A stretch of 64,000 nt of DNA from Bremia lactucae (Eukaryota > Oomycota > Peronosporomycetes > Peronosporales > Peronosporaceae): positions 650,520 through 714,519 of the forward strand of contig NW_027152031.1 in the NCBI RefSeq assembly GCF_004359215.1. The letters run 5' to 3'. The notes under the pieces were generated by a model that searched no databases, was not told where the DNA came from, and saw only the letters and a program-made list of their open reading frames with translations. The position numbers were made by a program, and so were the translations under genes. Of the stretch, positions 1 to 64,000 are shown piece by piece (position 1 is the stretch's first letter; every line of letters starts with the position of its first letter).

Positions 1-591
1 CTCCTAGTGGATTCGGGTGCATCACAAAATTTTGTGAAACTCGCGGCTCTAAGAAAGAGACCGGCGATGTTTGAGTCGCTTTGCCAGGATGGCAAGCGAG
101 AAGAGGCGACCGTTCGTTTAGCGAACGGCGCGCTCGTTAAGTCTGAGGGAGTTCAGGTAGAACTCGCCTTCAGCTTTAGTGACTTCTCTTGTAAAGAGAA
201 GTTCACAGTGCTAGGAATGGAGAGTCCGTATGACCTCATCCTAGGCATGCCATGGTTGGCAAAGTACCAACCATGGATAGACTGGCGTACACGCACAGTT
301 GCGAACTCTACGCAGGACACCGGAAAGGATGTGCTCCTGCGAGAGGCCTATGCAACTGATGTCGTGTCGAACACAGTTGAGGGTGCGTTGACGGGATGTC
401 AAACGTCACCAATTCCTACCCAGCTCGTGGAGACTGAGGTAGTGAATAGGACGATGACAAGTAGTCATGCGTCCGAATGTCCTGCACAGAGCCGAGAGCC
501 TGTGGCAGTAGACGGCGAGCTGACAAGAAGTCATGGTCGCATAAACCGGCACAGTGCCAAGAGCCTAGTGCGGTTGGAAGGGGTGCGTTAG
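1..591 (+). pseudogene. Family A Gypsy aspartic protease (5' end outside window)
   Basis: Retropepsin-type protease domain of a Ty3/Gypsy Pol polyprotein, which would cut Gag-Pol inside the particle. The frame is open from base 1. The catalytic motif LLVDSGASQNF is at residues 1-11, and the flap/C-terminal signature DLILGMPWLAKYQPWIDW is near residues 77-94. The same domain recurs at 22220-22480 with roughly 95% nucleotide identity by eye, so this is the same family. The reading frame stops at 589-591; linker sequence carries on in another frame, so the polyprotein is already broken here. Its N-terminus and gag lie left of the window. Identity of the domain is sure; activity is unlikely. Confidence 0.9.
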
Positions 592-1772
592 CCAGGAGTG
601 CAACGGCACCCGCTTCCCAGAAAAAGGTCGTGGTAACTCGAAGAACGAGTACCCGACAGATTAGGACGATCAAAGGCAAGTCTAAACGAGTGACCTTTGG
701 ATCAGTCCCTTATAAAGAGGACGGGCCTTCGAACGAGGTGTTCGAGGCCGTCAAAGACGAAACTGCGGAAGCATCCTCAGTTGAAGAGCTCCGGCAAGTC
801 TTTAAATCTACCGAGGAGATAGTAAATTTCCCGACGATGTTGTGGGATCTGTTCCTTGCCGAATTATGGAAAGATCCACGAAATATTCACACCAGTCCTA
901 GAAAAGATTTTGGTGGACTGTTTGCTCGTCGTCCACAATGGAAGAGAGCGTCGTAGAAACGGACATATAGAAACAACTCGCTGCTCAAGGCTACGATGCC
1001 TTGAGAGAGAGTCCGTTCTTTGAGGTTCGTGGAAATATCGCGATGTGTTCCCAAAAGAAGTGCCGAGTCGCCTATTAGCAGGTAGGGGTATCGGGCATGA
1101 GATAGACCTCGAACCTGGCACCAAGTATTGTGTGACCAGGCAATAGCCGTTGCCGAAAGAGCAAGTCAATTACATCGATGAGTTCTTCGACAAGCGAGCC
1201 AAGGCGGGACATGTACGTGAGAGCAAATCGCCTTACTGCAGCCCGACCTTTTGTGTGCGTAAAGCCACAGGTGGATGGCGCGTGGTTCATGCTTACAATA
1301 AGCTAGCCACGGCGACCATACCGGCGCAAACGCCAATCCCGCGGAAGATGTCTTGAGAACTCCATGGGAAAGTCAGTTATCGTATCCGCGTTGGATTTGA
1401 AGGATGGCTACTATCAGGTACTCATGAGAGAGTCCGACGTAGCCAAAACAGCTGTAAGCACCCTAAGAGGTATTCTTTGGGTTGTGATGCCTCAACGTTT
1501 GAAAAACGCACCAGCGACATTCAACCGAGTGGTGACTTACGTTATGCTTCAGCTCCGTGCCTACACCCCCATTACTTTGACGATGTATTCGTGCATAGTA
1601 GGACCGAGGACGGGCTGAGCGCAATAGAGTCGCACTGGTGTCAATTAATCGCTGTTTTGCAGACTTTGAAGGACGCCCAATTGTACGTCAACTTGCAAAA
1701 GTGCGCCATAGGGTCCCTAAGATACCTTTGCTGGGTTGCATCGTAGGTACACATGTAGTACGAGCAGACCTA
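592..1772 (+). pseudogene. Family A Pol linker and reverse transcriptase, frameshifted and cut
   Basis: Continues the family A Pol. Bases 592-950 hold the protease-RT linker in a second frame. From about 1081 the RT palm and fingers follow, with [36 protein letters not shown] and GGWRVVHAYNKL, all typical of Gypsy RT. The active-site box YFDDVFVHSR is retained (about 1573-1602), but it sits in a different frame from the segments upstream, and at least three frame changes and internal stops are visible. After VVRADL (about 1770) homology ends abruptly at the junction with minus-strand pol. No RNase H or integrase follows on this strand. A dead fragment. Confidence 0.85.
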
Positions 1773-2165
1773 GCTCTTTGTCATGCACAGGGAAATTCAG
1801 TTCCGCGACTTTTAAAAGCCGGGACCGATAAGAGATGATGCGATCAACGCCGTCGTCATCCTTCTGCATGAGCGCGCTGCCGCTTGCAAAGTTACTTGCA
1901 TCGCAGACGACGCTAAAGGGTTTATCCGCGTCTGGCAATGCTAAGACCCGTGCCTCTACAAGAGATTGCTTCACTGATGTGAACGCATCTTCTTGTTCTT
2001 TTAACCAAACCCATTATGCGTCCTTTTTAAGGAGATCAGATAATGGTTTAGTTTGCTCAGCATAATTCTTGCTATATCTATGCTGTAATTAGCGAGCCCT
2101 AGGAATTGGCGCAAATCCTTCACATGCCGTGGTATTGGCCATTATTTTACTGATTATTTTACCTT
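1771..2165 (-). pseudogene. Gypsy RT thumb/connection and RNase H fragment, inverted
   Basis: On the minus strand this reads RT connection then RNase H: HVKDLRQFLGLANY (about 2110-2070), then PFSVVCDASNFASGSALMQ and NFPVHDKEL just before the junction at 1771. FSVVCDAS.FA.GSAL and HDKEL are the standard RNase H landmarks of Ty3/Gypsy elements. One frameshift lies near 2000. The fragment abuts plus-strand RT sequence head-on, so the two halves of a pol gene face each other. Family membership (A or a relative) is not settled. Confidence 0.75.
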
Positions 2166-2169
2166 GTCT

Positions 2170-2404
2170 GACAGCAACGGTGTCGACTAATTGTAGTCGG
2201 CAATGAGCGACGGATTAGCATCCTCACTGTGTAAGTGGGATGGATCATTTAGCTCCTCGTTAGCGAGACAGCAGCAGTAGCTATCGGCGTTACGACAAAG
2301 GCATTGGACGCGGCCGGCGAGTTAACGCGACGCGTGCGCTTAGTGCGAGGTTGAGTGGCCGTCTTCGCAGACGACCCACCAACATCGCCCCTTTTATGTG
2401 ACAT
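2170..2404 (-). pseudogene. Possible family A antisense ORF, N-terminal part
   Basis: Just before the A LTR fragment at 2536, which reads plus, the minus strand holds an open frame starting at 2404 (MSHKRGDVGG). It has a basic patch TKRTRRVN, then after one frame change ANEELNDPSHLHSEDANPS. Its position and polarity, between pol and the 3' LTR and pointing away from the LTR, match the antisense ORFs of families B, C and D in this window. The basic nuclear-localisation-like patch is seen; function is unknown. With only one short copy I cannot show protein-level conservation. A second, longer frame on the same strand crossing into the LTR looks spurious. Confidence 0.4.
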
Positions 2405-2535
2405 CTTTGGCGCCGTGTATGGAAACATAGGTCGCTAGAGTGATTGAGAGAACTAGCGGCGCATAAGGCGGCTAGCAGTTCCTCTCTCCTCTTTGTCGAA
2501 TTTAAAATATAAATTCGTTCTTTAAGATGGGATGG

Positions 2536-2786
2536 TATAACGGGCCTAAGCTGCCCTAATGTTACACAGTCCCCGTTAAGTACACTTGGGGTACTTAAGG
2601 GGATTGTCAATCACTTAAATAAAGTAATTAGACCCAGCACTCGGGTGTGATTCACATTTGTGACCAACCCTTGTGTATGGTGATGCACATAGGTGCATTC
2701 ACATTAGGAGGGATGACGCCTAGCGTCATCCGTAAAGACGGCTAGCATCATCCGTTACGCGAGGTGTCTTGAAAGATACTCTCGCG
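2536..2786 (+). repeat. Family A LTR, 5' part
   Basis: Matches the first ~250 bp of the solo LTR at 14976 and the LTR at 20403, including CCCCGTTAAGTACAC and the GGATGACGCCTAGCGTCATCC fold-back in two parts. The terminal TG is mutated to TA. A purine-rich stretch (AAGATGGGATGG) immediately precedes it, as expected of a polypurine tract in front of a 3' LTR. The LTR breaks off at about 2786 and is followed by Copia sequence. Confidence 0.8.
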
Positions 2787-2849
2787 TTGTAGCTATCGGC
2801 AGCGGTGACTTCGTCATGTCAATGAAGACTTTGCAGGGGGTTAAGAAGG

Positions 2850-3125
2850 GAAGTTCAAGTCGGCTATGGAATCCAGCGACACGGAAGAGCGGAAAGCTGC
2901 GTGCGACTCCGAGCTAGAGTCATTCCACAAGAACAAGACATGGGAATTGTGCCTCTGCCTAAGGGACGCAAAGCAATCGGCTGCAGATGGGTATTTCGAG
3001 TAAAACAACAATAAAGATGGATTTATCGACCGTTACAAGGCGCGGCTCGTGGCCAAGGGATTTTTGCAGAAGTATTGAGTCGACTATGAGGATCGATTCG
3101 TATTGTGTTGAGTATGGCTGCCAAG
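2850..3125 (+). pseudogene. Ty1/Copia reverse transcriptase N-terminal scrap
   Basis: Translation in two frames gives the start of the Copia RT domain: a region resembling EEWKAACDSELESFHKNKTW, then LPKGRKAIGCRWVFRVK, then IDRYKARLVAKGFLQKY. These landmarks are specific to Ty1/Copia, not Gypsy. A frameshift lies at about 2940 and stops follow. The fragment is cut before the catalytic YVDD box. It sits directly behind the broken A LTR. Confidence 0.8.
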
Positions 3126-3983
3126 TACGATTTAACGCTATATCGAAACCAATTTTCTTTAATCAGTCTTGTACAAGTTCAGCATGAGAGATAGCAAGAT
3201 AGCAAGTCTATCAAGATGCCTTAAGACACAGGACTAGGGTGGATTCGAGCATGAAGATCCGACGAAGAAGTGCCGTACTGAAGTTGTTTTGGTGGCGCAA
3301 AGTAGTCCAGGCCGCTAAAATAGCGCTCGGCTACACCACCCGGTCAAAGACCCAACCGTAGTTAAGAGGTTGCGACGAGCGAAAACATTAAAAAAATAGC
3401 CGATGGGCTTTGAGTGCTCACTCATGCTATTAATTGATATCGCCTGCCTACTACTTTGTGCTGAAATATCTGCTCGGAATCTTTAGCCGGTCATCTGGTC
3501 TGATTTATTTTATTTTAAGCTCCATCTTATCCCTCAAAGAATCATGCGCTAGTTATAAGACGATTCAATGATGTCCTAGACGTAGCGCTTATGAGCGGCT
3601 CGCGTGACGCATTGTATAGAAGGCAGAAGGATTTAGTCGAGTGCTGCAAACATGAATTTAATCGTTGGGAAGCAAGACTACGCTGATGTTCGCAGATAAT
3701 TAGAAGCTTACTAAACAGCCTATTGCCACACAATATAGCAAACATGAAGTAATCCAAAAATTGGAAAAACTTCAATGAAACGATTATCGATATTGGCTAT
3801 ATCACGAGTTAAGAGGCGCTGGAGCATAGAGATAAATCGTGGACAGTCGCTGATGCAAAGGAAAATTAGAAGATTCTGGGTTTTAAAAAATGGGAAGAAA
3901 AAAGTCTCTGGTAACTAAGGGCCGCTAAATAATACTTAGCAAGTCACTATAAAATTTAAAGAGATCGACTATTTTAAGCTTAT
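3126..3983. other. No recognisable gene
   Basis: A+T-rich, with only short frames on both strands. The longest, 3542-3775 (-), has no motif I recognise and no repeat partner in the window. The first ~100 bases may continue the Copia fragment. Likely eroded repeat DNA. Confidence 0.4.
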
Positions 3984-4466
3984 TGTAGCGGAAATCCCTC
4001 GCTCCTTAAGACAGAGGAAGACGTATCGGCTCAGAGATTCACTTAGCTCTATAGAACCAAGTGACTCCCTGAGTCGATACGTCTTCCTCTGACTTGTACA
4101 AGCTCGTAGAGCTTCACGAATTCTAGTAAGGAATTCAGGGGTTCGTGGAACCGAGTGGCAACTAGTGCCCGAGAGTACATACCTTATAACGGCTTCTATC
4201 TCTCATAGATCGATGCACAAGCCATAGGAAGGCACTCGACGCTTTAAGATCAAGAGGGGAACTAAACTTTATTTAATTATTTATATATAAACCTTACTCT
4301 TGCAAGATTAAAATAGAATTTGGTCGCCAGATTTATATCTGGCGGCTACCACATATGTTACCCTTAATAAATGGAATTTGGTGGTTGTCTATTTTAAATA
4401 GAATAAAAGGGTATTTTACCCATTAAGTAAATGTATTACAACAACGGTTCATCAACCGAAGTGTAT
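3984..4466 (-). repeat. B1 3' LTR with long fold-back
   Basis: Shares the B LTR landmarks: TGTAGCGG at the left edge, the CTGGCGG/CCGCCAG type hairpin near 4330-4350, AAAAGGGTATTTTACCC and the CGGTTCATCAACCG hairpin. The right terminus is eroded (TATACTCC instead of CATTACA). Unlike every other B LTR here, it contains a perfect 17-bp inverted repeat (4012-4028 with 4075-4091). Confidence 0.8.
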
Positions 4467-4580
4467 ACTCCCTGATCAGACTATTGACACCTAGTACCAA
4501 CATTCGCTTCATTTTCTCTTTGAGGTTGGAATATAAACAGCTAACTAACCGTTTGGTTGTGTTTCTAATTCCTTTCTCTG

Positions 4581-5838
4581 ATGACCACTAAGTGTAAGTC
4601 ACAGACTCTTAGCACCTTCCTTAACGATAAGATAATAGACTATGAAAGTCACGTTCCATCGGAGGAGGAGGAAACGAGCGCGGCTCCTACACGCCTCGGC
4701 GTGTGGACGAATCTCGACGGGCCCCAAATCCGTTCAGAATGTGATAGCTGCATGGCGCAGGTCACCGGACCCTGATTCCAACATAATTACGAACCCGCTC
4801 AATGAAGAGCAAGAGCAGGCAATTCTCACGGAGGAACAAGCTCGTCGTCTAGCTGCAGACCTTGCAAAAGCAAAACCTCACAGTGAATATCGAGTCACTT
4901 CACTAGCGTAGAAAAGCACCTCAAAGAGGTAGCGGGTCGCAGCTTGACCACCTGGACCTCCGGATCCAAGGCGAGGACGTCGGAGGAGCTCGCTGCTCGT
5001 GACACTCTTATGAGCGATACCTAACGTCCAAAGTAATGACGCGAGTTCAGTAATTGTCGCGTTTGCGTGATCCGGGCCGTGGGGCTTCGATGACATCAAT
5101 GAGAGAAATTCCGATAGTTCTGTTTTCAAACGAATCAAAAAGCGAAAGTAAAGTTTCATTTGAGAAGTGGGTCCATCGGGCCCGCCTCCTCCGCAATATT
5201 TGAAATGTTAGAAAGTCAGCGTATGTGGCTGATGTTCGTTCGGAAAGGAAGCTTCGCTTCGTATTCGCCAAGCTTAAGGCCAAAGCCCAGTTAGGATTTC
5301 GGCATTTATGCCTCAAAATGAGTATAGGCCTAGTCAACACTTCAGTGTTTTAGTTTTTTGCGCGACCATGGATCGAATCCGCACTGAGGCTATAGATCCA
5401 CCTAATCCCTCGTCTAGTGGTGGGAAGCGTCGTTTGACGCGAGTTGACCCTGAGCTTGGCGCTCAAAAACGTCAACGGCGTACAGGCAATCTTGCCGAAG
5501 AGGTACCTCAAACTCTTAAGAGTTATCAGAAGAGGGGTAGCCTTGCCACTTAACCAGATACCGATATCGACCCTTACGACGACGTCGCTTTAAAAGTTTC
5601 TCCATATGAAACTGAAGGTTCATGCGCACATCAAGCAGCGCGGGAGCGGGCCAAAATTTCGGCGGAAGTATTGGATGCTCTAAGGTACGAGGTGCAACAT
5701 CTTCGCAAGGGCTTTGCTTGGGTTGAGAGCTATTTTGACGCGGTCCACAATAGTCTTTTAACGTTGGAATGTCAACAGTCCCGCTTAGAGGATCAGCTGG
5801 ACATCCTAGTGAGGATGTCCAGGGGATCGTCAATGTAA
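4581..5838 (+). pseudogene. B1 antisense ORF (opposite gag-pol), broken
   Basis: Runs opposite to B1 pol, starting at ATG 4581, about 115 bp inside the 3' LTR. Segments in successive frames carry the family landmarks: SQTLSTFLNDK at the N-terminus, EEQEQAIL and AKAKPHSEYR in the middle, ERKLRFVFAKLKAK near 5250, GGKRRLTRVDPELGAQKRQRR near 5420-5480, and a helical C-terminus (LEDQLDILVRM). It is interrupted by several frameshifts and ends at 5838 inside a sequence insertion. From about 5500 it overlaps, antisense, the chromodomain part of pol. Function unknown; the highly charged, basic-rich middle suggests nucleic-acid or chromatin contact, but that is inference. Confidence 0.65.
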
Positions 5839-6110
5839 TTTACAAAGCAACGTCAATATTTACTACGGCACACCAAATTAAAATGCTAAAACAGAAACAA
5901 CAATAAAAGGCTATACATTCGGCCGAAGCTAAATATACTGCCACTAAATATATTTCTTTTTTAACCTTTACACTGATCACCGACTGGCTAAGTTTGACTA
6001 GTTCTGTTATTTTAAAAGCCAGTCGGCGCAAGCGCCTTAAGTCCACTTATGAAGGGTCCCGATATGGCTTAAGCAAGCCGACGTAATACACTGCGTGTGC
6101 ACGCAGCTTG
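5516..6110 (-). pseudogene. B1 integrase C-terminal tail, linker and chromodomain
   Basis: Minus-strand pol end. The chromodomain is plain: FHMEKLLKRRRRKGRYRY then LVKWQGYPSSDNS (about 5618-5519). Chromodomains at the integrase C-terminus direct Gypsy chromoviruses to marked chromatin. The expected tryptophan after DNS is replaced by a stop. The linker upstream is split by an A+T-rich insertion (about 5815-6020) absent from B2/B3. The opposite strand carries the end of the antisense ORF. Confidence 0.75.
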
Positions 6111-7470
6111 CTAGGAAGGTTTAGCGTGTAAGCTAGGCCCTTCTTGGCCACGACCGGTCTTAAAGACCGTAGAAACCAACTTTGTAGGCAGGTTTTTAGC
6201 GTTTAACCAATCTCGGTCTCCGACCACATAGTAACTAATACAACTTCTGCTTTTGGCATCAGCTTGATCTTTCTGTTTGTCTTGGTAATCAGCCATTGTC
6301 ACGCACATGTGTCTTAGGGCACTAAAGCTCGTTGAGAGAAACTCGCTTACTTGTTTCCGAATGGTAACAGGGCTGATATCAGCAAGCCTATCGGCTAATC
6401 CCCCCCCCACTAAGCCATGAACTTCGTAGTGGTATAGTTAACGGAACGCGTGCGTGGGTGAGACTGTTAATATAAAATGGAGTATAGCCTGTAGAGGTGA
6501 GTATAGCGTTTCTTAACGCAAACTTCACTGCCGGGAGCATTGAACTCCAGCGCTTTGGTGTCTCAGCACACACAATGCGCAGAACGTCTTACATGACGCA
6601 AGACACGCTCAGTCAAACTATCGTTCTGCGGATGGTCCGCTGTGGACATGTCCAATCTGGTGCCAATCACTGGGAAAATCGACTTCCAAGTTTGTATGTG
6701 TAAGCTCTATCAGAGATTGCTACAGGCAAACTGTGTTGTCGAAACATGCGATCTATAAACAGCCTTGTTGTGCCTTCACCATCAATGGTATCCGACACAG
6801 CCGCTAAATGAGCCATTTTGCTCAATAGGTTAACAAAGACCATGATGCCCGTGTTACCGGCCGAATCTTTCGGGAGGCCGAAAACAAGTTCCATACTAAT
6901 GAACTCCCAACACCCTGTGGGTACAGGCAGACTAGCCAGTGGTGCAGCAGCATCCGCCGAGGGTTTAACCCTATGGCAAGTTTCGCATTTGCGAACGTAT
7001 GCGCTAACCCATTTGTAAAGTATGGGCCACCAAAAAATCTGGCTTACAGGGTCAAAGGTCTTTTTTCTAAGACGTCCACCATGGACAATATCGTCTTAAT
7101 CATAGAGGATTCGGTACTTCAATTTCTCATCATGTGAAACAACGACGCGCGGAGGATCCGCAGCGTCCGCGCAACAAAGCAACAGGTCGTCATCGATAGA
7201 AAATCGATGCAACATTGCCCGCAAACGTGCCGACAATATAGAGCATGATTTAGTGCTCTTTAGAGCTTGTAGCAGAGCTACACACTGTTCATCGTGGGCG
7301 TAAGCCAAACAGATTAATTCAGTAATAGGCGACAGTATAGTCGTTAAACGAGAGAGCTCACAATCTGGTCGGCGTGATGACGCATCAGCCAAAGCATTCT
7401 GCTTGCCAGGCTTATTCTTCACCTCGAAGTTGTATTCGCCAAAAAAACGATAGCCATCGAGCAATCTTCT
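6111..7470 (-). pseudogene. B1 RNase H end and integrase, broken
   Basis: Reading from 7464 downwards: FFGEYNFEVKNKPGKQNALAD (end of RNase H), DPPRVVVSHDEKLKYRILYD, a zinc-binding HHCC stretch (CETC near 6990), the core with GIMVFVNLLSKMAHLAAV and IDRMFRQHSLPVAISDRA, then RWSSMLPAVKFALRNAI and the C-terminal barrel region. The GQTERVN region holding the catalytic glutamate is damaged around 6610-6640. Multiple stops. Non-functional. Confidence 0.8.
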
Positions 7471-7636
7471 GTGAGGGATGGGGCGACTTCGTCGCAGTGC
7501 GTTACGACACGTGATCTGAATATATCACAAACGGCTAAGAGCCTAGCAGATGAACTCTGAATTTGTCAAGGGCATACTTCATGGCAAGTATCTCTTTGTT
7601 ATGAACTGGGTAGTTCTTTCCCGTAGCTTTAAGCTG

Positions 7637-8660
7637 TCAAGACTCGAACTCAATTACACGTTCACGCCCATCGTCATCTGTGCGTAACAGAGCACTGCCA
7701 GTGGCAAAATCCGATGCGTCACAGACGACACTGAAATGCCAATTGGGATTTGGCAGTGCAAGAATCGGGGCATGAAAAAGACTATCCTTATCTGCTTGAA
7801 AAGCATTATGCTCTGTGCTAGTCGAGCACCAATCCATATTCTTTTAAATGAGATTAGATGATGGCCTAGCCATATCAGCGTAAGTTTCGCAATATATGTG
7901 TAAGTAATTGGCGAGACCCAACCACTTACGCAAATCCTTTAGAGTTTAGGAACCGGCCAATCACTATGGCTTTAACCTTAGCGGTATCAGCTTTAAGGCC
8001 TCGCTTCGCATTGAAGCACCCTAAGAAAGAAATTTCTTCTGCACCAAAAATGCATTTTGATGCATTGACATACAATTTATTTGTGCGCATACACTCGAGC
8101 ACTGTTCGCAAATGGTTTATGTGGTTTTCCACATCCGTATGGCCCTGTTCCGCACGACTGTAGACAAATATATATCATCAAAATAAGTCGGTGCATAACC
8201 TTGATGAGGGCGGAACAGTTGCGTCACTAGACGATTAATTATCGCCGGGGCGTTAAAAAGCCTTTGTGGCATATACAACCATACCGCTTGGGGTGCAAAT
8301 CACTGTAAGCGGGATATCACTGGCTCTCATGAGCAGCTGGACTATCGACTAAGTTAAGTGCACTGTACATCGTGCATCTAACCTATTGTTCTAAAGAACA
8401 TCCTTTCTACGAATGGGGGTTTGTGCTGGAATAGTGGCAGCATTAAACTTGTTGTAAGCGTGTAGAATGCGCCAATTGCCATTAGGCTTTTTGACATAAA
8501 TTTCGGGGTAGAATTTGAAGATTTACTCTCACGTACTATCCAAGCCTCGTGCTTAGCACGAAAGAAATCGTCAATGACTTCTCACTGTTATGCTACTGTC
8601 GAGTAAAACAGTATTTAGTCCCTGGAACCAAGTCAATTTGATGACGGACACATCTATTCG
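7637..8660 (-). pseudogene. B1 reverse transcriptase to RNase H, broken
   Basis: RT thumb MENHINHLRTVLECMRTNKL and ASKCIFGAEEISFLGCF (8132-7926), then RNase H FSVVCDASDFATGSALL (7837-7637). Upstream to 8660 the palm region matches B2/B3 at nucleotide level but is closed by stops and indels, and the YxDD box region near 8200 is disrupted. A dead copy, nearly identical to 45240-46030. Confidence 0.8.
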
Positions 8661-8879
8661 GAGGTAAAACAGATGGTAGGTTGATACACGTCACATCTCG
8701 GAAAGGATCGATGATCCACCCCGCGCACTAAGTGCCGCTTTTGTGCCCTTCAGGACGGTTTCATCCAGAAGTGACGATGAGTTAACTCACTATCTGGTCG
8801 ACGACAACAATCATAGGTAAGTCACCAGCCTATAAGGCTCGGTCGAACTCATCAACAGACATTTCGTCTAGCTCTAAGA

Positions 8880-9980
8880 GAGCATGTAACGAAGAATTGC
8901 CTCAAGGCTGACTTTTCCCTCGATGTTACCAGTCACACCATTAACAAGCGTATGCAGCTGCTTGCAAGTATCACTTTGTGACATAACTTTTGTCTCGATG
9001 TTCCCAGTCACACCATTAACAAGCGTATGCAACTGCTTGCAAGTATCACTTTGTGACGTTATTGACGCTTCGCGTCTTCACTGTCTTCGCTGTCTCGGTA
9101 TCAAGACTATACGCCTCTTCTAGGACGGAACAAATATGTTCCCAAACTTCACAGAATTCGCAACCTTTTCCTGCTCTGTACCAGAGCTGGTGTCCAATCC
9201 GACATCCGATAAGGAGTTATACAACTCAAATTTCTTGTCCAGTGACCGTCCACGTGTCACTTCACGTGCGTTAGAAGGATCTGACCCGGGATGCCCAGGA
9301 AACCTGCCAATAGTGTCACGAATGACAATCAGTATGGTGCCACCTCGACCGTCCAAACTCGGTGGACTTAGACGTGCCATTTCACGTATCCCTGGGATAT
9401 TGCATCCTACATGACTCGGCCTTAGGCCTACAATGCTTTCAGCATTCATTGAATCGTTATTACAACGAGTGTTACTCGACGGAGTACGTGCCGTTCCACC
9501 TCCTTCTTCTGAGTTGGGCTCAGAATTAATGTTCTCAACATTGAAGTTCATCAACTCAGACATTTTAATGTCTAAGACACTGAAAGATTCAGTGATCCGC
9601 GCCAAAAGCGCTAAAGGTTGGTTCATGACTCGCTAAAAGTTTGCTAGGAGCATTGCGCGTGGCGCCTAAGGTCTTAGACCTCCAATCGATCCATGGCTCT
9701 TGGCGTTCAAGCCAGGTCATATCAAGGATGAGATCATATTTCAAATCCGAATCAAGGACGAGACAGCTTTCCACACTGTCAAAGTCCAGAAACTTTATAC
9801 CTAAGTTCAACGGAACTTTAGGAACAGTGACACGAGTCCAGTCGCTAAGCGAACAGCGATTATATCACCTTTATGCGCCTTAAGCGCCTCAATGTATTAT
9901 TGATTTCCCTCAAGGGAAAGACGTCGAGCATAATTGCAAGACACCTTCGAGTCAATTACAATTGACCATGGCTTATCAAA
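8880..9980 (-). pseudogene. B1 protease and protease-RT linker
   Basis: The protease C-terminal signature DLILDMTWLERQEPWIDW lies at about 9730-9680 with LGIKFLDFDSVESCLVLD before it; the catalytic DSG region near 9930-9950 is frameshifted. The linker (9626-9120) is long, hydrophilic and open: SELMNFNVENINSEPNSEE, TARTPSSNTRCNNDS. At 8930-9075 a 75-bp (25-residue) unit with SDTCKQLHTLVNGVTGNIE is present twice in tandem, as in B4 but not in B2/B3. Confidence 0.75.
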
Positions 9981-9984
9981 GCCC

Positions 9985-11100
9985 TCACAGTCGCTTGAGC
10001 GACCAACAAGCAAGGCTTGTACTCACGCCCCGTGCAATTACGCACCGAGCCAATTGGGGCTGGGTCCTGCTTACTCTCACCTTCTAAAGTTCGACAGAGC
10101 CTAGATCTTTCCCAGTAGGGCGCCCCGCACCTACTGGGTATTACGTTTTCTCGCACCATAACAGGTTTCTGGTATAGGTCGGGATTGGGGCTCCTTCGAG
10201 CTTTACGCGTATTGCGTAGGGGGCTGGCCGGATGTAAATCGTTCGTGCTTCCGCACATATAACATCTACGGATGTTCTTATGCTGTTCCACAGCTTGAAG
10301 AGCCTGTTCTCGTTCCTCAACGAGGTTTAGATCCATGGGTTCTGTCTATCAGACGGTACCCACGTGCTCGAAGAGCTTGTGCGGTATACAGGCGTTCAAA
10401 CACGAGCAGACTTAAATTCAAATTCAGCACGTAGCGCTATGGCAACTCCCTCTACGAAAGTAGCAGAATGGGATCGGAATAATTCTGTTCAGGCAACGCC
10501 CACATTGAGACCCCCAATAAAGGTTGTTACGACAATTGCTTCTTGCACCGGGTCTTAATGCATAGATGCAATGAGAGTCCTCAACTCCTGGACATAGTCC
10601 CCTAGGGTTCGTTTACGCTGTCGATTCGCTATGAGCCGTGATCGCATGCGAAAAATGTGATCAGGCGGTGCAAACATGCTGGTCATTTGCTGTTTCAGCG
10701 AGTCCCATGAGGTAAAAGCGTCGTTAATGGGCGTACTGCACGATAGTGCCCACTCCATGACTTTACCTCCGAGTTTGCCGTTCTGGTAAGAAAAAGGCGG
10801 AGTGAATGTACATCTCCATCTGCTTATCCAAAAAAATGGAGTTTTTTTTCTCTTTTTCTCAAAATGTCTTGACATTGACTACTAGAGGGCGAGTTCTCCG
10901 GCTCTGAATCAGGTTCCGAGATGAACCGCATAGATGCCGCAAGGTGTACCTGAACCTGTCCGATCATGGAGGATTCATATTGCATGAAGGCTTCAAGCCT
11001 TTCATGCAGGACCTCTGGTCCCTGAGAGATGATGAACTGAATGTGTTCTAGCTTAAATAAGATTTTGAGCTTCTCAGAAAACACAGAGCGTTCGCCTATG
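9985..11100 (-). pseudogene. B1 gag, broken
   Basis: Capsid-type Gag. IQFIISQGPEVLHERLEAFM lies near 11040-10980, VMEWALSCSTPINDAF near 10760-10720, and RLIANRQRKRTLGDYVQELR just before 10560. A degenerate zinc-knuckle-like RCYMCGSTNDLH follows near 10260-10230. The CCCAGTAGG stem-loop shared by families A and C at the gag-protease junction is present at 10111-10138. In this copy the frame reads through it without a stop. Frameshifts at about 10850 and 10340. Confidence 0.8.
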
Positions 11101-11181
11101 AAAGTTCAGGAAACTCTTCCACTTTAGTAATGGCAATTCTTATGAAGACTTAGACGTAGATTGACTACGAGTCCTACCAGG

Positions 11182-11660
11182 TGCTGCGGAGCTACCTCTC
11201 CTTAAGTCAGAGGAAGACTTATAGACTTAAAGAGTCTCTTAGTCGTATAGAACTAAAGAGTTTTTCAGCTCAGGGAGTCGTACAAACTATTAAAGCTTAA
11301 TGAATCCTACTTCAAGGGATCAGGATTCGTAGAAATTAAGTGGCAACTAGTGCCCAAGAGTATGTACCTTAGAAAGGCTTCTATCTATCACAGATCAATG
11401 CGCAATCCTTAGGAAGGCACTAGACGCTTGAAAATCAAAAGAGGAACTGCACTTTATTTATTATTTAAATCTGAAACCTTACCCGAGCTATTTTAAAATA
11501 GAATTCAGCCGCCAGATTTATTTCTGGCGGCGACCACATTTGTTACCCATAATAAATGGGATTTTAGTAATAAATATTTTAAAATAAGATAAAAGGGTAT
11601 TTTGCCCATAAAGTAAATGTACCACAACAACGGTTCACAAACCGATGTGTGCCTCATTAC
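11182..11660 (-). repeat. B1 5' LTR
   Basis: Left edge TGCTGCGG (canonical TGTAGCGG) and right edge CATTAC, both slightly eroded. The body contains the CCGCCAG/CTGGCGG hairpin and AAAAGGGTATTTTGCCC. Just left of it, on the minus strand, is the primer-binding region (TGGTAGGACTCGTAGTC, one mismatch to the B3 version). Confidence 0.85.
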
Positions 11661-12758
11661 GATCGGGTTGGCGATATCTAAAGTCTTTTCGTCGACAGCA
11701 AGAAATACTCGTTCTGACAGCTCGTTCATTTCTACCAAATACTGCTATCATTTATACCAAACACGCATCAGAATAACTCGCAAAACAAAGCGGACATGAA
11801 GGTTTTTAAAAAAAGCCTAATAGTATCCGACAAACAAAGCGAGACGAAATTCTGGGCCGTCACTGAGATACGGCATTGCCAATACGACGGGGAGCTTGAA
11901 AACCCCCAATAATAATCGTTTCATTCGTGACAGCAAGCGCTTCCCTCTCTATTTCTTTAAGTCTCACATGCTCATTAAGTTCCTGCAATTCGTGCGGCGC
12001 AATTTCATTGCAAAGCTCTGCATTTCAATCGTCGGAGAGCTCATATTCGTCATGACCTGGTCGATTATAGGCACCCATCGGAATAGAGCGCGTCATCAAT
12101 CGAATCGCGTAATGAGGACAACGACGTTCGCAATCCTCGCATCACGTCGGCCTTTTATCGCGACGAGGCTTGGACAGTAGCGTCCGTTTGTCCTTCGATC
12201 CAGCATCCTCGAAGGCGGAGCTCACGCTGATGCACAAGAGAGCAATCAGTAAAAAGGAGATTAAACAAGCCGTGATCTTTCATTTATGTGCGAAAAATCG
12301 ACAGCTAAATACGTAGCGGAATGCGATAATCCCGCACGTCTATTTATCAACCGTTTGTCAGAGCTCGCGAACCGCGATTTGTAGCAGCACATTCTGTATC
12401 ATCACGGTAGTCGATTAAGGATGAAGCATCTCGTGAGATATTATCGTCTTACTTTCCATGAGCTGCGAGAAATGACGTCGTCTCAAGCTAAATAAAATCA
12501 TATCTGTTATTGAAGATTTCTTTACTTTATTTTGTCATTGTGCTTGTTCATTAAATTATTGAATTGCTTTGAAAATGATGTGACGGCTGGTCACTAATAT
12601 GTGTGAGAAAGAGGAGCATATTGGGAATATATGGAAAAAAGGGTAGTTAGGAAATTTGAGCCCAAAGCGAGGTATGTATGAAATTTTACATTTAAAATAT
12701 AAAAATGAAAGGTTAGAATGAGCTTTTTCGGGAATTCTGAAGACGAAGTCCACTTTCA
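11661..12758. other. No recognisable gene; dispersed repeat at 12575-12700
   Basis: No frame gives a family I know. On the minus strand around 12080-11880 a stretch reads as plausible protein (NEIAPHELQELNEHVRLKEI) but has one stop and no start, and I cannot name it. Bases 12575-12700 match 41280-41475 in reverse complement, including TGTGACGGCTGGTCACTAAT, so this is a repeat end. An A+T-rich leader runs into the antisense-ORF homologue at 12759. Confidence 0.4.
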
Positions 12759-13800
12759 TTGCAGGTGACTGAGCCGAGTTGGCATCATCGCCTGACTCGG
12801 TGGCATCTGTTAAGGCCTCCTGATCAACCAGGGCCACGTCCGCCGTTAGACCTACAGGCTCTAGTGGCAAGCAAAGAGGTGATGACGACGTCGTTTGACA
12901 CGTCGCGAGACCCTTTTGGTGCGAAGTCAGCTTGTGATGACTCCGTGGACGACGATTACTCTGGTGATGTCAGTATGCATCACCAGGAGCGAAGTGATCG
13001 TAAAAGTCACTTCGGTAAGCATACTAGTGGTGGTGCTAGTATGCACAACCAGGGACGGAGTGATTCTAAGGATCACTTCGAGATTTATGTTAGCGTTAAT
13101 GCTAACATGAATCAATGGGAGAGGGACCGCAATGATTTGCAGTTCGCTCCCAAAAAGAAGCCCTGGTTGCCCTCTACGGGTAACCTAACTCGTTGGTCTG
13201 GTATGACCAACGATCGATACCAAATTCAATTATTCGACTCATCCAGGCTCCACAAGCCTGGTGAGGACGAAACGGAATTCTTCATCGACGGCTTTTTCCG
13301 GCATCGGTAGTTCATATGCAAGCGGGCAAAAAATGTCACTCCTTTGTTCGAAGCTTGAGAAGCATTTGTACAGAATTTTGCAAAGCATAGGCGCGGGGCC
13401 TGGCTTGACAAACTGGATGCTTTCCGTGACCAGTTCGAAAAGCAGATCGTAGTCGATGCATACACCGTTTGTCTAGAGAGGCAGGGTTACCTTGGGGAAC
13501 TCATGCTCATGCTGTTTTAAGGAAGCAGGTCATGCCCTTAATGAGGCAAACTTCCTTAAAGACCCTCATTGGAGGACGCTCATATCTTGTGAGATGTGCG
13601 AAGGGATTGAAAGCCTCCAAACATTGTACGAGCACGGGAAGCGCTCATTCTCCGATGCACCGCATCAGCTATCGGGCACAGTCTTTCGTGGGCCCTCTGT
13701 CGAGGTGAATGCGTCTCGTCGTACCGTCGAACGAGACCCAGAACGTCCATCATCAGTTGGGGACTTATTGCGTCAATATTACCAAATTTGGTTTTATTAA
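12759..13800 (+). pseudogene. Divergent homologue of the family C antisense ORF
   Basis: Not flanked by gag or pol. The first 183 codons are open and hold three imperfect 22-residue repeats (DVSMHHQERSDRKSHFGK, GASMHNQGRSDSKDHFE, NANMNQWERD). The rest, over two more frames, parallels the C antisense ORF: PKKKPWLP, a tyrosine/leucine-rich stretch, GEDETEFFIDGFFRHR (C: FLKHRWFSGN), GAWLDKLDAFRDQFEK (C: REAWLHRLNANRVKFEK), then GNSCSCCFKEAG (C: GDPCPCCVD) and ISCEMCEG. Clustered cysteines suggest a metal-binding fold (inference). Two frameshifts (about 13300 and 13490) mark it as broken in this assembly. It could be a free-standing gene or the relic of another retroelement family. Confidence 0.55.
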
Positions 13801-14970
13801 AACTATCAAGTCAAAATTAATAAAAAAAAAATTTAGACTTCTTTATTTACTCTCATAGGAGATGATATATATGTAACGGGACACCTAGACAGTTCCTATT
13901 ATGAAAGGCTTATTAAAGTTATTGAACCGGTCAAATCAGAATGGTGCAGACACTGCAACGCAACCGTCTCGAGCTCCCTTACATTGAGTACTCTATACCT
14001 CGAGCAGTCCTTCGTGACCCGCAGGATGACTGCATCGTACGAAGCCGTAAGCTCTAACTGTACCGACGAATAAGCATCTATGGCTGCACGTCGATACAGC
14101 GAAAAGCCTCATCCTCGCAGTTTTCATCTTCCACATGGGTTTAGAACAGTAGCTTACGGTAGAACGCCGAAGTGCTGCACTAATTAGTAGCGATTCATTG
14201 TTACGAAACAGACAAAAAAGGCGTAGCCACGTTCGTCAGCAGCCGCCAACAGCTCGCCCGAGGATTTGAAGGCCGCGGTGCGGAAAGTTGTTGGCCTCTT
14301 GTCGTATTAGCGTATGGGGAACTTTCATATGCACGAGAGCAACCCTTTTCTACTAACTGGTGGCCAAGGAGGCCAAAATACACCATCCTGCGCTGCGCGC
14401 AGCGCAAGTGTCTGCACCATTCGGATTCGACACTTTCAATAAATTAATAAATATTTAATGATAGGAATGTCTAGACCAATTAAAATGCCTCAAACTTCTC
14501 TGCAAGACATTCCCTTTTTTATCCAATTAAAATACCTCATACTGCGGTGTGGTATATTTAGCAAAACCTGGAATGGGTCAAGACATTCCCTATATAAACC
14601 ATTTTAAGATGCAACCGTAAACACTTTTTGTATTGCAGCATATAGCCTGGAAGCATACGGCCGAACATCAAACTCTATATTCCATGTATGCCGCGGAGGC
14701 ATCCCTTATAAGCAGGTGAATAAAAAACAGACAAAAATATGCCAGTCTTCGATTTACTCTTTGCTTTCGTTGGTCACTTTATATTATATGTAATGTCAAT
14801 TGCAAGTTTATATGCTACCTCCATGCTTGACGCTGTCCGGCTTCAATATGGGGGGATGAAATCGTCCGCCGTTTCTCGCTGCGCAAGCTAACAACAAAAT
14901 AAGCGCAAACATGTTCCGTTAGTACTTGTTTTGACTATATAAAGCTCGCCCAGTCTGCATCTGATGTATT
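13801..14970. other. Unassigned repeat-like DNA
   Basis: No gene recognised. A 20-25 bp inverted repeat pairs 13935-13958 (AGAATGGTGCAGACACTGC) with 14404-14428. At 14455-14600 a promoter-like block contains two CCAATTAAAAT motifs, a repeated AGACATTCCC and TATATAAACC; part of it resembles 24230-24293, the target region of the B2/B3 insertion. Probably Copia-type LTR debris, unproven. Confidence 0.35.
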
Positions 14971-14975
14971 CACCA

Positions 14976-15530
14976 TGTAACGGGCTAAAGTTGCCCTAAT
15001 GTTACACAGTCCCCGTTAAGTACATTTGGTGTACTTAAGGGGATGGTCAATTACTAAATAATAGTAATTAGACCCAACACTCGGGTGTGGTGCACATTTG
15101 TGACCAACCCTTGTGTATGTGATGCACATGGGTGCATTCACATTAGGAGGGATGACGCCCAGCGTCATCCGTGATGACGGCTAGCGTCATCCGTTACGCG
15201 AGGTATCTATAAAGATACGCTCGCAATACATATTAAATGATATCTATAGAGATAACATTTTAATTGGTAAAAATAGGTATTTGTATTTAATTCTATTAGA
15301 TATAAATCAGTCTGAAAACTGCTTCCTACTTGGTAAGTGCGCACGACGAGACGGATAACCGCTCCCCTGACGACACTTAACCAGAGTTCTTAGTGTGTTG
15401 GGTGAGGTCGCTAACGCGCCCACCACAATTGTTTCACTGCACGCAAGAGAAGCAGGTTTAACCGCTTCCTCGCTGTGCTAGGGTGTGTGTCTAAGTAGAG
15501 CGTGGCCGCATTACGACGTGCCCGCCTACA
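14976..15530 (+). repeat. Solo LTR of family A with 5-bp TSD CACCA
   Basis: Starts TGTAACGGGCTAAAG and ends GCCCGCCTACA. The five bases before it (14971-14975) and after it (15531-15535) are both CACCA, a clean target-site duplication. No internal A sequence is attached, so this is a solo LTR left by LTR-LTR recombination. It contains a run of stem-loops: CCCCGTTAAGTACA with TGTACTTAAGGGG, two GATGACG/CGTCATC foldbacks, and GCGAGGTATC with GATACGCTCGC. Confidence 0.92.
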
Positions 15531-15535
15531 CACCA

Positions 15536-16640
15536 ATTCACTTCGACCGAATTCTGAAAAAAAGCCCACGTGCCAGAGTAGTCGTGGTGTGCAGGCATTC
15601 GTACAAACAGTTAAGGGCTTGCACTGGGTCGAGCCCTGATCGGTAGCATATTGACACTCGGATCTACTGTGACTGCAAGGTCCGGGCTAGCACCAACCAC
15701 CAAGTTAATTATGGCGCGAACAGCCCTCTAATTGGAAGAATCTTGCATTGTCTCATGATGCTTCCATCATCTCACAAAAAGTCTTGATTAGCATAAGCCC
15801 ATATCCAAAGCGGCTTTACAAGTTTTTAATCCTGCATGTCGCCCTTGCTCAAAACCGAATGCAGAAAGGTGCTTAAGGGCATTTACATATCTGTCTCACC
15901 ATTAGGCTCAACCTGTATGCAAATAATTTAAATTTAAAGCTTTCCGAGGTCAAACATGTGAAAATCTGAGTCATAACACGCCTCATTTGATGGCATGAAC
16001 CTGCACGCAAAGAGCCAGTCCGTCTAAGCAGATCATCATGGATATAGTGGTCGTTTCATCGAGCTTGACGTACATGCACTGGTCCATTTCGTACGCGTAG
16101 AAACCCTTTTTTATGAAAGTTCGTTGATTGCACATTCGCGAGTCCCCTTAAGTCCGTAAAGTATACCCTTGAGTTTGCATACACGACCAGAATATTGAGC
16201 GCTGATAAATCCCATTTGACACTTCGTCTAGTTTCCCCCAAGTATATCGTTAAAAGCGATAGCCACCTGATGCAAAACAAACTATGTTGAAAAGCCATGC
16301 TTAGGATAATCCAGATTAACGTGAGTTTAGCCAGAAATCTTAAGATCCTTAGCTTTAACTTGGGAGGTCGCATTCTGCAATGAGTTGTGATTGATGGTCT
16401 CTTCAGGATTTCTTCAACTTGAAAAAAATATGTTTTTGAAGCCAGGTCGAGATGTAAAATCAGAGACTCGCCAAAAACACATATTACACTGGAAATATGC
16501 TTTTCGTCTTCTTAGCAAAGACATATGGGACATGGCGTCACCACACAGACGCGTAAGGCCGTCGGAGGGCTTAAGTGCGAAGATATACCAAGATGGCGTG
16601 ATTAACGGTAGAAAGCGCTGTTGGTTATAAGAGGTTCCTC
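15536..16640 (-). pseudogene. Ty1/Copia pol fragment
   Basis: On the minus strand, around 16190-16040, the frame gives VCKLKGILYGLKGTRECAIN then KKGFYAYEMDQCMYVKLDE, which is the Copia RT landmark series (VC-LKK-LYGLKQ-PR-W, then the D-C-Y segment before YVDD). Stops interrupt it, and the YVDD region (about 16030) is eroded. The neighbouring 15536-15980 and 16400-16640 are probably the same element but carry no motif I can name. Confidence 0.65.
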
Positions 16641-16657
16641 GCAGAATAATGGAATTG

Positions 16658-16987
16658 ACTAGCTTAAAGAGGGTTAAATGACAACTTTATTAATATAATT
16701 AAGTATCTCTTCTTTCTATCTGTTGACTCTAACTTAATTATAAACTAATACTAAACATGCAATTGGAATCGCATCTTATCTTATCTTATCTGTCTCTCTC
16801 TTTGCTTACATCTACAGTTGATTAGTCTGCGGGATAAATAGATATAATGGCCTATACCTATTTATGGATAAGATTTCTGAACATTACTATTTAAAGTAAT
16901 ATCCTCCATATATTATCTACCTTTTAGATAATATATTATTTAATAACCTTTAAGTGTTAATTTCACGTAACAATACACCCCGTTACA
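16658..16987 (-). repeat. Family C LTR, 3' end missing
   Basis: Minus-orientation C LTR starting TGTAACGGGGTGTATTGTTA (16987 downwards), then the AAGTGTTA and ATAAATAGGTATAGGCC blocks and the TTAACCCTCTTTAAGC block, where it stops. The last ~110 bp of the LTR are lost. It forms the 3' LTR of the decayed copy C' (16658-18915). Confidence 0.85.
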
Positions 16988-17066
16988 TCACCTCTCCCTT
17001 AAACGACAATCACTCTGACTGTCATTGGATGGAGTGATCACTATGTGACCACTTAATTTAAAAACG

Positions 17067-18170
17067 ATGTTGATTGGTCAGAACCATCATTTTAAATTTC
17101 ATCGTATGCAGAACAAACTCATGCGGGGTGTTAATAGTGCTGCGCTTCGGCTGCGGTTCGTGCAGCCGCAGGTGACGCACTGTTATCTCTTGCGGCAGAC
17201 GTTCCGTCTGCCGTAGTATCTTCCACTCGCGCAACACTAGATATTGCGGGTACACGTGGTGATTCACCACGTGAATACGATTCCTCTTTGGAGGTCGACT
17301 ACGAATGCGAGTCGGACGAAATGGCCGACTCGGGGAGAATAGAACAGTCGCCTGATAGACGTCAGGCGGCTATCTATGACCCTTGGAGTGAGAGCGCTCA
17401 TTCTGATAGACGAGTCAATAGTCTATTTGGTTCCGACGATGAGGTGATCCCTCATCGCCCGTACGATCTCCTATACGGTCACTTGCACGTGTTTCTGTGC
17501 AAGGTGACGACGATGGCGTAAGCCATCGTAATAAAAGGCTTTGTGGTACCCTTGCTTCAGTGGGTACCACTCAGGGGAGTGAAAACAATAAAATGTCTCA
17601 TCTCGCCCCTGAAAAGAAGCCGTGCTTTTGCCAGAACGGCTAATCGATAGCTTGTCTGGAGAGACTACTACTCACAATAAATATTCCTTATTTATTGCGA
17701 CAAAGCTACATGGCCTTAATCCCAGCGCGAAGAACTTTCGCGCTGAGAAAGATTTTTATTTTGATGCTTTTCTTAAGCATCGATGGTTTAGTGGCAACAA
17801 GTGAGATAAAGTCTCGCTTATGCAAGCGTGGAGCGCGTTCATTCGCAATGTCAAAGACATTGGACGCGAAGCCTGGCTTTAGAACTTATAGCGAATCGCG
17901 TTAAGTTTGAGAAACGAACTCCAACCGGTGCCAAGTATAAATTGTATCGGTTGTCACGTGAGGCTGGGCTTCCATGCCTCACGTGGGGTGACCCCTGTCC
18001 GTGTTGTGTTGACAACTCGAAGAGGGTAAAAGGGGATGTCTATTCCCTTTCTTCGCCCTGGGGAAGGGCTCGCATCTCTATTGAGATGCGGGATGCGATT
18101 GACGTTTTTGCAATCGATTTTCAAGCGCCAGGGGCGCGTGTTTTCCGATGGGCCTTCTGAACCATAGGAT
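17067..18170 (+). pseudogene. C' antisense ORF
   Basis: Opposite to C' pol and about 80 bp inside the LTR. Likely start is ATG 17067. Landmarks shared with 62386-63463 (-): SLEVDYECESDEMAD (17291-17335), KYSLFIATKLHGLNPSAK (about 17680-17740), FDAFLKHRWFSGN (about 17760-17800), ANRVKFEKRTPTGAK, and LTWGDPCPCCVD (about 17980-18015). Four or more frameshifts. The sequence is packed with short hairpins, e.g. CACGTGGTGATTCACCACGTG in part at 17254-17275. Its 3' end is cut by a deletion at about 18170-18185. Confidence 0.65.
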
Positions 18171-18184
18171 GGGTCTCGCCATAC

Positions 18185-18915
18185 TACTTGCGGACGAACT
18201 CATACTGGCGTGGGCGTCACAGACCACATAAAATGGTCTATGATGGTCCGCAATCGCCAGGATTGGCGATTTGCATCAAGCTTTGCTTGATACCCTAAGA
18301 AATGCTGACTATCAGCGTTCCATGACCACTTTACGTTTTTCTTCAACAAAGAAGAAATCTGTGCTGTCATTTCAGCAAAATTGCGTGAGTACTTGTGCAG
18401 GTAAGCCGCTAAGCCGAGAAACTTTCGAATTCCCTTCATATCGACTGGCGCAGGCCAATCGGTGATCGCCTTGATCTTTTCCGGATCCAGGCGTACATGG
18501 TGTTTACCTACGATGCACCCAGAAATGGTATTTCGCTTGCATTCTAGATAGTTAAATAAATCAAGAGGCTGTCACTACCAGCGAATAGACACTTCTTGAG
18601 ATTTGTATACAACTTATGCTTACGCGTAAGTGTAAGAGCCTTTAAGACGTTGGTACGATGCACTTCAACGTACGACTTTCCGTTCATGGCTCTGCTTTGA
18701 ACGAAGACGTCATTAAAATAACTCTGTGCGAAATTTCGCACCGATCTCAACAGATTGTTTACATGTCGTAGGGCCCGTAGCAAAACTAGCCACTCCCATA
18801 GCATCTTACGTGGGGTGCTTACTGGATATCACGTTCACGCATAAGGATCTGATAGAATCTATCCATCAGATCCATAGACGAAAAGATAGTACTCTTTGAC
18901 ATAGCATCAATAATT
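18185..18915 (-). pseudogene. C' RNase H and RT remnant
   Basis: Connection region GIRKFLGLAAYLHKYSRNFA (18430-18375) and RT thumb with LTRKHKLYTNLKKC. The active-site box reads YFNDVFVQSRA, so the first catalytic aspartate of Y-x-D-D is asparagine. Integrase and most of RNase H are missing: about 20 bp of integrase-finger DNA (18188-18207) is fused directly to RNase H DNA at GGCG. The fragment ends at about 18915 against B gag. Confidence 0.75.
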
Positions 18916-18916
18916 A

Positions 18917-19580
18917 ATGCATAGATGCAATGAGCGTCCTCAACTCCTGGACATAGTCCCCTAGGGTTCGTTTACGCTGTCGATTCGCTATGTGCCGTGA
19001 TCGCATGCGAAAAATGTGATAAGCGGTGCAAACATGCTGGTCATCTGCTGTTTCAGCGAGTCCAATGAGGGAAAAGCGTCGTTAATGGGCGTACTGCACG
19101 ATAGTGCCCACTCCATGACTCTACCTCCGATTTGGAAATAGCCATAGCCACCTTTTGCCGTTCTGGTAAGAAAAAGGCGGAGTGAATGTACATCTCCATC
19201 TGCTTTATCCAAAGAATTGGAGTTTTTTCCCTCGTTTCTCTCAAAATGTCTTTATATTGACTACTAGAGAGTGAGTCTTAGGCTCTGAATCAGGTTCAGA
19301 GATGAACCGCATAGATGCCGCGAGGTGAACCTGAACCTGTCCGATCATGGAAGATTCATATCGCATGAAGTCTTCAAGCCTTTCATGCAGGACCTCTGGT
19401 CCCTGAGACATGATGAACTGAATGTGTTCTAGCCCAAACAAGATTTTGAGCTTTTAAAAAAACGCAGAGCGTTCGCCTCTGAAAGTTCAGGAAACTCTTC
19501 CACTTTAGTAATGGCAATTCTTATGAAGACTTAGACGTAGATTGACTACGAGTCTACCAGGTGTTGCGGAGCTACCTCTT
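18917..19580 (-). pseudogene. Family B gag 5' part with LTR stub
   Basis: Matches B1 gag 10557-11182 closely: IQFIMSQGPEVLHERLEDFM, the VMEWALSCSTPINDAF segment, then a 5' leader, a damaged primer-binding site and about 18 bp of LTR edge (GTTGCGGAGCTACCTC). It is cut on both sides, by C' on the left and family A integrase on the right. Several frameshifts. Confidence 0.8.
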
Positions 19581-19990
19581 CGGCCACAGGCAAGGAGGCA
19601 GCTCTCTTGTTCCTGGATCATGTCTACCGACTACACGGGATGCCCCAGTCCATAGTATCAGACCGGGACCACGTTTTACGTCTAGATTTTGGCGACATGT
19701 GTTCGAGGTGCTAGGTAGCAAGCTCCACATGATCATCCCTAGATCGATGGCTAAATCGAACGTGCCAATCGGGTCGTGGTGGATGTCTTACGCACGATAC
19801 CAACTCCCAAAGAGTGGAGCAAGCAATTGCCCTTTGTGGAGTTCGCTATGTAGGACATAGTCCACGCCAGTACGAGTGAGACACCGTTTTATATAAATGG
19901 ACTGCGCTATCCTCGGACGCCAGTCTCGTTTGTGCGCAGCTCGAGTCTTAGTGGGGGAGGGCCCCTCACTATGCTCGGTGCGAAAGAGAG
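19581..19990 (+). pseudogene. Family A integrase core fragment
   Basis: Plus-strand frame: KEAALLFLDHVYRLHGMPQS, then IVSDRD, the second catalytic aspartate context, followed by frameshifted sequence corresponding to the DGQTERVN region and the FVEFA segment. No zinc finger or C-terminus. A truncated, inactive fragment lying upstream of the A LTR at 20403. Confidence 0.7.
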
Positions 19991-20402
19991 ACATAATTTG
20001 TCAGTATGACGATGACCCGCGAGGGTATCGTCTCAACGACAGAAACTTGCCCTAGTGACCCGCCAGTTTTGCAGTGGTCAGTAAAATTACGCCTTATGAG
20101 CGACCTGTCGGCGGTGTCATAGGCAAGTTTGATGCTAAAAGCGTGGGCGAGACTCAACGTTTTGTGGAAGCACAGCGAGTATGCGGTATAACTGTCCAAT
20201 CTTGCTTGCAGTGCGGCAGTTGGTGGGCGCCTAAGGCGACCTTGCACATCTTTAGAGATGGCATCTCATGATTGAGCAAAAGGCTTTTATATATAATCCT
20301 ATATAATACAAATCATTCTTAAACTTACTTTCTAGCAAACAAGTGCGCACGAGAAGACGGCAACCGCTTCCGTGACGACACTTAATCTAAAGTACAGCTC
20401 GT
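19991..20402. other. A pol tail and truncated A LTR end
   Basis: No gene. The right part (about 20290-20395) repeats the middle-to-late LTR A sequence (ATTCTTAAACTTACTT, AGTGCGCACGAG, CGACACTTAA), so a truncated A LTR abuts the LTR that starts at 20403. The left part is A-like pol debris with short hairpins. Confidence 0.4.
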
Positions 20403-20935
20403 TGTAACAGGCTAAAGTTGCCCTAATGTTACACAGTTCCCGTTAAGTACGCTTGGTGTACTTAAGGGGATGGTCAATTACTTAAATAAAGTAATTAGAC
20501 CCACCACTCGGGTGTGGTTCACATTTGTGACCAACCCTTGTGTATGTAAAGCACATTGGTACATTCACATTAGGAGGGATGACGCCTAGCGTCATCCGTT
20601 ACGTAGGGTATCTAGAAAGATACGCTCGCAATACATATTAGTGTTATCTATACAGATGATTTTTTTGATTGGTAAAAATAGGTATTTATATTTAATGCGA
20701 TTAAATATGAATCAGTCTGAAAACTACTTCCTACTTAATGAGTGCGCACGAGGAGCCAGATTACAGCTCCCGTGCGACACTTAACTAAAGTTCTTAGTGC
20801 GGTGGGTGTGGACGCTAACGCGCCCACCACAACAATCTCACTGCACGCAAAGAGAAGACGGTCTAACCACTTCATCGCTGTGCTAGGGTGTGTGTCTACG
20901 TAGAGCGTGGCCGCATTATGAAGTGCCCGCCTACA
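20403..20935 (+). repeat. Family A 5' LTR
   Basis: Starts TGTAACAGGCTAAAG and ends GCCCGCCTACA; 533 bp; about 90% like the solo LTR at 14976. One of the two GATGACG hairpin units is missing. It is followed two bases later by the primer-binding site and then gag, so it is the 5' LTR of the element that runs to about 23391. Confidence 0.9.
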
Positions 20936-20937
20936 CT

Positions 20938-20955
20938 TGGTAGCACTCGCACGAC
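20938..20955 (+). promoter_or_regulatory. Primer-binding site, family A
   Basis: TGGTAGCACTCGCACGAC starts two bases after the LTR. TGG pairs with the CCA end of a tRNA. The first ten bases, TGGTAGCACT, are the same in families B and C, so the families seem to prime from the same or related tRNA; I cannot name the tRNA. Confidence 0.7.
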
Positions 20956-20981
20956 CCGCATCTCTGCGTGTGAAAGTAAGG

Positions 20982-22061
20982 ATGAGCCTCAATATCGACC
21001 GGGCTAATTTCCCCCACCTCTCCTAACATCTTCGGGAGGTGGCAGAGCACATGGCGCAGGGACTTGGTGAACAAGCCCTGGCCAGGCTCCTGGGTAGTCC
21101 TCCTAAGACACATGTTGCTCAGTTGGGGCAGCTTGAGGCATTCGTGCTCGGACAGCGGAGAGCCGCGTCAGAGGCACAGAGCCATGCTCAGGCGGAGTCC
21201 GTCACTCAGACTCAGGATGAGCTAAGGCATGAGCAGGCTCGGAGCGAGGCTCTCAACAGGACTGTTGAGATGCTCTCTGCCCGGCCGCATCAGCCGAGGC
21301 TCATTCGGATGGACCCGCCCAAGTTCGATGGAACTGCGGCGCACACGATTGTCCACTGGCTTTTAGCCATGGAGCAATGTGGTGTCGACCATCTCATCGA
21401 GGACGACAGCCGGATGGTGTCGTACGCTATGTCGCATCTGCGCGGTAAGGCCTCAGAGTGGGCTTACTCGGCGCTTATGGCGGACATAAAAGCGTTCCCT
21501 TCATGGGCGATCTTTAAGGAAAAGATTCGCGCCATAGACCAGCCGCCGAACATCGAAGTGTTGCTTCAGGCGCGCTTCTTTGGAGCGCAACAGGCGAAGC
21601 GATCACAGCAAGAGTATGTGCAAGATGCGCTCGCTGTTGGCGTCCATTACTGTAGCTCCGATTTTGGAGCACAGTAAGGTGCCCACGTTTATGAACGGAC
21701 TACGGCATGGCCCATCTCAACAGACCTTTTTCAAAATGGTGCCGTCGACGATGGAAGAAACTATCCAAACTGCCTTAGTTGAGGAGCAATCCTACAACAG
21801 TGCCTCGGCAACAGCTTGGTGTAAGCCGTCGGCCGAGAGGTCAGATGCCACTCCCATGGAGTTGGGCAATGCAGACATTGTCTGTTACAAATGCGGCAAG
21901 TGCGGCCATATGATGGCTCGCTGCTATGCCAGGGTCCCTGCTGGGGCACAGATACCCAGCAAGAGGACTCCCTTCCAAAGGGCGATGGCAAGAACCAGCG
22001 TGCGAAACGCATGAGGTCTGCATCGACCACTGAGGGGTCGGGAAATGCAGGAGCGCAGTAG
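20982..22061 (+). pseudogene. Family A gag
   Basis: Capsid and nucleocapsid precursor. ATG 20982 is 44 bp past the primer site and in frame with the main ORF, but a TAA follows at 21024; ATG 21051 is the next start. Residues from 21051: a helical, Q/E/A-rich N-terminus, then RLIRMDPPKFDGTAAHTIVH, capsid-like MSHLRGKASEWAYSALMAD, and a canonical CCHC knuckle CYKCGKCGHMMARC (21883-21924). The frame changes at about 21650 and returns at about 22000, so two lesions compensate. The frame ends at TAG 22059-22061, inside the stem-loop described next. One of the best preserved gag genes in the window. Confidence 0.85.
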
Positions 22062-22083
22062 GGGCGTGATGCCCTACTGACGC
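22040..22083 (+). promoter_or_regulatory. Putative -1 ribosomal frameshift site, gag to protease (family A)
   Basis: Slippery heptamer G GGA AAT (22040-22046), in the gag frame, fits X XXY YYZ. A 6-nt spacer leads to a stem: GCG CAGTAGGG (22053-22063) with CCCTACTG A CGC (22072-22083), plus an inner C-G pair. The gag stop TAG (22059-22061) is inside the stem. The protease frame (22115 onward) is exactly -1 to gag. In this copy a TGA (22067-22069) interrupts the -1 frame, probably decay. The same arrangement is present at 57263-57303 in family C. Confidence 0.7.
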
Positions 22084-22780
22084 GGACTCTGAAGCTACCC
22101 CTAAGTTTAGAGCTGTGGAACAAAAGGGTAGCATTTTTCCTGAGGTCTCGAAATTTCGGATCTCAACCCTGCTGGTCTACAGCGCTCAGGTACGAGGCTA
22201 TGACCAGGTGATGGCCCTCCTACTGGATTCGGGTGCATCACAAAATTTTGTGAAACTCGCGGCTCTAAGAATGAGACCGGCGATGTTTGAGTTGCTTTGC
22301 CAGGATGGCAAGCGAGAAGAGGAGACCGTTCGTTTAGCCAACGGCGCGCTCGTTAAGTCTGAGGGATTCAGGTAGAACTCGCCTTCGGCTTTAGTACATT
22401 CTCTTGTAAAGAGAAGTTCACAGTGCTAGGTATGGAGAGTCCGTATGACCTCATCCTACGCAACCCTGGATAGACTGGTGTACACGCACAGTTGCGAACT
22501 CTACGTAGTACACCGGAAAGGATGTGCTCCTGCGAGAGGTGTATGCAACTGATGTCGTGTCGCACACGGTTGAGAGTGCGTTGACGGGATGTCAAATGTC
22601 ACCGATTCCTACCCAGCTCGTGGAGACTGGGTTAGTAAAAAGCACGATGACAAGTAGTCATGCGTCCGAAAGTCCTGCACAAAGCCAAAAGTCTGCAACA
22701 ATAGACCGCGAGCTGACAGTAAGACAAGCGTTGCATAAACCGGCACAGTGCCTAGAGCCTGGTGCGGTTGGAAGGGGTGC
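22062..22780 (+). pseudogene. Family A protease, second copy
   Basis: In the -1 frame: GSIFPEVSKFRISTLLVYSA, then ALLLDSGASQNF (catalytic motif, about 22217-22250), up to 22375 where a one-base loss shifts the frame. The later MESPYDLIL segment is followed by loss of the GMPW stretch. 22524-22780 corresponds to the post-protease linker at 325-590. At about 22782 the match to the first copy stops and RNase H DNA follows directly. Confidence 0.85.
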
Positions 22781-22781
22781 G

Positions 22782-23391
22782 TTAAGTCGAATGTCTTGGC
22801 TGACGCTTTATCGCGCAGACCAGACTTCGAGGTTAGACACCAGGAAAGTGTGTCTACTGCGAAAGCACAATCTAACCTGTCAACGTTGGCAGCCATGAAG
22901 GCATGCCACGTGACGAGCTCATTGGCCTCTGGAATAAAAGAGAGCTATAGTCAGGACGACCACTGTCGCCTACTGTGGGATCACTTTGGTGGACGAAAGG
23001 TTTCCCTTCCGTCACACCAGAAAGCTAAGCTAAATCGCTTAGCTACAGCGATGGCCTGTTATGGCATCAGCTGTCACCTTGTGATCCCTTCAAATCTATG
23101 CGCCTCATCACACAGATCTCAAGCTGACGATCCTTCACGGGCTCCATGATGCGCCATCTAGCTGGTAGCCGTGAAAAGACATTCTTACGAGTGTCAGAGG
23201 AATTTTGGTGGCCACACTTATATAGATGGGTGGCCAACTATATTCGCTCTTGCGAGCAGTGTCAGCGCATTAAGCCTGCACCGTTTGGCATGCCGCTCGA
23301 TCATAAGAATCGGACGGGGCTCGACGTCTTTGTAGACAGACTGAGCTTAATGGTGCATTTAGAACCATGTAAACACGAGGCTCCCAACTAA
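22782..23391 (+). pseudogene. RNase H end and integrase finger joined by internal deletion
   Basis: Starts abruptly with NVLADALSRRPDFEV, the end of RNase H, so the whole RT (about 1.5 kb or more in intact copies) is missing. A poorly conserved tether follows, then REKTFLRVSEEFWWPHLYRW and the zinc-finger cysteines SCEQCQRIKPAPFGMP. After another short deletion comes DVFVDRLSLMVHLEPC (first integrase aspartate context) and the sequence ends. Frameshifted at 23150. Confidence 0.8.
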
Positions 23392-23582
23392 CATTCGAGG
23401 GTGGATGTTGCAGGTGACTAATACCAGTCAACTCCAATTGAAGTAGGTGACAAATTTCCCACAGTAGACGCAATAGCGTCTACTGAAATATTTGCATCGC
23501 TAACAGCTGCATTGAGCCGTGCAGCTGCCAGCTGTGCGGCCTCACAGGCGACGCGCACGGATTTCGAAACCATGCACAATTA
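23392..23582 (+). pseudogene. Coding tail of unknown element (E)
   Basis: With one internal stop, the plus strand reads as protein: STPIEVGDKFPTVDAIA, then TEIFASLTAALSRAAASCAA, ending QATRTDFETMHN and TAA at 23580-23582. The alanine-rich part is probably helical. I do not recognise it. It precedes LTR E in the same orientation. 23583-23693 has no ORF but two short perfect hairpins (AGTGACA/TGTCACT, AGTCACT/AGTGACT). Confidence 0.4.
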
Positions 23583-23693
23583 AAGTTGGCTTTAAAATAA
23601 AACAAACAAGTGCTAATTTACAGACAGTGACATAATAATACTCTCTGTCACTTTACAATAGTCACTAAAGTGACTTTTGTTTAGTGGGAATAA

Positions 23694-24199
23694 TGCAACG
23701 GGTTGTCCCGTCTCATAAATATTTTCTCTTATAAGAGAAATTAAAATTTCATTTTATTTGAGAGGAAATAAAAAAGAAGTACAAAATTATCATCTTCATT
23801 AATTTTAATTTAATAGTTACAATATTCCCAAGTTGGTATTATTGACGCAATAAGACATTACTTTTGATAGTTGGTTAATTTAAATTTAAATTAACCCCGC
23901 CAATCGTAACAAGACACGATTAGGCGCCGCGCAAGGAGGCGTATTGCATAGCTAGTTACTAATGTATTAAAGCCAGTAGATAGAAGATCATTATGAAAAA
24001 ACTTAATATATTTGTACAGTTTTACTTTTTTCCTATTCTATAGCCTTAGAATTACCTTTACTAGTTAAGACTTCTTAGCTACTTAGAACCTTCTTTTGCA
24101 CGTCGTGTACGTGAAGTAGTCGAGGCACCCTACCTTCACTGTAGTCAGTGTAGGTTGACTAGTACTGTTATCAGTTCTAGCAAAAAGTTTCCCGTTACA
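23694..24199 (+). repeat. Putative LTR of family E
   Basis: Begins TGCAACGGGTTGTCCCG and ends TTTCCCGTTACA, i.e. near-complementary TGYAACGGG termini as in family C. It is preceded by a purine-rich GTGGGAATAA. The last 130 bp resemble the end of the C LTR (GCACGTCGTGTACGTGAAGT and CACCCTACC). No matching TSD and no second copy in the window, so the left boundary is inferred. 24200-24288 holds no gene. Confidence 0.45.
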
Positions 24200-24293
24200 A
24201 AGACCCACTCCAGCAACAAACAGGATTATTTTTAGCCAATCAGAATACCTCAAAATTCGGTGGGGTAAGTTAAGCAAAAACCTGGATGGGTCT

Positions 24294-24744
24294 TGTAGCG
24301 GAGCGATCTCGCTCCTAAAGTCAGAGGAAGACTTTCAGACTCAGATAGTCACTTAGTTCTATTGAACTAATGGGTTTAACGACTCAGGGAGTCGTACAAG
24401 CTATTAGAGCTTAAGGAATACTAATTCAAGGGATTCAGGGGTTCGTAGAATTAAGCGGCAACTCGTATCTCATACAGATCAATGCGCAAGCTTATGAAGG
24501 CACTTGACGCTTTAAGATCAAAAGGGGAACTGCAGTTTATTTTATTATGTAATCTAAAACCTTACGCTAGCTAATTAAAAAAGATTTTGGCCGCCAGATT
24601 TATATCTGGTGGCGACCACATTTATTACCCATAACAAATGGGATTTAAGTAACTTACTATTTTAAAATTAGATAAAAGGGTATGTTACCCATTATGTAAA
24701 TGTACCACAACAACGGCTCACCAACCGATGCGTGCTTCATTACA
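24294..24744 (-). repeat. LTR1 of B2/B3 (outer 3' LTR in element sense)
   Basis: Left edge TGTAGCGGAGCG, right edge TTCATTACA. Contains CCGCCAGATTTATATCTGG-type hairpin and AAAAGGGTATGTTACCC. Next to it (24745-24757, minus TGATGGGGGAGGG) is the polypurine tract. Shorter than LTR2 and LTR3 by deletions. TSD GGTCT is on its left. Confidence 0.9.
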
Positions 24745-24857
24745 CCCTCCCCCATCAGACTGTTGACACCGATTGACAACATTTGCGTCATTTCCTCTTT
24801 GAGGTTGGAACCTAAACAGCTAACAGTTTGGTTGTGTGTTTTCCATTCCTTTGTCTA

Positions 24858-26131
24858 ATGACAATCAAGCGTGAGTCACAGACTCTGAGCACCTTCCTCG
24901 ACGATGAGGGAATGGTGGACTCTCTCAGAGGAGGAGGAAAAAAGCGGCGTTCGCTCACGCCTTCTCCTCCGGACGAACGTCGGCGAGCCCCGAATCCGTT
25001 CCCAGAACGTGGTGCCGTTGATGTCTAACTGCATTGAGCAGGATACGGAACCCTGAGTCCAACATCATTCCGATTCCGCTCGATGAAGAGCAAGAGCAGA
25101 TAATCCTCATAGAGGAAAGAGCTCGTCGTCGGGCTGCCGAGATAGCGAAAGCTAAAACTCATAGTGAAAAAAGATTCACCCCGCTTAGTGCGGACGAGCG
25201 TCTCAAAGAGGTAGCGGGTCACAGCTTGGGCACCTGGATCTCCGGTGACCCGGCGAGGACGCCGAAGGAGATTGCTGCCCCCGACGCTCTTCATGAGCAA
25301 TACCTTACGCCAAAGGTAATGACGCGAAGCCAGTATCTGACGCGTTTACGCGATCAAGCCCGTGGGGCTTCGGTGACCTTCATGAGGGAAATTCCGATCA
25401 TTTTGTTTCCAAACGAAACAAGGAATGAAAACGAAGTCTCATTTGAGAACTGGGTCCACCGGGCCCGCCGACTTCGTAATATTTGGAATATTAGAGTCTG
25501 CGGATAGAGGTGATGTTCGTTTGGAACGGAAGCTTCGCTTCGATTTCGCTAAGCTTAAGGCCAAAGGCAGCCGATATTTCAGTGCTTCGGTTACCCGTAC
25601 AACCATGGATCGAAGCCGCACTGAGGCTATAGATCCACCTTATCCCATTTTTAGTGGTGGAAGCGTCGTTTGACGCGAGTTGACCCTGAGCTTGGCGCTC
25701 AAAAACGTCAACGGCGTACGGGCAATCTTGCCGAAGAGGTACCTCAAACTCCCCAAGAGTTATCAGAAGAGGGGTACCCTAGCCACTTCAACAGATACTG
25801 GTATTGACCCTTGCGACGACGTCGCTTTAAAAGTTTTTCCACATGTAACTGAAGGTTCATACGCACATCGATCAGCGCGGGAGGGGGGCGAAATTTCGGC
25901 GGAAGCATTTGATGCTCTACGGCTCAGGGGCAATTTCTTCGTGAGGTCCTTGCTCGGTTTGAGAGCTCTTTTGAGGCGGTTCTGGACCGTCTTTCGACGC
26001 TGGAGAGTCAGCAGCCTCGTTTAGAGGGCCAGCTGAACATCCTGGTGAGGTTGCAGCAATCTGAGGCACGGCCGCCTGTCTTGGCGCAAGCGCCTTCAAG
26101 TCCACGTGAGAAGGGTCCCGATATGGCTTAA
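24858..26131 (+). pseudogene. B2 antisense ORF
   Basis: Opposite to B2 gag-pol; ATG 24858 lies about 115 bp inside LTR1, stop TAA 26129-26131. About 420 codons in the undamaged family. Order: SQTLSTFLDDEGMVD; basic/proline stretch; PLDEEQEQIILIEERARRRA and AKTHSEKRFTPLSADERLKE (25076-25210); MTRSQYLTRLRDQARG; ENWVHRARRLRNIWNI; LERKLRFDFAKLKAKG; SRTEAIDPP; RLTRVDPEL in part; then a helical end LEGQLNILVRLQQSEARPP and PREKGPDMA. At least four frameshifts. From about 25690 it overlaps pol antisense (chromodomain, linker). Basic and coiled-coil character is seen; function is unknown. Confidence 0.65.
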
Positions 26132-27290
26132 GCAAGCCAACGTAAGACACTGGGTGTGTATGCAGCTTGCTGGGAAGGTTTAGCGTATAAGCTAGGCCTT
26201 TCTTGGCCATGGTCCAATAAAGCGCGGGCGCAATTTGGTCTTGAAGACCGCGGAAACCAAGTTGGTGGGTATGTTTTTAGCGTTTAGTAAAACTCGGTCT
26301 CCTACCATATAAGAATTAATACAGCTTTTGCCTTTGGCATCTGCTTGTTCTTTTCGTTTGTCTTGGCTATCAGCCATCGTATCCCTTACATGTCTTAAGA
26401 CGCGAGAAACTCGCTTACGTGTTTCCGAACGGTTACAGGGCTGATATCAGCAAGCCTATCGGCCAATTCTCCCCACCAAGCCCTGAACCACGCAGTGGTA
26501 TCGTTAGTGGAACGCGCAGGTGGGTAAGAGCGTTTATGTAGAACGGAGTATAGCCTGTAGAGGCATGTATAGCGTTACTTAACGCAAATTCCACTACTGG
26601 GAGCATGGAGCTCCAGCGCTTTGGTGTCTGAGCCACACGCTGCGTAAAACGTCTTCAATGACGCAATTGACACGTTCAGTTTGACCATCGGTATGCGGAC
26701 GGTCCGCAGTGGGCATATCCAACCTGGTGCCAAGCACTCGGAAAATTGATTTCCAGAATTTACCCGTGAAACGGGGATCCCGATCAGAAACAATTGCCAG
26801 TGGCAAACCATGTTGTCGAAGCACGCGATCTATAAACAGCTTCGCTGTACCCTCTCTAACAATGGAATCCGGCACGGCCGCTAAGTGAGCCATTTTGCTC
26901 AAACGGTCAACAAAGACCAATTAACCGGAGTTACCGGCTGAATTTTTCGGTAGCCCAAAAACAAAATCCATACTTATAGACTCCCAGCATCCGATGGGGA
27001 CGGGAAGACTCGCCAGTGGCGCAGCAGCATGTGCCGAGGGTTTTTAAACCGTTGGCACGTTTCGCATGTGCAAACATATGTGCTGACCCATTTATAAAGT
27101 TTGGGCCACCAATAACTCTGGCTGATAGAGCCGTAGGTCTTTTCTCTACCGAGATGACCACCAAGGACGGTATCGTGTGCCTCATAGAGGATCCGGTTCT
27201 TCAAATCCTCATCATGAGGAACAGCGACACGCGGAGGGTCCGCGGTGTCTGTGCAATAAAGCAACACGTCGTTATCGATAGAAAATTGAT
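25690..27290 (-). pseudogene. B2 integrase and chromodomain, broken
   Basis: From 27267 down: zinc finger with HDTVLGGHLGREKTYGSIS and CTCETCQRFKN; core with MVFVDRLSKMAHLAAVPDSI (first Asp), AIVSDRDPRFTGKFWKS (second Asp) and [20 protein letters not shown] (Glu), so the DDE triad is intact. After a frame change follow RWSSMLPVVEFALSNAIHAS and the barrel HPVSYVGLLKPYRDPSHVD. The linker to about 25917 is hydrophilic. The chromodomain (LHVEKLLKRRRRKGQYQY, LLKWLGYPSSDNSWG) is at about 25855-25750, followed by a broken tail. Several stops separate the parts. Confidence 0.85.
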
Positions 27291-27479
27291 GTAACCGTGC
27301 AGCAAACGTGCCGGTAATTTAATACCCGAATCCGAGTTCTTGGCTCGGCTCGTAGCCGAGCTACACACTGTTCATCCTTGGCGTAAGCCGAACGGATTAT
27401 TTCAGGAATAGGTGACGAGATAGTCGTTGAATGAGAAAGCTCAAAATCCGGCCTGCTTGATTAAGCATCGGCCAAAGCA

Positions 27480-28945
27480 TTTTGCTTGCCGGGTTTATAC
27501 TTCACCTCGAAGTTGTATTCCGCAAAAAAGAAAAGCCACCAAGCCATTCTCTGTGAGAGATGGGACGACTTGGTCGCGTGCGTAATGACGCGTGATCTGT
27601 ATAAATCACAAACGGCTTAGAGCCGAGCAGATGAACTCTGAATTTGACGAGATCATACTTCATAGCAAGTAACTCTTTGTCATGAACTGGGTAGTTTTTC
27701 TCCGCAGCTTTAAGCTGTCTAGACTCGAACGCAATATCGCGTTCGTGCCCATCATCATCTGTGTGTAACAGAGCACTGCCAATGGCAAAATCTGATGCGT
27801 CACAGACGACACTGAAATGCCAATTTGGGTTTGGCAGTGCCAGAATCGGGGCATGGATAAGACTATCCTTAGCTGCTCGAAAAGCATTATTTTCGGTGCT
27901 AGTCCAGCACCATTCTGTATCCTTTTAAGGAGATTAGATAATGGCCTAGCCATTTCAGCGTAAGTTTCGCAATATATGTGTAGATAATTGGCGAGACCCA
28001 ACCACTTACGCAAATCCTTTTAGTTTTTAGGAACCGGCCAATCTACTATGTATTTTACCTTAGCGGGATCCGCTCTAAGGCCTCGCTTTCCAATGAAGCA
28101 TCCTAAAAAAGGAACTTCGTCTGCGCCAAAAAGGCATTTAGATGCATTGGCATACAATTTGTTTGTGCGCATGCATTTGAGCACTGCTCGCAAATGGTCT
28201 AAATGGTTTTCCATATCCAACCGACCCTGCTCTGCACGACTATCGACAAAATTATCATGAAAATAAGTCTGTGCATAACCTTGATGAGGGTGGAACAGTT
28301 GCGTCACTAGACAATTAATTATCGCCGGGGCGTTGGAAAGCCTTTGTGGCAATACAACCATACCGCTTGGGGTGCTAACCGCTGTAAGTGGGATATCGTT
28401 AGCTCGCATGAGCAATTGATAGTAACTATCGACTAAGTCCAATGCACTTTACATTGTACATCCCACCAAATTATTCTAAAATCCTTTCTACGAATGGGGG
28501 TTTATGCTGGTATAGTGACAGCATTAAGCTTATTATAAACATGTACAATGCGCCATTTACAATTTGGCTTTTTGACACAAAATGTCGGTGTCAAATGAGG
28601 AGATTTGCTCTCTCGTACCATTCCAGCCTCGTGCTTAGCACGGAAGAAATCGTCAATGACGTCACACTGCTCCCTTGGTAAAGGCCATCGTCTTGTGACA
28701 CAGTATTTGGTTCCCGGAACTAAGTCAATTTCATGACGAACACCTCTATCCGGAGGTAAAACAGATGGTGGGTTATTACATACCACATCTTGGAATTGCT
28801 CAATCAAGGAATAAAAGGGATCTGTAGAATCTTTAAGGATCGATGACCTATTTCGCGCACTAAGTGCAGCTTTTGTGTCATCCAGGACAGCTTCGTCAAG
28901 AAGGGACGATGAGTTTAACTCAACCATAGGTCGAACGACCACCAT
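27480..28945 (-). pseudogene. B2 reverse transcriptase and RNase H, dead active site
   Basis: 28945-28502 gives [40 protein letters not shown] and [17 protein letters not shown]. 28442-28020 gives MDLVDSYYQLLMRANDIPLT, the active-site box TYFHDNFVDSRAEQG and NASKCLFGADEVPFLGC. The Y-x-D-D box reads YFHD-N, so a catalytic aspartate is lost. RNase H follows in shifted frames (WLGLANYLHIYCETYAEMAR, then VCDAS and TGSALL equivalents near 27800). B3 carries the same changes. Confidence 0.85.
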
Positions 28946-30170
28946 TTCAGATAAGTCGCCAGCTTTTCAGACTTAACCGCACTCATCAAAAGACATTTCG
29001 TCTAGCTCTAAAAGAGCATGTCGAAGGGATTGCTGCAAGGCTAACTTCCCCCTCAATGTTACCGGTTACGCCATTTACAAGCGTATGTACTTGCTCACTC
29101 GTAGCACTATGTGAGGGTATACACGCTTCGTGTCCATCCTGTCTCGGAGTGGAGACAATACGCCTCTTAGAGGCCGACACATTCACGTCCCCGGGTTTTC
29201 CAGCCTGTATTGGTTCTATACAAGACATGGTGTCTAATTTGACATCCGACAAGGAGTTAGGTAACTTAACTTATCCAGCGAACGTTTACGTGTCGCTTCA
29301 CGTACATTAGGAAGGTTTGACCCAAAAAGCCCTGGCGAAGCGCCAATAGTCACTATTGACACTCAGTATGGTTCCACCTCGGCCACCGCACTCGGTGGAC
29401 TAAGACGTGCCACTCCACGTATCTCAGGGATATTGCACCCTTGAGGTCCTGGCAAACCGCCAACAGTGTCACTACTGACACTCAGTATGATGCCACCTCG
29501 GCCGACCATACTCGGTGGACTTAGACGTGCCATCCACGTATCTCAGGGATATTGCACCCTTGATGATTTGGTCTTAGGCCAACAATGCTTTCAGCATTTA
29601 GTGAATCGTTATTATAACGAGTGTCACTCGACGGAGTACGTGCCGTTCCACTTATTTCTGCTGAGTCGGGCTCAGAATTATTTTTTTTAACATTAAAGTT
29701 TACTAACTCAGATTTGCCAATGTCTAAAACACTGACAGACTCATTCAATGATCCGCGCCAATAGCGCTTTTGTTGCCTAGCAAAGGTGGGTTCATGACTC
29801 TCCAAAACTTTGCTAGGATCATTGCGCGTAGCGCCTAAGGTCTAAGACCTCCAATCGATCCATGGCTCATGGTGTTCTAACCAGGCCATACCAAGGATAA
29901 GATCATATCTCGAATCCAAATCAAGGACGAGACAGCTTTCTATACTGTCAAAGTCCAGAAACTTTATACCTAAGTTCAATGGAACTTTGGGAACAGTGAC
30001 ACGAGTCCCAGTCGCTAAGCGAAACGTGATTGTATCACTTCATGCGCTCTAAGCGCCTCAACGTATTGTTGACTTCCTTCAAGGGAAAGGCGTCGAGCAT
30101 AATTGCAGATGATCCTGAGTCAATTAAATCGACCGCGGCTTATCAATGCCCTTTACAGTCGCTTGAGCGA
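28946..30170 (-). pseudogene. B2 protease and protease-RT linker
   Basis: Protease C-terminus DLILGMAWLEHHEPWIDW (about 29920-29860); catalytic DSG region near 30110-30125 is frameshifted. The linker has ESHEPTFARQQKRYWRGSL and SVLDIGKSELVNFNVKKN. At 29345-29573 a unit of roughly 118 bp, beginning near ATTGACACTCAGTATG, is duplicated in tandem; B1 has it once. Conversely the 25-residue repeat of B1/B4 is single here (about 29055-29125). Confidence 0.75.
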
Positions 30171-30179
30171 CTAGCAAGC

Positions 30180-31323
30180 CAGGCTTGTATTCTCGCCCCG
30201 TGCCATTGAGCACCGAGCTAATTGGGGCTAGGTTCTCTTTATTCTCACCTCCTTGAGGTTCAACAGAGCCTAGGTCTTCCCCAGTAGGGTGCACCGCACC
30301 TACTGGGTATCGACGTTTTCCCGCACCGTACCAGATCTCTGGTATAGGTCGGAGTTAGAGCTCTTTCGAGCTTTACGCGAATTTCGAAGAGGGCAGGCAG
30401 GGCGTAAATCGTTCGTGCTTCCGCACATATAACATCTACGGATGGTCTTATGCTGTTCTACAGCTTGAAGAGCCTCTTCTTCTTCCTTAACGAGGCTTAA
30501 ATCCGTAGGTCCGCTCTATTAGACGGAACCCATGTGCTCGAAGAGCTTGTTCGGTAGACAGGCGTGCTAACGCGAGCAGACTCAAAGTCAAACTCGGCGC
30601 GTAGCGCTATGGTAACTGCCTCTTCGAACTTAGCCGGATGAGATCGGAACAATTCCGTCCGGGCAACGCCCTCATTGAGACCCCCCATAAAGATGGTCAC
30701 TACAATTGCTTCTTGCACCGGGTCTTGATGCATAGATGCAATGAGAGTTCTCAACTCCTGGACAAAGTCCCCTAGGGTTCTTTTACCCTGTCGAGTCGCT
30801 AGGAGCCGTGCTCGCATGCGAAAAGCCTGATCAGGCGGTGCAAACATGCTCGTCATTTGCTATTTTAGCGAATCCCATGAGGGAAAAGCGTCGTTTATGG
30901 ACGTGCTGCACTGCACGATAGTTGCCACTCCATGGCTCTACCTCCAAGTTTGGAAATGGCCATAGCCACCTTCTGCCGTTCTGATAAGAACAAGGCGGAA
31001 TCAATCGAATTTTCCATCTGCTTAATCCAAAAAGGGAGATTTTCTCCCTCTTTTCCCTCGAATGTTTTCACATTAACAATTAGAGGGCGAGCCCTCGGCT
31101 CTGAGCCAGGTACAGAGATGTACCGGGTTGGCATAGATGCCGCTAAATGGTCCTGTATCTGACTGATCAGGGAGGCTTCGTACCGCATGAAGGCTTCAGC
31201 CTTGCATGCAGGACCTCTTGTCCCTGGGAGATAATAAATTCCACGTGCTCAAGCCCGAATAAGTTTTTTGAGCTTGTCGTAAGCGGCCTGTCGCGCTTCT
31301 GACAATTCTGGAACCTCTTCCAT
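30180..31323 (-). pseudogene. B2 gag
   Basis: ATG at 31323. RYEASLISQIQDHLAASMPT, LPFWIKQMENSIDSALFLSE, then MTSMFAPPDQAFRMRARLLA, TRQGKRTLGDFVQELRTLI and MGGLNEGVARTELFRSHPA (30856-30497) form the capsid region. The CYICGSTNDL-like knuckle is near 30440-30420 and the shared stem-loop at 30280-30307. Frame changes at about 31200, 30890 and 30490. The stretch 30727-31323 differs from B3 by roughly 5%, while everything below 30726 appears identical. Confidence 0.8.
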
Positions 31324-31383
31324 TTTCGTGAGAAATTAGTCTTTTAAAGACTCAGGCGTAGATTGACTACTAGTACTACCAAG

Positions 31384-31890
31384 TGTAGCGGACCTACCTC
31401 GCTCCTAAAGTCAGGGATAGACTTTCAGACTCAGAGAGTCACTTAGTTTTATTGAACTAATGGGTTTAACAACTCAGGGAGTCGTACAAGCTATAAAAGC
31501 TTAAGGAATCCTAGTTCAAGGAATTCAGGGGTTCGTAGAACCAAGTGGCAACTCGTGCCCAAGACGATATACCTTAGAAAGGCTACTATCTCTTACAGAT
31601 CAATGCGCAAGCCTTAGGAAGGCACTTAACGCTTTAAGATCAAAACGAAAACTAAACTTTATTTAATTATTTAAATCTGAAAACCTTACCCTAGCTTATT
31701 AAAATAGATTTTGGCCGCCAGATTTTTACCTGGCGGCGACCACATTTTTACCTGGCGGCGACCACATTTGTTACCCATAATAAAATGGAATTTAAGTAAC
31801 TAACTATTTTAAAATTAGATAAAAGGTATTTTACCCATAAAGTAAATGTACCACAACAACGGTTCTCCAACCGATGTGTGCCCCATTACA
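31384..31890 (-). repeat. LTR2, shared middle LTR of B2/B3
   Basis: TGTAGCGGACCTACC to CCCCATTACA, 507 bp. It serves as 5' LTR of B2 and 3' LTR of B3. A 27-bp segment (CATTTTTACCTGGCGGCGAC) is duplicated at about 31715-31768. Polypurine tract at 31891-31903. The B2 primer site next to it is mutated (TGGTAGTACTAGTAGTC). Confidence 0.9.
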
Positions 31891-32003
31891 CCCTCCCCCA
31901 TCAGACTGTTGACACCGAGTGACAACATTCGCTTCATTTCCTCTTTGAGGTTGGAACCTAAACAGCTAACAGTTTGGTTGTGTGTTTTCCATTCCTTTGT
32001 CTA

Positions 32004-33277
32004 ATGACAATCAAGCGTGAGTCACAGACTCTGAGCACCTTCCTCGACGATGAGGGAATGGTGGACTCTCTCAGAGGAGGAGGAAAAAAGCGGCGTTCGC
32101 TCACGCCTTCTCCTCCGGACGAACGTCGGCGAGCCCCGAATCCGTTCCCAGAACGTGGTGCCGTTGATGTCTAACTGCATTGAGCAGGATACGGAACCCT
32201 GAGTCCAACATCATTCCGATTCCGCTCGATGAAGAGCAAGAGCAGATAATCCTCATAGAGGAAAGAGCTCGTCGTCGGGCTGCCGAGATAGCGAAAGCTA
32301 AAACTCATAGTGAAAAAAGATTCACCCCGCTTAGTGCGGACGAGCGTCTCAAAGAGGTAGCGGGTCACAGCTTGGGCACCTGGATCTCCGGTGACCCGGC
32401 GAGGACGCCGAAGGAGATTGCTGCCCCCGACGCTCTTCATGAGCAATACCTTACGCCAAAGGTAATGACGCGAAGCCAGTATCTGACGCGTTTACGCGAT
32501 CAAGCCCGTGGGGCTTCGGTGACCTTCATGAGGGAAATTCCGATCATTTTGTTTCCAAACGAAACAAGGAATGAAAACGAAGTCTCATTTGAGAACTGGG
32601 TCCACCGGGCCCGCCGACTTCGTAATATTTGGAATATTAGAGTCTGCGGATAGAGGTGATGTTCGTTTGGAACGGAAGCTTCGCTTCGATTTCGCTAAGC
32701 TTAAGGCCAAAGGCAGCCGATATTTCAGTGCTTCGGTTACCCGTACAACCATGGATCGAAGCCGCACTGAGGCTATAGATCCACCTTATCCCATTTTTAG
32801 TGGTGGAAGCGTCGTTTGACGCGAGTTGACCCTGAGCTTGGCGCTCAAAAACGTCAACGGCGTACGGGCAATCTTGCCGAAGAGGTACCTCAAACTCCCC
32901 AAGAGTTATCAGAAGAGGGGTACCCTAGCCACTTCAACAGATACTGGTATTGACCCTTGCGACGACGTCGCTTTAAAAGTTTTTCCACATGTAACTGAAG
33001 GTTCATACGCACATCGATCAGCGCGGGAGGGGGGCGAAATTTCGGCGGAAGCATTTGATGCTCTACGGCTCAGGGGCAATTTCTTCGTGAGGTCCTTGCT
33101 CGGTTTGAGAGCTCTTTTGAGGCGGTTCTGGACCGTCTTTCGACGCTGGAGAGTCAGCAGCCTCGTTTAGAGGGCCAGCTGAACATCCTGGTGAGGTTGC
33201 AGCAATCTGAGGCACGGCCGCCTGTCTTGGCGCAAGCGCCTTCAAGTCCACGTGAGAAGGGTCCCGATATGGCTTAA
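32004..33277 (+). pseudogene. B3 antisense ORF
   Basis: Appears identical to 24858-26131, including every frameshift. The same landmarks, the same overlap with the chromodomain, and the same stop ending in PDMA. Because identical lesions are present in both copies, they were acquired before the duplication. Confidence 0.65.
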
Positions 33278-34436
33278 GCAAGCCAACGTAAGACACTGGG
33301 TGTGTATGCAGCTTGCTGGGAAGGTTTAGCGTATAAGCTAGGCCTTTCTTGGCCATGGTCCAATAAAGCGCGGGCGCAATTTGGTCTTGAAGACCGCGGA
33401 AACCAAGTTGGTGGGTATGTTTTTAGCGTTTAGTAAAACTCGGTCTCCTACCATATAAGAATTAATACAGCTTTTGCCTTTGGCATCTGCTTGTTCTTTT
33501 CGTTTGTCTTGGCTATCAGCCATCGTATCCCTTACATGTCTTAAGACGCGAGAAACTCGCTTACGTGTTTCCGAACGGTTACAGGGCTGATATCAGCAAG
33601 CCTATCGGCCAATTCTCCCCACCAAGCCCTGAACCACGCAGTGGTATCGTTAGTGGAACGCGCAGGTGGGTAAGAGCGTTTATGTAGAACGGAGTATAGC
33701 CTGTAGAGGCATGTATAGCGTTACTTAACGCAAATTCCACTACTGGGAGCATGGAGCTCCAGCGCTTTGGTGTCTGAGCCACACGCTGCGTAAAACGTCT
33801 TCAATGACGCAATTGACACGTTCAGTTTGACCATCGGTATGCGGACGGTCCGCAGTGGGCATATCCAACCTGGTGCCAAGCACTCGGAAAATTGATTTCC
33901 AGAATTTACCCGTGAAACGGGGATCCCGATCAGAAACAATTGCCAGTGGCAAACCATGTTGTCGAAGCACGCGATCTATAAACAGCTTCGCTGTACCCTC
34001 TCTAACAATGGAATCCGGCACGGCCGCTAAGTGAGCCATTTTGCTCAAACGGTCAACAAAGACCAATTAACCGGAGTTACCGGCTGAATTTTTCGGTAGC
34101 CCAAAAACAAAATCCATACTTATAGACTCCCAGCATCCGATGGGGACGGGAAGACTCGCCAGTGGCGCAGCAGCATGTGCCGAGGGTTTTTAAACCGTTG
34201 GCACGTTTCGCATGTGCAAACATATGTGCTGACCCATTTATAAAGTTTGGGCCACCAATAACTCTGGCTGATAGAGCCGTAGGTCTTTTCTCTACCGAGA
34301 TGACCACCAAGGACGGTATCGTGTGCCTCATAGAGGATCCGGTTCTTCAAATCCTCATCATGAGGAACAGCGACACGCGGAGGGTCCGCGGTGTCTGTGC
34401 AATAAAGCAACACGTCGTTATCGATAGAAAATTGAT
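32836..34436 (-). pseudogene. B3 integrase and chromodomain
   Basis: Same as 25690-27290 base for base as far as I can see: intact DDE residues in separate frames, HPVSYVGLL barrel end, linker 33063-33356 and chromodomain at about 32896-33001. Same breaks. Confidence 0.85.
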
Positions 34437-34625
34437 GTAACCGTGCAGCAAACGTGCCGGTAATTTAATACCCGAATCCGAGTTCTTGGCTCGGCTCGTA
34501 GCCGAGCTACACACTGTTCATCCTTGGCGTAAGCCGAACGGATTATTTCAGGAATAGGTGACGAGATAGTCGTTGAATGAGAAAGCTCAAAATCCGGCCT
34601 GCTTGATTAAGCATCGGCCAAAGCA

Positions 34626-36091
34626 TTTTGCTTGCCGGGTTTATACTTCACCTCGAAGTTGTATTCCGCAAAAAAGAAAAGCCACCAAGCCATTCTCTGT
34701 GAGAGATGGGACGACTTGGTCGCGTGCGTAATGACGCGTGATCTGTATAAATCACAAACGGCTTAGAGCCGAGCAGATGAACTCTGAATTTGACGAGATC
34801 ATACTTCATAGCAAGTAACTCTTTGTCATGAACTGGGTAGTTTTTCTCCGCAGCTTTAAGCTGTCTAGACTCGAACGCAATATCGCGTTCGTGCCCATCA
34901 TCATCTGTGTGTAACAGAGCACTGCCAATGGCAAAATCTGATGCGTCACAGACGACACTGAAATGCCAATTTGGGTTTGGCAGTGCCAGAATCGGGGCAT
35001 GGATAAGACTATCCTTAGCTGCTCGAAAAGCATTATTTTCGGTGCTAGTCCAGCACCATTCTGTATCCTTTTAAGGAGATTAGATAATGGCCTAGCCATT
35101 TCAGCGTAAGTTTCGCAATATATGTGTAGATAATTGGCGAGACCCAACCACTTACGCAAATCCTTTTAGTTTTTAGGAACCGGCCAATCTACTATGTATT
35201 TTACCTTAGCGGGATCCGCTCTAAGGCCTCGCTTTCCAATGAAGCATCCTAAAAAAGGAACTTCGTCTGCGCCAAAAAGGCATTTAGATGCATTGGCATA
35301 CAATTTGTTTGTGCGCATGCATTTGAGCACTGCTCGCAAATGGTCTAAATGGTTTTCCATATCCAACCGACCCTGCTCTGCACGACTATCGACAAAATTA
35401 TCATGAAAATAAGTCTGTGCATAACCTTGATGAGGGTGGAACAGTTGCGTCACTAGACAATTAATTATCGCCGGGGCGTTGGAAAGCCTTTGTGGCAATA
35501 CAACCATACCGCTTGGGGTGCTAACCGCTGTAAGTGGGATATCGTTAGCTCGCATGAGCAATTGATAGTAACTATCGACTAAGTCCAATGCACTTTACAT
35601 TGTACATCCCACCAAATTATTCTAAAATCCTTTCTACGAATGGGGGTTTATGCTGGTATAGTGACAGCATTAAGCTTATTATAAACATGTACAATGCGCC
35701 ATTTACAATTTGGCTTTTTGACACAAAATGTCGGTGTCAAATGAGGAGATTTGCTCTCTCGTACCATTCCAGCCTCGTGCTTAGCACGGAAGAAATCGTC
35801 AATGACGTCACACTGCTCCCTTGGTAAAGGCCATCGTCTTGTGACACAGTATTTGGTTCCCGGAACTAAGTCAATTTCATGACGAACACCTCTATCCGGA
35901 GGTAAAACAGATGGTGGGTTATTACATACCACATCTTGGAATTGCTCAATCAAGGAATAAAAGGGATCTGTAGAATCTTTAAGGATCGATGACCTATTTC
36001 GCGCACTAAGTGCAGCTTTTGTGTCATCCAGGACAGCTTCGTCAAGAAGGGACGATGAGTTTAACTCAACCATAGGTCGAACGACCACCAT
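34626..36091 (-). pseudogene. B3 reverse transcriptase and RNase H
   Basis: Same as 27480-28945, including the YFHD active-site change and the same frameshifts. Confidence 0.85.
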
Positions 36092-37316
36092 TTCAGATAA
36101 GTCGCCAGCTTTTCAGACTTAACCGCACTCATCAAAAGACATTTCGTCTAGCTCTAAAAGAGCATGTCGAAGGGATTGCTGCAAGGCTAACTTCCCCCTC
36201 AATGTTACCGGTTACGCCATTTACAAGCGTATGTACTTGCTCACTCGTAGCACTATGTGAGGGTATACACGCTTCGTGTCCATCCTGTCTCGGAGTGGAG
36301 ACAATACGCCTCTTAGAGGCCGACACATTCACGTCCCCGGGTTTTCCAGCCTGTATTGGTTCTATACAAGACATGGTGTCTAATTTGACATCCGACAAGG
36401 AGTTAGGTAACTTAACTTATCCAGCGAACGTTTACGTGTCGCTTCACGTACATTAGGAAGGTTTGACCCAAAAAGCCCTGGCGAAGCGCCAATAGTCACT
36501 ATTGACACTCAGTATGGTTCCACCTCGGCCACCGCACTCGGTGGACTAAGACGTGCCACTCCACGTATCTCAGGGATATTGCACCCTTGAGGTCCTGGCA
36601 AACCGCCAACAGTGTCACTACTGACACTCAGTATGATGCCACCTCGGCCGACCATACTCGGTGGACTTAGACGTGCCATCCACGTATCTCAGGGATATTG
36701 CACCCTTGATGATTTGGTCTTAGGCCAACAATGCTTTCAGCATTTAGTGAATCGTTATTATAACGAGTGTCACTCGACGGAGTACGTGCCGTTCCACTTA
36801 TTTCTGCTGAGTCGGGCTCAGAATTATTTTTTTTAACATTAAAGTTTACTAACTCAGATTTGCCAATGTCTAAAACACTGACAGACTCATTCAATGATCC
36901 GCGCCAATAGCGCTTTTGTTGCCTAGCAAAGGTGGGTTCATGACTCTCCAAAACTTTGCTAGGATCATTGCGCGTAGCGCCTAAGGTCTAAGACCTCCAA
37001 TCGATCCATGGCTCATGGTGTTCTAACCAGGCCATACCAAGGATAAGATCATATCTCGAATCCAAATCAAGGACGAGACAGCTTTCTATACTGTCAAAGT
37101 CCAGAAACTTTATACCTAAGTTCAATGGAACTTTGGGAACAGTGACACGAGTCCCAGTCGCTAAGCGAAACGTGATTGTATCACTTCATGCGCTCTAAGC
37201 GCCTCAACGTATTGTTGACTTCCTTCAAGGGAAAGGCGTCGAGCATAATTGCAGATGATCCTGAGTCAATTAAATCGACCGCGGCTTATCAATGCCCTTT
37301 ACAGTCGCTTGAGCGA
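36092..37316 (-). pseudogene. B3 protease and linker
   Basis: Same as 28946-30170, including the tandem duplication of roughly 118 bp in the linker (36491-36719) and the broken protease. Confidence 0.75.
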
Positions 37317-38462
37317 CTAGCAAGCCAGGCTTGTATTCTCGCCCCGTGCCATTGAGCACCGAGCTAATTGGGGCTAGGTTCTCTTTATTCTCACCTCCTT
37401 GAGGTTCAACAGAGCCTAGGTCTTCCCCAGTAGGGTGCACCGCACCTACTGGGTATCGACGTTTTCCCGCACCGTACCAGATCTCTGGTATAGGTCGGAG
37501 TTAGAGCTCTTTCGAGCTTTACGCGAATTTCGAAGAGGGCAGGCAGGGCGTAAATCGTTCGTGCTTCCGCACATATAACATCTACGGATGGTCTTATGCT
37601 GTTCTACAGCTTGAAGAGCCTCTTCTTCTTCCTTAACGAGGCTTAAATCCGTAGGTCCGCTCTATTAGACGGAACCCATGTGCTCGAAGAGCTTGTTCGG
37701 TAGACAGGCGTGCTAACGCGAGCAGACTCAAAGTCAAACTCGGCGCGTAGCGCTATGGTAACTGCCTCTTCGAACTTAGCCGGATGAGATCGGAACAATT
37801 CCGTCCGGGCAACGCCCTCATTGAGACCCCCCATAAAGATGGTCACTACAATTGCTTCTTGCACCGGGTCTTAATGCATAGATGCAATGAGAGTCCTCAA
37901 CTCCTGGACATAGTCCCCTAGGGTTCTTTTACCCTGTCGAGTCGCTAGGAGCGTACTCGCATGCGAAAAGCCTGATCAGGCGGTGCAACATGCTCGTCAT
38001 TTGCTGTTTCAGCGAATCCCATGAAAGAAAAGCGTCTTTTATCGACGTGCTGCACGATAGTGCCCACTCCATGGCTCTACGTCCATGTTTGGAAATGGCC
38101 ATAACCACCTTTTGCCGTTCTGTTAAGAACAAGGCGGAATCAATGGACATTTCCATCTGCTTAATCCAGAAAGGGAGATTTTCTCCCTCTTTTCCCTCAA
38201 ATGTTTTCATATTTACAGTTAGTGGGCGAGCCCTCGGCTCTGAGTCAGGTACAGAGATGTACCGGGTTGGCATAGATGCCGCTAAATGGTCCTGTACCTG
38301 ACCGATAAGGGAGGCTTCGTACCGCATGAAGGCTTCAAGCCTTGCATGCAGGACCTCTGGTCCCTGGGAGATAATAAATTCCACGTGCTCAAGCCCGAAT
38401 AAGGATTTGAGCTTGTCATAAGTGGCGCGTTGCGCTTCTGACAATTCTGGAACCTCTTCCAT
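37317..38462 (-). pseudogene. B3 gag, longest family B gag frame
   Basis: ATG 38462 opens a 177-residue frame: MEEVPELSEAQRATYDKLKS, GLEHVEFIISQGPEVLHARL, LTVNMKTFEGKEGENLPFWI, RAMEWALSCSTSIKDAFLSW. A frameshift at about 37980 ends it, and a second frame (37864-37643) continues with MGGLNEGVARTELFRSHPA. It differs from B2 gag only above 37872. The stem-loop at the gag-protease junction is at 37426-37453. The leader between LTR3 and the start is 60 bp and holds the intact primer site (minus TGGTAGCACTCGTAGTC, 38520-38504). Confidence 0.85.
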
Positions 38463-38522
38463 TTTCGTGAGAAATTAGTATTTTAAAGACTCAGGCGTAG
38501 ATTGACTACGAGTGCTACCAGG

Positions 38523-39094
38523 TGTAGCGGAGCTACCTCGCTCCTAAAATCAGAGGAAGACTTTCAGACTCAGAGTCACTTAATTCTATTGAACTAATGG
38601 GTTTAATAACTCAGGGAGTCGTACAAGCTATTGAAGCTTAAGGAATCCTTGTTCAAGGGATTCAGAGGTTCGTAGAACCAAGTGGCAGTTCGTGCCCAAG
38701 AGGATATACCTTAGAAAGGCTTCTATCTCTTACAGATCAATGCGCAAGCCTTAGGAAGGCGTGCCAAAACGTGGGCATTATGCCTTAAGTTGCGCGACCC
38801 ATATGTCTTTGGGTCGCTGGAGGCTTTCAAAGCCCGGCTCAAACAGACTTGACGCTTTAAGATCAGAAGGGAAACTGAACTTTATTTAATTATTTAAATC
38901 TAAAAACCTTACCCTAGCTAATTAAAATAGATTTTGGCCGCCAGATTATATCTGGCGGCGACCACATTTATTACCCATAATAAATGGGATTTAAGTAACT
39001 AACTTTTTATTCTATAAATCAGATAAAAGGGTATTTACCCATAGAGTAAATGTACCACAACAATGGTTCTCCAATCGATGTGTGCCTCATTACA
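38523..39094 (-). repeat. LTR3 of B2/B3 with captured family C gag fragment
   Basis: TGTAGCGGAGCTACC to CCTCATTACA. At 38761-38846, between GGAAGGC and ACTTGACGC of the normal LTR, lies an insert of about 86 bp that matches family C gag (56250-56336) at about 90%, with GCGACCCATATGTCTTTGGG as a core. TSD GGTCT is on the right (39095-39099). The LTR ends about 200 bp upstream of the SPC12 start codon. Confidence 0.9.
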
Positions 39095-39297
39095 GGTCTA
39101 CACATCCCTAGACAGATATATTTAAAAATATTAACTACTAAAAATGTAACTAGTATTTTTATGCGCATTTTTTTAATTGTTATTGAGGTTTTGCATTGCA
39201 TTCAGTTTGCAAGATCTATACGCAATAAAAAAAATATTCTATTTTGTATTCAGAAAAGCGTATTGTGTAAGAGCACTCGTGCATCGCTTTTATTACG

Positions 39298-39624
39298 ATG
39301 GTTGACTACAAGGGGCAGGAGCGCGCCGAAACCTTATTGGTACTGTGCTTTGTGGTAATATGCACGCCTGCCTGGATTTATGGCTTCATATACCAAGACT
39401 TTTCGTACGCATTTCAAGCTTGGGTGCTAGCAACAGTTACAAGCGCCTTGGTACGAACATCTGTAACAAGAGACACGTAGCACTGTTCTAACTTATCACT
39501 ACACAAATATTGTCAGTTGATCCTTCCAAATTGGCCATTTTACAATCGTAACCCAATCAAGTGGCTGTCAAGCGTTATGTACGTCAAGAGGGAAACACAA
39601 AAGGGAAGCATAAAGACAGAATGA
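39298..39624 (+). CDS. SPCS1: Signal peptidase complex subunit 1 (SPC12), one intron
   Basis: Small non-catalytic subunit of the ER signal peptidase complex, which trims signal peptides and helps select membrane substrates. Exon 1 is 39298-39450 (51 codons); intron 39451-39516 (66 nt, GTACGA..CAG, phase 0); exon 2 39517-39624; 86 residues, normal for the family. The N-terminus MVDYKGQERAE matches the family motif DYKGQ-AE. Two membrane helices lie at about 12-32 and 38-55. The C-terminus has the signature WPFYNRNPIKWL (residues 56-67). The exon-intron model is mine: without splicing the frame stops inside the intron. It converges on the SET gene, 81 bp between stops. The B2/B3 insertion lies about 200 bp upstream and may have displaced its promoter. 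Confidence 0.9.
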
Positions 39625-39705
39625 AGCGTAACTATGCATGATGAAGAAAGGATAGTCTAGCAGTTTGTTCGTAGACGACTTTACTGGACTGATAAGTAAA
39701 AACAA

Positions 39706-40643
39706 TTATTCCTTGTCTTCACTATCAGCATCCTCTCCATCACCCACGTCTTCGTCTTCTTCATCTTCCTCGTCCTCATCATCTTCGCCTTCGTCCTAAC
39801 GTAACCGATATAGTAATAATAATAAACACTGTTCTAGCCCTTCAGTTAAAGGAGTCAGCACCTACCAACATATAGAACGACACCGGGTTTTTCCACACTT
39901 CCTCCTTGATGATCTCAGCTACATCTTGGTCCCCATCAGTCGATATAAACCACTGCACAAAGCATTCCAATCAAATACCAAAACTACCAATGCAACACAC
40001 AGATTAAATACCTGAAAGAAAGGATATTTCTCCGACTCTTCTGTCATGTTTGCCTTATCCTTCCAGAAAATTTCCGAGGCAGTGACCTCCACTTCTTCCC
40101 CGTCCTCCGAAAACTTTACTTGCTTCCACAAGGTCGGTGGCGAAAAGAATGGATTATCTTGGAAGGTCTAAATCAGTCCAAACGCAAAATATTATGCGCC
40201 GCACAGTGACTGCATCATAGCTAAAATTCTTACCATCTCCATCTTAAAACTTCCATCTTTATTAATGAAATTGACGTCGAACGTTTGCAGTAAACTCATC
40301 AGAATTTCGTCATCCTCATTGATGTAGTTGCCCACAAGAGGATGGTTCATGAACTGCAGCAAAAAAAACATTAATTGACGGCAGCAATATCGAACACGCC
40401 GGCGCGTACCACTTGCTTCCAGAAATGGGGGATGTCCGCCAGCAATTTGTTGCGCTTAATGTACGTCGGACGCTTTTTGGCATTGTACTTGGTCTCAATG
40501 ACAAGAATTTCTTTGGCTTGCTCCACATCAATCTTTTCAATTTCCTTTTCCACATCTTTCACAGACTCAAGGATATTTTGCACCTTCTCGTCATGTAATT
40601 TTTCGTCGGTGCGCTGGCGCTTGGGGGACGGAGGGTTTGTCAT
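39706..40643 (-). CDS. SET: SET/TAF-I type histone chaperone (NAP family), five exons
   Basis: Nuclear histone chaperone of the NAP/SET family. Exons (minus): 40643-40410, 40353-40234, 40167-40012, 39952-39866, 39795-39706. All four introns are GT-AG, 56, 66, 59 and 70 nt, and all phase 0. The product is 228 residues. It has an NLS-like SPKRQR near the N-terminus and a long dimerisation helix (about 15-60). IPHFWKQVFMNHPLVG spans exon 1-2, FQDNPFFSPPTLWKQV is in exon 3, and KYPFFQWFISTDGDQDVAE spans exon 3-4. IIKEEVWKNPVSFYM follows, then a 29-residue tail that is about two-thirds Asp/Glu. These are the landmarks of the SET earmuff fold. No frameshift; apparently functional. A CCAATCATTCAG sits about 40 bp upstream of the start and may be a core promoter element (weak). 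Confidence 0.93.
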
Positions 40644-41621
40644 ATATCTCAGCTGTTTTTGAAGTAAATACTTCGCTGAATGATTGGTTTAGTTACGCCC
40701 GTTTTTTAGTCCCTTTAAGATCGGATAAATTTTAATCTTCATTTTTGAATAAACCTACAACCTAGACAATTATTTGTGGCGAACAGCGGACTCCTTTCCC
40801 CATTTTACTCAGGAATTCACCAATTATAACACCATTCAAGTTGCGCTTTACGTCATTTTTTGCATGGCCTCATTTTTGCTAGCTTGTCTGTAAAAATCGG
40901 TGTTGAATCTGCTTGACGCGACTGACATTTATCCAAACCAAAGGCGCTTAAAAACGTACTGGCCTACTGTACCGACAGGTTGTTGTATAGCTCAGGGTCG
41001 TTTGATAGTTTGCAACCGAAAGCCAATTTTTTTAATTCAAAGCCGGCGACCTTCAATTTAATTTCGGTTGCGACATACGGGCTTGAACATAGCCTTGAAT
41101 GCCATCGCCGTGAAAAACGCTCATGGTTAGTCTCAAGCATCAATGTTAGATAAATTGTGCCCAGTAGCTTCGGCTGTCATTGTTTTTCAAAAGATACTGA
41201 GTTTTTTTTTATGTACAATCTAACGAAAAAATGTCGCTCTGCAATGAACTTCTTTTCATGAACAAAATATGATTGCTTGTGTATTGTTGTAACGCTAAAC
41301 ATGTGTGCACAACATTGTAATCTGTCATATCTCGAAATTTTCATAATCTTTCGACTCGAATTTCTAAATCACCCCCTTTTTTCGAAAATTCACAATATAC
41401 CTCTTTCTCATACATATTAGTGACCAGCCATCACATCATATTCAAAATATTCTTGACCTCAACACGTCTGCCGCTTACTCTAAGCTCAACTTTCACAATT
41501 AACAGCAATGTTGTCAACCACTAGCTTTTCATCAGTGAAGGTCTCGCCGGGTCTTTTGACGAGGTAATTAACGCAGCTCAAGACGCGGCTGTATCAGTTT
41601 TCGTGTGGAGCATGATCAGTG
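40644..41621. other. Intergenic region upstream of SET; dispersed repeat
   Basis: No further gene recognised. 40644-40720 is probably the SET promoter and 5' leader. 41280-41475 matches 12575-12700 in reverse complement (shared ATGTGATGGCTGGTCACTAA), so a dispersed repeat ends here. The remainder is A+T-rich with no long frame. B4 begins at 41622. Confidence 0.5.
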
Positions 41622-41999
41622 GAGCGGAGCTACCTTGCTCCTTAAGTCAGAAGAAGACTTATAGACTCAAAAAGTATCTTAGTAGGTTTAACAACTCAGG
41701 GAGCCGTACAAGCTATTTAAGCTTAATCAATAGTTAAAGAAATTTAGGGGTTCGTAGAACCAAGTTGCAACAAGTGCCCGAGATTATGTACCTTAAAAAG
41801 GCTTCTACCTCTTACAGATCAAAACGCAAGCCTTAGGAAGGCACTAGACGTTTTAACATCAAAGGGGGGAACTGCACTTTATTTAATTATATAAGTTAAA
41901 ACCCTACCTTAACTATTCTAAAATAGGATAAAACGGTAATTTATATATAAAGTAAATGTACCACAACAACGGTTCTCCAACCGATAAGTGCCCTATTAC
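41622..41999 (-). repeat. B4 3' LTR
   Basis: Matches B LTRs from GCGGAGCTACCTTGCTCC; the first four bases (TGTA) are lost and the right edge is CTATTACC. Shortened by deletions (378 bp). Followed by a C-run, the polypurine tract on the minus strand (42000-42012). Confidence 0.8.
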
Positions 42000-42109
42000 C
42001 CCCCCCCATCAGACTGTTGACACAGATTGACAACATTCGCTTCATTTCCTCTTTGAGGTTAGAACATAAACAGCTAACCGTTTGTTTGTGCTTTGCTTTT
42101 CTTTGTCCC

Positions 42110-43405
42110 ATGGCATCGAAGCGTGAGTCACGGACTCTGATCACCTTCCTCGACGATAAAGGAATGGTAGACTATGAAAGTCACGCTCCACCGGAGGAGG
42201 AGAAAAAGGAGCGCGGCTCCTACACGCCTCGTCGTGTGGACGAATCTCGGCGGCCCCAAATCCGTTCCCAGAAGTGGTGCCGAGAATGTGTAGCTGCATG
42301 GCGCCGGACACCGGACACTGATTCCAACATAATTACGAAACCGCTCGATGAAGAGCAAAGAGCAGGCAATTCTCATGGAGGAACAAGATCGTCGTCCAGC
42401 TGCAGACCTTGCAAAAGCTAAACCTCACAGTGAATATCGATTCACTTCACTTAGCGTGGAAAAGCTTCTCAAAGAAGTTACGGGTCGCAGCTTGACCACC
42501 TTGACCTCCGGATCCAAGGCGAGGACGCCGGAGGAGCTCGCTGCTCGCGACGCTCTCATGAGCGATACCTTACGTCCAAAGTAATGACGCGAGTTCAGTA
42601 ATTGTCGCGTTTACGTGATCCGGCCCGTGGGGCTTCGATGACATCAATGAGAGAAATTCCGATAGTTCTGTTTTCAAACGAACCAAAAAGCGAAAGTAAA
42701 GTTTCGTTTGAGAACTGGGTCCATCGGGCCCGCCTCCTCCGCAATATTTGAAATGTTAAAGAGTCAGCGTATGTGGCTGATGTTCGTTCGGAACGGAAGC
42801 TTCGCTTCGTATTCGCCAAGCTTAAGGCCAAAGGCCAGTTAGGAGTTCGGCATTTATGCCTCAAAATGAGTATAGGCCTAGTCAACACTTCAGTGTTTTA
42901 GTTTTTTGCGCGACCATGGATCGAATCCGCACTGAGGCTATAGATCCACCTAATCCCTCGTCTAGTGGTGGGAAGCGTCGTTTGACGCGAGTTGACCCCG
43001 AGCTTGGCGATCAAAAACGTCAACGGCGTACGGGCAATCTTGTCGAAGAGGTACCTCAAACTCGCAAGAGTTTTCAAAAGAGGGGTCTAGTATTGGCCCT
43101 TTCGATGGCGTCGCTTCAAGAGTTCCCCCACGTGAAACTGAAGGTTCGCTCGCGCATCAAGCAGCGCGATAGGGAGCCGAAATCTTGACGAAAGCATTTG
43201 ATGCTCTAAGGCACGAAGTGCAACTTCTTTGCGAGGGCCTTGCTCGGGTTAAGGGCTCTTTTGAGGCGGCTCAAAACCGTCTTTTAATGATGGAACGTAA
43301 GCAACCTCGTTTGGAGGGTCCGCTGGACATCATGGTGCTGATGTAGCAGTCTGCGGCATGGCCGTCTTTTTGGCGCAAGCGCCTCCAAGTCCACATGTAT
43401 AGGCT
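42110..43405 (+). pseudogene. B4 antisense ORF
   Basis: ATG 42110. MASKRESRTLITFLDDKGMV, then PPEEEKKERGSYTPRRVDES; EEQDRRPAADLAKAKPHSEY and RFTSLSVEKLLKEVTGRSL; after a lesion shared with B1 (a missing G in CCAAAGTAATG) MTSMREIPIVLFSNE in another frame; MDRIRTEAIDPPNPSSSGGK then RRLTRVDPELGDQKRQRR. The opening frame is the longest N-terminal stretch of the family in the window (bases 42110-42421). The end overlaps pol antisense. Several frameshifts. Confidence 0.65.
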
Positions 43406-46400
43406 CTGATATGGCTAAGCAAGCCGACGTAAAACACTGGTGTGTCCGCAGCTTGCTAGGAAAATTTAGCGCTTACGCTAGGCCCTTCTTGACCGCGACC
43501 GTAAATGGTCCAATAAAGCGCGGGTGCAATTTGGTCTAGTAGACCGCGGGAACCAAGTTGGTAGGTAGAATTATAGCATTTAATCAAACTCGGTCTCCGA
43601 CCGCATAAGAATTAATACAGCTTCTGTCTTTGGCATCTGCTTGTTTTTTTGTTTGATATGGCTATCAGCCATCGTGTCACGTACATGTCTTAAGGCACTT
43701 AATTGCGTTGCGAGAAACTCACTTGCTTGTTTCCGAATGGTGACAGGGCTGATATCAGCAAGCCTAATGGCTAACCCCCCACCAAGCCCTGAGCCACGTA
43801 GTGGTATCGTTATCGGAACGACTGGGTGGGTGAGACCGTTGACATAGAATGGAGTGTAGCCTGTAGAAGCATGGCAGCGTTATTAAACGCAAATTCCAGG
43901 ACTGGGAGCATTCAGCTCCAGCGCTTGGTGTGTCTGAGCACACACACTCCGCAGAACGTCTTCAATGACGCGATTGACACGTTCAGTTTGACCATCGGTC
44001 TGTGGATGGTCCGCTGTGGACATGTTCAATCTGGTGCCACGCACTCGGAAAATCGATTTCCAGATTTACCCGTGAAATAGGGATCTCGATCAGAAATAAT
44101 TGCCGCTGGCAAATCGTGTTGTCGAAGCACGCGATCTATTAACAGCCTTGTTGTACGTTCACCATCAATGGACCCGGCACAGCCGCTAAATGAGTCATTT
44201 TGCTCAATCGGTCAACAAAGAGCACGATGCCTGTGTTATCGGCCGAATCTTTCGGGAGGCCGAAAACAAGTTCCATACTAATGAACTCCCAACACCCTGT
44301 GGGTACAGGCAGACTAGCCAGTGGCGCAGCAGCATCCGCCGAGGGCTTAATTCTTTGGCAAGTTTCGCATTTGCGAGCGTATGCGCTGACCCATTTGTAA
44401 AGTTTGGGCCACCAATAAATCTGGCTTACAGGGTCAAAGGTCTTTTTTCTAAGACGTCCACCATGGACAATATCGTCTTAATCATAGAGGATTCGGTACT
44501 TCAATTTCTCATCATGTGAAACAACGACGCGCGGAGGATCCGCAGCGTCCGCGCAACAAAGCAAAGGTCGTCATCGATAGAAAATCGATGCAACCTTGCC
44601 CGCAAACGTGCGACAATTTAGAGCCTGATTTAGTGCTCTTTAGAGCTTGTAGCAGAGCTACACACTGTTCATCGTGGGCGGAAGCCGAACGGATTAATTC
44701 AGTAATAGGCGACATTATAGTCGTTAAAGTAGAGATCTCACAATCTGGTCGGCATGAAGACGCATCAGCCAAAGCATTCTGCTTTCCAGGCTTATTCTTC
44801 ACCTCAAAGTGTATTCGCCAAAAAAACGATAGCCATCGAGCAATTTTCTGTGAGAGATGGGGCGACTTCGTCGCAGTGCGTTACGACACGTGATCTGAAT
44901 ATTTCACAAACGGCTAAGAGCCTAACAGATGAACTCTGAATTTGTCAAGGGCATACTTCATTGCAGGTAATTATTTGTTATGAACTGGGTAGTTCTTTCC
45001 CGCAGCTTTAAGCTGTCAAGACTCGAACTCAATTACACGTTCACGCCCATCCTCATCTGTGTGTAACAGAGCACTGCCAGTGGCAAAATCCGATGCGTCA
45101 CAGACGACACTGAAATGCCAATTGGGATTTGGCAGTGCAAGAGTCGGGGCATGAAAAAGACTATCCTTATCTGCTTGAAAAGCATTATGCTCTGTGCTAG
45201 TCGAGCACCAATCCGTATTCTTTTAAATGAGATTAGATGATGGCCTAGCCATATCAGCGTAAGTTTCGCAATATATGTGTAAGTAATTGGCGAGACCCAA
45301 CCACTTACGCAAATCCTTTAGAGTTTAGGAACCGGCCAATCACTATGGCTTTAACCTTAGCGGTATCAGCTTTAAGGCCTCGCTTCGCATTGAAGCACCC
45401 TAAGAAAGAAATTTCTTCTGCGCCCAAAATGCATTTTGATGCATTGACATACAATTTATTTGTGCGCATACACTCGAGCACTGTTCGCAAATGGTTTATG
45501 TGGTTTTCCACATCCGTATGGCCCTGTTCCGCACGACTGTAGACAAATATATATCATCAAAATAAGTATGTGCATAACCTTGATGAGGGCGGAACAGTTG
45601 CGTCACTAGACGATTAATTATCGCCGGGGCGTTAAAAAGCCTTTGTGGCATATACAACTATACCGCTTGGGGTGCAAATCGCTGTAAGCGGGATATCACT
45701 AGCTCTCATGAGCAGCTGGACTATCGACTAAGTTAAGTGCACTGTACATCGTGCATCTAACCTATTGTTCTAAAGAACATCCTTTCTACGAATGGGGGTT
45801 TGTGCTGGAATAGTGGCAGCATTAAACTTGTTGTAAGCGTGTACAATGCGCCAATTGCCATTAGGCTTTTTGACATAAATTTCGGGGTAGAATTTGAAGA
45901 TTTACTCTCACGTACTATCCAAGCCTCGTGCTTAGCACGAAAAAAATCGTCAATGACTTCTCCCTGTTCCTCTGGCGAATGCTACTGTCGAGTAAAACAG
46001 TATTTAGTCCCTGGAACCAAGTCAATTTGATGACGGACACATCTATTCGGAGGTAAAACAGATGGTAGGTTGATACACGTCACATCTCGCAAAGGATCGA
46101 TGATCCACCCCGCGCACTAAGTGCCGCTTTTGTGCCCTTCAGGACGGTTTCATCCAGAAGTGACGATGAGTTAACTCACTATCTGGTCGACGACAACAAT
46201 CATAGGTAAGTCACCAGCCTATAAGGCTCGGTCGAACTCATCAACAGACATTTCGTCTAGCTCTAAGAGAGCATGTAATTAAGAATTGCCTCAAGGCTGA
46301 CTTTTTCCTCGATGTTACCAGTCACACCATTAACAAGCGTATGCAGCTGCTTGCAAGTATCACTTTGTGACATAACTTTTGTCTCGATGTTCCCAGTCAC

Positions 46401-46508
46401 ACCATTAACAAGCGTATGCAACTGCTTGCAAGTACCACTTTGTGACGTTATTGACGCTTCGCGTCTTCGCTGTCTTCGCTGTCTCGGTATCGAGACAATA
46501 CGCCTCTT
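42955..46508 (-). pseudogene. B4 pol, truncated within the protease-RT linker
   Basis: Chromodomain tail (NSCEFEVPLRQDCPYAVDVF, about 43075-43015, which shows the natural end of pol near 42960); linker; integrase 43430-44560 with frames corresponding to B1; RNase H 44750-45230; RT 45240-46030 including ENHINHLRTVLECMRTNKLY; and linker with the 25-residue repeat twice (46290-46440). At about 46508 B sequence stops and family C chromodomain DNA begins. Protease, gag and 5' LTR are absent. Nearly identical to B1 over 44050-46500. Confidence 0.8.
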
Positions 46509-46529
46509 CTGACGGACGAGGCCCTCACC

Positions 46530-46748
46530 GTCAGCAGCCAGCTGGGAACGAGGCTCCCAGCTGTCACGTGAAGGTGGATAACCAAGCCAGCGATCAAGAT
46601 AACTCGTTCGCTGCCCCTTCACATCACGGTAATTCTGGATACGTTCCACAAGGAAACGTTGATCACCGTGGGAATCCACCAATGATTGTGGTGGAGGAGG
46701 GAAAATAGATCCGAACCGTGTGTCGGATCTAATGTCGAGGATCGACAA
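46530..46748 (-). pseudogene. C- chromodomain
   Basis: QRFLVERIQNYRDVKGQRTS, YLDRWLGYPPSRDSWEPRSQ, then LAADGEGLV. A well-conserved chromodomain with aromatic-cage type residues; it would target integration to modified histones. It joins in frame with B4 linker sequence at about 46509, making a chance fusion. In the + copy the same place is split by a solo LTR. Confidence 0.85.
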
Positions 46749-47105
46749 AATCGATCACTTCCTCCATGATTTGGAGGAGATACTTGACCACTAGCGCGGC
46801 AGCGTCGCTCGTTGGAGCAGACGGTGCAGGATCACCATATCGAACGGTTGCAAGACTGTTCGAAGAGTGCGTACTCCATGTTGGAGTACGAACGGAAATA
46901 TCACACTGTTCGCGATGAGCTGTCGTCAGCTCATTGCAGTTTCGAGGATATTTGGAACCGGCATGAGAAACTTCAGGTTCAACATGAGAATCTGGTTCGC
47001 GATCACAATAATCTTTTAGGGATTCTTGAAAAGGGTCGTCAAATCCGTCCTCGGAAGAAGCCGCGTACTGATGGAACGGGCGGAGCCGACCAACGTAAAA
47101 CGTAG
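46740..47105 (+). pseudogene. C- antisense ORF, C-terminal coiled coil
   Basis: Opposite the linker between integrase barrel and chromodomain. Frame 46788-47105 reads SMLEYERKYHTVRDELSSAH, FEDIWNRHEKLQVQHENLVR, DHNNLLGILEKGRQIRPRKK and stops at TAG 47103-47105. The heptad pattern is clear (E-R-K, L, I, L, V, L). The preceding KIDHFLHDLEEIL part is in a neighbouring frame. It is the same relative position as the coiled-coil end of the family B antisense ORF. Confidence 0.6.
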
Positions 47106-47109
47106 GATG

Positions 47110-48560
47110 CGTTCGCATCCTACGTGGCAATTCTATTGTGTACGCATTGCCTCTGCGATGCAGTACACGGAGAGGCCCAATGAACTTGGGTAGTAGTTTA
47201 CTGCTATTCACACTAGTGACTAAACGCTTAGGTAGGTTTACCGTAGAGAGTAGCACTAGATCATTAATTTCAAATGAATGAACATTTGGTCTTCCACGTT
47301 TGACTGCATTCCGTTTCTGACGGTCCACTGCGTTAGCAATGTAATCCTGAACGAAACGGATTATTGATTCTCAAGCCAGAAGAAATTTCTCTGCTGACGC
47401 ATTTGTTTTGTCTTTTTCAGTACGCTTTGTGCGTACTGCCATGAGATCATTCTCGTCTTCGATGTCGATTTCGTCGACACCGACATCACTCGCGTCGTTG
47501 TTAAATCGATGCGTGATGAGCATGAGCCAGAAATGCTTTTGCTCGTGCGAGTCCACCCCCCCTTAAACTAGAGGATCCTTCTAATTGGGTGGGTATGCGA
47601 GGATGACGTAAGCCATTCACGAAGAGCGGTGTATGCGTTGTAGACGCATGTACCGAATTATTGATGGCGAATTCCACCATCGGTAAAAACTCCCTCCAAT
47701 TTGGATGCGATTGGACGTACCTCGAAGTATCTCTTCCAGGACGCGATTTACGCGTTCTGTTTGACCATCCGTTCCTGGGTGGTCGGATGTTGACATATTG
47801 AGCCGTGTTCCGAGAAATCGGAACACGGATTGCCAAAACTCCGCCGTGAACAGTGGATCTCTATCCGAGACCTGTTCACGGGGTAACCCATGGAGTTTAA
47901 ATACCGTGTCGATAAAGACACGGGCACAACCCGGAGCCGTAATTGACTCTGGTACTGCAGCAAGATGTACCATCTCGCTGAATCTGTCTACAAAACAAGG
48001 ATTCCATTGTTTTTGTAATCGTCTTCATGAAATCCGAAGACGAAGTCCATAGATACGGACTGCCAACACTCTACCGGAAGTGGTAGAGGTTGAAGAGGTG
48101 CACGGGATGAAGGGCTAGGCTTCATTCGTTGACATACGTCGCAAGCATGAATGTACTTGCGCACGAACTGATACTGGCGGGGCCAGTAAAAGTCGCGACT
48201 GACTGTGAGGTAAGTCTTCTCACGTCTACGATGCAAACTTGTTGGAGCATCGTGACACTCATACATGATGCGCAAGCGCAAATCATTGTGAGTTGGGACG
48301 ACGACACGTGGGGTGTCGCCGGTAACGGCTGTGTAATTCAATAAGCCGTTACGTGTTGTGTATCGATCGGATGACGATCGATAAAACGCCGGTAAATCTG
48401 TAAAAGATTTATCGGATGGATTCATTAAAAGATCCATCGAGCATAGAAGGTCCTTATCTTCTGTGTAGGCTTTCTTTATGTCATCATCTAGGGTTGATGA
48501 CGGAACACTCGTAGTGAGTGTTGCAAAAGTAGGATTATTTTCACTATTGGAGTGCAATGC
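47110..48560 (-). pseudogene. C- integrase
   Basis: 48557-47988 is a 189-residue open frame: YECHDAPTSLHRRREKTYLT, zinc-finger cysteines IHACDVCQRMKPSPSS, MDFVFGFHEDDYKNNGIL (first Asp). Next frame: MVHLAAVPESITAPGCARVF, EQVSDRDPLFTAEFWQS (second Asp), [20 protein letters not shown] (Glu). Then 47328-46729: MDRQKRNAVKRGRPNVHSFE, LPKFIGPLRVLHRRGNAYTI and HPTFYVGRLRPFHQY, the C-terminal barrel. DDE residues all present but in separate frames. Best-preserved integrase in the window. Confidence 0.88.
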
Positions 48561-49331
48561 TGACTCGAAATCGGGTCGGCGTGATAACGCATCAGCAACG
48601 ACATTAAGTCGTCCTGGTTTTTATTCGACGGAGAAATTATAATCCGCGAAGAAGGATAGCACCCTCGCCATTCTTTGCGAAAGGTGTGGGCTGTTTACGG
48701 CCGTGCGTAATGACGCATGAACGGTCTATCTCCTCGGAAATAGACCCTAAATTTAGCCAATGCATATTTTATGGCAAGGAGTTCCTTGTCATGCACTGGG
48801 TAATTGCGTTCAGCTGGTTGCAGCTAATGCGATTGGTAACAGACGAGGCGCTCCGCAACGTCTGTATCGTATTGCATTAACGCGCTAGCGATTGCAAAAT
48901 CGCTGGCGTCACAGACCATATGGAATGGTCTGTCTTGATCTGCAATCGCCCATCTTGGCGATTGCATCAAGCTTTGCTTGATACCTTCAAACGAACGCTG
49001 ACAATCAGTGTTTCATAACCATTTCTCGTCTTTTTCCAAGAGACGAGCGAGATGAACTTTATTCTGCATAATTGCGAGAGTACTTGTGCAAGTACGCCGC
49101 TAAACCAAGGAACTTCCGAAGTAACTTCACATCGACTGGAACTGGCTAGTCGGTGATTGTCTTAATCTTTTCGAGATCAGGGCGCACGCCATATTTACCG
49201 ACGATGCACCCAAGAAGTGGTATTTCGCTTGCAGCGAATATACACTTCTTGAGATCTGCGTACAACTTATGCTTTCGCATAAGTGTAAGAACCTGACGAA
49301 CGTGAGTTTTATGAACTTCCACGTCCGTCTT
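48561..49331 (-). pseudogene. C- RNase H and RT end
   Basis: RT thumb: VHKTHVRQVLTLMRKHKLYA, DLKKCIFAASEIPLLGCIVG (49331-49146), then the connection and RNase H in broken frames (VCDAS equivalent near 48905, end of RNase H near 48570). The RT fingers and palm are hidden in the N gap. Apparent very long reading frames across this place are only runs of unknown bases. Confidence 0.8.
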
Positions 49332-50274
49332 NNNNNNNNNNNNNNNNNNNNNNNNNNNNNNNNNNNNNNNNNNNNNNNNNNNNNNNNNNNNNNNNNNNNN
49401 NNNNNNNNNNNNNNNNNNNNNNNNNNNNNNNNNNNNNNNNNNNNNNNNNNNNNNNNNNNNNNNNNNNNNNNNNNNNNNNNNNNNNNNNNNNNNNNNNNNN
49501 NNNNNNNNNNNNNNNNNNNNNNNNNNNNNNNNNNNNNNNNNNNNNNNNNNNNNNNNNNNNNNNNNNNNNNNNNNNNNNNNNNNNNNNNNNNNNNNNNNNN
49601 NNNNNNNNNNNNNNNNNNNNNNNNNNNNNNNNNNNNNNNNNNNNNNNNNNNNNNNNNNNNNNNNNNNNNNNNNNNNNNNNNNNNNNNNNNNNNNNNNNNN
49701 NNNNNNNNNNNNNNNNNNNNNNNNNNNNNNNNNNNNNNNNNNNNNNNNNNNNNNNNNNNNNNNNNNNNNNNNNNNNNNNNNNNNNNNNNNNNNNNNNNNN
49801 NNNNNNNNNNNNNNNNNNNNNNNNNNNNNNNNNNNNNNNNNNNNNNNNNNNNNNNNNNNNNNNNNNNNNNNNNNNNNNNNNNNNNNNNNNNNNNNNNNNN
49901 NNNNNNNNNNNNNNNNNNNNNNNNNNNNNNNNNNNNNNNNNNNNNNNNNNNNNNNNNNNNNNNNNNNNNNNNNNNNNNNNNNNNNNNNNNNNNNNNNNNN
50001 NNNNNNNNNNNNNNNNNNNNNNNNNNNNNNNNNNNNNNNNNNNNNNNNNNNNNNNNNNNNNNNNNNNNNNNNNNNNNNNNNNNNNNNNNNNNNNNNNNNN
50101 NNNNNNNNNNNNNNNNNNNNNNNNNNNNNNNNNNNNNNNNNNNNNNNNNNNNNNNNNNNNNNNNNNNNNNNNNNNNNNNNNNNNNNNNNNNNNNNNNNNN
50201 NNNNNNNNNNNNNNNNNNNNNNNNNNNNNNNNNNNNNNNNNNNNNNNNNNNNNNNNNNNNNNNNNNNNNNNNNN
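49332..50274. other. Assembly gap (943 N)
   Basis: Unknown bases inside the minus C element, between gag and RT. Its gag-side edge is at the same gag base as the gap at 56451 in the inverted copy. Confidence 0.99.
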
Positions 50275-50648
50275 ATACAACTCGCTAAGAGTCGTATGTG
50301 CTGGGCATATGCGTGAACATCACGCTTGCCTTGCTTGAGTTTCAGAAGCTCTGAACGAGCTCTGAACTCAGCCCTTGGCGGTTCAAACGTCTGTTTGAGC
50401 CGGGCTTTAAAAGCCTCTAGTGACCCAAAGACGTATGGGTCGCGCAACTTAAGGCCCAATGCCCAAGTTTTGGCACGACCTGCCAAATTTGATTGAGCGA
50501 ATGCGACTTGCATTTGCTCGTCGACGATGTGACGTGCCCTTATGGCATCGTCAGACTCGACAAACCATCTCAAGAGGGAGTCTTCTTTGACTCCTCTATA
50601 CTTAGAGATGTCAATCTTTAAGGTTTCGGGACGACGCGTTTGCGTCAT
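50275..50648 (-). pseudogene. C- gag, N-terminal part
   Basis: MTQTRRPETLKIDISKYRGV, SLLRWFVESDDAIRARHIVD, LAGRAKTWALGLKLRDPYVF, KQGKRDVHAYAQHIRLLASC, up to the gap. Typical Gypsy capsid with KTWA and the QHIRLLA helix. It differs from 56077-56450 by only a few bases. An in-frame TAG separates it from ORF1. Confidence 0.85.
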
Positions 50649-50663
50649 CCCAGGTACAGGGGT

Positions 50664-50966
50664 CTATACCTGTTGTAAATTCAACAGGTCTGCCTGTTGA
50701 GAGCCTTGCTGATTCAGCAAGGCTACCTTCTCCTTCATCTCGTCAAGTTCATGTTTTATGAATTTGGCGATGGCTGAATGGAGGGCATCTCTGTCCAAAT
50801 TGGACAGCATTGCCAAGATGGCATCGTTTTCTACGGTCGAACTCATTCGTTCGACCGCAGTCTTTTCTATGTCACTTAGAAAGGAGTAGCTTTTACGCGA
50901 AACGTGATGCGTACTTTGGAGCAGGATCAGCAGCAGCAATCTCCCACTATCATCTAACATGTCCAT
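50664..50966 (-). CDS. C- ORF1, gag leader of 100 residues
   Basis: MDMLDDSGRLLLLILLQSTH then KSYSFLSDIEKTAVERMSST and a coiled-coil-like end HELDEMKEKVALLNQQGSQQ. Open and intact. It lies in the same frame as gag, separated by one TAG and five codons; both C copies share this stop. Role unknown: a matrix-like Gag extension is likely. See the plus copy for details. Confidence 0.7.
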   Translation of the reverse strand: MDMLDDSGRLLLLILLQSTHHVSRKSYSFLSDIEKTAVERMSSTVENDAILAMLSNLDRDALHSAIAKFIKHELDEMKEKVALLNQQGSQQADLLNLQQV

Positions 50967-51016
50967 GTTAGGTGAAGGAAACGTGGTCCTTGGACGGACT
51001 ACAAAGTGCTACCAGG

Positions 51017-51464
51017 TGTTACAGGGCACTACGGCTTGTACTGCTTCAGTACAAGTCCACTTCGCACTGCTTCAGTTGCGAGTGGTGCCTTAGTTATTTC
51101 ACGTACACTAGTACGTGCAGAGGAAGACTTCTCTTTAAGGTAATTAGCTTAAAGAGGGTTAAATGAAAAATGTATTAATATAATTAACTATTTCTTCTTT
51201 ATATCTGTTAACTCTAACTTAAATATAAACTAATACTAAACATGCAATTGAAATCTTATCTTATCTTATCTGTCTCTCTCTTTTATTTACATCTACAGTT
51301 GATTCGTCTGCGGGATAAATAGATTTAATGGCCTATACCTATTTATGGATAAGATTTCTGAGCATTACTATTTAAAGTAATATCCTCATGTTATCTACCT
51401 TTACATAATATATTAACTAACAACCTTTAAGCGTTAATTTCATGTAACGATACAGCCCGTTACA
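51017..51464 (-). repeat. C- 5' LTR
   Basis: Minus strand TGTAACGGGCTGTATCG to GTGCCCTGTAACA; 448 bp. The primer site TGGTAGCACTTTGTAGTCC follows on the minus strand (51014 down). It is inserted in the remains of the D LTR. Confidence 0.88.
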
Positions 51465-51600
51465 CATTATGAATGGGATTTGAATGATATTTCCTATTTT
51501 AAAATTAAAAATGGGTATTTGACCCATAATGTGAAATGTACTAGATTAGCGGTTTACCAACCGAAGGATAATCTCCCCCATCAGACCAAGTGTCGACATT
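51465..51600 (-). repeat. D LTR stub
   Basis: CATTATGAATGGGATTTGAA, AAAATGGGTATTTGACCC and GCGGTTTACCAACCG match the last part of B LTRs with many changes; followed by CTCCCCCATCAGA, the polypurine tract. The rest of the LTR is replaced by the C LTR. Confidence 0.7.
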
Positions 51601-51671
51601 TGCTCACATTTTTCATTGAGGTTGGATAACGAACACTAACCTTACAGTTGTGTTTACATCTCTTTTATTTT

Positions 51672-52946
51672 ATGACACCCAAACCAGGGTCGCCGACCAT
51701 TGTCTGTTCCCTGAGGACGAGGAGCTCGTAGACTATGAAAAGTCTTACTCGGTCTGAGGAAGTGTAAGGACACCTAAAACTAGCACACAACAGCATGAAG
51801 ATGAGTCTCGTCAGGCTCCTAATCCGATCCCAGAACGTGATTTAGCGGATTCTATAACCGCATTGAGCAGAACACCGGGTCTGGAGGCGAATACAACAAC
51901 GAACTCGCTCGATGAAGAGCAAGAGCAAGTTATTCTCAGGAAGGAGCAAGCTCGTCTCCGGGCTGTGGTCCTTGCAAAAGCAAAAGCTCATAGTGATTAT
52001 AGATTCACTATGAGTCGTGTGTTGTACGCGTGGGCTCCTGGACCAAGGCGACCACGCCGGAGGAGCTCGCCGCACACGCTGCTCTTAGTAAGCGAAACCT
52101 TACCCCCCCCTAATGTGACGCCACGTCAGTATCTAGCGCGTCTGTGTGATTAAGCACGTGGTGCCTTTGTGACCTCTATGAGGAAAATTCTAATCATTTT
52201 ATATCCAAACGAGTTGGAATCCGACAGCGAGGAATAGTTTCTTGAATGGGTACACCCGGCAACCACTCTTACGGATATATGGTAACTTAGAGACTCTGTC
52301 GATATGGTCGACGTTAGCTTAGAACGAAAACTCCGCTTTGATTTCCCAAAGCGGAAGGCCAAAAGCCAAAAAGGTGCGGCGTATCGACCGCATTACGATA
52401 TACGGTCTAGCTAGCATTCTTGTGCTTCGGTTGGTTACGCAACCGTGATACAAGCCTCCTTAAGGCTGAGGATCCATTCATCTCCACCTCTATTGGTTCA
52501 AAGCATCGATTGAAGGAAGTTGACCCGGGCACTGCGCTCAAAAACTTCAACGGCGTACGGGGAATGTTGCCGAGGAGGAATCTTGTACTCTCAACAGTTT
52601 TTGAACGGCACGTCACCAGATAATGGAATCGACCTTTGCGACGACGTCGCTTCAGAAGTCTCTCGACGTAAAACTAAAGGTTCCCTGCTCGTCGGGTAAC
52701 GCAGGAGAGGGCGGAATATCGGTGACGTCTGTGTTGGCGTTAAGGCACGAGGTGCAACTTCTCTGTGAGAATCTTACTCGAACGGAGCGTACCCTTGGCG
52801 AAGTCCAAGAACGTCTGTTGACATGACGCATTATCACCTCGCTTAGAAGGCCAGCTAGACCTTCTGATGAGAATGCAGCAATCTGCAGCGCAGCCGACTT
52901 ACTCGCCGCGAGCGCCTTCCAATCCACATGTGAGGGGTCCCAATAG
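51672..52946 (+). pseudogene. D antisense ORF
   Basis: Old homologue of the B antisense ORF. NTTTNSLDEEQEQ-type segment gives LDEEQEQVILRKEQARLRAV then AKAKAHSDYRFTMS (about 51908-52015); LERKLRFDF near 52320; and a good heptad stretch LRHEVQLLCENLTRTERTLG, EVQERLLT (52740-52826). Amino-acid similarity to B persists although the nucleotide sequence has drifted far, which argues that this strand was once coding. Many stops. Confidence 0.6.
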
Positions 52947-55286
52947 GGCTTGTGTAAGTCAACGTAGAGCACTACGTGTGTACGCAGCTTACGTAGAAGT
53001 TTCGCGTATACGCTAGGCTCTTCTCGGCCACAACCGTAAAAGGTTCAATAAGCGCGGACGCAAGTTGGTCTTAAGACCGCAGATACTATGTTTGTAAATA
53101 GAATTTTAGCATTAGGTCATACTCGGTCACCGATTTCATAATAGTTAATACAGGTTCTGCCTTTCATCCGCTTGTTTTTTTTGTTTGTCGTGGCTATCAG
53201 CTATTGCATCCCGCACATGTCGTAAGACATTTAATCGCGTTGCAAGAAACTGACTAACCTGTTTCTTAACCGTTATTGGGCTGATATCAGCAAGTCGATC
53301 TGCTATCTATCCCGCACCAAGTCCTGAACCACGGAGTGGTAGCGTTAATGGAACGCGTGGGTGTATGGGACCGTTCACGTTGAACGGAGTATAGCCGGTA
53401 GAGGTATGCACTGCATTGTTGAACGCAAGCTCAACACCGGGAGCATTGTGCACCAGCACGTTGGCGTCAAAGCACACACGCTCCGCGGAACGTCTTCAAT
53501 GACGCGACTAACACGCTCAGTCTGACTATCGGTCAGAGGCTGATCCACCGCAGACATGTCCAATCTGGTGCCAAGCTTTTGTAAGATCGATTTCCAGAAC
53601 GCGGGGCCTCTATCAGAAACAATTGCTACTGGCAACCCGTGTTGACTAAACACACGATCAATAAATAGCCTTGCTCTACCTTTACCATCGATGATACCTG
53701 GCACAGCCGCTATATAAGCCATTTTGCTTTAACAAAGCCCGTATTACGGGCCTCATTTTTCGGTAGGTTTAACCAAAATCCATACTGATGGACTCCTAAC
53801 ACCCACTGACAAGCAGTGCCGTTGCATGTGCCGTAACCCGTTGGCAAGTTTCACATGTGCGGACATAGGTGTTTACCAATTCATAGTATTTTGGGCCATT
53901 AATAACTCTGGCTCACGGAGCCGTAGACTATTCTCGACCGAGATGACCACTAAAACACACGATATATGTGCCTCACAGAGGATTTGATACTTAAGGTCCT
54001 CATCGTGATGAACCACGATGCGCTGGAGATCCGCGGCATCAGTCGAATTGAACAAAGCCCCTTGTCGGTAGAATATAATGTAAGGTTGCTCTCAATCGCT
54101 CAATCGAGCCGAAAATATAATGTTTTTAGAACTCCTTGCTGCCAAGAGCGCAAAGCAAAGCCACGACATCCGTGGCATATGTCGAACGGATTTAGTCATC
54201 GATCGGCGACGTCGCGGTTGTCACATGAGCAAGCTCATAATCTAATATGCGTGATAACGCATCTGCCAAATCATTTGCTTTCCCGGCTTATACTTGACGT
54301 CAGAGTTATACCCGGCAAAGAAATAAAGCCATCTAGGCATTTTCTGTGAGAGATGAGGCGACTGATCGCGGGCGTTAAGACGCATGATCTATATATTGCA
54401 CGAAAGGCTTCAAGCCCACTAGATTTACTCTGAATAATTTGGTAAGAGCATACTTCATCGCACGTATCTTTTGTCATGAATAAAATTAATTTTTTCTGCA
54501 GCGTTAAGCTTTCTAGACTCGAACGCAGTTACGCGTGTCCGTCCATCTTAATCTGTTCGAAACAGAGCACTACCGATGGCAAAATCAGAGCGTCACAGAT
54601 GACACTGAATGGCCGATTAGGATTTGGCAGAGCCAAAATCGGAGCATGAATGAGACTATCCTTAACTGCTATAAAAGCATCACTTTTGGTGCTTGTCCAG
54701 CACCAATCTCTATCCTTTTAAGAAGATTGGATAATAGGCGAGCAATATCAGCGTATTTTTCGCTGTAGTTGTGCAAGTAGTTGGCTAGACCACTTTTGTA
54801 AATCCTTTTAATTTTTAAGAACTGGCCAATCAACTATGGCTTTTATCTTAGCAGGATCTGCTCTAAGGCCTCACTTATCAATAAAGCATTCTAGAAAAGG
54901 ATCTTCTTCTGCACCAAAGATGTATCCAGAAGCGTTTGCATATAGCTCATTTGTGCGCATGCATTCGAGCATGGCTCGCAAATGAGCGATGTGGTTTTCC
55001 ACATCCGACCGGCCTTGCTTGTACGACTGTGGATAGAAATGTTATCAGCTGTGCATAGCCTCGATAAGGAACGGTCGCTCACGACGAGTAAAAGTAGCCG
55101 GGGCACCGGAAAGTCTTTGTGGCTTTACCAACCACTCACATAGCATGCCGCTTAGAGAGCTAACCGCGGTAAGCGGGATGTCACTAGCTCGCATGAACAA
55201 CTTATAAAACCATGGACTAAGTCGAGCGCACTTTACATTGTACATCCCACCATATTGTTCTGAAGAGCATATTTTCTAGAAATAGG
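52652..55286 (-). pseudogene. D pol remnant (RT, RNase H, integrase)
   Basis: From 55245 down: RT with FYKLFMRASDIPLTAVSSLS and LVKPQRLSGAPATFTR; thumb with GAEEDPFLECFI near 54900; RNase H near 54650-54500; integrase core MAYIAAVPGIIDGKGRARLF, QHGLPVAIVSDRGPAFWKS, DSQTERVSRVIEDVPRS (53722-53470), where SDRD has become SDRG; tail YVDLHKPYWDPSHVDW (52972-52925). RT is cut at 55286 by the C+ LTR; gag and protease are missing. Heavily mutated. Confidence 0.75.
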
Positions 55287-55708
55287 TGTAATGGGGTGTA
55301 TCGTTACTTGTAATAAACACTTAAAGGTTGATAATATGAGGATATTACTTTAAGAAGTAATGCTCAGAAATCTTATCCATAAATAGATATAGGCCATTAT
55401 ATCTATTTATCCCGCAGACGAATTAACTGTAGATGTAAATAAAAGAGAGAGACAGATAAAAAAGATAAGATTTCAATTGCATGTTTAGTATTGGTTTATA
55501 ATTAAGTTAGAGTTAACAGATAGAAAGAAGAGATACTTAATTATATTAATACATTTTTCATTTAACCCTCTTTAAGCTAGTTACCTTAAAGAGAAGTCTT
55601 CCTCTGCACGTACTAGTGTACGTGAAATAACGTAAGGCACCACTCGCAACTGAAGCAGTGCGAAGTGGACTTGTACTGAAGCAGTACAAGCCGTAGTGCC
55701 CTGTAACA
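55287..55708 (+). repeat. C+ 5' LTR
   Basis: TGTAATGGGGTGTATCG to GTGCCCTGTAACA, 422 bp. Contains ATAAATAGATATAGGCC, a GAGAGAGACAG run and the hairpins GCACGTACTAGTGTACGTG and TGTACTGAAGCAGTACA. Lacks a block of about 20 bp present in the other C LTRs. Confidence 0.9.
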
Positions 55709-55710
55709 CC

Positions 55711-55729
55711 TGGTAGCACTTTGTAGTCC
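55711..55729 (+). promoter_or_regulatory. Primer-binding site, family C
   Basis: TGGTAGCACTTTGTAGTCC, two bases after the LTR, sharing TGGTAGCACT with families A and B. The tRNA is not identified. Confidence 0.7.
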
Positions 55730-55758
55730 GTCCAAGGACCACGTTTCCTTCACCTAAC

Positions 55759-56061
55759 ATGGACATGTTAGATGATAGTGGGAGATTGCTGCTGCTGATC
55801 CTGCTCCAAAGTACGCATCCCGTTTCGCGTAAAAGCTACTCCTTTCTAAGTGACATAGAAAAGACTGCGGTCGAACGAATGAGTTCGACCGTAGAAAACG
55901 ATGCCATCTTGGCAATGCTGTCCAATTTGGACAGAGATGCCCTCCATTCAGCCATCGCCAAATTCATAAAACATGAACTTGACGAGATGAAGGAGAAGGT
56001 AGCCTTGCTGAATCAGCAAGGCTCTCAACAGGCAGACCTGTTGAATTTACAACAGGTATAG
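55759..56061 (+). CDS. C+ ORF1, gag leader of 100 residues
   Basis: ATG 55759, 50 bp after the LTR, lies in an 8-bp stem (CTAACATG with CATGTTAG). Residues 9-17 are leucine-rich (RLLLLILLQ), then KSYSFLSDIEKTAVERMSST and the amphipathic FIKHELDEMKEKVALLNQQG. It ends at TAG 56059-56061, in frame with gag ATG 56077. The stop lies at the start of the loop of a CAGGTA/TACCTG hairpin. Possibly Gag N-terminal region made separately or by readthrough. Differs from the minus copy at one residue. Confidence 0.7.
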   Translation: MDMLDDSGRLLLLILLQSTHPVSRKSYSFLSDIEKTAVERMSSTVENDAILAMLSNLDRDALHSAIAKFIKHELDEMKEKVALLNQQGSQQADLLNLQQV

Positions 56062-56076
56062 ACCCCTGTACCTGGG

Positions 56077-57284
56077 ATGACGCAAACGCGTCGTCCCGAA
56101 ACCTTAAAGATTGACATCTCTAAGTATAGAGGAGTCAAAGAAGACTCCCTCTTGAGATGGTTTGTCGAGTCTGACGATGCCATAAGGGCACGTCACATCG
56201 TCGACGAGCAAATGCAAGTCGCATTCGCTCAATCAAATTTGGCAGGTCGTGCCAAAACTTGGGCATTGGGCCTTAAGTTGCGCGACCCATACGTCTTTGG
56301 GTCACTAGAGGCTTTTAAAGCCCGGCTCAAACAGACGTTTGAACCGCCAAGGGCTGAGTTCAGAGCTCGTTCAGAGCTTCTGAAACTCAAGCAAGGCAAG
56401 CGTGATGTTCACGCATATGCCCAGCACATACGACTCTTAGCGAGTTGTATNNNNNNNNNNNNNNNNNNNNNNNNNNNNNNNNNNNNNNNNNNNNNNNNNN
56501 NNNNNNNNNNNNNNNNNNNNNNNNNNNNNNNNNNNNNNNNNNNNNNNNNNNNNNNNNNNNNNNNNNNNNNNNNNNNNNNNNNNNNNNNNNNNNNNNNNNN
56601 NNNNNNNNNNNNNNNNNNNNNNNNNNNNNNNNNNNNNNNNNNNNNNNNNNNNNNNNNNNNNNNNNNNNNNNNNNNNNNNNNNNNNNNNNNNNNNNNNNNN
56701 NNNNNNNNNNNNNNNNNNNNNNNNNNNNNNNNNNNNNNNNNNNNNNNNNNNNNNNNNNNNNNNNNNNNNNNNNNNNNNNNNNNNNNNNNNNNNNNNNNNN
56801 NNNNNNNNNNNNNNNNNNNNNNNNNNNNNNNNNNNNNNNNNNNNNNNNNNNNNNNNNNNNNNNNNNNNNNNNNNNNNNNNNNNNNNNNNNNNNNNNNNNN
56901 NNNNNNNNNNNNNNNNNNNNNNNNNNNNNNNNNNNNNNNNNNNNNNNNNNNNNNNNNNNNNNNNNNNNNNNNNNNNNNNNNNNNNNNNNNNNNNNNNNNN
57001 NNNNNNNNNNNNNNNNNNNNNNNNNNNNNNNNNNNNNNNNNNNNNNNNNNNNNNNNNNNNNNNNNNNNNNNNNNNNNNNNNNNNNNNNNNNNNNNNNNNN
57101 NNNNNNNNNNNNNNNNNNNNNNNNNNNNNNNNNNNNNNNNNNNNNNNNNNNNNNNNNNNNNNNNNNNNNNNNNNNNNNNNNNNNNNNNNNNNCGTATGCC
57201 AAAAAGGGCAACGGTCGCGGATCCGACGTTGTTGCGAAATCGCAACAGCGAGGCGGACCGCCAAAAAATGGACGGGGTCAGTAG
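56077..57284 (+). pseudogene. C+ gag, interrupted by assembly gap
   Basis: First part (56077-56450) is open and matches 50275-50648. After the gap, the frame ending at TAG 57282-57284 reads YAKKGNGRGSDVVAKSQQRG then GPPKNGRGQ, a basic glycine-arginine nucleocapsid tail; any zinc knuckle would be in the gap. Because the gap length is arbitrary, continuity cannot be proven. The last codons overlap the slippery site. Confidence 0.75.
56451..57192. other. Assembly gap (742 N)
   Basis: Unknown bases within C+ gag. Long reading frames reported through it would be artefacts. Confidence 0.99.
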
Positions 57285-57303
57285 GGGCGCAACGCCCTAC
57301 TGA
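57263..57303 (+). promoter_or_regulatory. Putative -1 ribosomal frameshift site, gag to protease (family C)
   Basis: Heptamer A AAA AAT (57263-57269) in gag frame, 8-nt spacer, then a stem TCAGTAGGG.CG (57278-57289) with CGCCCTACTGA (57293-57303): 11 base pairs with one bulged G and a CAA loop. The gag TAG (57282-57284) is inside the stem. The protease frame is -1 relative to gag and stays open back through the heptamer to the gap edge. All elements of a retroviral-type frameshift signal are present. Confidence 0.75.
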
Positions 57304-57853
57304 TCCAGCAACCTCAAGAGAATTTGCAAATCTCTTGACTAAAGTTGCTCCAGACACACAATCATTATGTGTCTCTGCACCTGGTGATGAGGTATCCCTC
57401 ATCACCTTGAAATTAAAAGTGACAAATGATTTGTCACTTAGAGCCCTAGTGGACTGTGGAGCGTCGAATAACTTTATTCGTCGCCAGTCGCTAGAGGGTC
57501 GTAGGCTCAAATATGTTGGGCGCGACATCCCTCCAACGAGGATGACGGTGCGTCTAGCGACAGGCGCATCGATAACAGTGATGATACGCGTAGTGAAATT
57601 TCACTACACGTTAAGAGATTTACAGTATGATGATGATTGCATCGCACTGGATTTGGATGACAAATTTGATGTCATCCTAGGTTTACCTTGGCCCAGAAAG
57701 TATGAGCCAAGAATCAGGTGGCAGCATCGATCCGTAAAGATGCCTGCCACTCGTTCATCAGATGGCCATCTGATGATGGTCTTGGAGCGTCCACAAGCGT
57801 GTGGATGTACTACGACTGAGTGCGATGGTTTCACTTGTGGTACGGGTCGTTAG
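57285..57853 (+). pseudogene. C+ aspartic protease
   Basis: Continuous in the -1 frame from the slippery site to TAG 57851-57853. LSLRALVDCGASNNFIRRQS holds the active site with D-C-G in place of the usual D-S/T-G; DDKFDVILGLPWPRKYEPRI is the C-terminal signature. The domain is complete and unbroken. The DNA here is exceptionally rich in hairpins, e.g. 57383-57406, 57417-57439 and the 20-nt palindrome 57756-57775. The stop at 57853 separates it from the RT linker, which in intact copies should be continuous. Confidence 0.85.
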
Positions 57854-59345
57854 TACGACTGCACAAGATCACAGTGTGATTACCAATCCACCTGTGTAGT
57901 CAGCTGCCGGTGGCTGTGCTAATGCAGGCAGCGCCGACGGTCCACCACTCGAAGAAGTCGAGTGGATTGAGACATTAGTGTACGCCTGGCGGGCGACAAT
58001 CAAGGAGTATACCGGTTGCCCCAAAGGGACAACACGATGATCCTAGGTCGAGTAGAGAGTCGACCGTAGAGGACCCGACTGTGATAGCGCAATCACACTC
58101 GGAAGACGTTGAGGGAAGAGGTCCCCACGTACTTGAGGAGAAATCTCCTCAAATAGTTGAAGTTACTAGACTTCTAGATCCCGAGGATTTAATCCCTCGG
58201 CAGCCTGTGGATAAATCCCAGGAAAAACCGAGACATTGAATGTCTTTGTTAATGACGGATCCAGAGTAGGCGCTTATACTCTTGATCTGTATGCGCCTCC
58301 GAAGTTAACTTCGGAGATAACTCAATTACCAACCTTAGAACCCAAGCGGTTCTTGAGAAAGATCTGCATAGTGGTAAAATCAAGTAGCTGCGTGCTTGTC
58401 ACAGAGGACGAATACGTAACCTATATTCGGCCAGCAGTAATTTTTGCAGAGAACGAACGATTGAGAGAGATACTGCTCAATCGTGGGAGTCACTTAAGAC
58501 AAATCCCTTTACACAAGGATTTGATTAAATTCAGGGGTGTATTCTCTTAAACAATGCAAGTCACATAAGGATGAAGGCACTCGACATGGGATCGAGCTAA
58601 AACCGGGCTCGTAGTACTGTGTCATGAAGCAGTGGCCACTGCCTCGTGAACAAGTACTTGCGATCGATAAATTTTTATCAATCGATTCAAAGCGGGCCAT
58701 GTGAGGGAGCCAACCTCCCTACATAGCTCTTCGACCTTCTGTGTGCGAAAGGCCACAGGAGGGTGGCGGATACTGCACGCATTCATTAAACTGAATGCTG
58801 CAACGGTACCGGATCAAACGCCGATACCTAGAAAAGACGTAACACAGATGATATGTCTAAAAGTACCATCTTTCGTCTATGGATCTGATGAAGGGATTTT
58901 CTAGATTCTTATGCGTAAACGCGACAACCCGTACACAGCAGTGAGCACTCCCAGCGGGATGGTCTGGGAATGGCTAGTAATGCCACAGGGGCTTAGTAAC
59001 GTCCCTGCAACATTCAACAGATTCGTAACGAAGCTGTTGAGACCGGTGCGGGAATTTGCGCCGAGTTATTTTGACGATGTATTCGTCCATAGCCGGGCCA
59101 TGGACAGAAGGCGGATGTGGAAGTTCATAAAACTTACGTTCGTCAGCTTCTACACTTGCGAAAGCATAAGTTGTACGCAAATCTCAAGAAGTGAATATTC
59201 GCTGCAAGCAAAATACCACGTTTTGGTAGCATCGTCGGTAAACACGGCGTGTGCCCTGATCCCGAAATTATCAACTCAATTACCGACTGGCCAGTTCCAG
59301 TCGATGTCAAGGGACCAAGAAAGTTCCTTGGATTAGCGGCGTACG
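57854..59345 (+). pseudogene. C+ linker and reverse transcriptase
   Basis: Linker 57854-58550 (part open: NDGSRVGAYTLDLYAPPKLT, FLRKICIVVKSSSCVLVTED). RT: AGHVREPTSLHSSSTFCVRK, GGWRILHAFIKLNAATVPDQ, MRKRDNPYTAVSTPSGMVWE, WLVMPQGLSNVPATFNRFVT, and an intact active site SYFDDVFVHSRAMD (about 59061-59102). Several indels, one just after the active site. Confidence 0.85.
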
Positions 59346-59900
59346 TGCAAAAGTACTTCCGCAATTATGCCGGGATGACAGTTCATCTCTCTCGTCTCTT
59401 GAAAAAGACGAAAAATGGTCATGGGACGCTGATTGTCAGCGTTCCTTTGAGGGTATCAAGCAAAGCTTAATAAAATCGCCAATGATGGCAATTGCAAACC
59501 ACCAACCTTTTTTATTTGGTCTGTGGCGCCAGCAATTTTGCTATTGTCTGTGCGTTAATGCAATATGACACAGACGGCGCAGAGCGCGTCGTCTGTTAAT
59601 AATCGCATCAGCTGCAACCAGCTGAACGCAATTACCCAGTGCATGACAAGGAACTTCTTGCAACGAAATATGCACTGGCTAAGTTTAGGGTCTATCTCCT
59701 CGGAGATAGACCGCTCATCGTATGTACGGACCATGCGTCGTCACGGCCGTAAATAGCCCACACCTCTCGCATAGAATGGCGAGGTGGCTATCCTTCTTCG
59801 CGGAGTATAATTTCTTTGTGGAATATAAACCAGGACGACTACGTGTCGTCGCTGATACGTTATCACGCCGACCTAATTTCGAGCCGGCTGCGCATTCCAA
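59346..59900 (+). pseudogene. C+ connection and RNase H
   Basis: KGPRKFLGLAAYVQKYFRNY (59310-59370), then RNase H with CGASNFAIVCALMQYDTDGA, an N-Y-P-V-H-D-K-E-L type segment in frame with stops (about 59630), SHRMARWLSFFAEYNFFVEY and KPGRLRVVADTLSRRPNFE. The catalytic DAS reads GAS, so the first acid is lost. Broken. Confidence 0.8.
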
Positions 59901-61340
59901 CAGTGAAAATAAATTCACTGTTGTAACACTGATTTCAAGTATTCCGTCATCAACCTTGTTTGATGACATAAAGAAAGCCTACGTAGAAAATAAGGACCTT
60001 CTGAGCTTAATGGATCATCTGATGAATCCATCCGATAAATTTTTAAAATATTTACCGGCTTTATATCGATCGCCCTACGATCGATACACAACACGCAACG
60101 GCTTATTGTATTACACAGCCGTTGCCGGCGACACTCCACGTGTCGTCGTCCCAACTCGCAATGATTTGCGCTTGCGCATCATGTATGAGTGTCACGATGC
60201 AGAACAAGTGGGCATCGTGGACGTGAGAAAACTTATCTCACAGTAAGTCGCGACTTATACTAGCCCCGCCAGTATCAGTTCGTGCGCAAGTACATTCGTG
60301 CTTGCGAGGTATGTCAAAGGGTGAAGCCTAGCCCTTCATCCCGTGCACCCCTCCAATCTCTACCACTGCCGGCAGAATGTTGGCAGTCCGTATCTTGGAC
60401 TTCGTTTTCGGATTTCCCGAAGACGATCACAAAAACAATGGAATCCTTCTTTTTGCAGACAGATTCAGAAGATTGTACATCTTGTTGCATACCAAAGTCA
60501 ATCACGGCTCCGGGCTGTGCCCGTGTCTGTATCGACACGGTTTTCAGACCCCACGGTTTACCCCGTGAACTGGTCTCCGATAGAGATCCACGGCTCACGC
60601 TGAGGTTTTGACAATTCGTGTTTTGATCTCTCGGGACACGGCTGACTATGTCAACTTCTGATCATCAGAGACAGATGGTCAGACGGAACGCATAAATCGC
60701 GTACTCGAAGAGATTGTTTGAAATTACGTCCAATCGTATCCGAATTGGAGCGAGTTTTTACCGATGGTCAAATTCGCCATCAATAATTCGGTGCATGCGT
60801 CTACATCGCAAACACCGTTCTTCTTGAATGGCTTACGTCATCCTCGCATACCCACCCAATTAAAGGGATCCTCCAGTTTGAAAAGGGGGTGGACTCGCAC
60901 GAGCAAAAACCATTTCTGGCTCATGCTCATCACGCGTCGAAGTTAACAACGACGTGAATGATGTCGATGTCGAAGCAATCGACACCGAAGATGAGAAAAC
61001 TCTAATGGCAGTGCGCACAAAGCGCACTGAAAAGGACAACACAAATGAGTTAGCAGAGGAATTTCTGCTGACTCGAGAATCAGTAATCCGTTTCGTACAG
61101 GATTCCATTGCTAATGCAGTGGACCGTCAGAAACGGAACGCAGACAAACATGGAAGAGCAAATGTTCTTTCATTTCAAAGTAATGACCTAGTACTACTCT
61201 CTACGGGAAACTTACCTAAGCGTGTAGTCACTAATGTGGGGAGCAGTAAACTTACTACCCAACTTCATTGAGCTTTTCCGTGTACTGCATCGCAGAGGCA
61301 ATGCGTACACAATAGAATTGCCGCGTAGGGTGCGAACGCA
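59901..61340 (+). pseudogene. C+ integrase
   Basis: YRSPYDRYTTRNGLLYYTAV, PRVVVPTRNDLRLRIMYECH, then a damaged finger with RKYIRACEVCQRVKPSPSSR; core with KSITAPGCARVCIDTV, HGLPRELVSDRDPRL; E-containing segment (DGQTERINRVLEEIV) at 60660-60720 with shifts; VKFAINNSVHASTSQTPFFL; DNTNELAEEFLLTRESVIRF; SNDLVLLSTGNLPKRVVTNV; HPTFYGGRLRPYHYYAVSS. Several frame changes; inactive. Confidence 0.85.
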
Positions 61341-61739
61341 TCCTACGTTTTACGGTGGTAGGCTCCGCCCGTACCATTATTACGCGGTTTCTTCCGAGGA
61401 CGGATCTGACCACCCTTTTCAAGAATCCCTAAAAGATTCTTGTGGTCACGAACCAGATTCTCATGTTAAATCTGGAGTTTCTCATGTCGGGTCCGAAGAT
61501 CCTCAAAACCGCGATGAGAGGACGACCGCTCATCACGAAAAGCGTGATATTTCCGTTTGTATTCCAACATGGAGTACGCACTCTTCGAACGGTCTTCCAA
61601 CCGTTCGATATAGTGAGCATGCAGCGTCTGCTCAACGAGCGACGCTTACCGCGCTCGTGATCAAGTCCCTCCTCCAATTCATGGAAGAAGTGATCAAGTT
61701 TGTCGATCTTCAACTCTAGATCTCACACATGGGTCGGAT

Positions 61740-61924
61740 CTAATTTTCCCTTCTCTGCCACAACCATTGGTGAATTCCCACGGTGGTCAACGTTTCCTTT
61801 TGGAGTGTATTCAAAACCGCCGTGATGTGAAGGGGCAGCGAACGAGTTATCTTGTTCGCTGGAGCGGTTATCTACCTTCACATGACAGCTGGGAGCCTCG
61901 TTCCCAGCTGGTTGTTGACGTGAG
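61740..61924 (+). pseudogene. C+ chromodomain, split by a solo LTR
   Basis: GGQRFLLECIQNRRDVKGQR then TSYLVRWSGYLPSHDSWEPR, SQLVVDV and then the LTR. Pol coding picks up again after 62369 with EGLVHQYDESHSWIRRSIGK, as shown by comparison with the uninterrupted GGCCTCGTC region in C- (46509-46530). Confidence 0.85.
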
Positions 61925-62369
61925 TGTAACGCGGGGTATTGTTAGCTGAAATTAACACTTAAGGTTGTTAACTAACATATTATCTAAAAGGTGGATAATA
62001 TTTGGAGAATTTTACTTTATATAGTAATGCTCGGAAATCTTATCCATAAATAGGTATAAGCCGTTATATCTATTTATCCCGCAGACTAATCAGCTGCAAA
62101 CGTAAATAAAGAGAGAGAGACAAACAGATTAAATTCCAATCGCATGCTTAGTATTAGTTTATAATTAAGTTAGCATCAACAGGTAGAAAGAAGAGAAACT
62201 TAATTATTAATACAGTTTTCATTTAACCCTCTTTAAGGTAGTTGTCTTAAAGAGAAGTCTTCCTCTGCACGTACTAGTGTACGTAAAGTGACGTAAGGCA
62301 CCACTCGCAGTTGAAGAAGTGCGAAGTGGACTTGTACTGAAGCAGTACAAGTCGTAGTGCCCCGTTACA
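61925..62369 (+). repeat. Nested solo LTR of family C
   Basis: TGTAACGCGGGGTATTG to GTGCCCCGTTACA, 445 bp. Flanks GTGAG (61920-61924) and TTGAG (62370-62374) share TGAG; the empty site in C- (reverse complement of 46509-46525) reads GGTGAGGGCC. So an LTR of the same family landed in the chromodomain end and cut both pol and the antisense ORF. Confidence 0.88.
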
Positions 62370-63540
62370 TTGAGGGCCTCGTCCATCAGTATGACGAGAG
62401 CCATTCATGGATCAGAAGGTCCATCGGGAAACACGCGCCCCTGGCGCATGTAAATCGATTGCAAAACGTCAATCTCATCGCGCATCTCGATCGAGATGCG
62501 AGCCCTTCCCCAGGGCGAAGAAAGGGAATAGACATCCCTTTTGCTTTCTTCGTGTTGTCAACACAACACGGACAGGGATCACCCCACGTGAGGCATGGAA
62601 GCCCAGCCTCACGTGACAACCGATGCAATTTATACTTGCACCGGTTGGAATTCGTTTCTCAAACTTAACACGATTCGCGTTAAGTCTATGAAGCCAGGCT
62701 TCGCGTCCAATGTCTTTGACATTGCGAATGAACGCGCTCCAGGCTTGCAAAAGCGAGACCTTATCTCGCTTATTGTTGCCACTAAACCATCGATGCTTAA
62801 GAAAAGCATCGAGATAATAATCTTCCTTAGCGCAAAATTTCTTCGCGCTGGGATCAAGGCCATGTAGCTTTGTCGCAATAAATAAGGGATATTTATTGTG
62901 AGGAGTAGTCTCTCCAGACAAGCTATTGATTAGCTGTTCGGGCAAAAGCCACGGCTTCTTTGCAGGGGCGAGATGAGACATTGATTGTCTTCACTCCCCT
63001 GAGTGGTACCCACTGAAGCAGGGGTACCACAAGGATTTTTGTTACAATGGCTTATGCCATCGTCATCAACTTGCACATAACAGGTGCAGGTGACCGTACG
63101 GGAGACGGTGCTGGCGAAGAGGAATCATTATCTTCGTCAGAACCGAACATGCTGTAGCGAATGCTAACAGCACGTCTACCCGAATGAGCCCCTCATTCGT
63201 GGGATCATTGTCAGCCGCCTGACGATGATGATCAGGTTCCTGTTCTGTTCTCCCCAAGTCGGCCATTTCGTCCGACTCGCATTCGTAGTCGACCTCCAAA
63301 GAGGAGTCGCATTTTCGTGGTGTATCACCACGTGCACCCGCAACATTTAGAATTGCTAAATATGACACTACAGCAGAGCCGAAGGCGCCGCACTATTCGC
63401 ATACCGCATGGACTTGTTAGCCATGCGATAGAATTAAACATGATGGTTCTTACCAATCGACATCGTTTTTAATTAAGTGGTCTTATAGTGATCACTCTAC
63501 CGAATGACAGTCAGAGTGATTGTCGCTTAGTGAGGGGTGA

Positions 63541-63968
63541 TGTAACGGGGTGTATTGTTACATGAAATTTACTTTTAAAGGTTGTTAATTAATATATTAT
63601 GTAAAAGGTAAATAATATTTGGAGAGTATTAATTGATGGTAATATTCTAAAAGCTTATCGATTGGTTGATTTAGACCATTATATCTACTTTCTTCGCGGT
63701 CCAGTCAGCGCTGGACGCGCGCAAAGAGAAAGACAGATAAGACTTTAGTACATGTTTTGTATTAGCTTATAATTAAGTTAGTATTAAGTTGATAGAACAG
63801 AAAAACTTAATTATATTAATACTGTTTTTAGTTAACCCTCTTTAAAGCAAGTGTTTTAAAGCGAGTCTTCCTCTGCACGTACTAGTGCACGTGAAGTGAC
63901 GTGAGGCCCACCACTCGCACTGAGGCAGTGCGAAGTGGACTAGTACGAGTCAGTAGTGCCCCGTTACA
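63541..63968 (+). repeat. C+ 3' LTR
   Basis: TGTAACGGGGTGTATTG to GTGCCCCGTTACA, 428 bp, preceded by the polypurine-like GTGAGGGGTGA. The middle (63640-63740) has drifted from the 5' LTR by many changes, so this insertion is not recent. Confidence 0.88.
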
Positions 63969-63972
63969 CATA

Positions 63973-64000
63973 GGGTTGTCACAATGTGAACCACCCGAGT
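63973..64000 (-). repeat. Family A LTR, start of a minus copy
   Basis: GGGTTGTCACAATGTGAACC matches, in reverse complement, the CGGGTGTGG..CACATTTGTGACCAACCC part of LTR A (15078-15113) with two short deletions. It continues past the window. Confidence 0.65.

What the first reader, a model, noticed from the sequence alone, without database searches (positions are those of the whole stretch)
24858..26131. Antisense accessory ORF between pol and 3' LTR in four retrotransposon lineages
Every family B copy (B1 4581-5838, B2 24858-26131, B3 32004-33277, B4 42110-43405), the old relative D (51672-52946), family C (17067-18170, 61343-63463, C-terminal part 46740-47105) and probably A (2170-2404) carry an ORF opposite to gag-pol. 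It starts about 80-135 bp inside the 3' LTR and points back toward pol. In D the nucleotide sequence has drifted far but the segments DEEQEQ, AKAKxHS and LERKLRFDF remain, suggesting past protein-level constraint. B and C products differ in sequence but share layout: charged N-terminus, basic or Cys-containing middle, coiled-coil end. Transcription would have to come from the 3' LTR in antisense, reminiscent of HTLV HBZ and of antisense extra ORFs reported in plant Tat-lineage Gypsy elements. I know of no such description for this kind of genome.
Basis: partly seen in the sequence, partly recalled or inferred. Interest (0 to 1): 0.82.

Follow-up and report, generated by a model that had tools for sequence, protein, structure and literature searches.

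The report
Antisense gene in oomycete retrotransposons
Jumping genes in this water-mould (oomycete) genome carry a hidden extra gene written backwards at their far end, partly on the back of their own enzyme gene; selection kept its protein for a long time, although its job is still unknown.

Summary
An antisense gene lies between pol and the 3' LTR of chromodomain Ty3/Gypsy elements. All window copies are broken (longest open stretch in B2: 161 of 424 codons), but some other copies in the genome are open for 377-515 codons. Homologues occur in Hyaloperonospora, Peronospora and Phytophthora. Outside the pol overlap, pN/pS in the antisense frame is 0.52 between B and D lineages and 0.45 in family C; unrelated frames give 0.84-1.52, mirror frames 0.59-0.68. 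So this was a protein-coding gene under purifying selection; close copies decay about neutrally.

Corrections: the ATG lies 114 bp (B2) or 80 bp (C1) inward of the LTR edge, not in the LTR. About two fifths of the gene lies opposite the pol tail and its chromodomain (476 bp in B, 698 bp in C), in the same phase. A is not supported; B3 duplicates B2; a C-like copy at 13.0-13.8 kb was missed.

No Pfam family above its cut-off and no solved fold was found. Best guess: a nuclear accessory regulator like plant Grande gene23, fungal Boty brtn or HTLV HBZ. Transcription, localisation and function are untested. New variant of a known kind.

The parts
24858..26131 (+). Copy B2: antisense gene, broken here by stops and frameshifts
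   Evidence: ATG read; P0001 residues 1-451 match 24858-26128 in two frames; longest open stretch 161 codons
24294..24744 (-). B2 3' LTR (451 bp, 5'-TG..CA-3' on the - strand)
   Evidence: repeat matches at 31384 and 38523-39094 and sequence
24745..24756 (-). polypurine tract of B2 next to the 3' LTR
   Evidence: read directly
24757..24857 (+). leader between PPT and antisense ATG, with initiator-like YCAYTYY sites at 24788-24794 and 24843-24849
   Evidence: sequence; conservation; motif definition from PMC3599244
25654..26131 (-). B2: pol 3' end lying opposite the antisense gene (approximate pol stop to antisense stop); chromodomain region
   Evidence: pol stop mapped by alignment from L065; Chromo E 1.2e-12 and SH3_Tf2-1 in L065 pol tail
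26594..28448 (-). B2 pol remnants: RVT_1, RT_RNaseH, Integrase_H2C2, rve (rve below its cut-off)
32004..33277 (+). Copy B3: antisense gene, identical to B2 (tandem duplicate)
4581..5838 (+). Copy B1: antisense gene, broken
   Evidence: P0001 74-431 in several frames, 4759-5832; start from alignment
42110..43405 (+). Copy B4: antisense gene, broken
   Evidence: P0001 1-434, 42110-43367, in several frames
51672..52953 (+). Copy D: antisense gene of an older relative, broken
17067..18185 (+). Copy C1: antisense gene of family C, truncated (matches P0042 residues 21-361)
   Evidence: several homologues start at the equivalent of the second ATG, 17106
61343..63463 (-). Copy C2: antisense gene of family C, interrupted by an inserted C-type LTR at about 61924-62369
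46508..47105 (+). Copy C3: C-terminal part of the C antisense protein (residues 361-559), opposite pol
46266..47370 (-). C3 pol tail: SH3_Tf2-1 (E 4e-13) and chromodomain (E 3e-8)
13008..13764 (+).

Best explanation
Shown: these chromodomain Ty3/Gypsy elements carry a third gene, antisense to gag-pol, starting about 80-115 bp inward of the 3' LTR. It runs back over the pol stop and overlaps the pol tail by 476 bp (B) or 698 bp (C). It encodes a protein of about 430-450 aa (B type) or 530-560 aa (C type): an acidic N-terminus, one predicted folded, mostly helical domain, a predicted disordered basic stretch and a predicted C-terminal coiled coil. The part outside pol evolved under purifying selection. 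Inferred: it is transcribed on its own from an initiator-type promoter in the leader or the 3' LTR, and its product is a nuclear, coiled-coil-forming accessory protein. It would act in trans on the element's own cycle, most likely tuning transcription or integration (as proposed for plant antisense ORFs such as Grande gene23, and as HBZ does for HTLV, the latter recalled). Confidence about 0.95 for the coding gene under past selection, about 0.4 for a nuclear regulator of the element, about 0.2 for any narrower role. Close copies lose it freely, which fits a trans-acting product selected only in copies that still move.
For: Protein constraint outside pol: B x D, 45 pairs (9 x 5 copies), pN/pS 0.52 (range 0.43-0.61); four other frames 0.97-1.11, mirror frame 0.68; B x window B1/B2/B4, 27 pairs, 0.52; window B x D, 15 pairs, 0.52. 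Family C: main x L073, 10 pairs, 0.45; other frames 0.84-1.52, mirror 0.59. Single-pair bootstrap, e.g. L012/wD 0.51 (0.41-0.64), L068/L073 0.44 (0.35-0.55). Homologues: 41 B-type proteins, 28 with a profile (partly the same), 139 C-type proteins of which 120 were listed; those with an organism name are Peronosporaceae genera. Invariant columns in 17 B and 15 C proteins. Models: B folded 85-250 and helix 375-430; C folded 177-342 and helix 429-536. Leader: at 40 of 45 distinct places there is an initiator motif in the antisense direction, at 1 of 45 in the other; 28% in shuffles. Nuclear idea: basic clusters KRQRR (B) and KKxRTD (C) in the alignments, read by eye.
Against: No transcript, protein or localisation data. 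The basic clusters and the coiled coil lie in the pol overlap, where selection cannot be assigned: pol frame 0.66, antisense frame 0.77, another frame 0.76. Synonymous change in pol was lower in the overlap in 4 of 5 comparisons, but not for window B2 (0.340 against 0.252). D x D pairs gave a weaker 0.70, and 3 of 13 single pairs had intervals reaching 1. For C main x L077 and main x wC2 the mirror frame was as low as the antisense frame. Initiator motifs in related copies are not independent, and D has no exact match in its leader (sequence, read by eye). No domain that binds DNA or RNA was recognised. Whether homologues in other species are antisense to pol was not tested, as no DNA was at hand.
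Confidence: 0.5

Rival explanations
1. The open antisense frames are a by-product of pol coding on the other strand or of base composition; no protein was ever made.
For: Part of the gene lies opposite pol, and B/C similarity there can come from the chromodomain. Close copies evolve at about neutral ratios.
Against: The selected part lies outside pol; pN/pS there is about half of that in the unrelated frames. Homologues with invariant residues, many of them full-length, occur in other genera. Open frames exceed every shuffle in the six open copies tested.
Confidence: 0.03
2. The antisense protein is a structural or particle-associated factor (for example an assembly helper, or an integrase partner that meets the chromodomain), not a regulator of expression.
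For: Coiled coil and invariant H/C residues in the C type (H282, C292, C299, C302 of P0042) could bind metal and nucleic acid. The gene sits over the integrase chromodomain in two families in the same phase.
Against: An antisense transcript is a poor route to a particle protein made in fixed ratio with Gag (reasoning). No Gag-like or zinc-knuckle family was found in the proteins scanned.
Confidence: 0.25
3. The function is in the antisense RNA (dsRNA and small RNAs, self-limitation), with the protein secondary.
For: Small RNAs of both strands map along Gypsy elements in Phytophthora infestans (PMC3522703, passages read). The reviewers of plant antisense ORFs raise the same idea (PMC7264820).
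Against: Selection acts on amino acids rather than on nucleotides in general: pS reaches 0.55-0.74 in the antisense frame outside pol in the between-lineage comparisons.
Confidence: 0.12
4. It is a captured host gene or a foreign insertion that happens to be near the 3' LTR.
For: No relative of the folded domains was found among solved structures (B and C) or predicted viral structures (C only).
Against: Fixed place, fixed 476- or 698-bp overlap and fixed phase with pol in the copies where this could be read. No named host gene family appeared among the homologues listed, but most hits carry no informative name.
Confidence: 0.1

Closest known systems
Plant Tat/Retand, Grande (gene23) and RIRE2 antisense ORFs (aORF-3R)
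   Same: Antisense to gag-pol, between pol and 3' LTR, present in most copies, old; Grande gene23 product is nuclear with its own promoter (PMC7264820, parts 1-2 of 3 read)
   Different: No TRP28 (PF04195) match; Retand has a long pol-LTR region of 2.9-6.6 kb (PMC11963269 abstract), here the gene runs into pol and over the chromodomain; sequences of the plant proteins were not compared directly
Boty antisense gene brtn of Botrytis (Zhao et al. 2011)
   Same: Non-plant LTR element with an antisense gene between pol and 3' LTR (as cited in PMC7264820)
   Different: Known to me only through citations; the paper was not read and sequences were not compared
HTLV HBZ
   Same: Antisense gene read from the 3' side of a retroelement; charged protein with a C-terminal coiled coil (HBZ details recalled)
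   Different: HBZ is bZIP (recalled); no bZIP match here and no basic region next to the helix. Transcription from the LTR is not shown here
Chronos elements of oomycetes (PMC5348765, abstract and one results section read)
   Same: Ty3/Gypsy with a chromodomain at the pol C-terminus, in Peronosporales
   Different: Chronos has an added aRNH; the B and C remnants in the window leave no room for one. The terms antisense, opposite, additional ORF, extra ORF, accessory and unknown function do not occur in its main text

Membership tests
Chromodomain Ty3/Gypsy elements | Chromodomain at the C-terminus of pol after integrase | tested here: met
   Chromo E 1.2e-12 in L065 (B); E 3.3e-8 at 46266-46754 (C3)
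Chronos (oomycete) | Second, archaeal-type RNase H between RNase H and integrase | tested here: not met
   B2: the RT_RNaseH frame 27505-27924 and the H2C2 frame 26977-27318 are 186 bp apart; C3: one 210-aa frame begins at what reads by eye as the RNase H end and holds H2C2
Plant Retand antisense ORFs | Antisense ORF between pol and 3' LTR | tested here: met
Plant Retand antisense ORFs | TRP28 domain (PF04195) | tested here: not met
   no such match at E<=1 in 13 antisense proteins or parts scanned with Pfam (3, 5, 5)
HTLV HBZ-like antisense proteins | bZIP domain | tested here: not met
   no bZIP family at E<=1 in the same 13; the KRQRR stretch is about 60 residues from the predicted coiled coil in P0001
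HTLV HBZ-like antisense proteins | Transcription from the 3' LTR in antisense | not testable with these tools
   no RNA data; initiator-like motifs lie in the internal leader
Antisense accessory genes of LTR elements (general kind) | Present in many copies, with protein-level constraint | tested here: met
Known protein folds | Relative among solved structures | tested here: inconclusive

The most novel reading that the evidence does not exclude
Two antisense proteins without detectable relation to each other (B and C type) hold the same place and the same phase opposite the chromodomain in diverged chromodomain elements of Peronosporaceae. The most novel reading is an old, shared system in which an element-encoded antisense protein counteracts or steers its own chromodomain integrase, the two genes being locked together by dual coding and expressed from opposite ends.
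Probability: 0.1. Interest if true: 0.85.

Novelty: new variant of a known kind. Interest (0 to 1): 0.62.

Why it matters
Antisense accessory genes are reported from plant and fungal LTR elements and from HTLV. An independent case in oomycetes, in the Gypsy class that fills more than half of the assembled sequence of a downy mildew (58.6% in Bremia lactucae, PMC6570648, passages), would show that this layout arose repeatedly. The many copies and several lineages make the question of what antisense genes do for retrotransposons testable by counting. The gene also overlaps pol by up to 698 bp, an unusually long two-strand coding overlap for a retroelement (my judgement; no survey was made).

Tried and rejected
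dN/dS among close B copies gave no clear signal and was followed by between-lineage tests. A homology between B and C proteins was sought and not found beyond the chromodomain-opposed part. Family A as a carrier was rejected. Chronos membership was rejected. Searches for known domains, solved relatives and folds found none above cut-off (Pfam; NCBIfam; PDB sequences; folds); weak hits, mostly to coiled coils, were ignored. The name 'Core-binding (CB) domain-containing protein' given to P0048 was not reproduced by Pfam. The synonymous-rate test in the pol overlap (repeated) was mixed and is not used as proof. Searches held three places twice (L031, L051 and L053 are L012, L021 and L023); one search repeats the counts of 81 and 83 without them, and its numbers are the ones given. 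Eight of the 53 leader regions, window B1 and B4 among them, had no recognisable anchor and were dropped. The organism was not identified by a test. Homologues with an organism name come from three genera; one species each of two of these was looked up and both are Peronosporaceae. Size and gaps fit Bremia lactucae SF5 (115 Mb assembly, PMC6570648), which stays a guess. Searches for an earlier report in oomycetes: (open-licence library only); none of the listings pointed to one, and most listed papers were not opened.

Full report
What is there. The window lies in a 116-Mb, 220-contig genome. The elements named B, C and D are Ty3/Gypsy: B2 keeps RVT_1, RT_RNaseH, Integrase_H2C2 and a weak rve remnant on the - strand, and the genomic B copy L065 ends pol with SH3_Tf2-1 and a chromodomain. 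C3 keeps SH3_Tf2-1 and a chromodomain. B and C pol fragments are 43-61% identical in protein (three fragment pairs). For B2 the 3' LTR is 24294-24744, the polypurine tract is 24745-24756 on the - strand, and an ATG on the + strand is at 24858.

The antisense gene in the window. None of the window copies is open. B3 is an exact copy of B2 over 1274 bp. C2 carries a C-type LTR inside the gene at about 61924-62369. Region A gave no match to any of the six proteins tried.

Copies elsewhere in the genome. The B2 DNA query gave 44 matches from 40 scored candidates. The D query gave 56 matches from 40 candidates, the C1 query 44 from 40. Protein P0008 gave 110 matches from 95 scored of 3348 candidates, and P0106 gave 88 from 87 scored of 7309; all are lower bounds. 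Several copies are open on the antisense strand, stop to stop: 377 codons in L012, 515 in L035, 513 in L044, 385 in L068, 400 in L075, 427 in L071. Among 500 dinucleotide shuffles of each, the longest frame on either strand was 232-297 codons. These six were chosen as open ones; most fetched copies are broken. In 30 of 30 loci L031-L060 an integrase piece lies on the opposite strand, convergent with the antisense gene.

Selection. Among 28 close B sequences the ratio of nonsynonymous to synonymous change against a spectrum-matched expectation was 0.92 for singletons and 0.86 for shared changes, not clearly different from other frames (0.93-1.13 and 0.80-1.48); adding window B1, B3 and B4 gave 0.73 for shared changes, against 0.82-1.39 in other frames. 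Most differences between close copies look like decay after insertion. Between lineages the picture changes. In codons before the pol stop (1-233 of the L012 frame), 45 B x D pairs gave pN/pS 0.52 and dN/dS 0.36. Frames +1, +2, -0 and -1 gave 0.97-1.11, and -2, whose third positions coincide with those of the antisense frame, gave 0.68. B x window B1/B2/B4 (27 pairs) gave 0.52 against 0.97-1.08 (mirror 0.75); window B x D (15 pairs) 0.52 against 0.87-1.13 (mirror 0.67); D x D (10 pairs) a weaker 0.70 against 0.77-0.94. In family C, 10 main copies against L073 gave 0.45 (others 0.84-1.52, mirror 0.59), and main x main (45 pairs) gave 0.59 against 0.97-1.11, with the mirror at 0.64; main x L077 and main x wC2 gave 0.66 and 0.63, where the mirror frame was equally low (0.63, 0.64) (L074 was aligned but left out of the groups). 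Pairs within a group are not independent. Single-pair bootstraps: L012/wD 0.51 (0.41-0.64), L035/L062 0.44 (0.35-0.56), L068/L073 0.44 (0.35-0.55). Three of 13 pairs had intervals reaching 1: L012/wB2, wB1/wB4, L068/wC1.

The overlap with pol. In copies where both frames are open across it the overlap is 476 bp (L065, L066, L054) or 698 bp (C: L071, L078). The relative phase was the same in all 21 frame pairs listed, from 18 loci (17 places) of both families; copies of one family share it by descent, so this is two observations. The antisense third position faces the pol second position (my reading of the phase), which leaves little freedom. In the overlap the pol frame gave 0.66, the antisense frame 0.77 and one unrelated frame 0.76. 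Synonymous change in pol was lower in the overlap than in pol-only sequence for wD (0.439 against 0.579, 49 pairs), wB1 (0.152, 0.394, 49 pairs), wB4 (0.233, 0.390, 48 pairs) and B x B (0.147, 0.282, 1167 pairs), but higher for wB2 (0.340, 0.252, 49 pairs); nonsynonymous change also differed. This may point to dual coding but does not prove it.

The proteins. B homologues: 41 (only the 7996 candidates sharing most words were scored) and 28 in a profile search, from Hyaloperonospora, Peronospora and Phytophthora where named. C homologues: 139, of which 120 were listed; the named ones listed are Peronospora matthiolae, with one cluster of 1335 members, and Hyaloperonospora arabidopsidis. In 17 aligned B-type sequences 26 columns are invariant, 9 of them in the DxRLER..R...A.LxA core, which lies outside the pol overlap. 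In 15 C-type sequences invariant columns include the H/C residues of HRLSREAGLPCLSWGDPCPCC. AlphaFold2 models with these alignments have mean pLDDT 60. B: folded 85-250, disordered 257-370, helix 375-430. C: folded 177-342, helix 429-536. No sequence family above its cut-off and no convincing fold match was found. B and C profiles match only weakly and only where both face the chromodomain.

How it may be expressed. In Phytophthora infestans the initiator YCAYTYY is one of the core promoter motifs, and motif hits are commonest within 50-100 nt of the start codon; initiator alone was estimated in 18% of promoters and together with FPR in 13% (PMC3599244, passages). Of 53 leader regions from distinct places, 45 had a definable leader; 40 of 45 contain the motif in the antisense direction and 1 of 45 in the other (37 and 1 of 41 distinct sequences); shuffles gave 28%. 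The copies are related, and D has no exact match (sequence), so this is a lead only. No RNA data were available.

Comparison. [quoted passage not shown] the Boty paper itself was not read). Retand elements carry them with a TRP28 domain in a long pol-LTR region (PMC11963269, abstract and discussion). The present case shares orientation and place, not the domain or the long region, and it runs over pol. In Ectocarpus, another stramenopile, chromodomain Gypsy lineages are reported; the passages read mention a gene opposite to the transposase in a Sola1 DNA transposon but no antisense gene in the Gypsy lineages (PMC12477816, passages). Eight searches of the open-licence library showed no report for oomycetes.

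Verdict. An antisense accessory gene under past purifying selection is well supported. Its expression and role are open. The nuclear regulator reading rests on analogy, basic clusters seen by eye, and a predicted coiled coil.

Noticed in passing
24294-39094: B2 and B3 form an LTR-internal-LTR-internal-LTR array with 98.2% identical units while LTR copies differ far more (84-90%), so an old element was duplicated in tandem recently (or the assembly repeated it).
   Followed up: partly
61924-62369: A family C LTR sits inside the antisense gene of C2 and so inside the pol end, a nested insertion or recombination product.
   Followed up: no
13008-13764: A further C-like antisense gene remnant; with the fragments tried no integrase or RT match was found beside it between 11 and 18 kb.
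   Followed up: partly
1-2785 and 20403-24290: Family A remnants hold protease, gag and RT pieces; an RNase H match at 1771-2025 lies on the strand opposite to the RT match, which suggests an inversion or another element.
   Followed up: no
49309-50280 and 56387-57245: Long runs of N within otherwise open gag frames.
   Followed up: no
P0037 and P0038 (database proteins): Predicted proteins that join antisense-protein sequence with integrase core (P0037) or integrase SH3 domain (P0038, Phytophthora cactorum) on one strand; probably rearranged copies or joined gene models.
   Followed up: no
24757-24857 and about 51570-51671: The leader between polypurine tract and antisense ATG looks similar in B and D (read by eye).
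   Followed up: no
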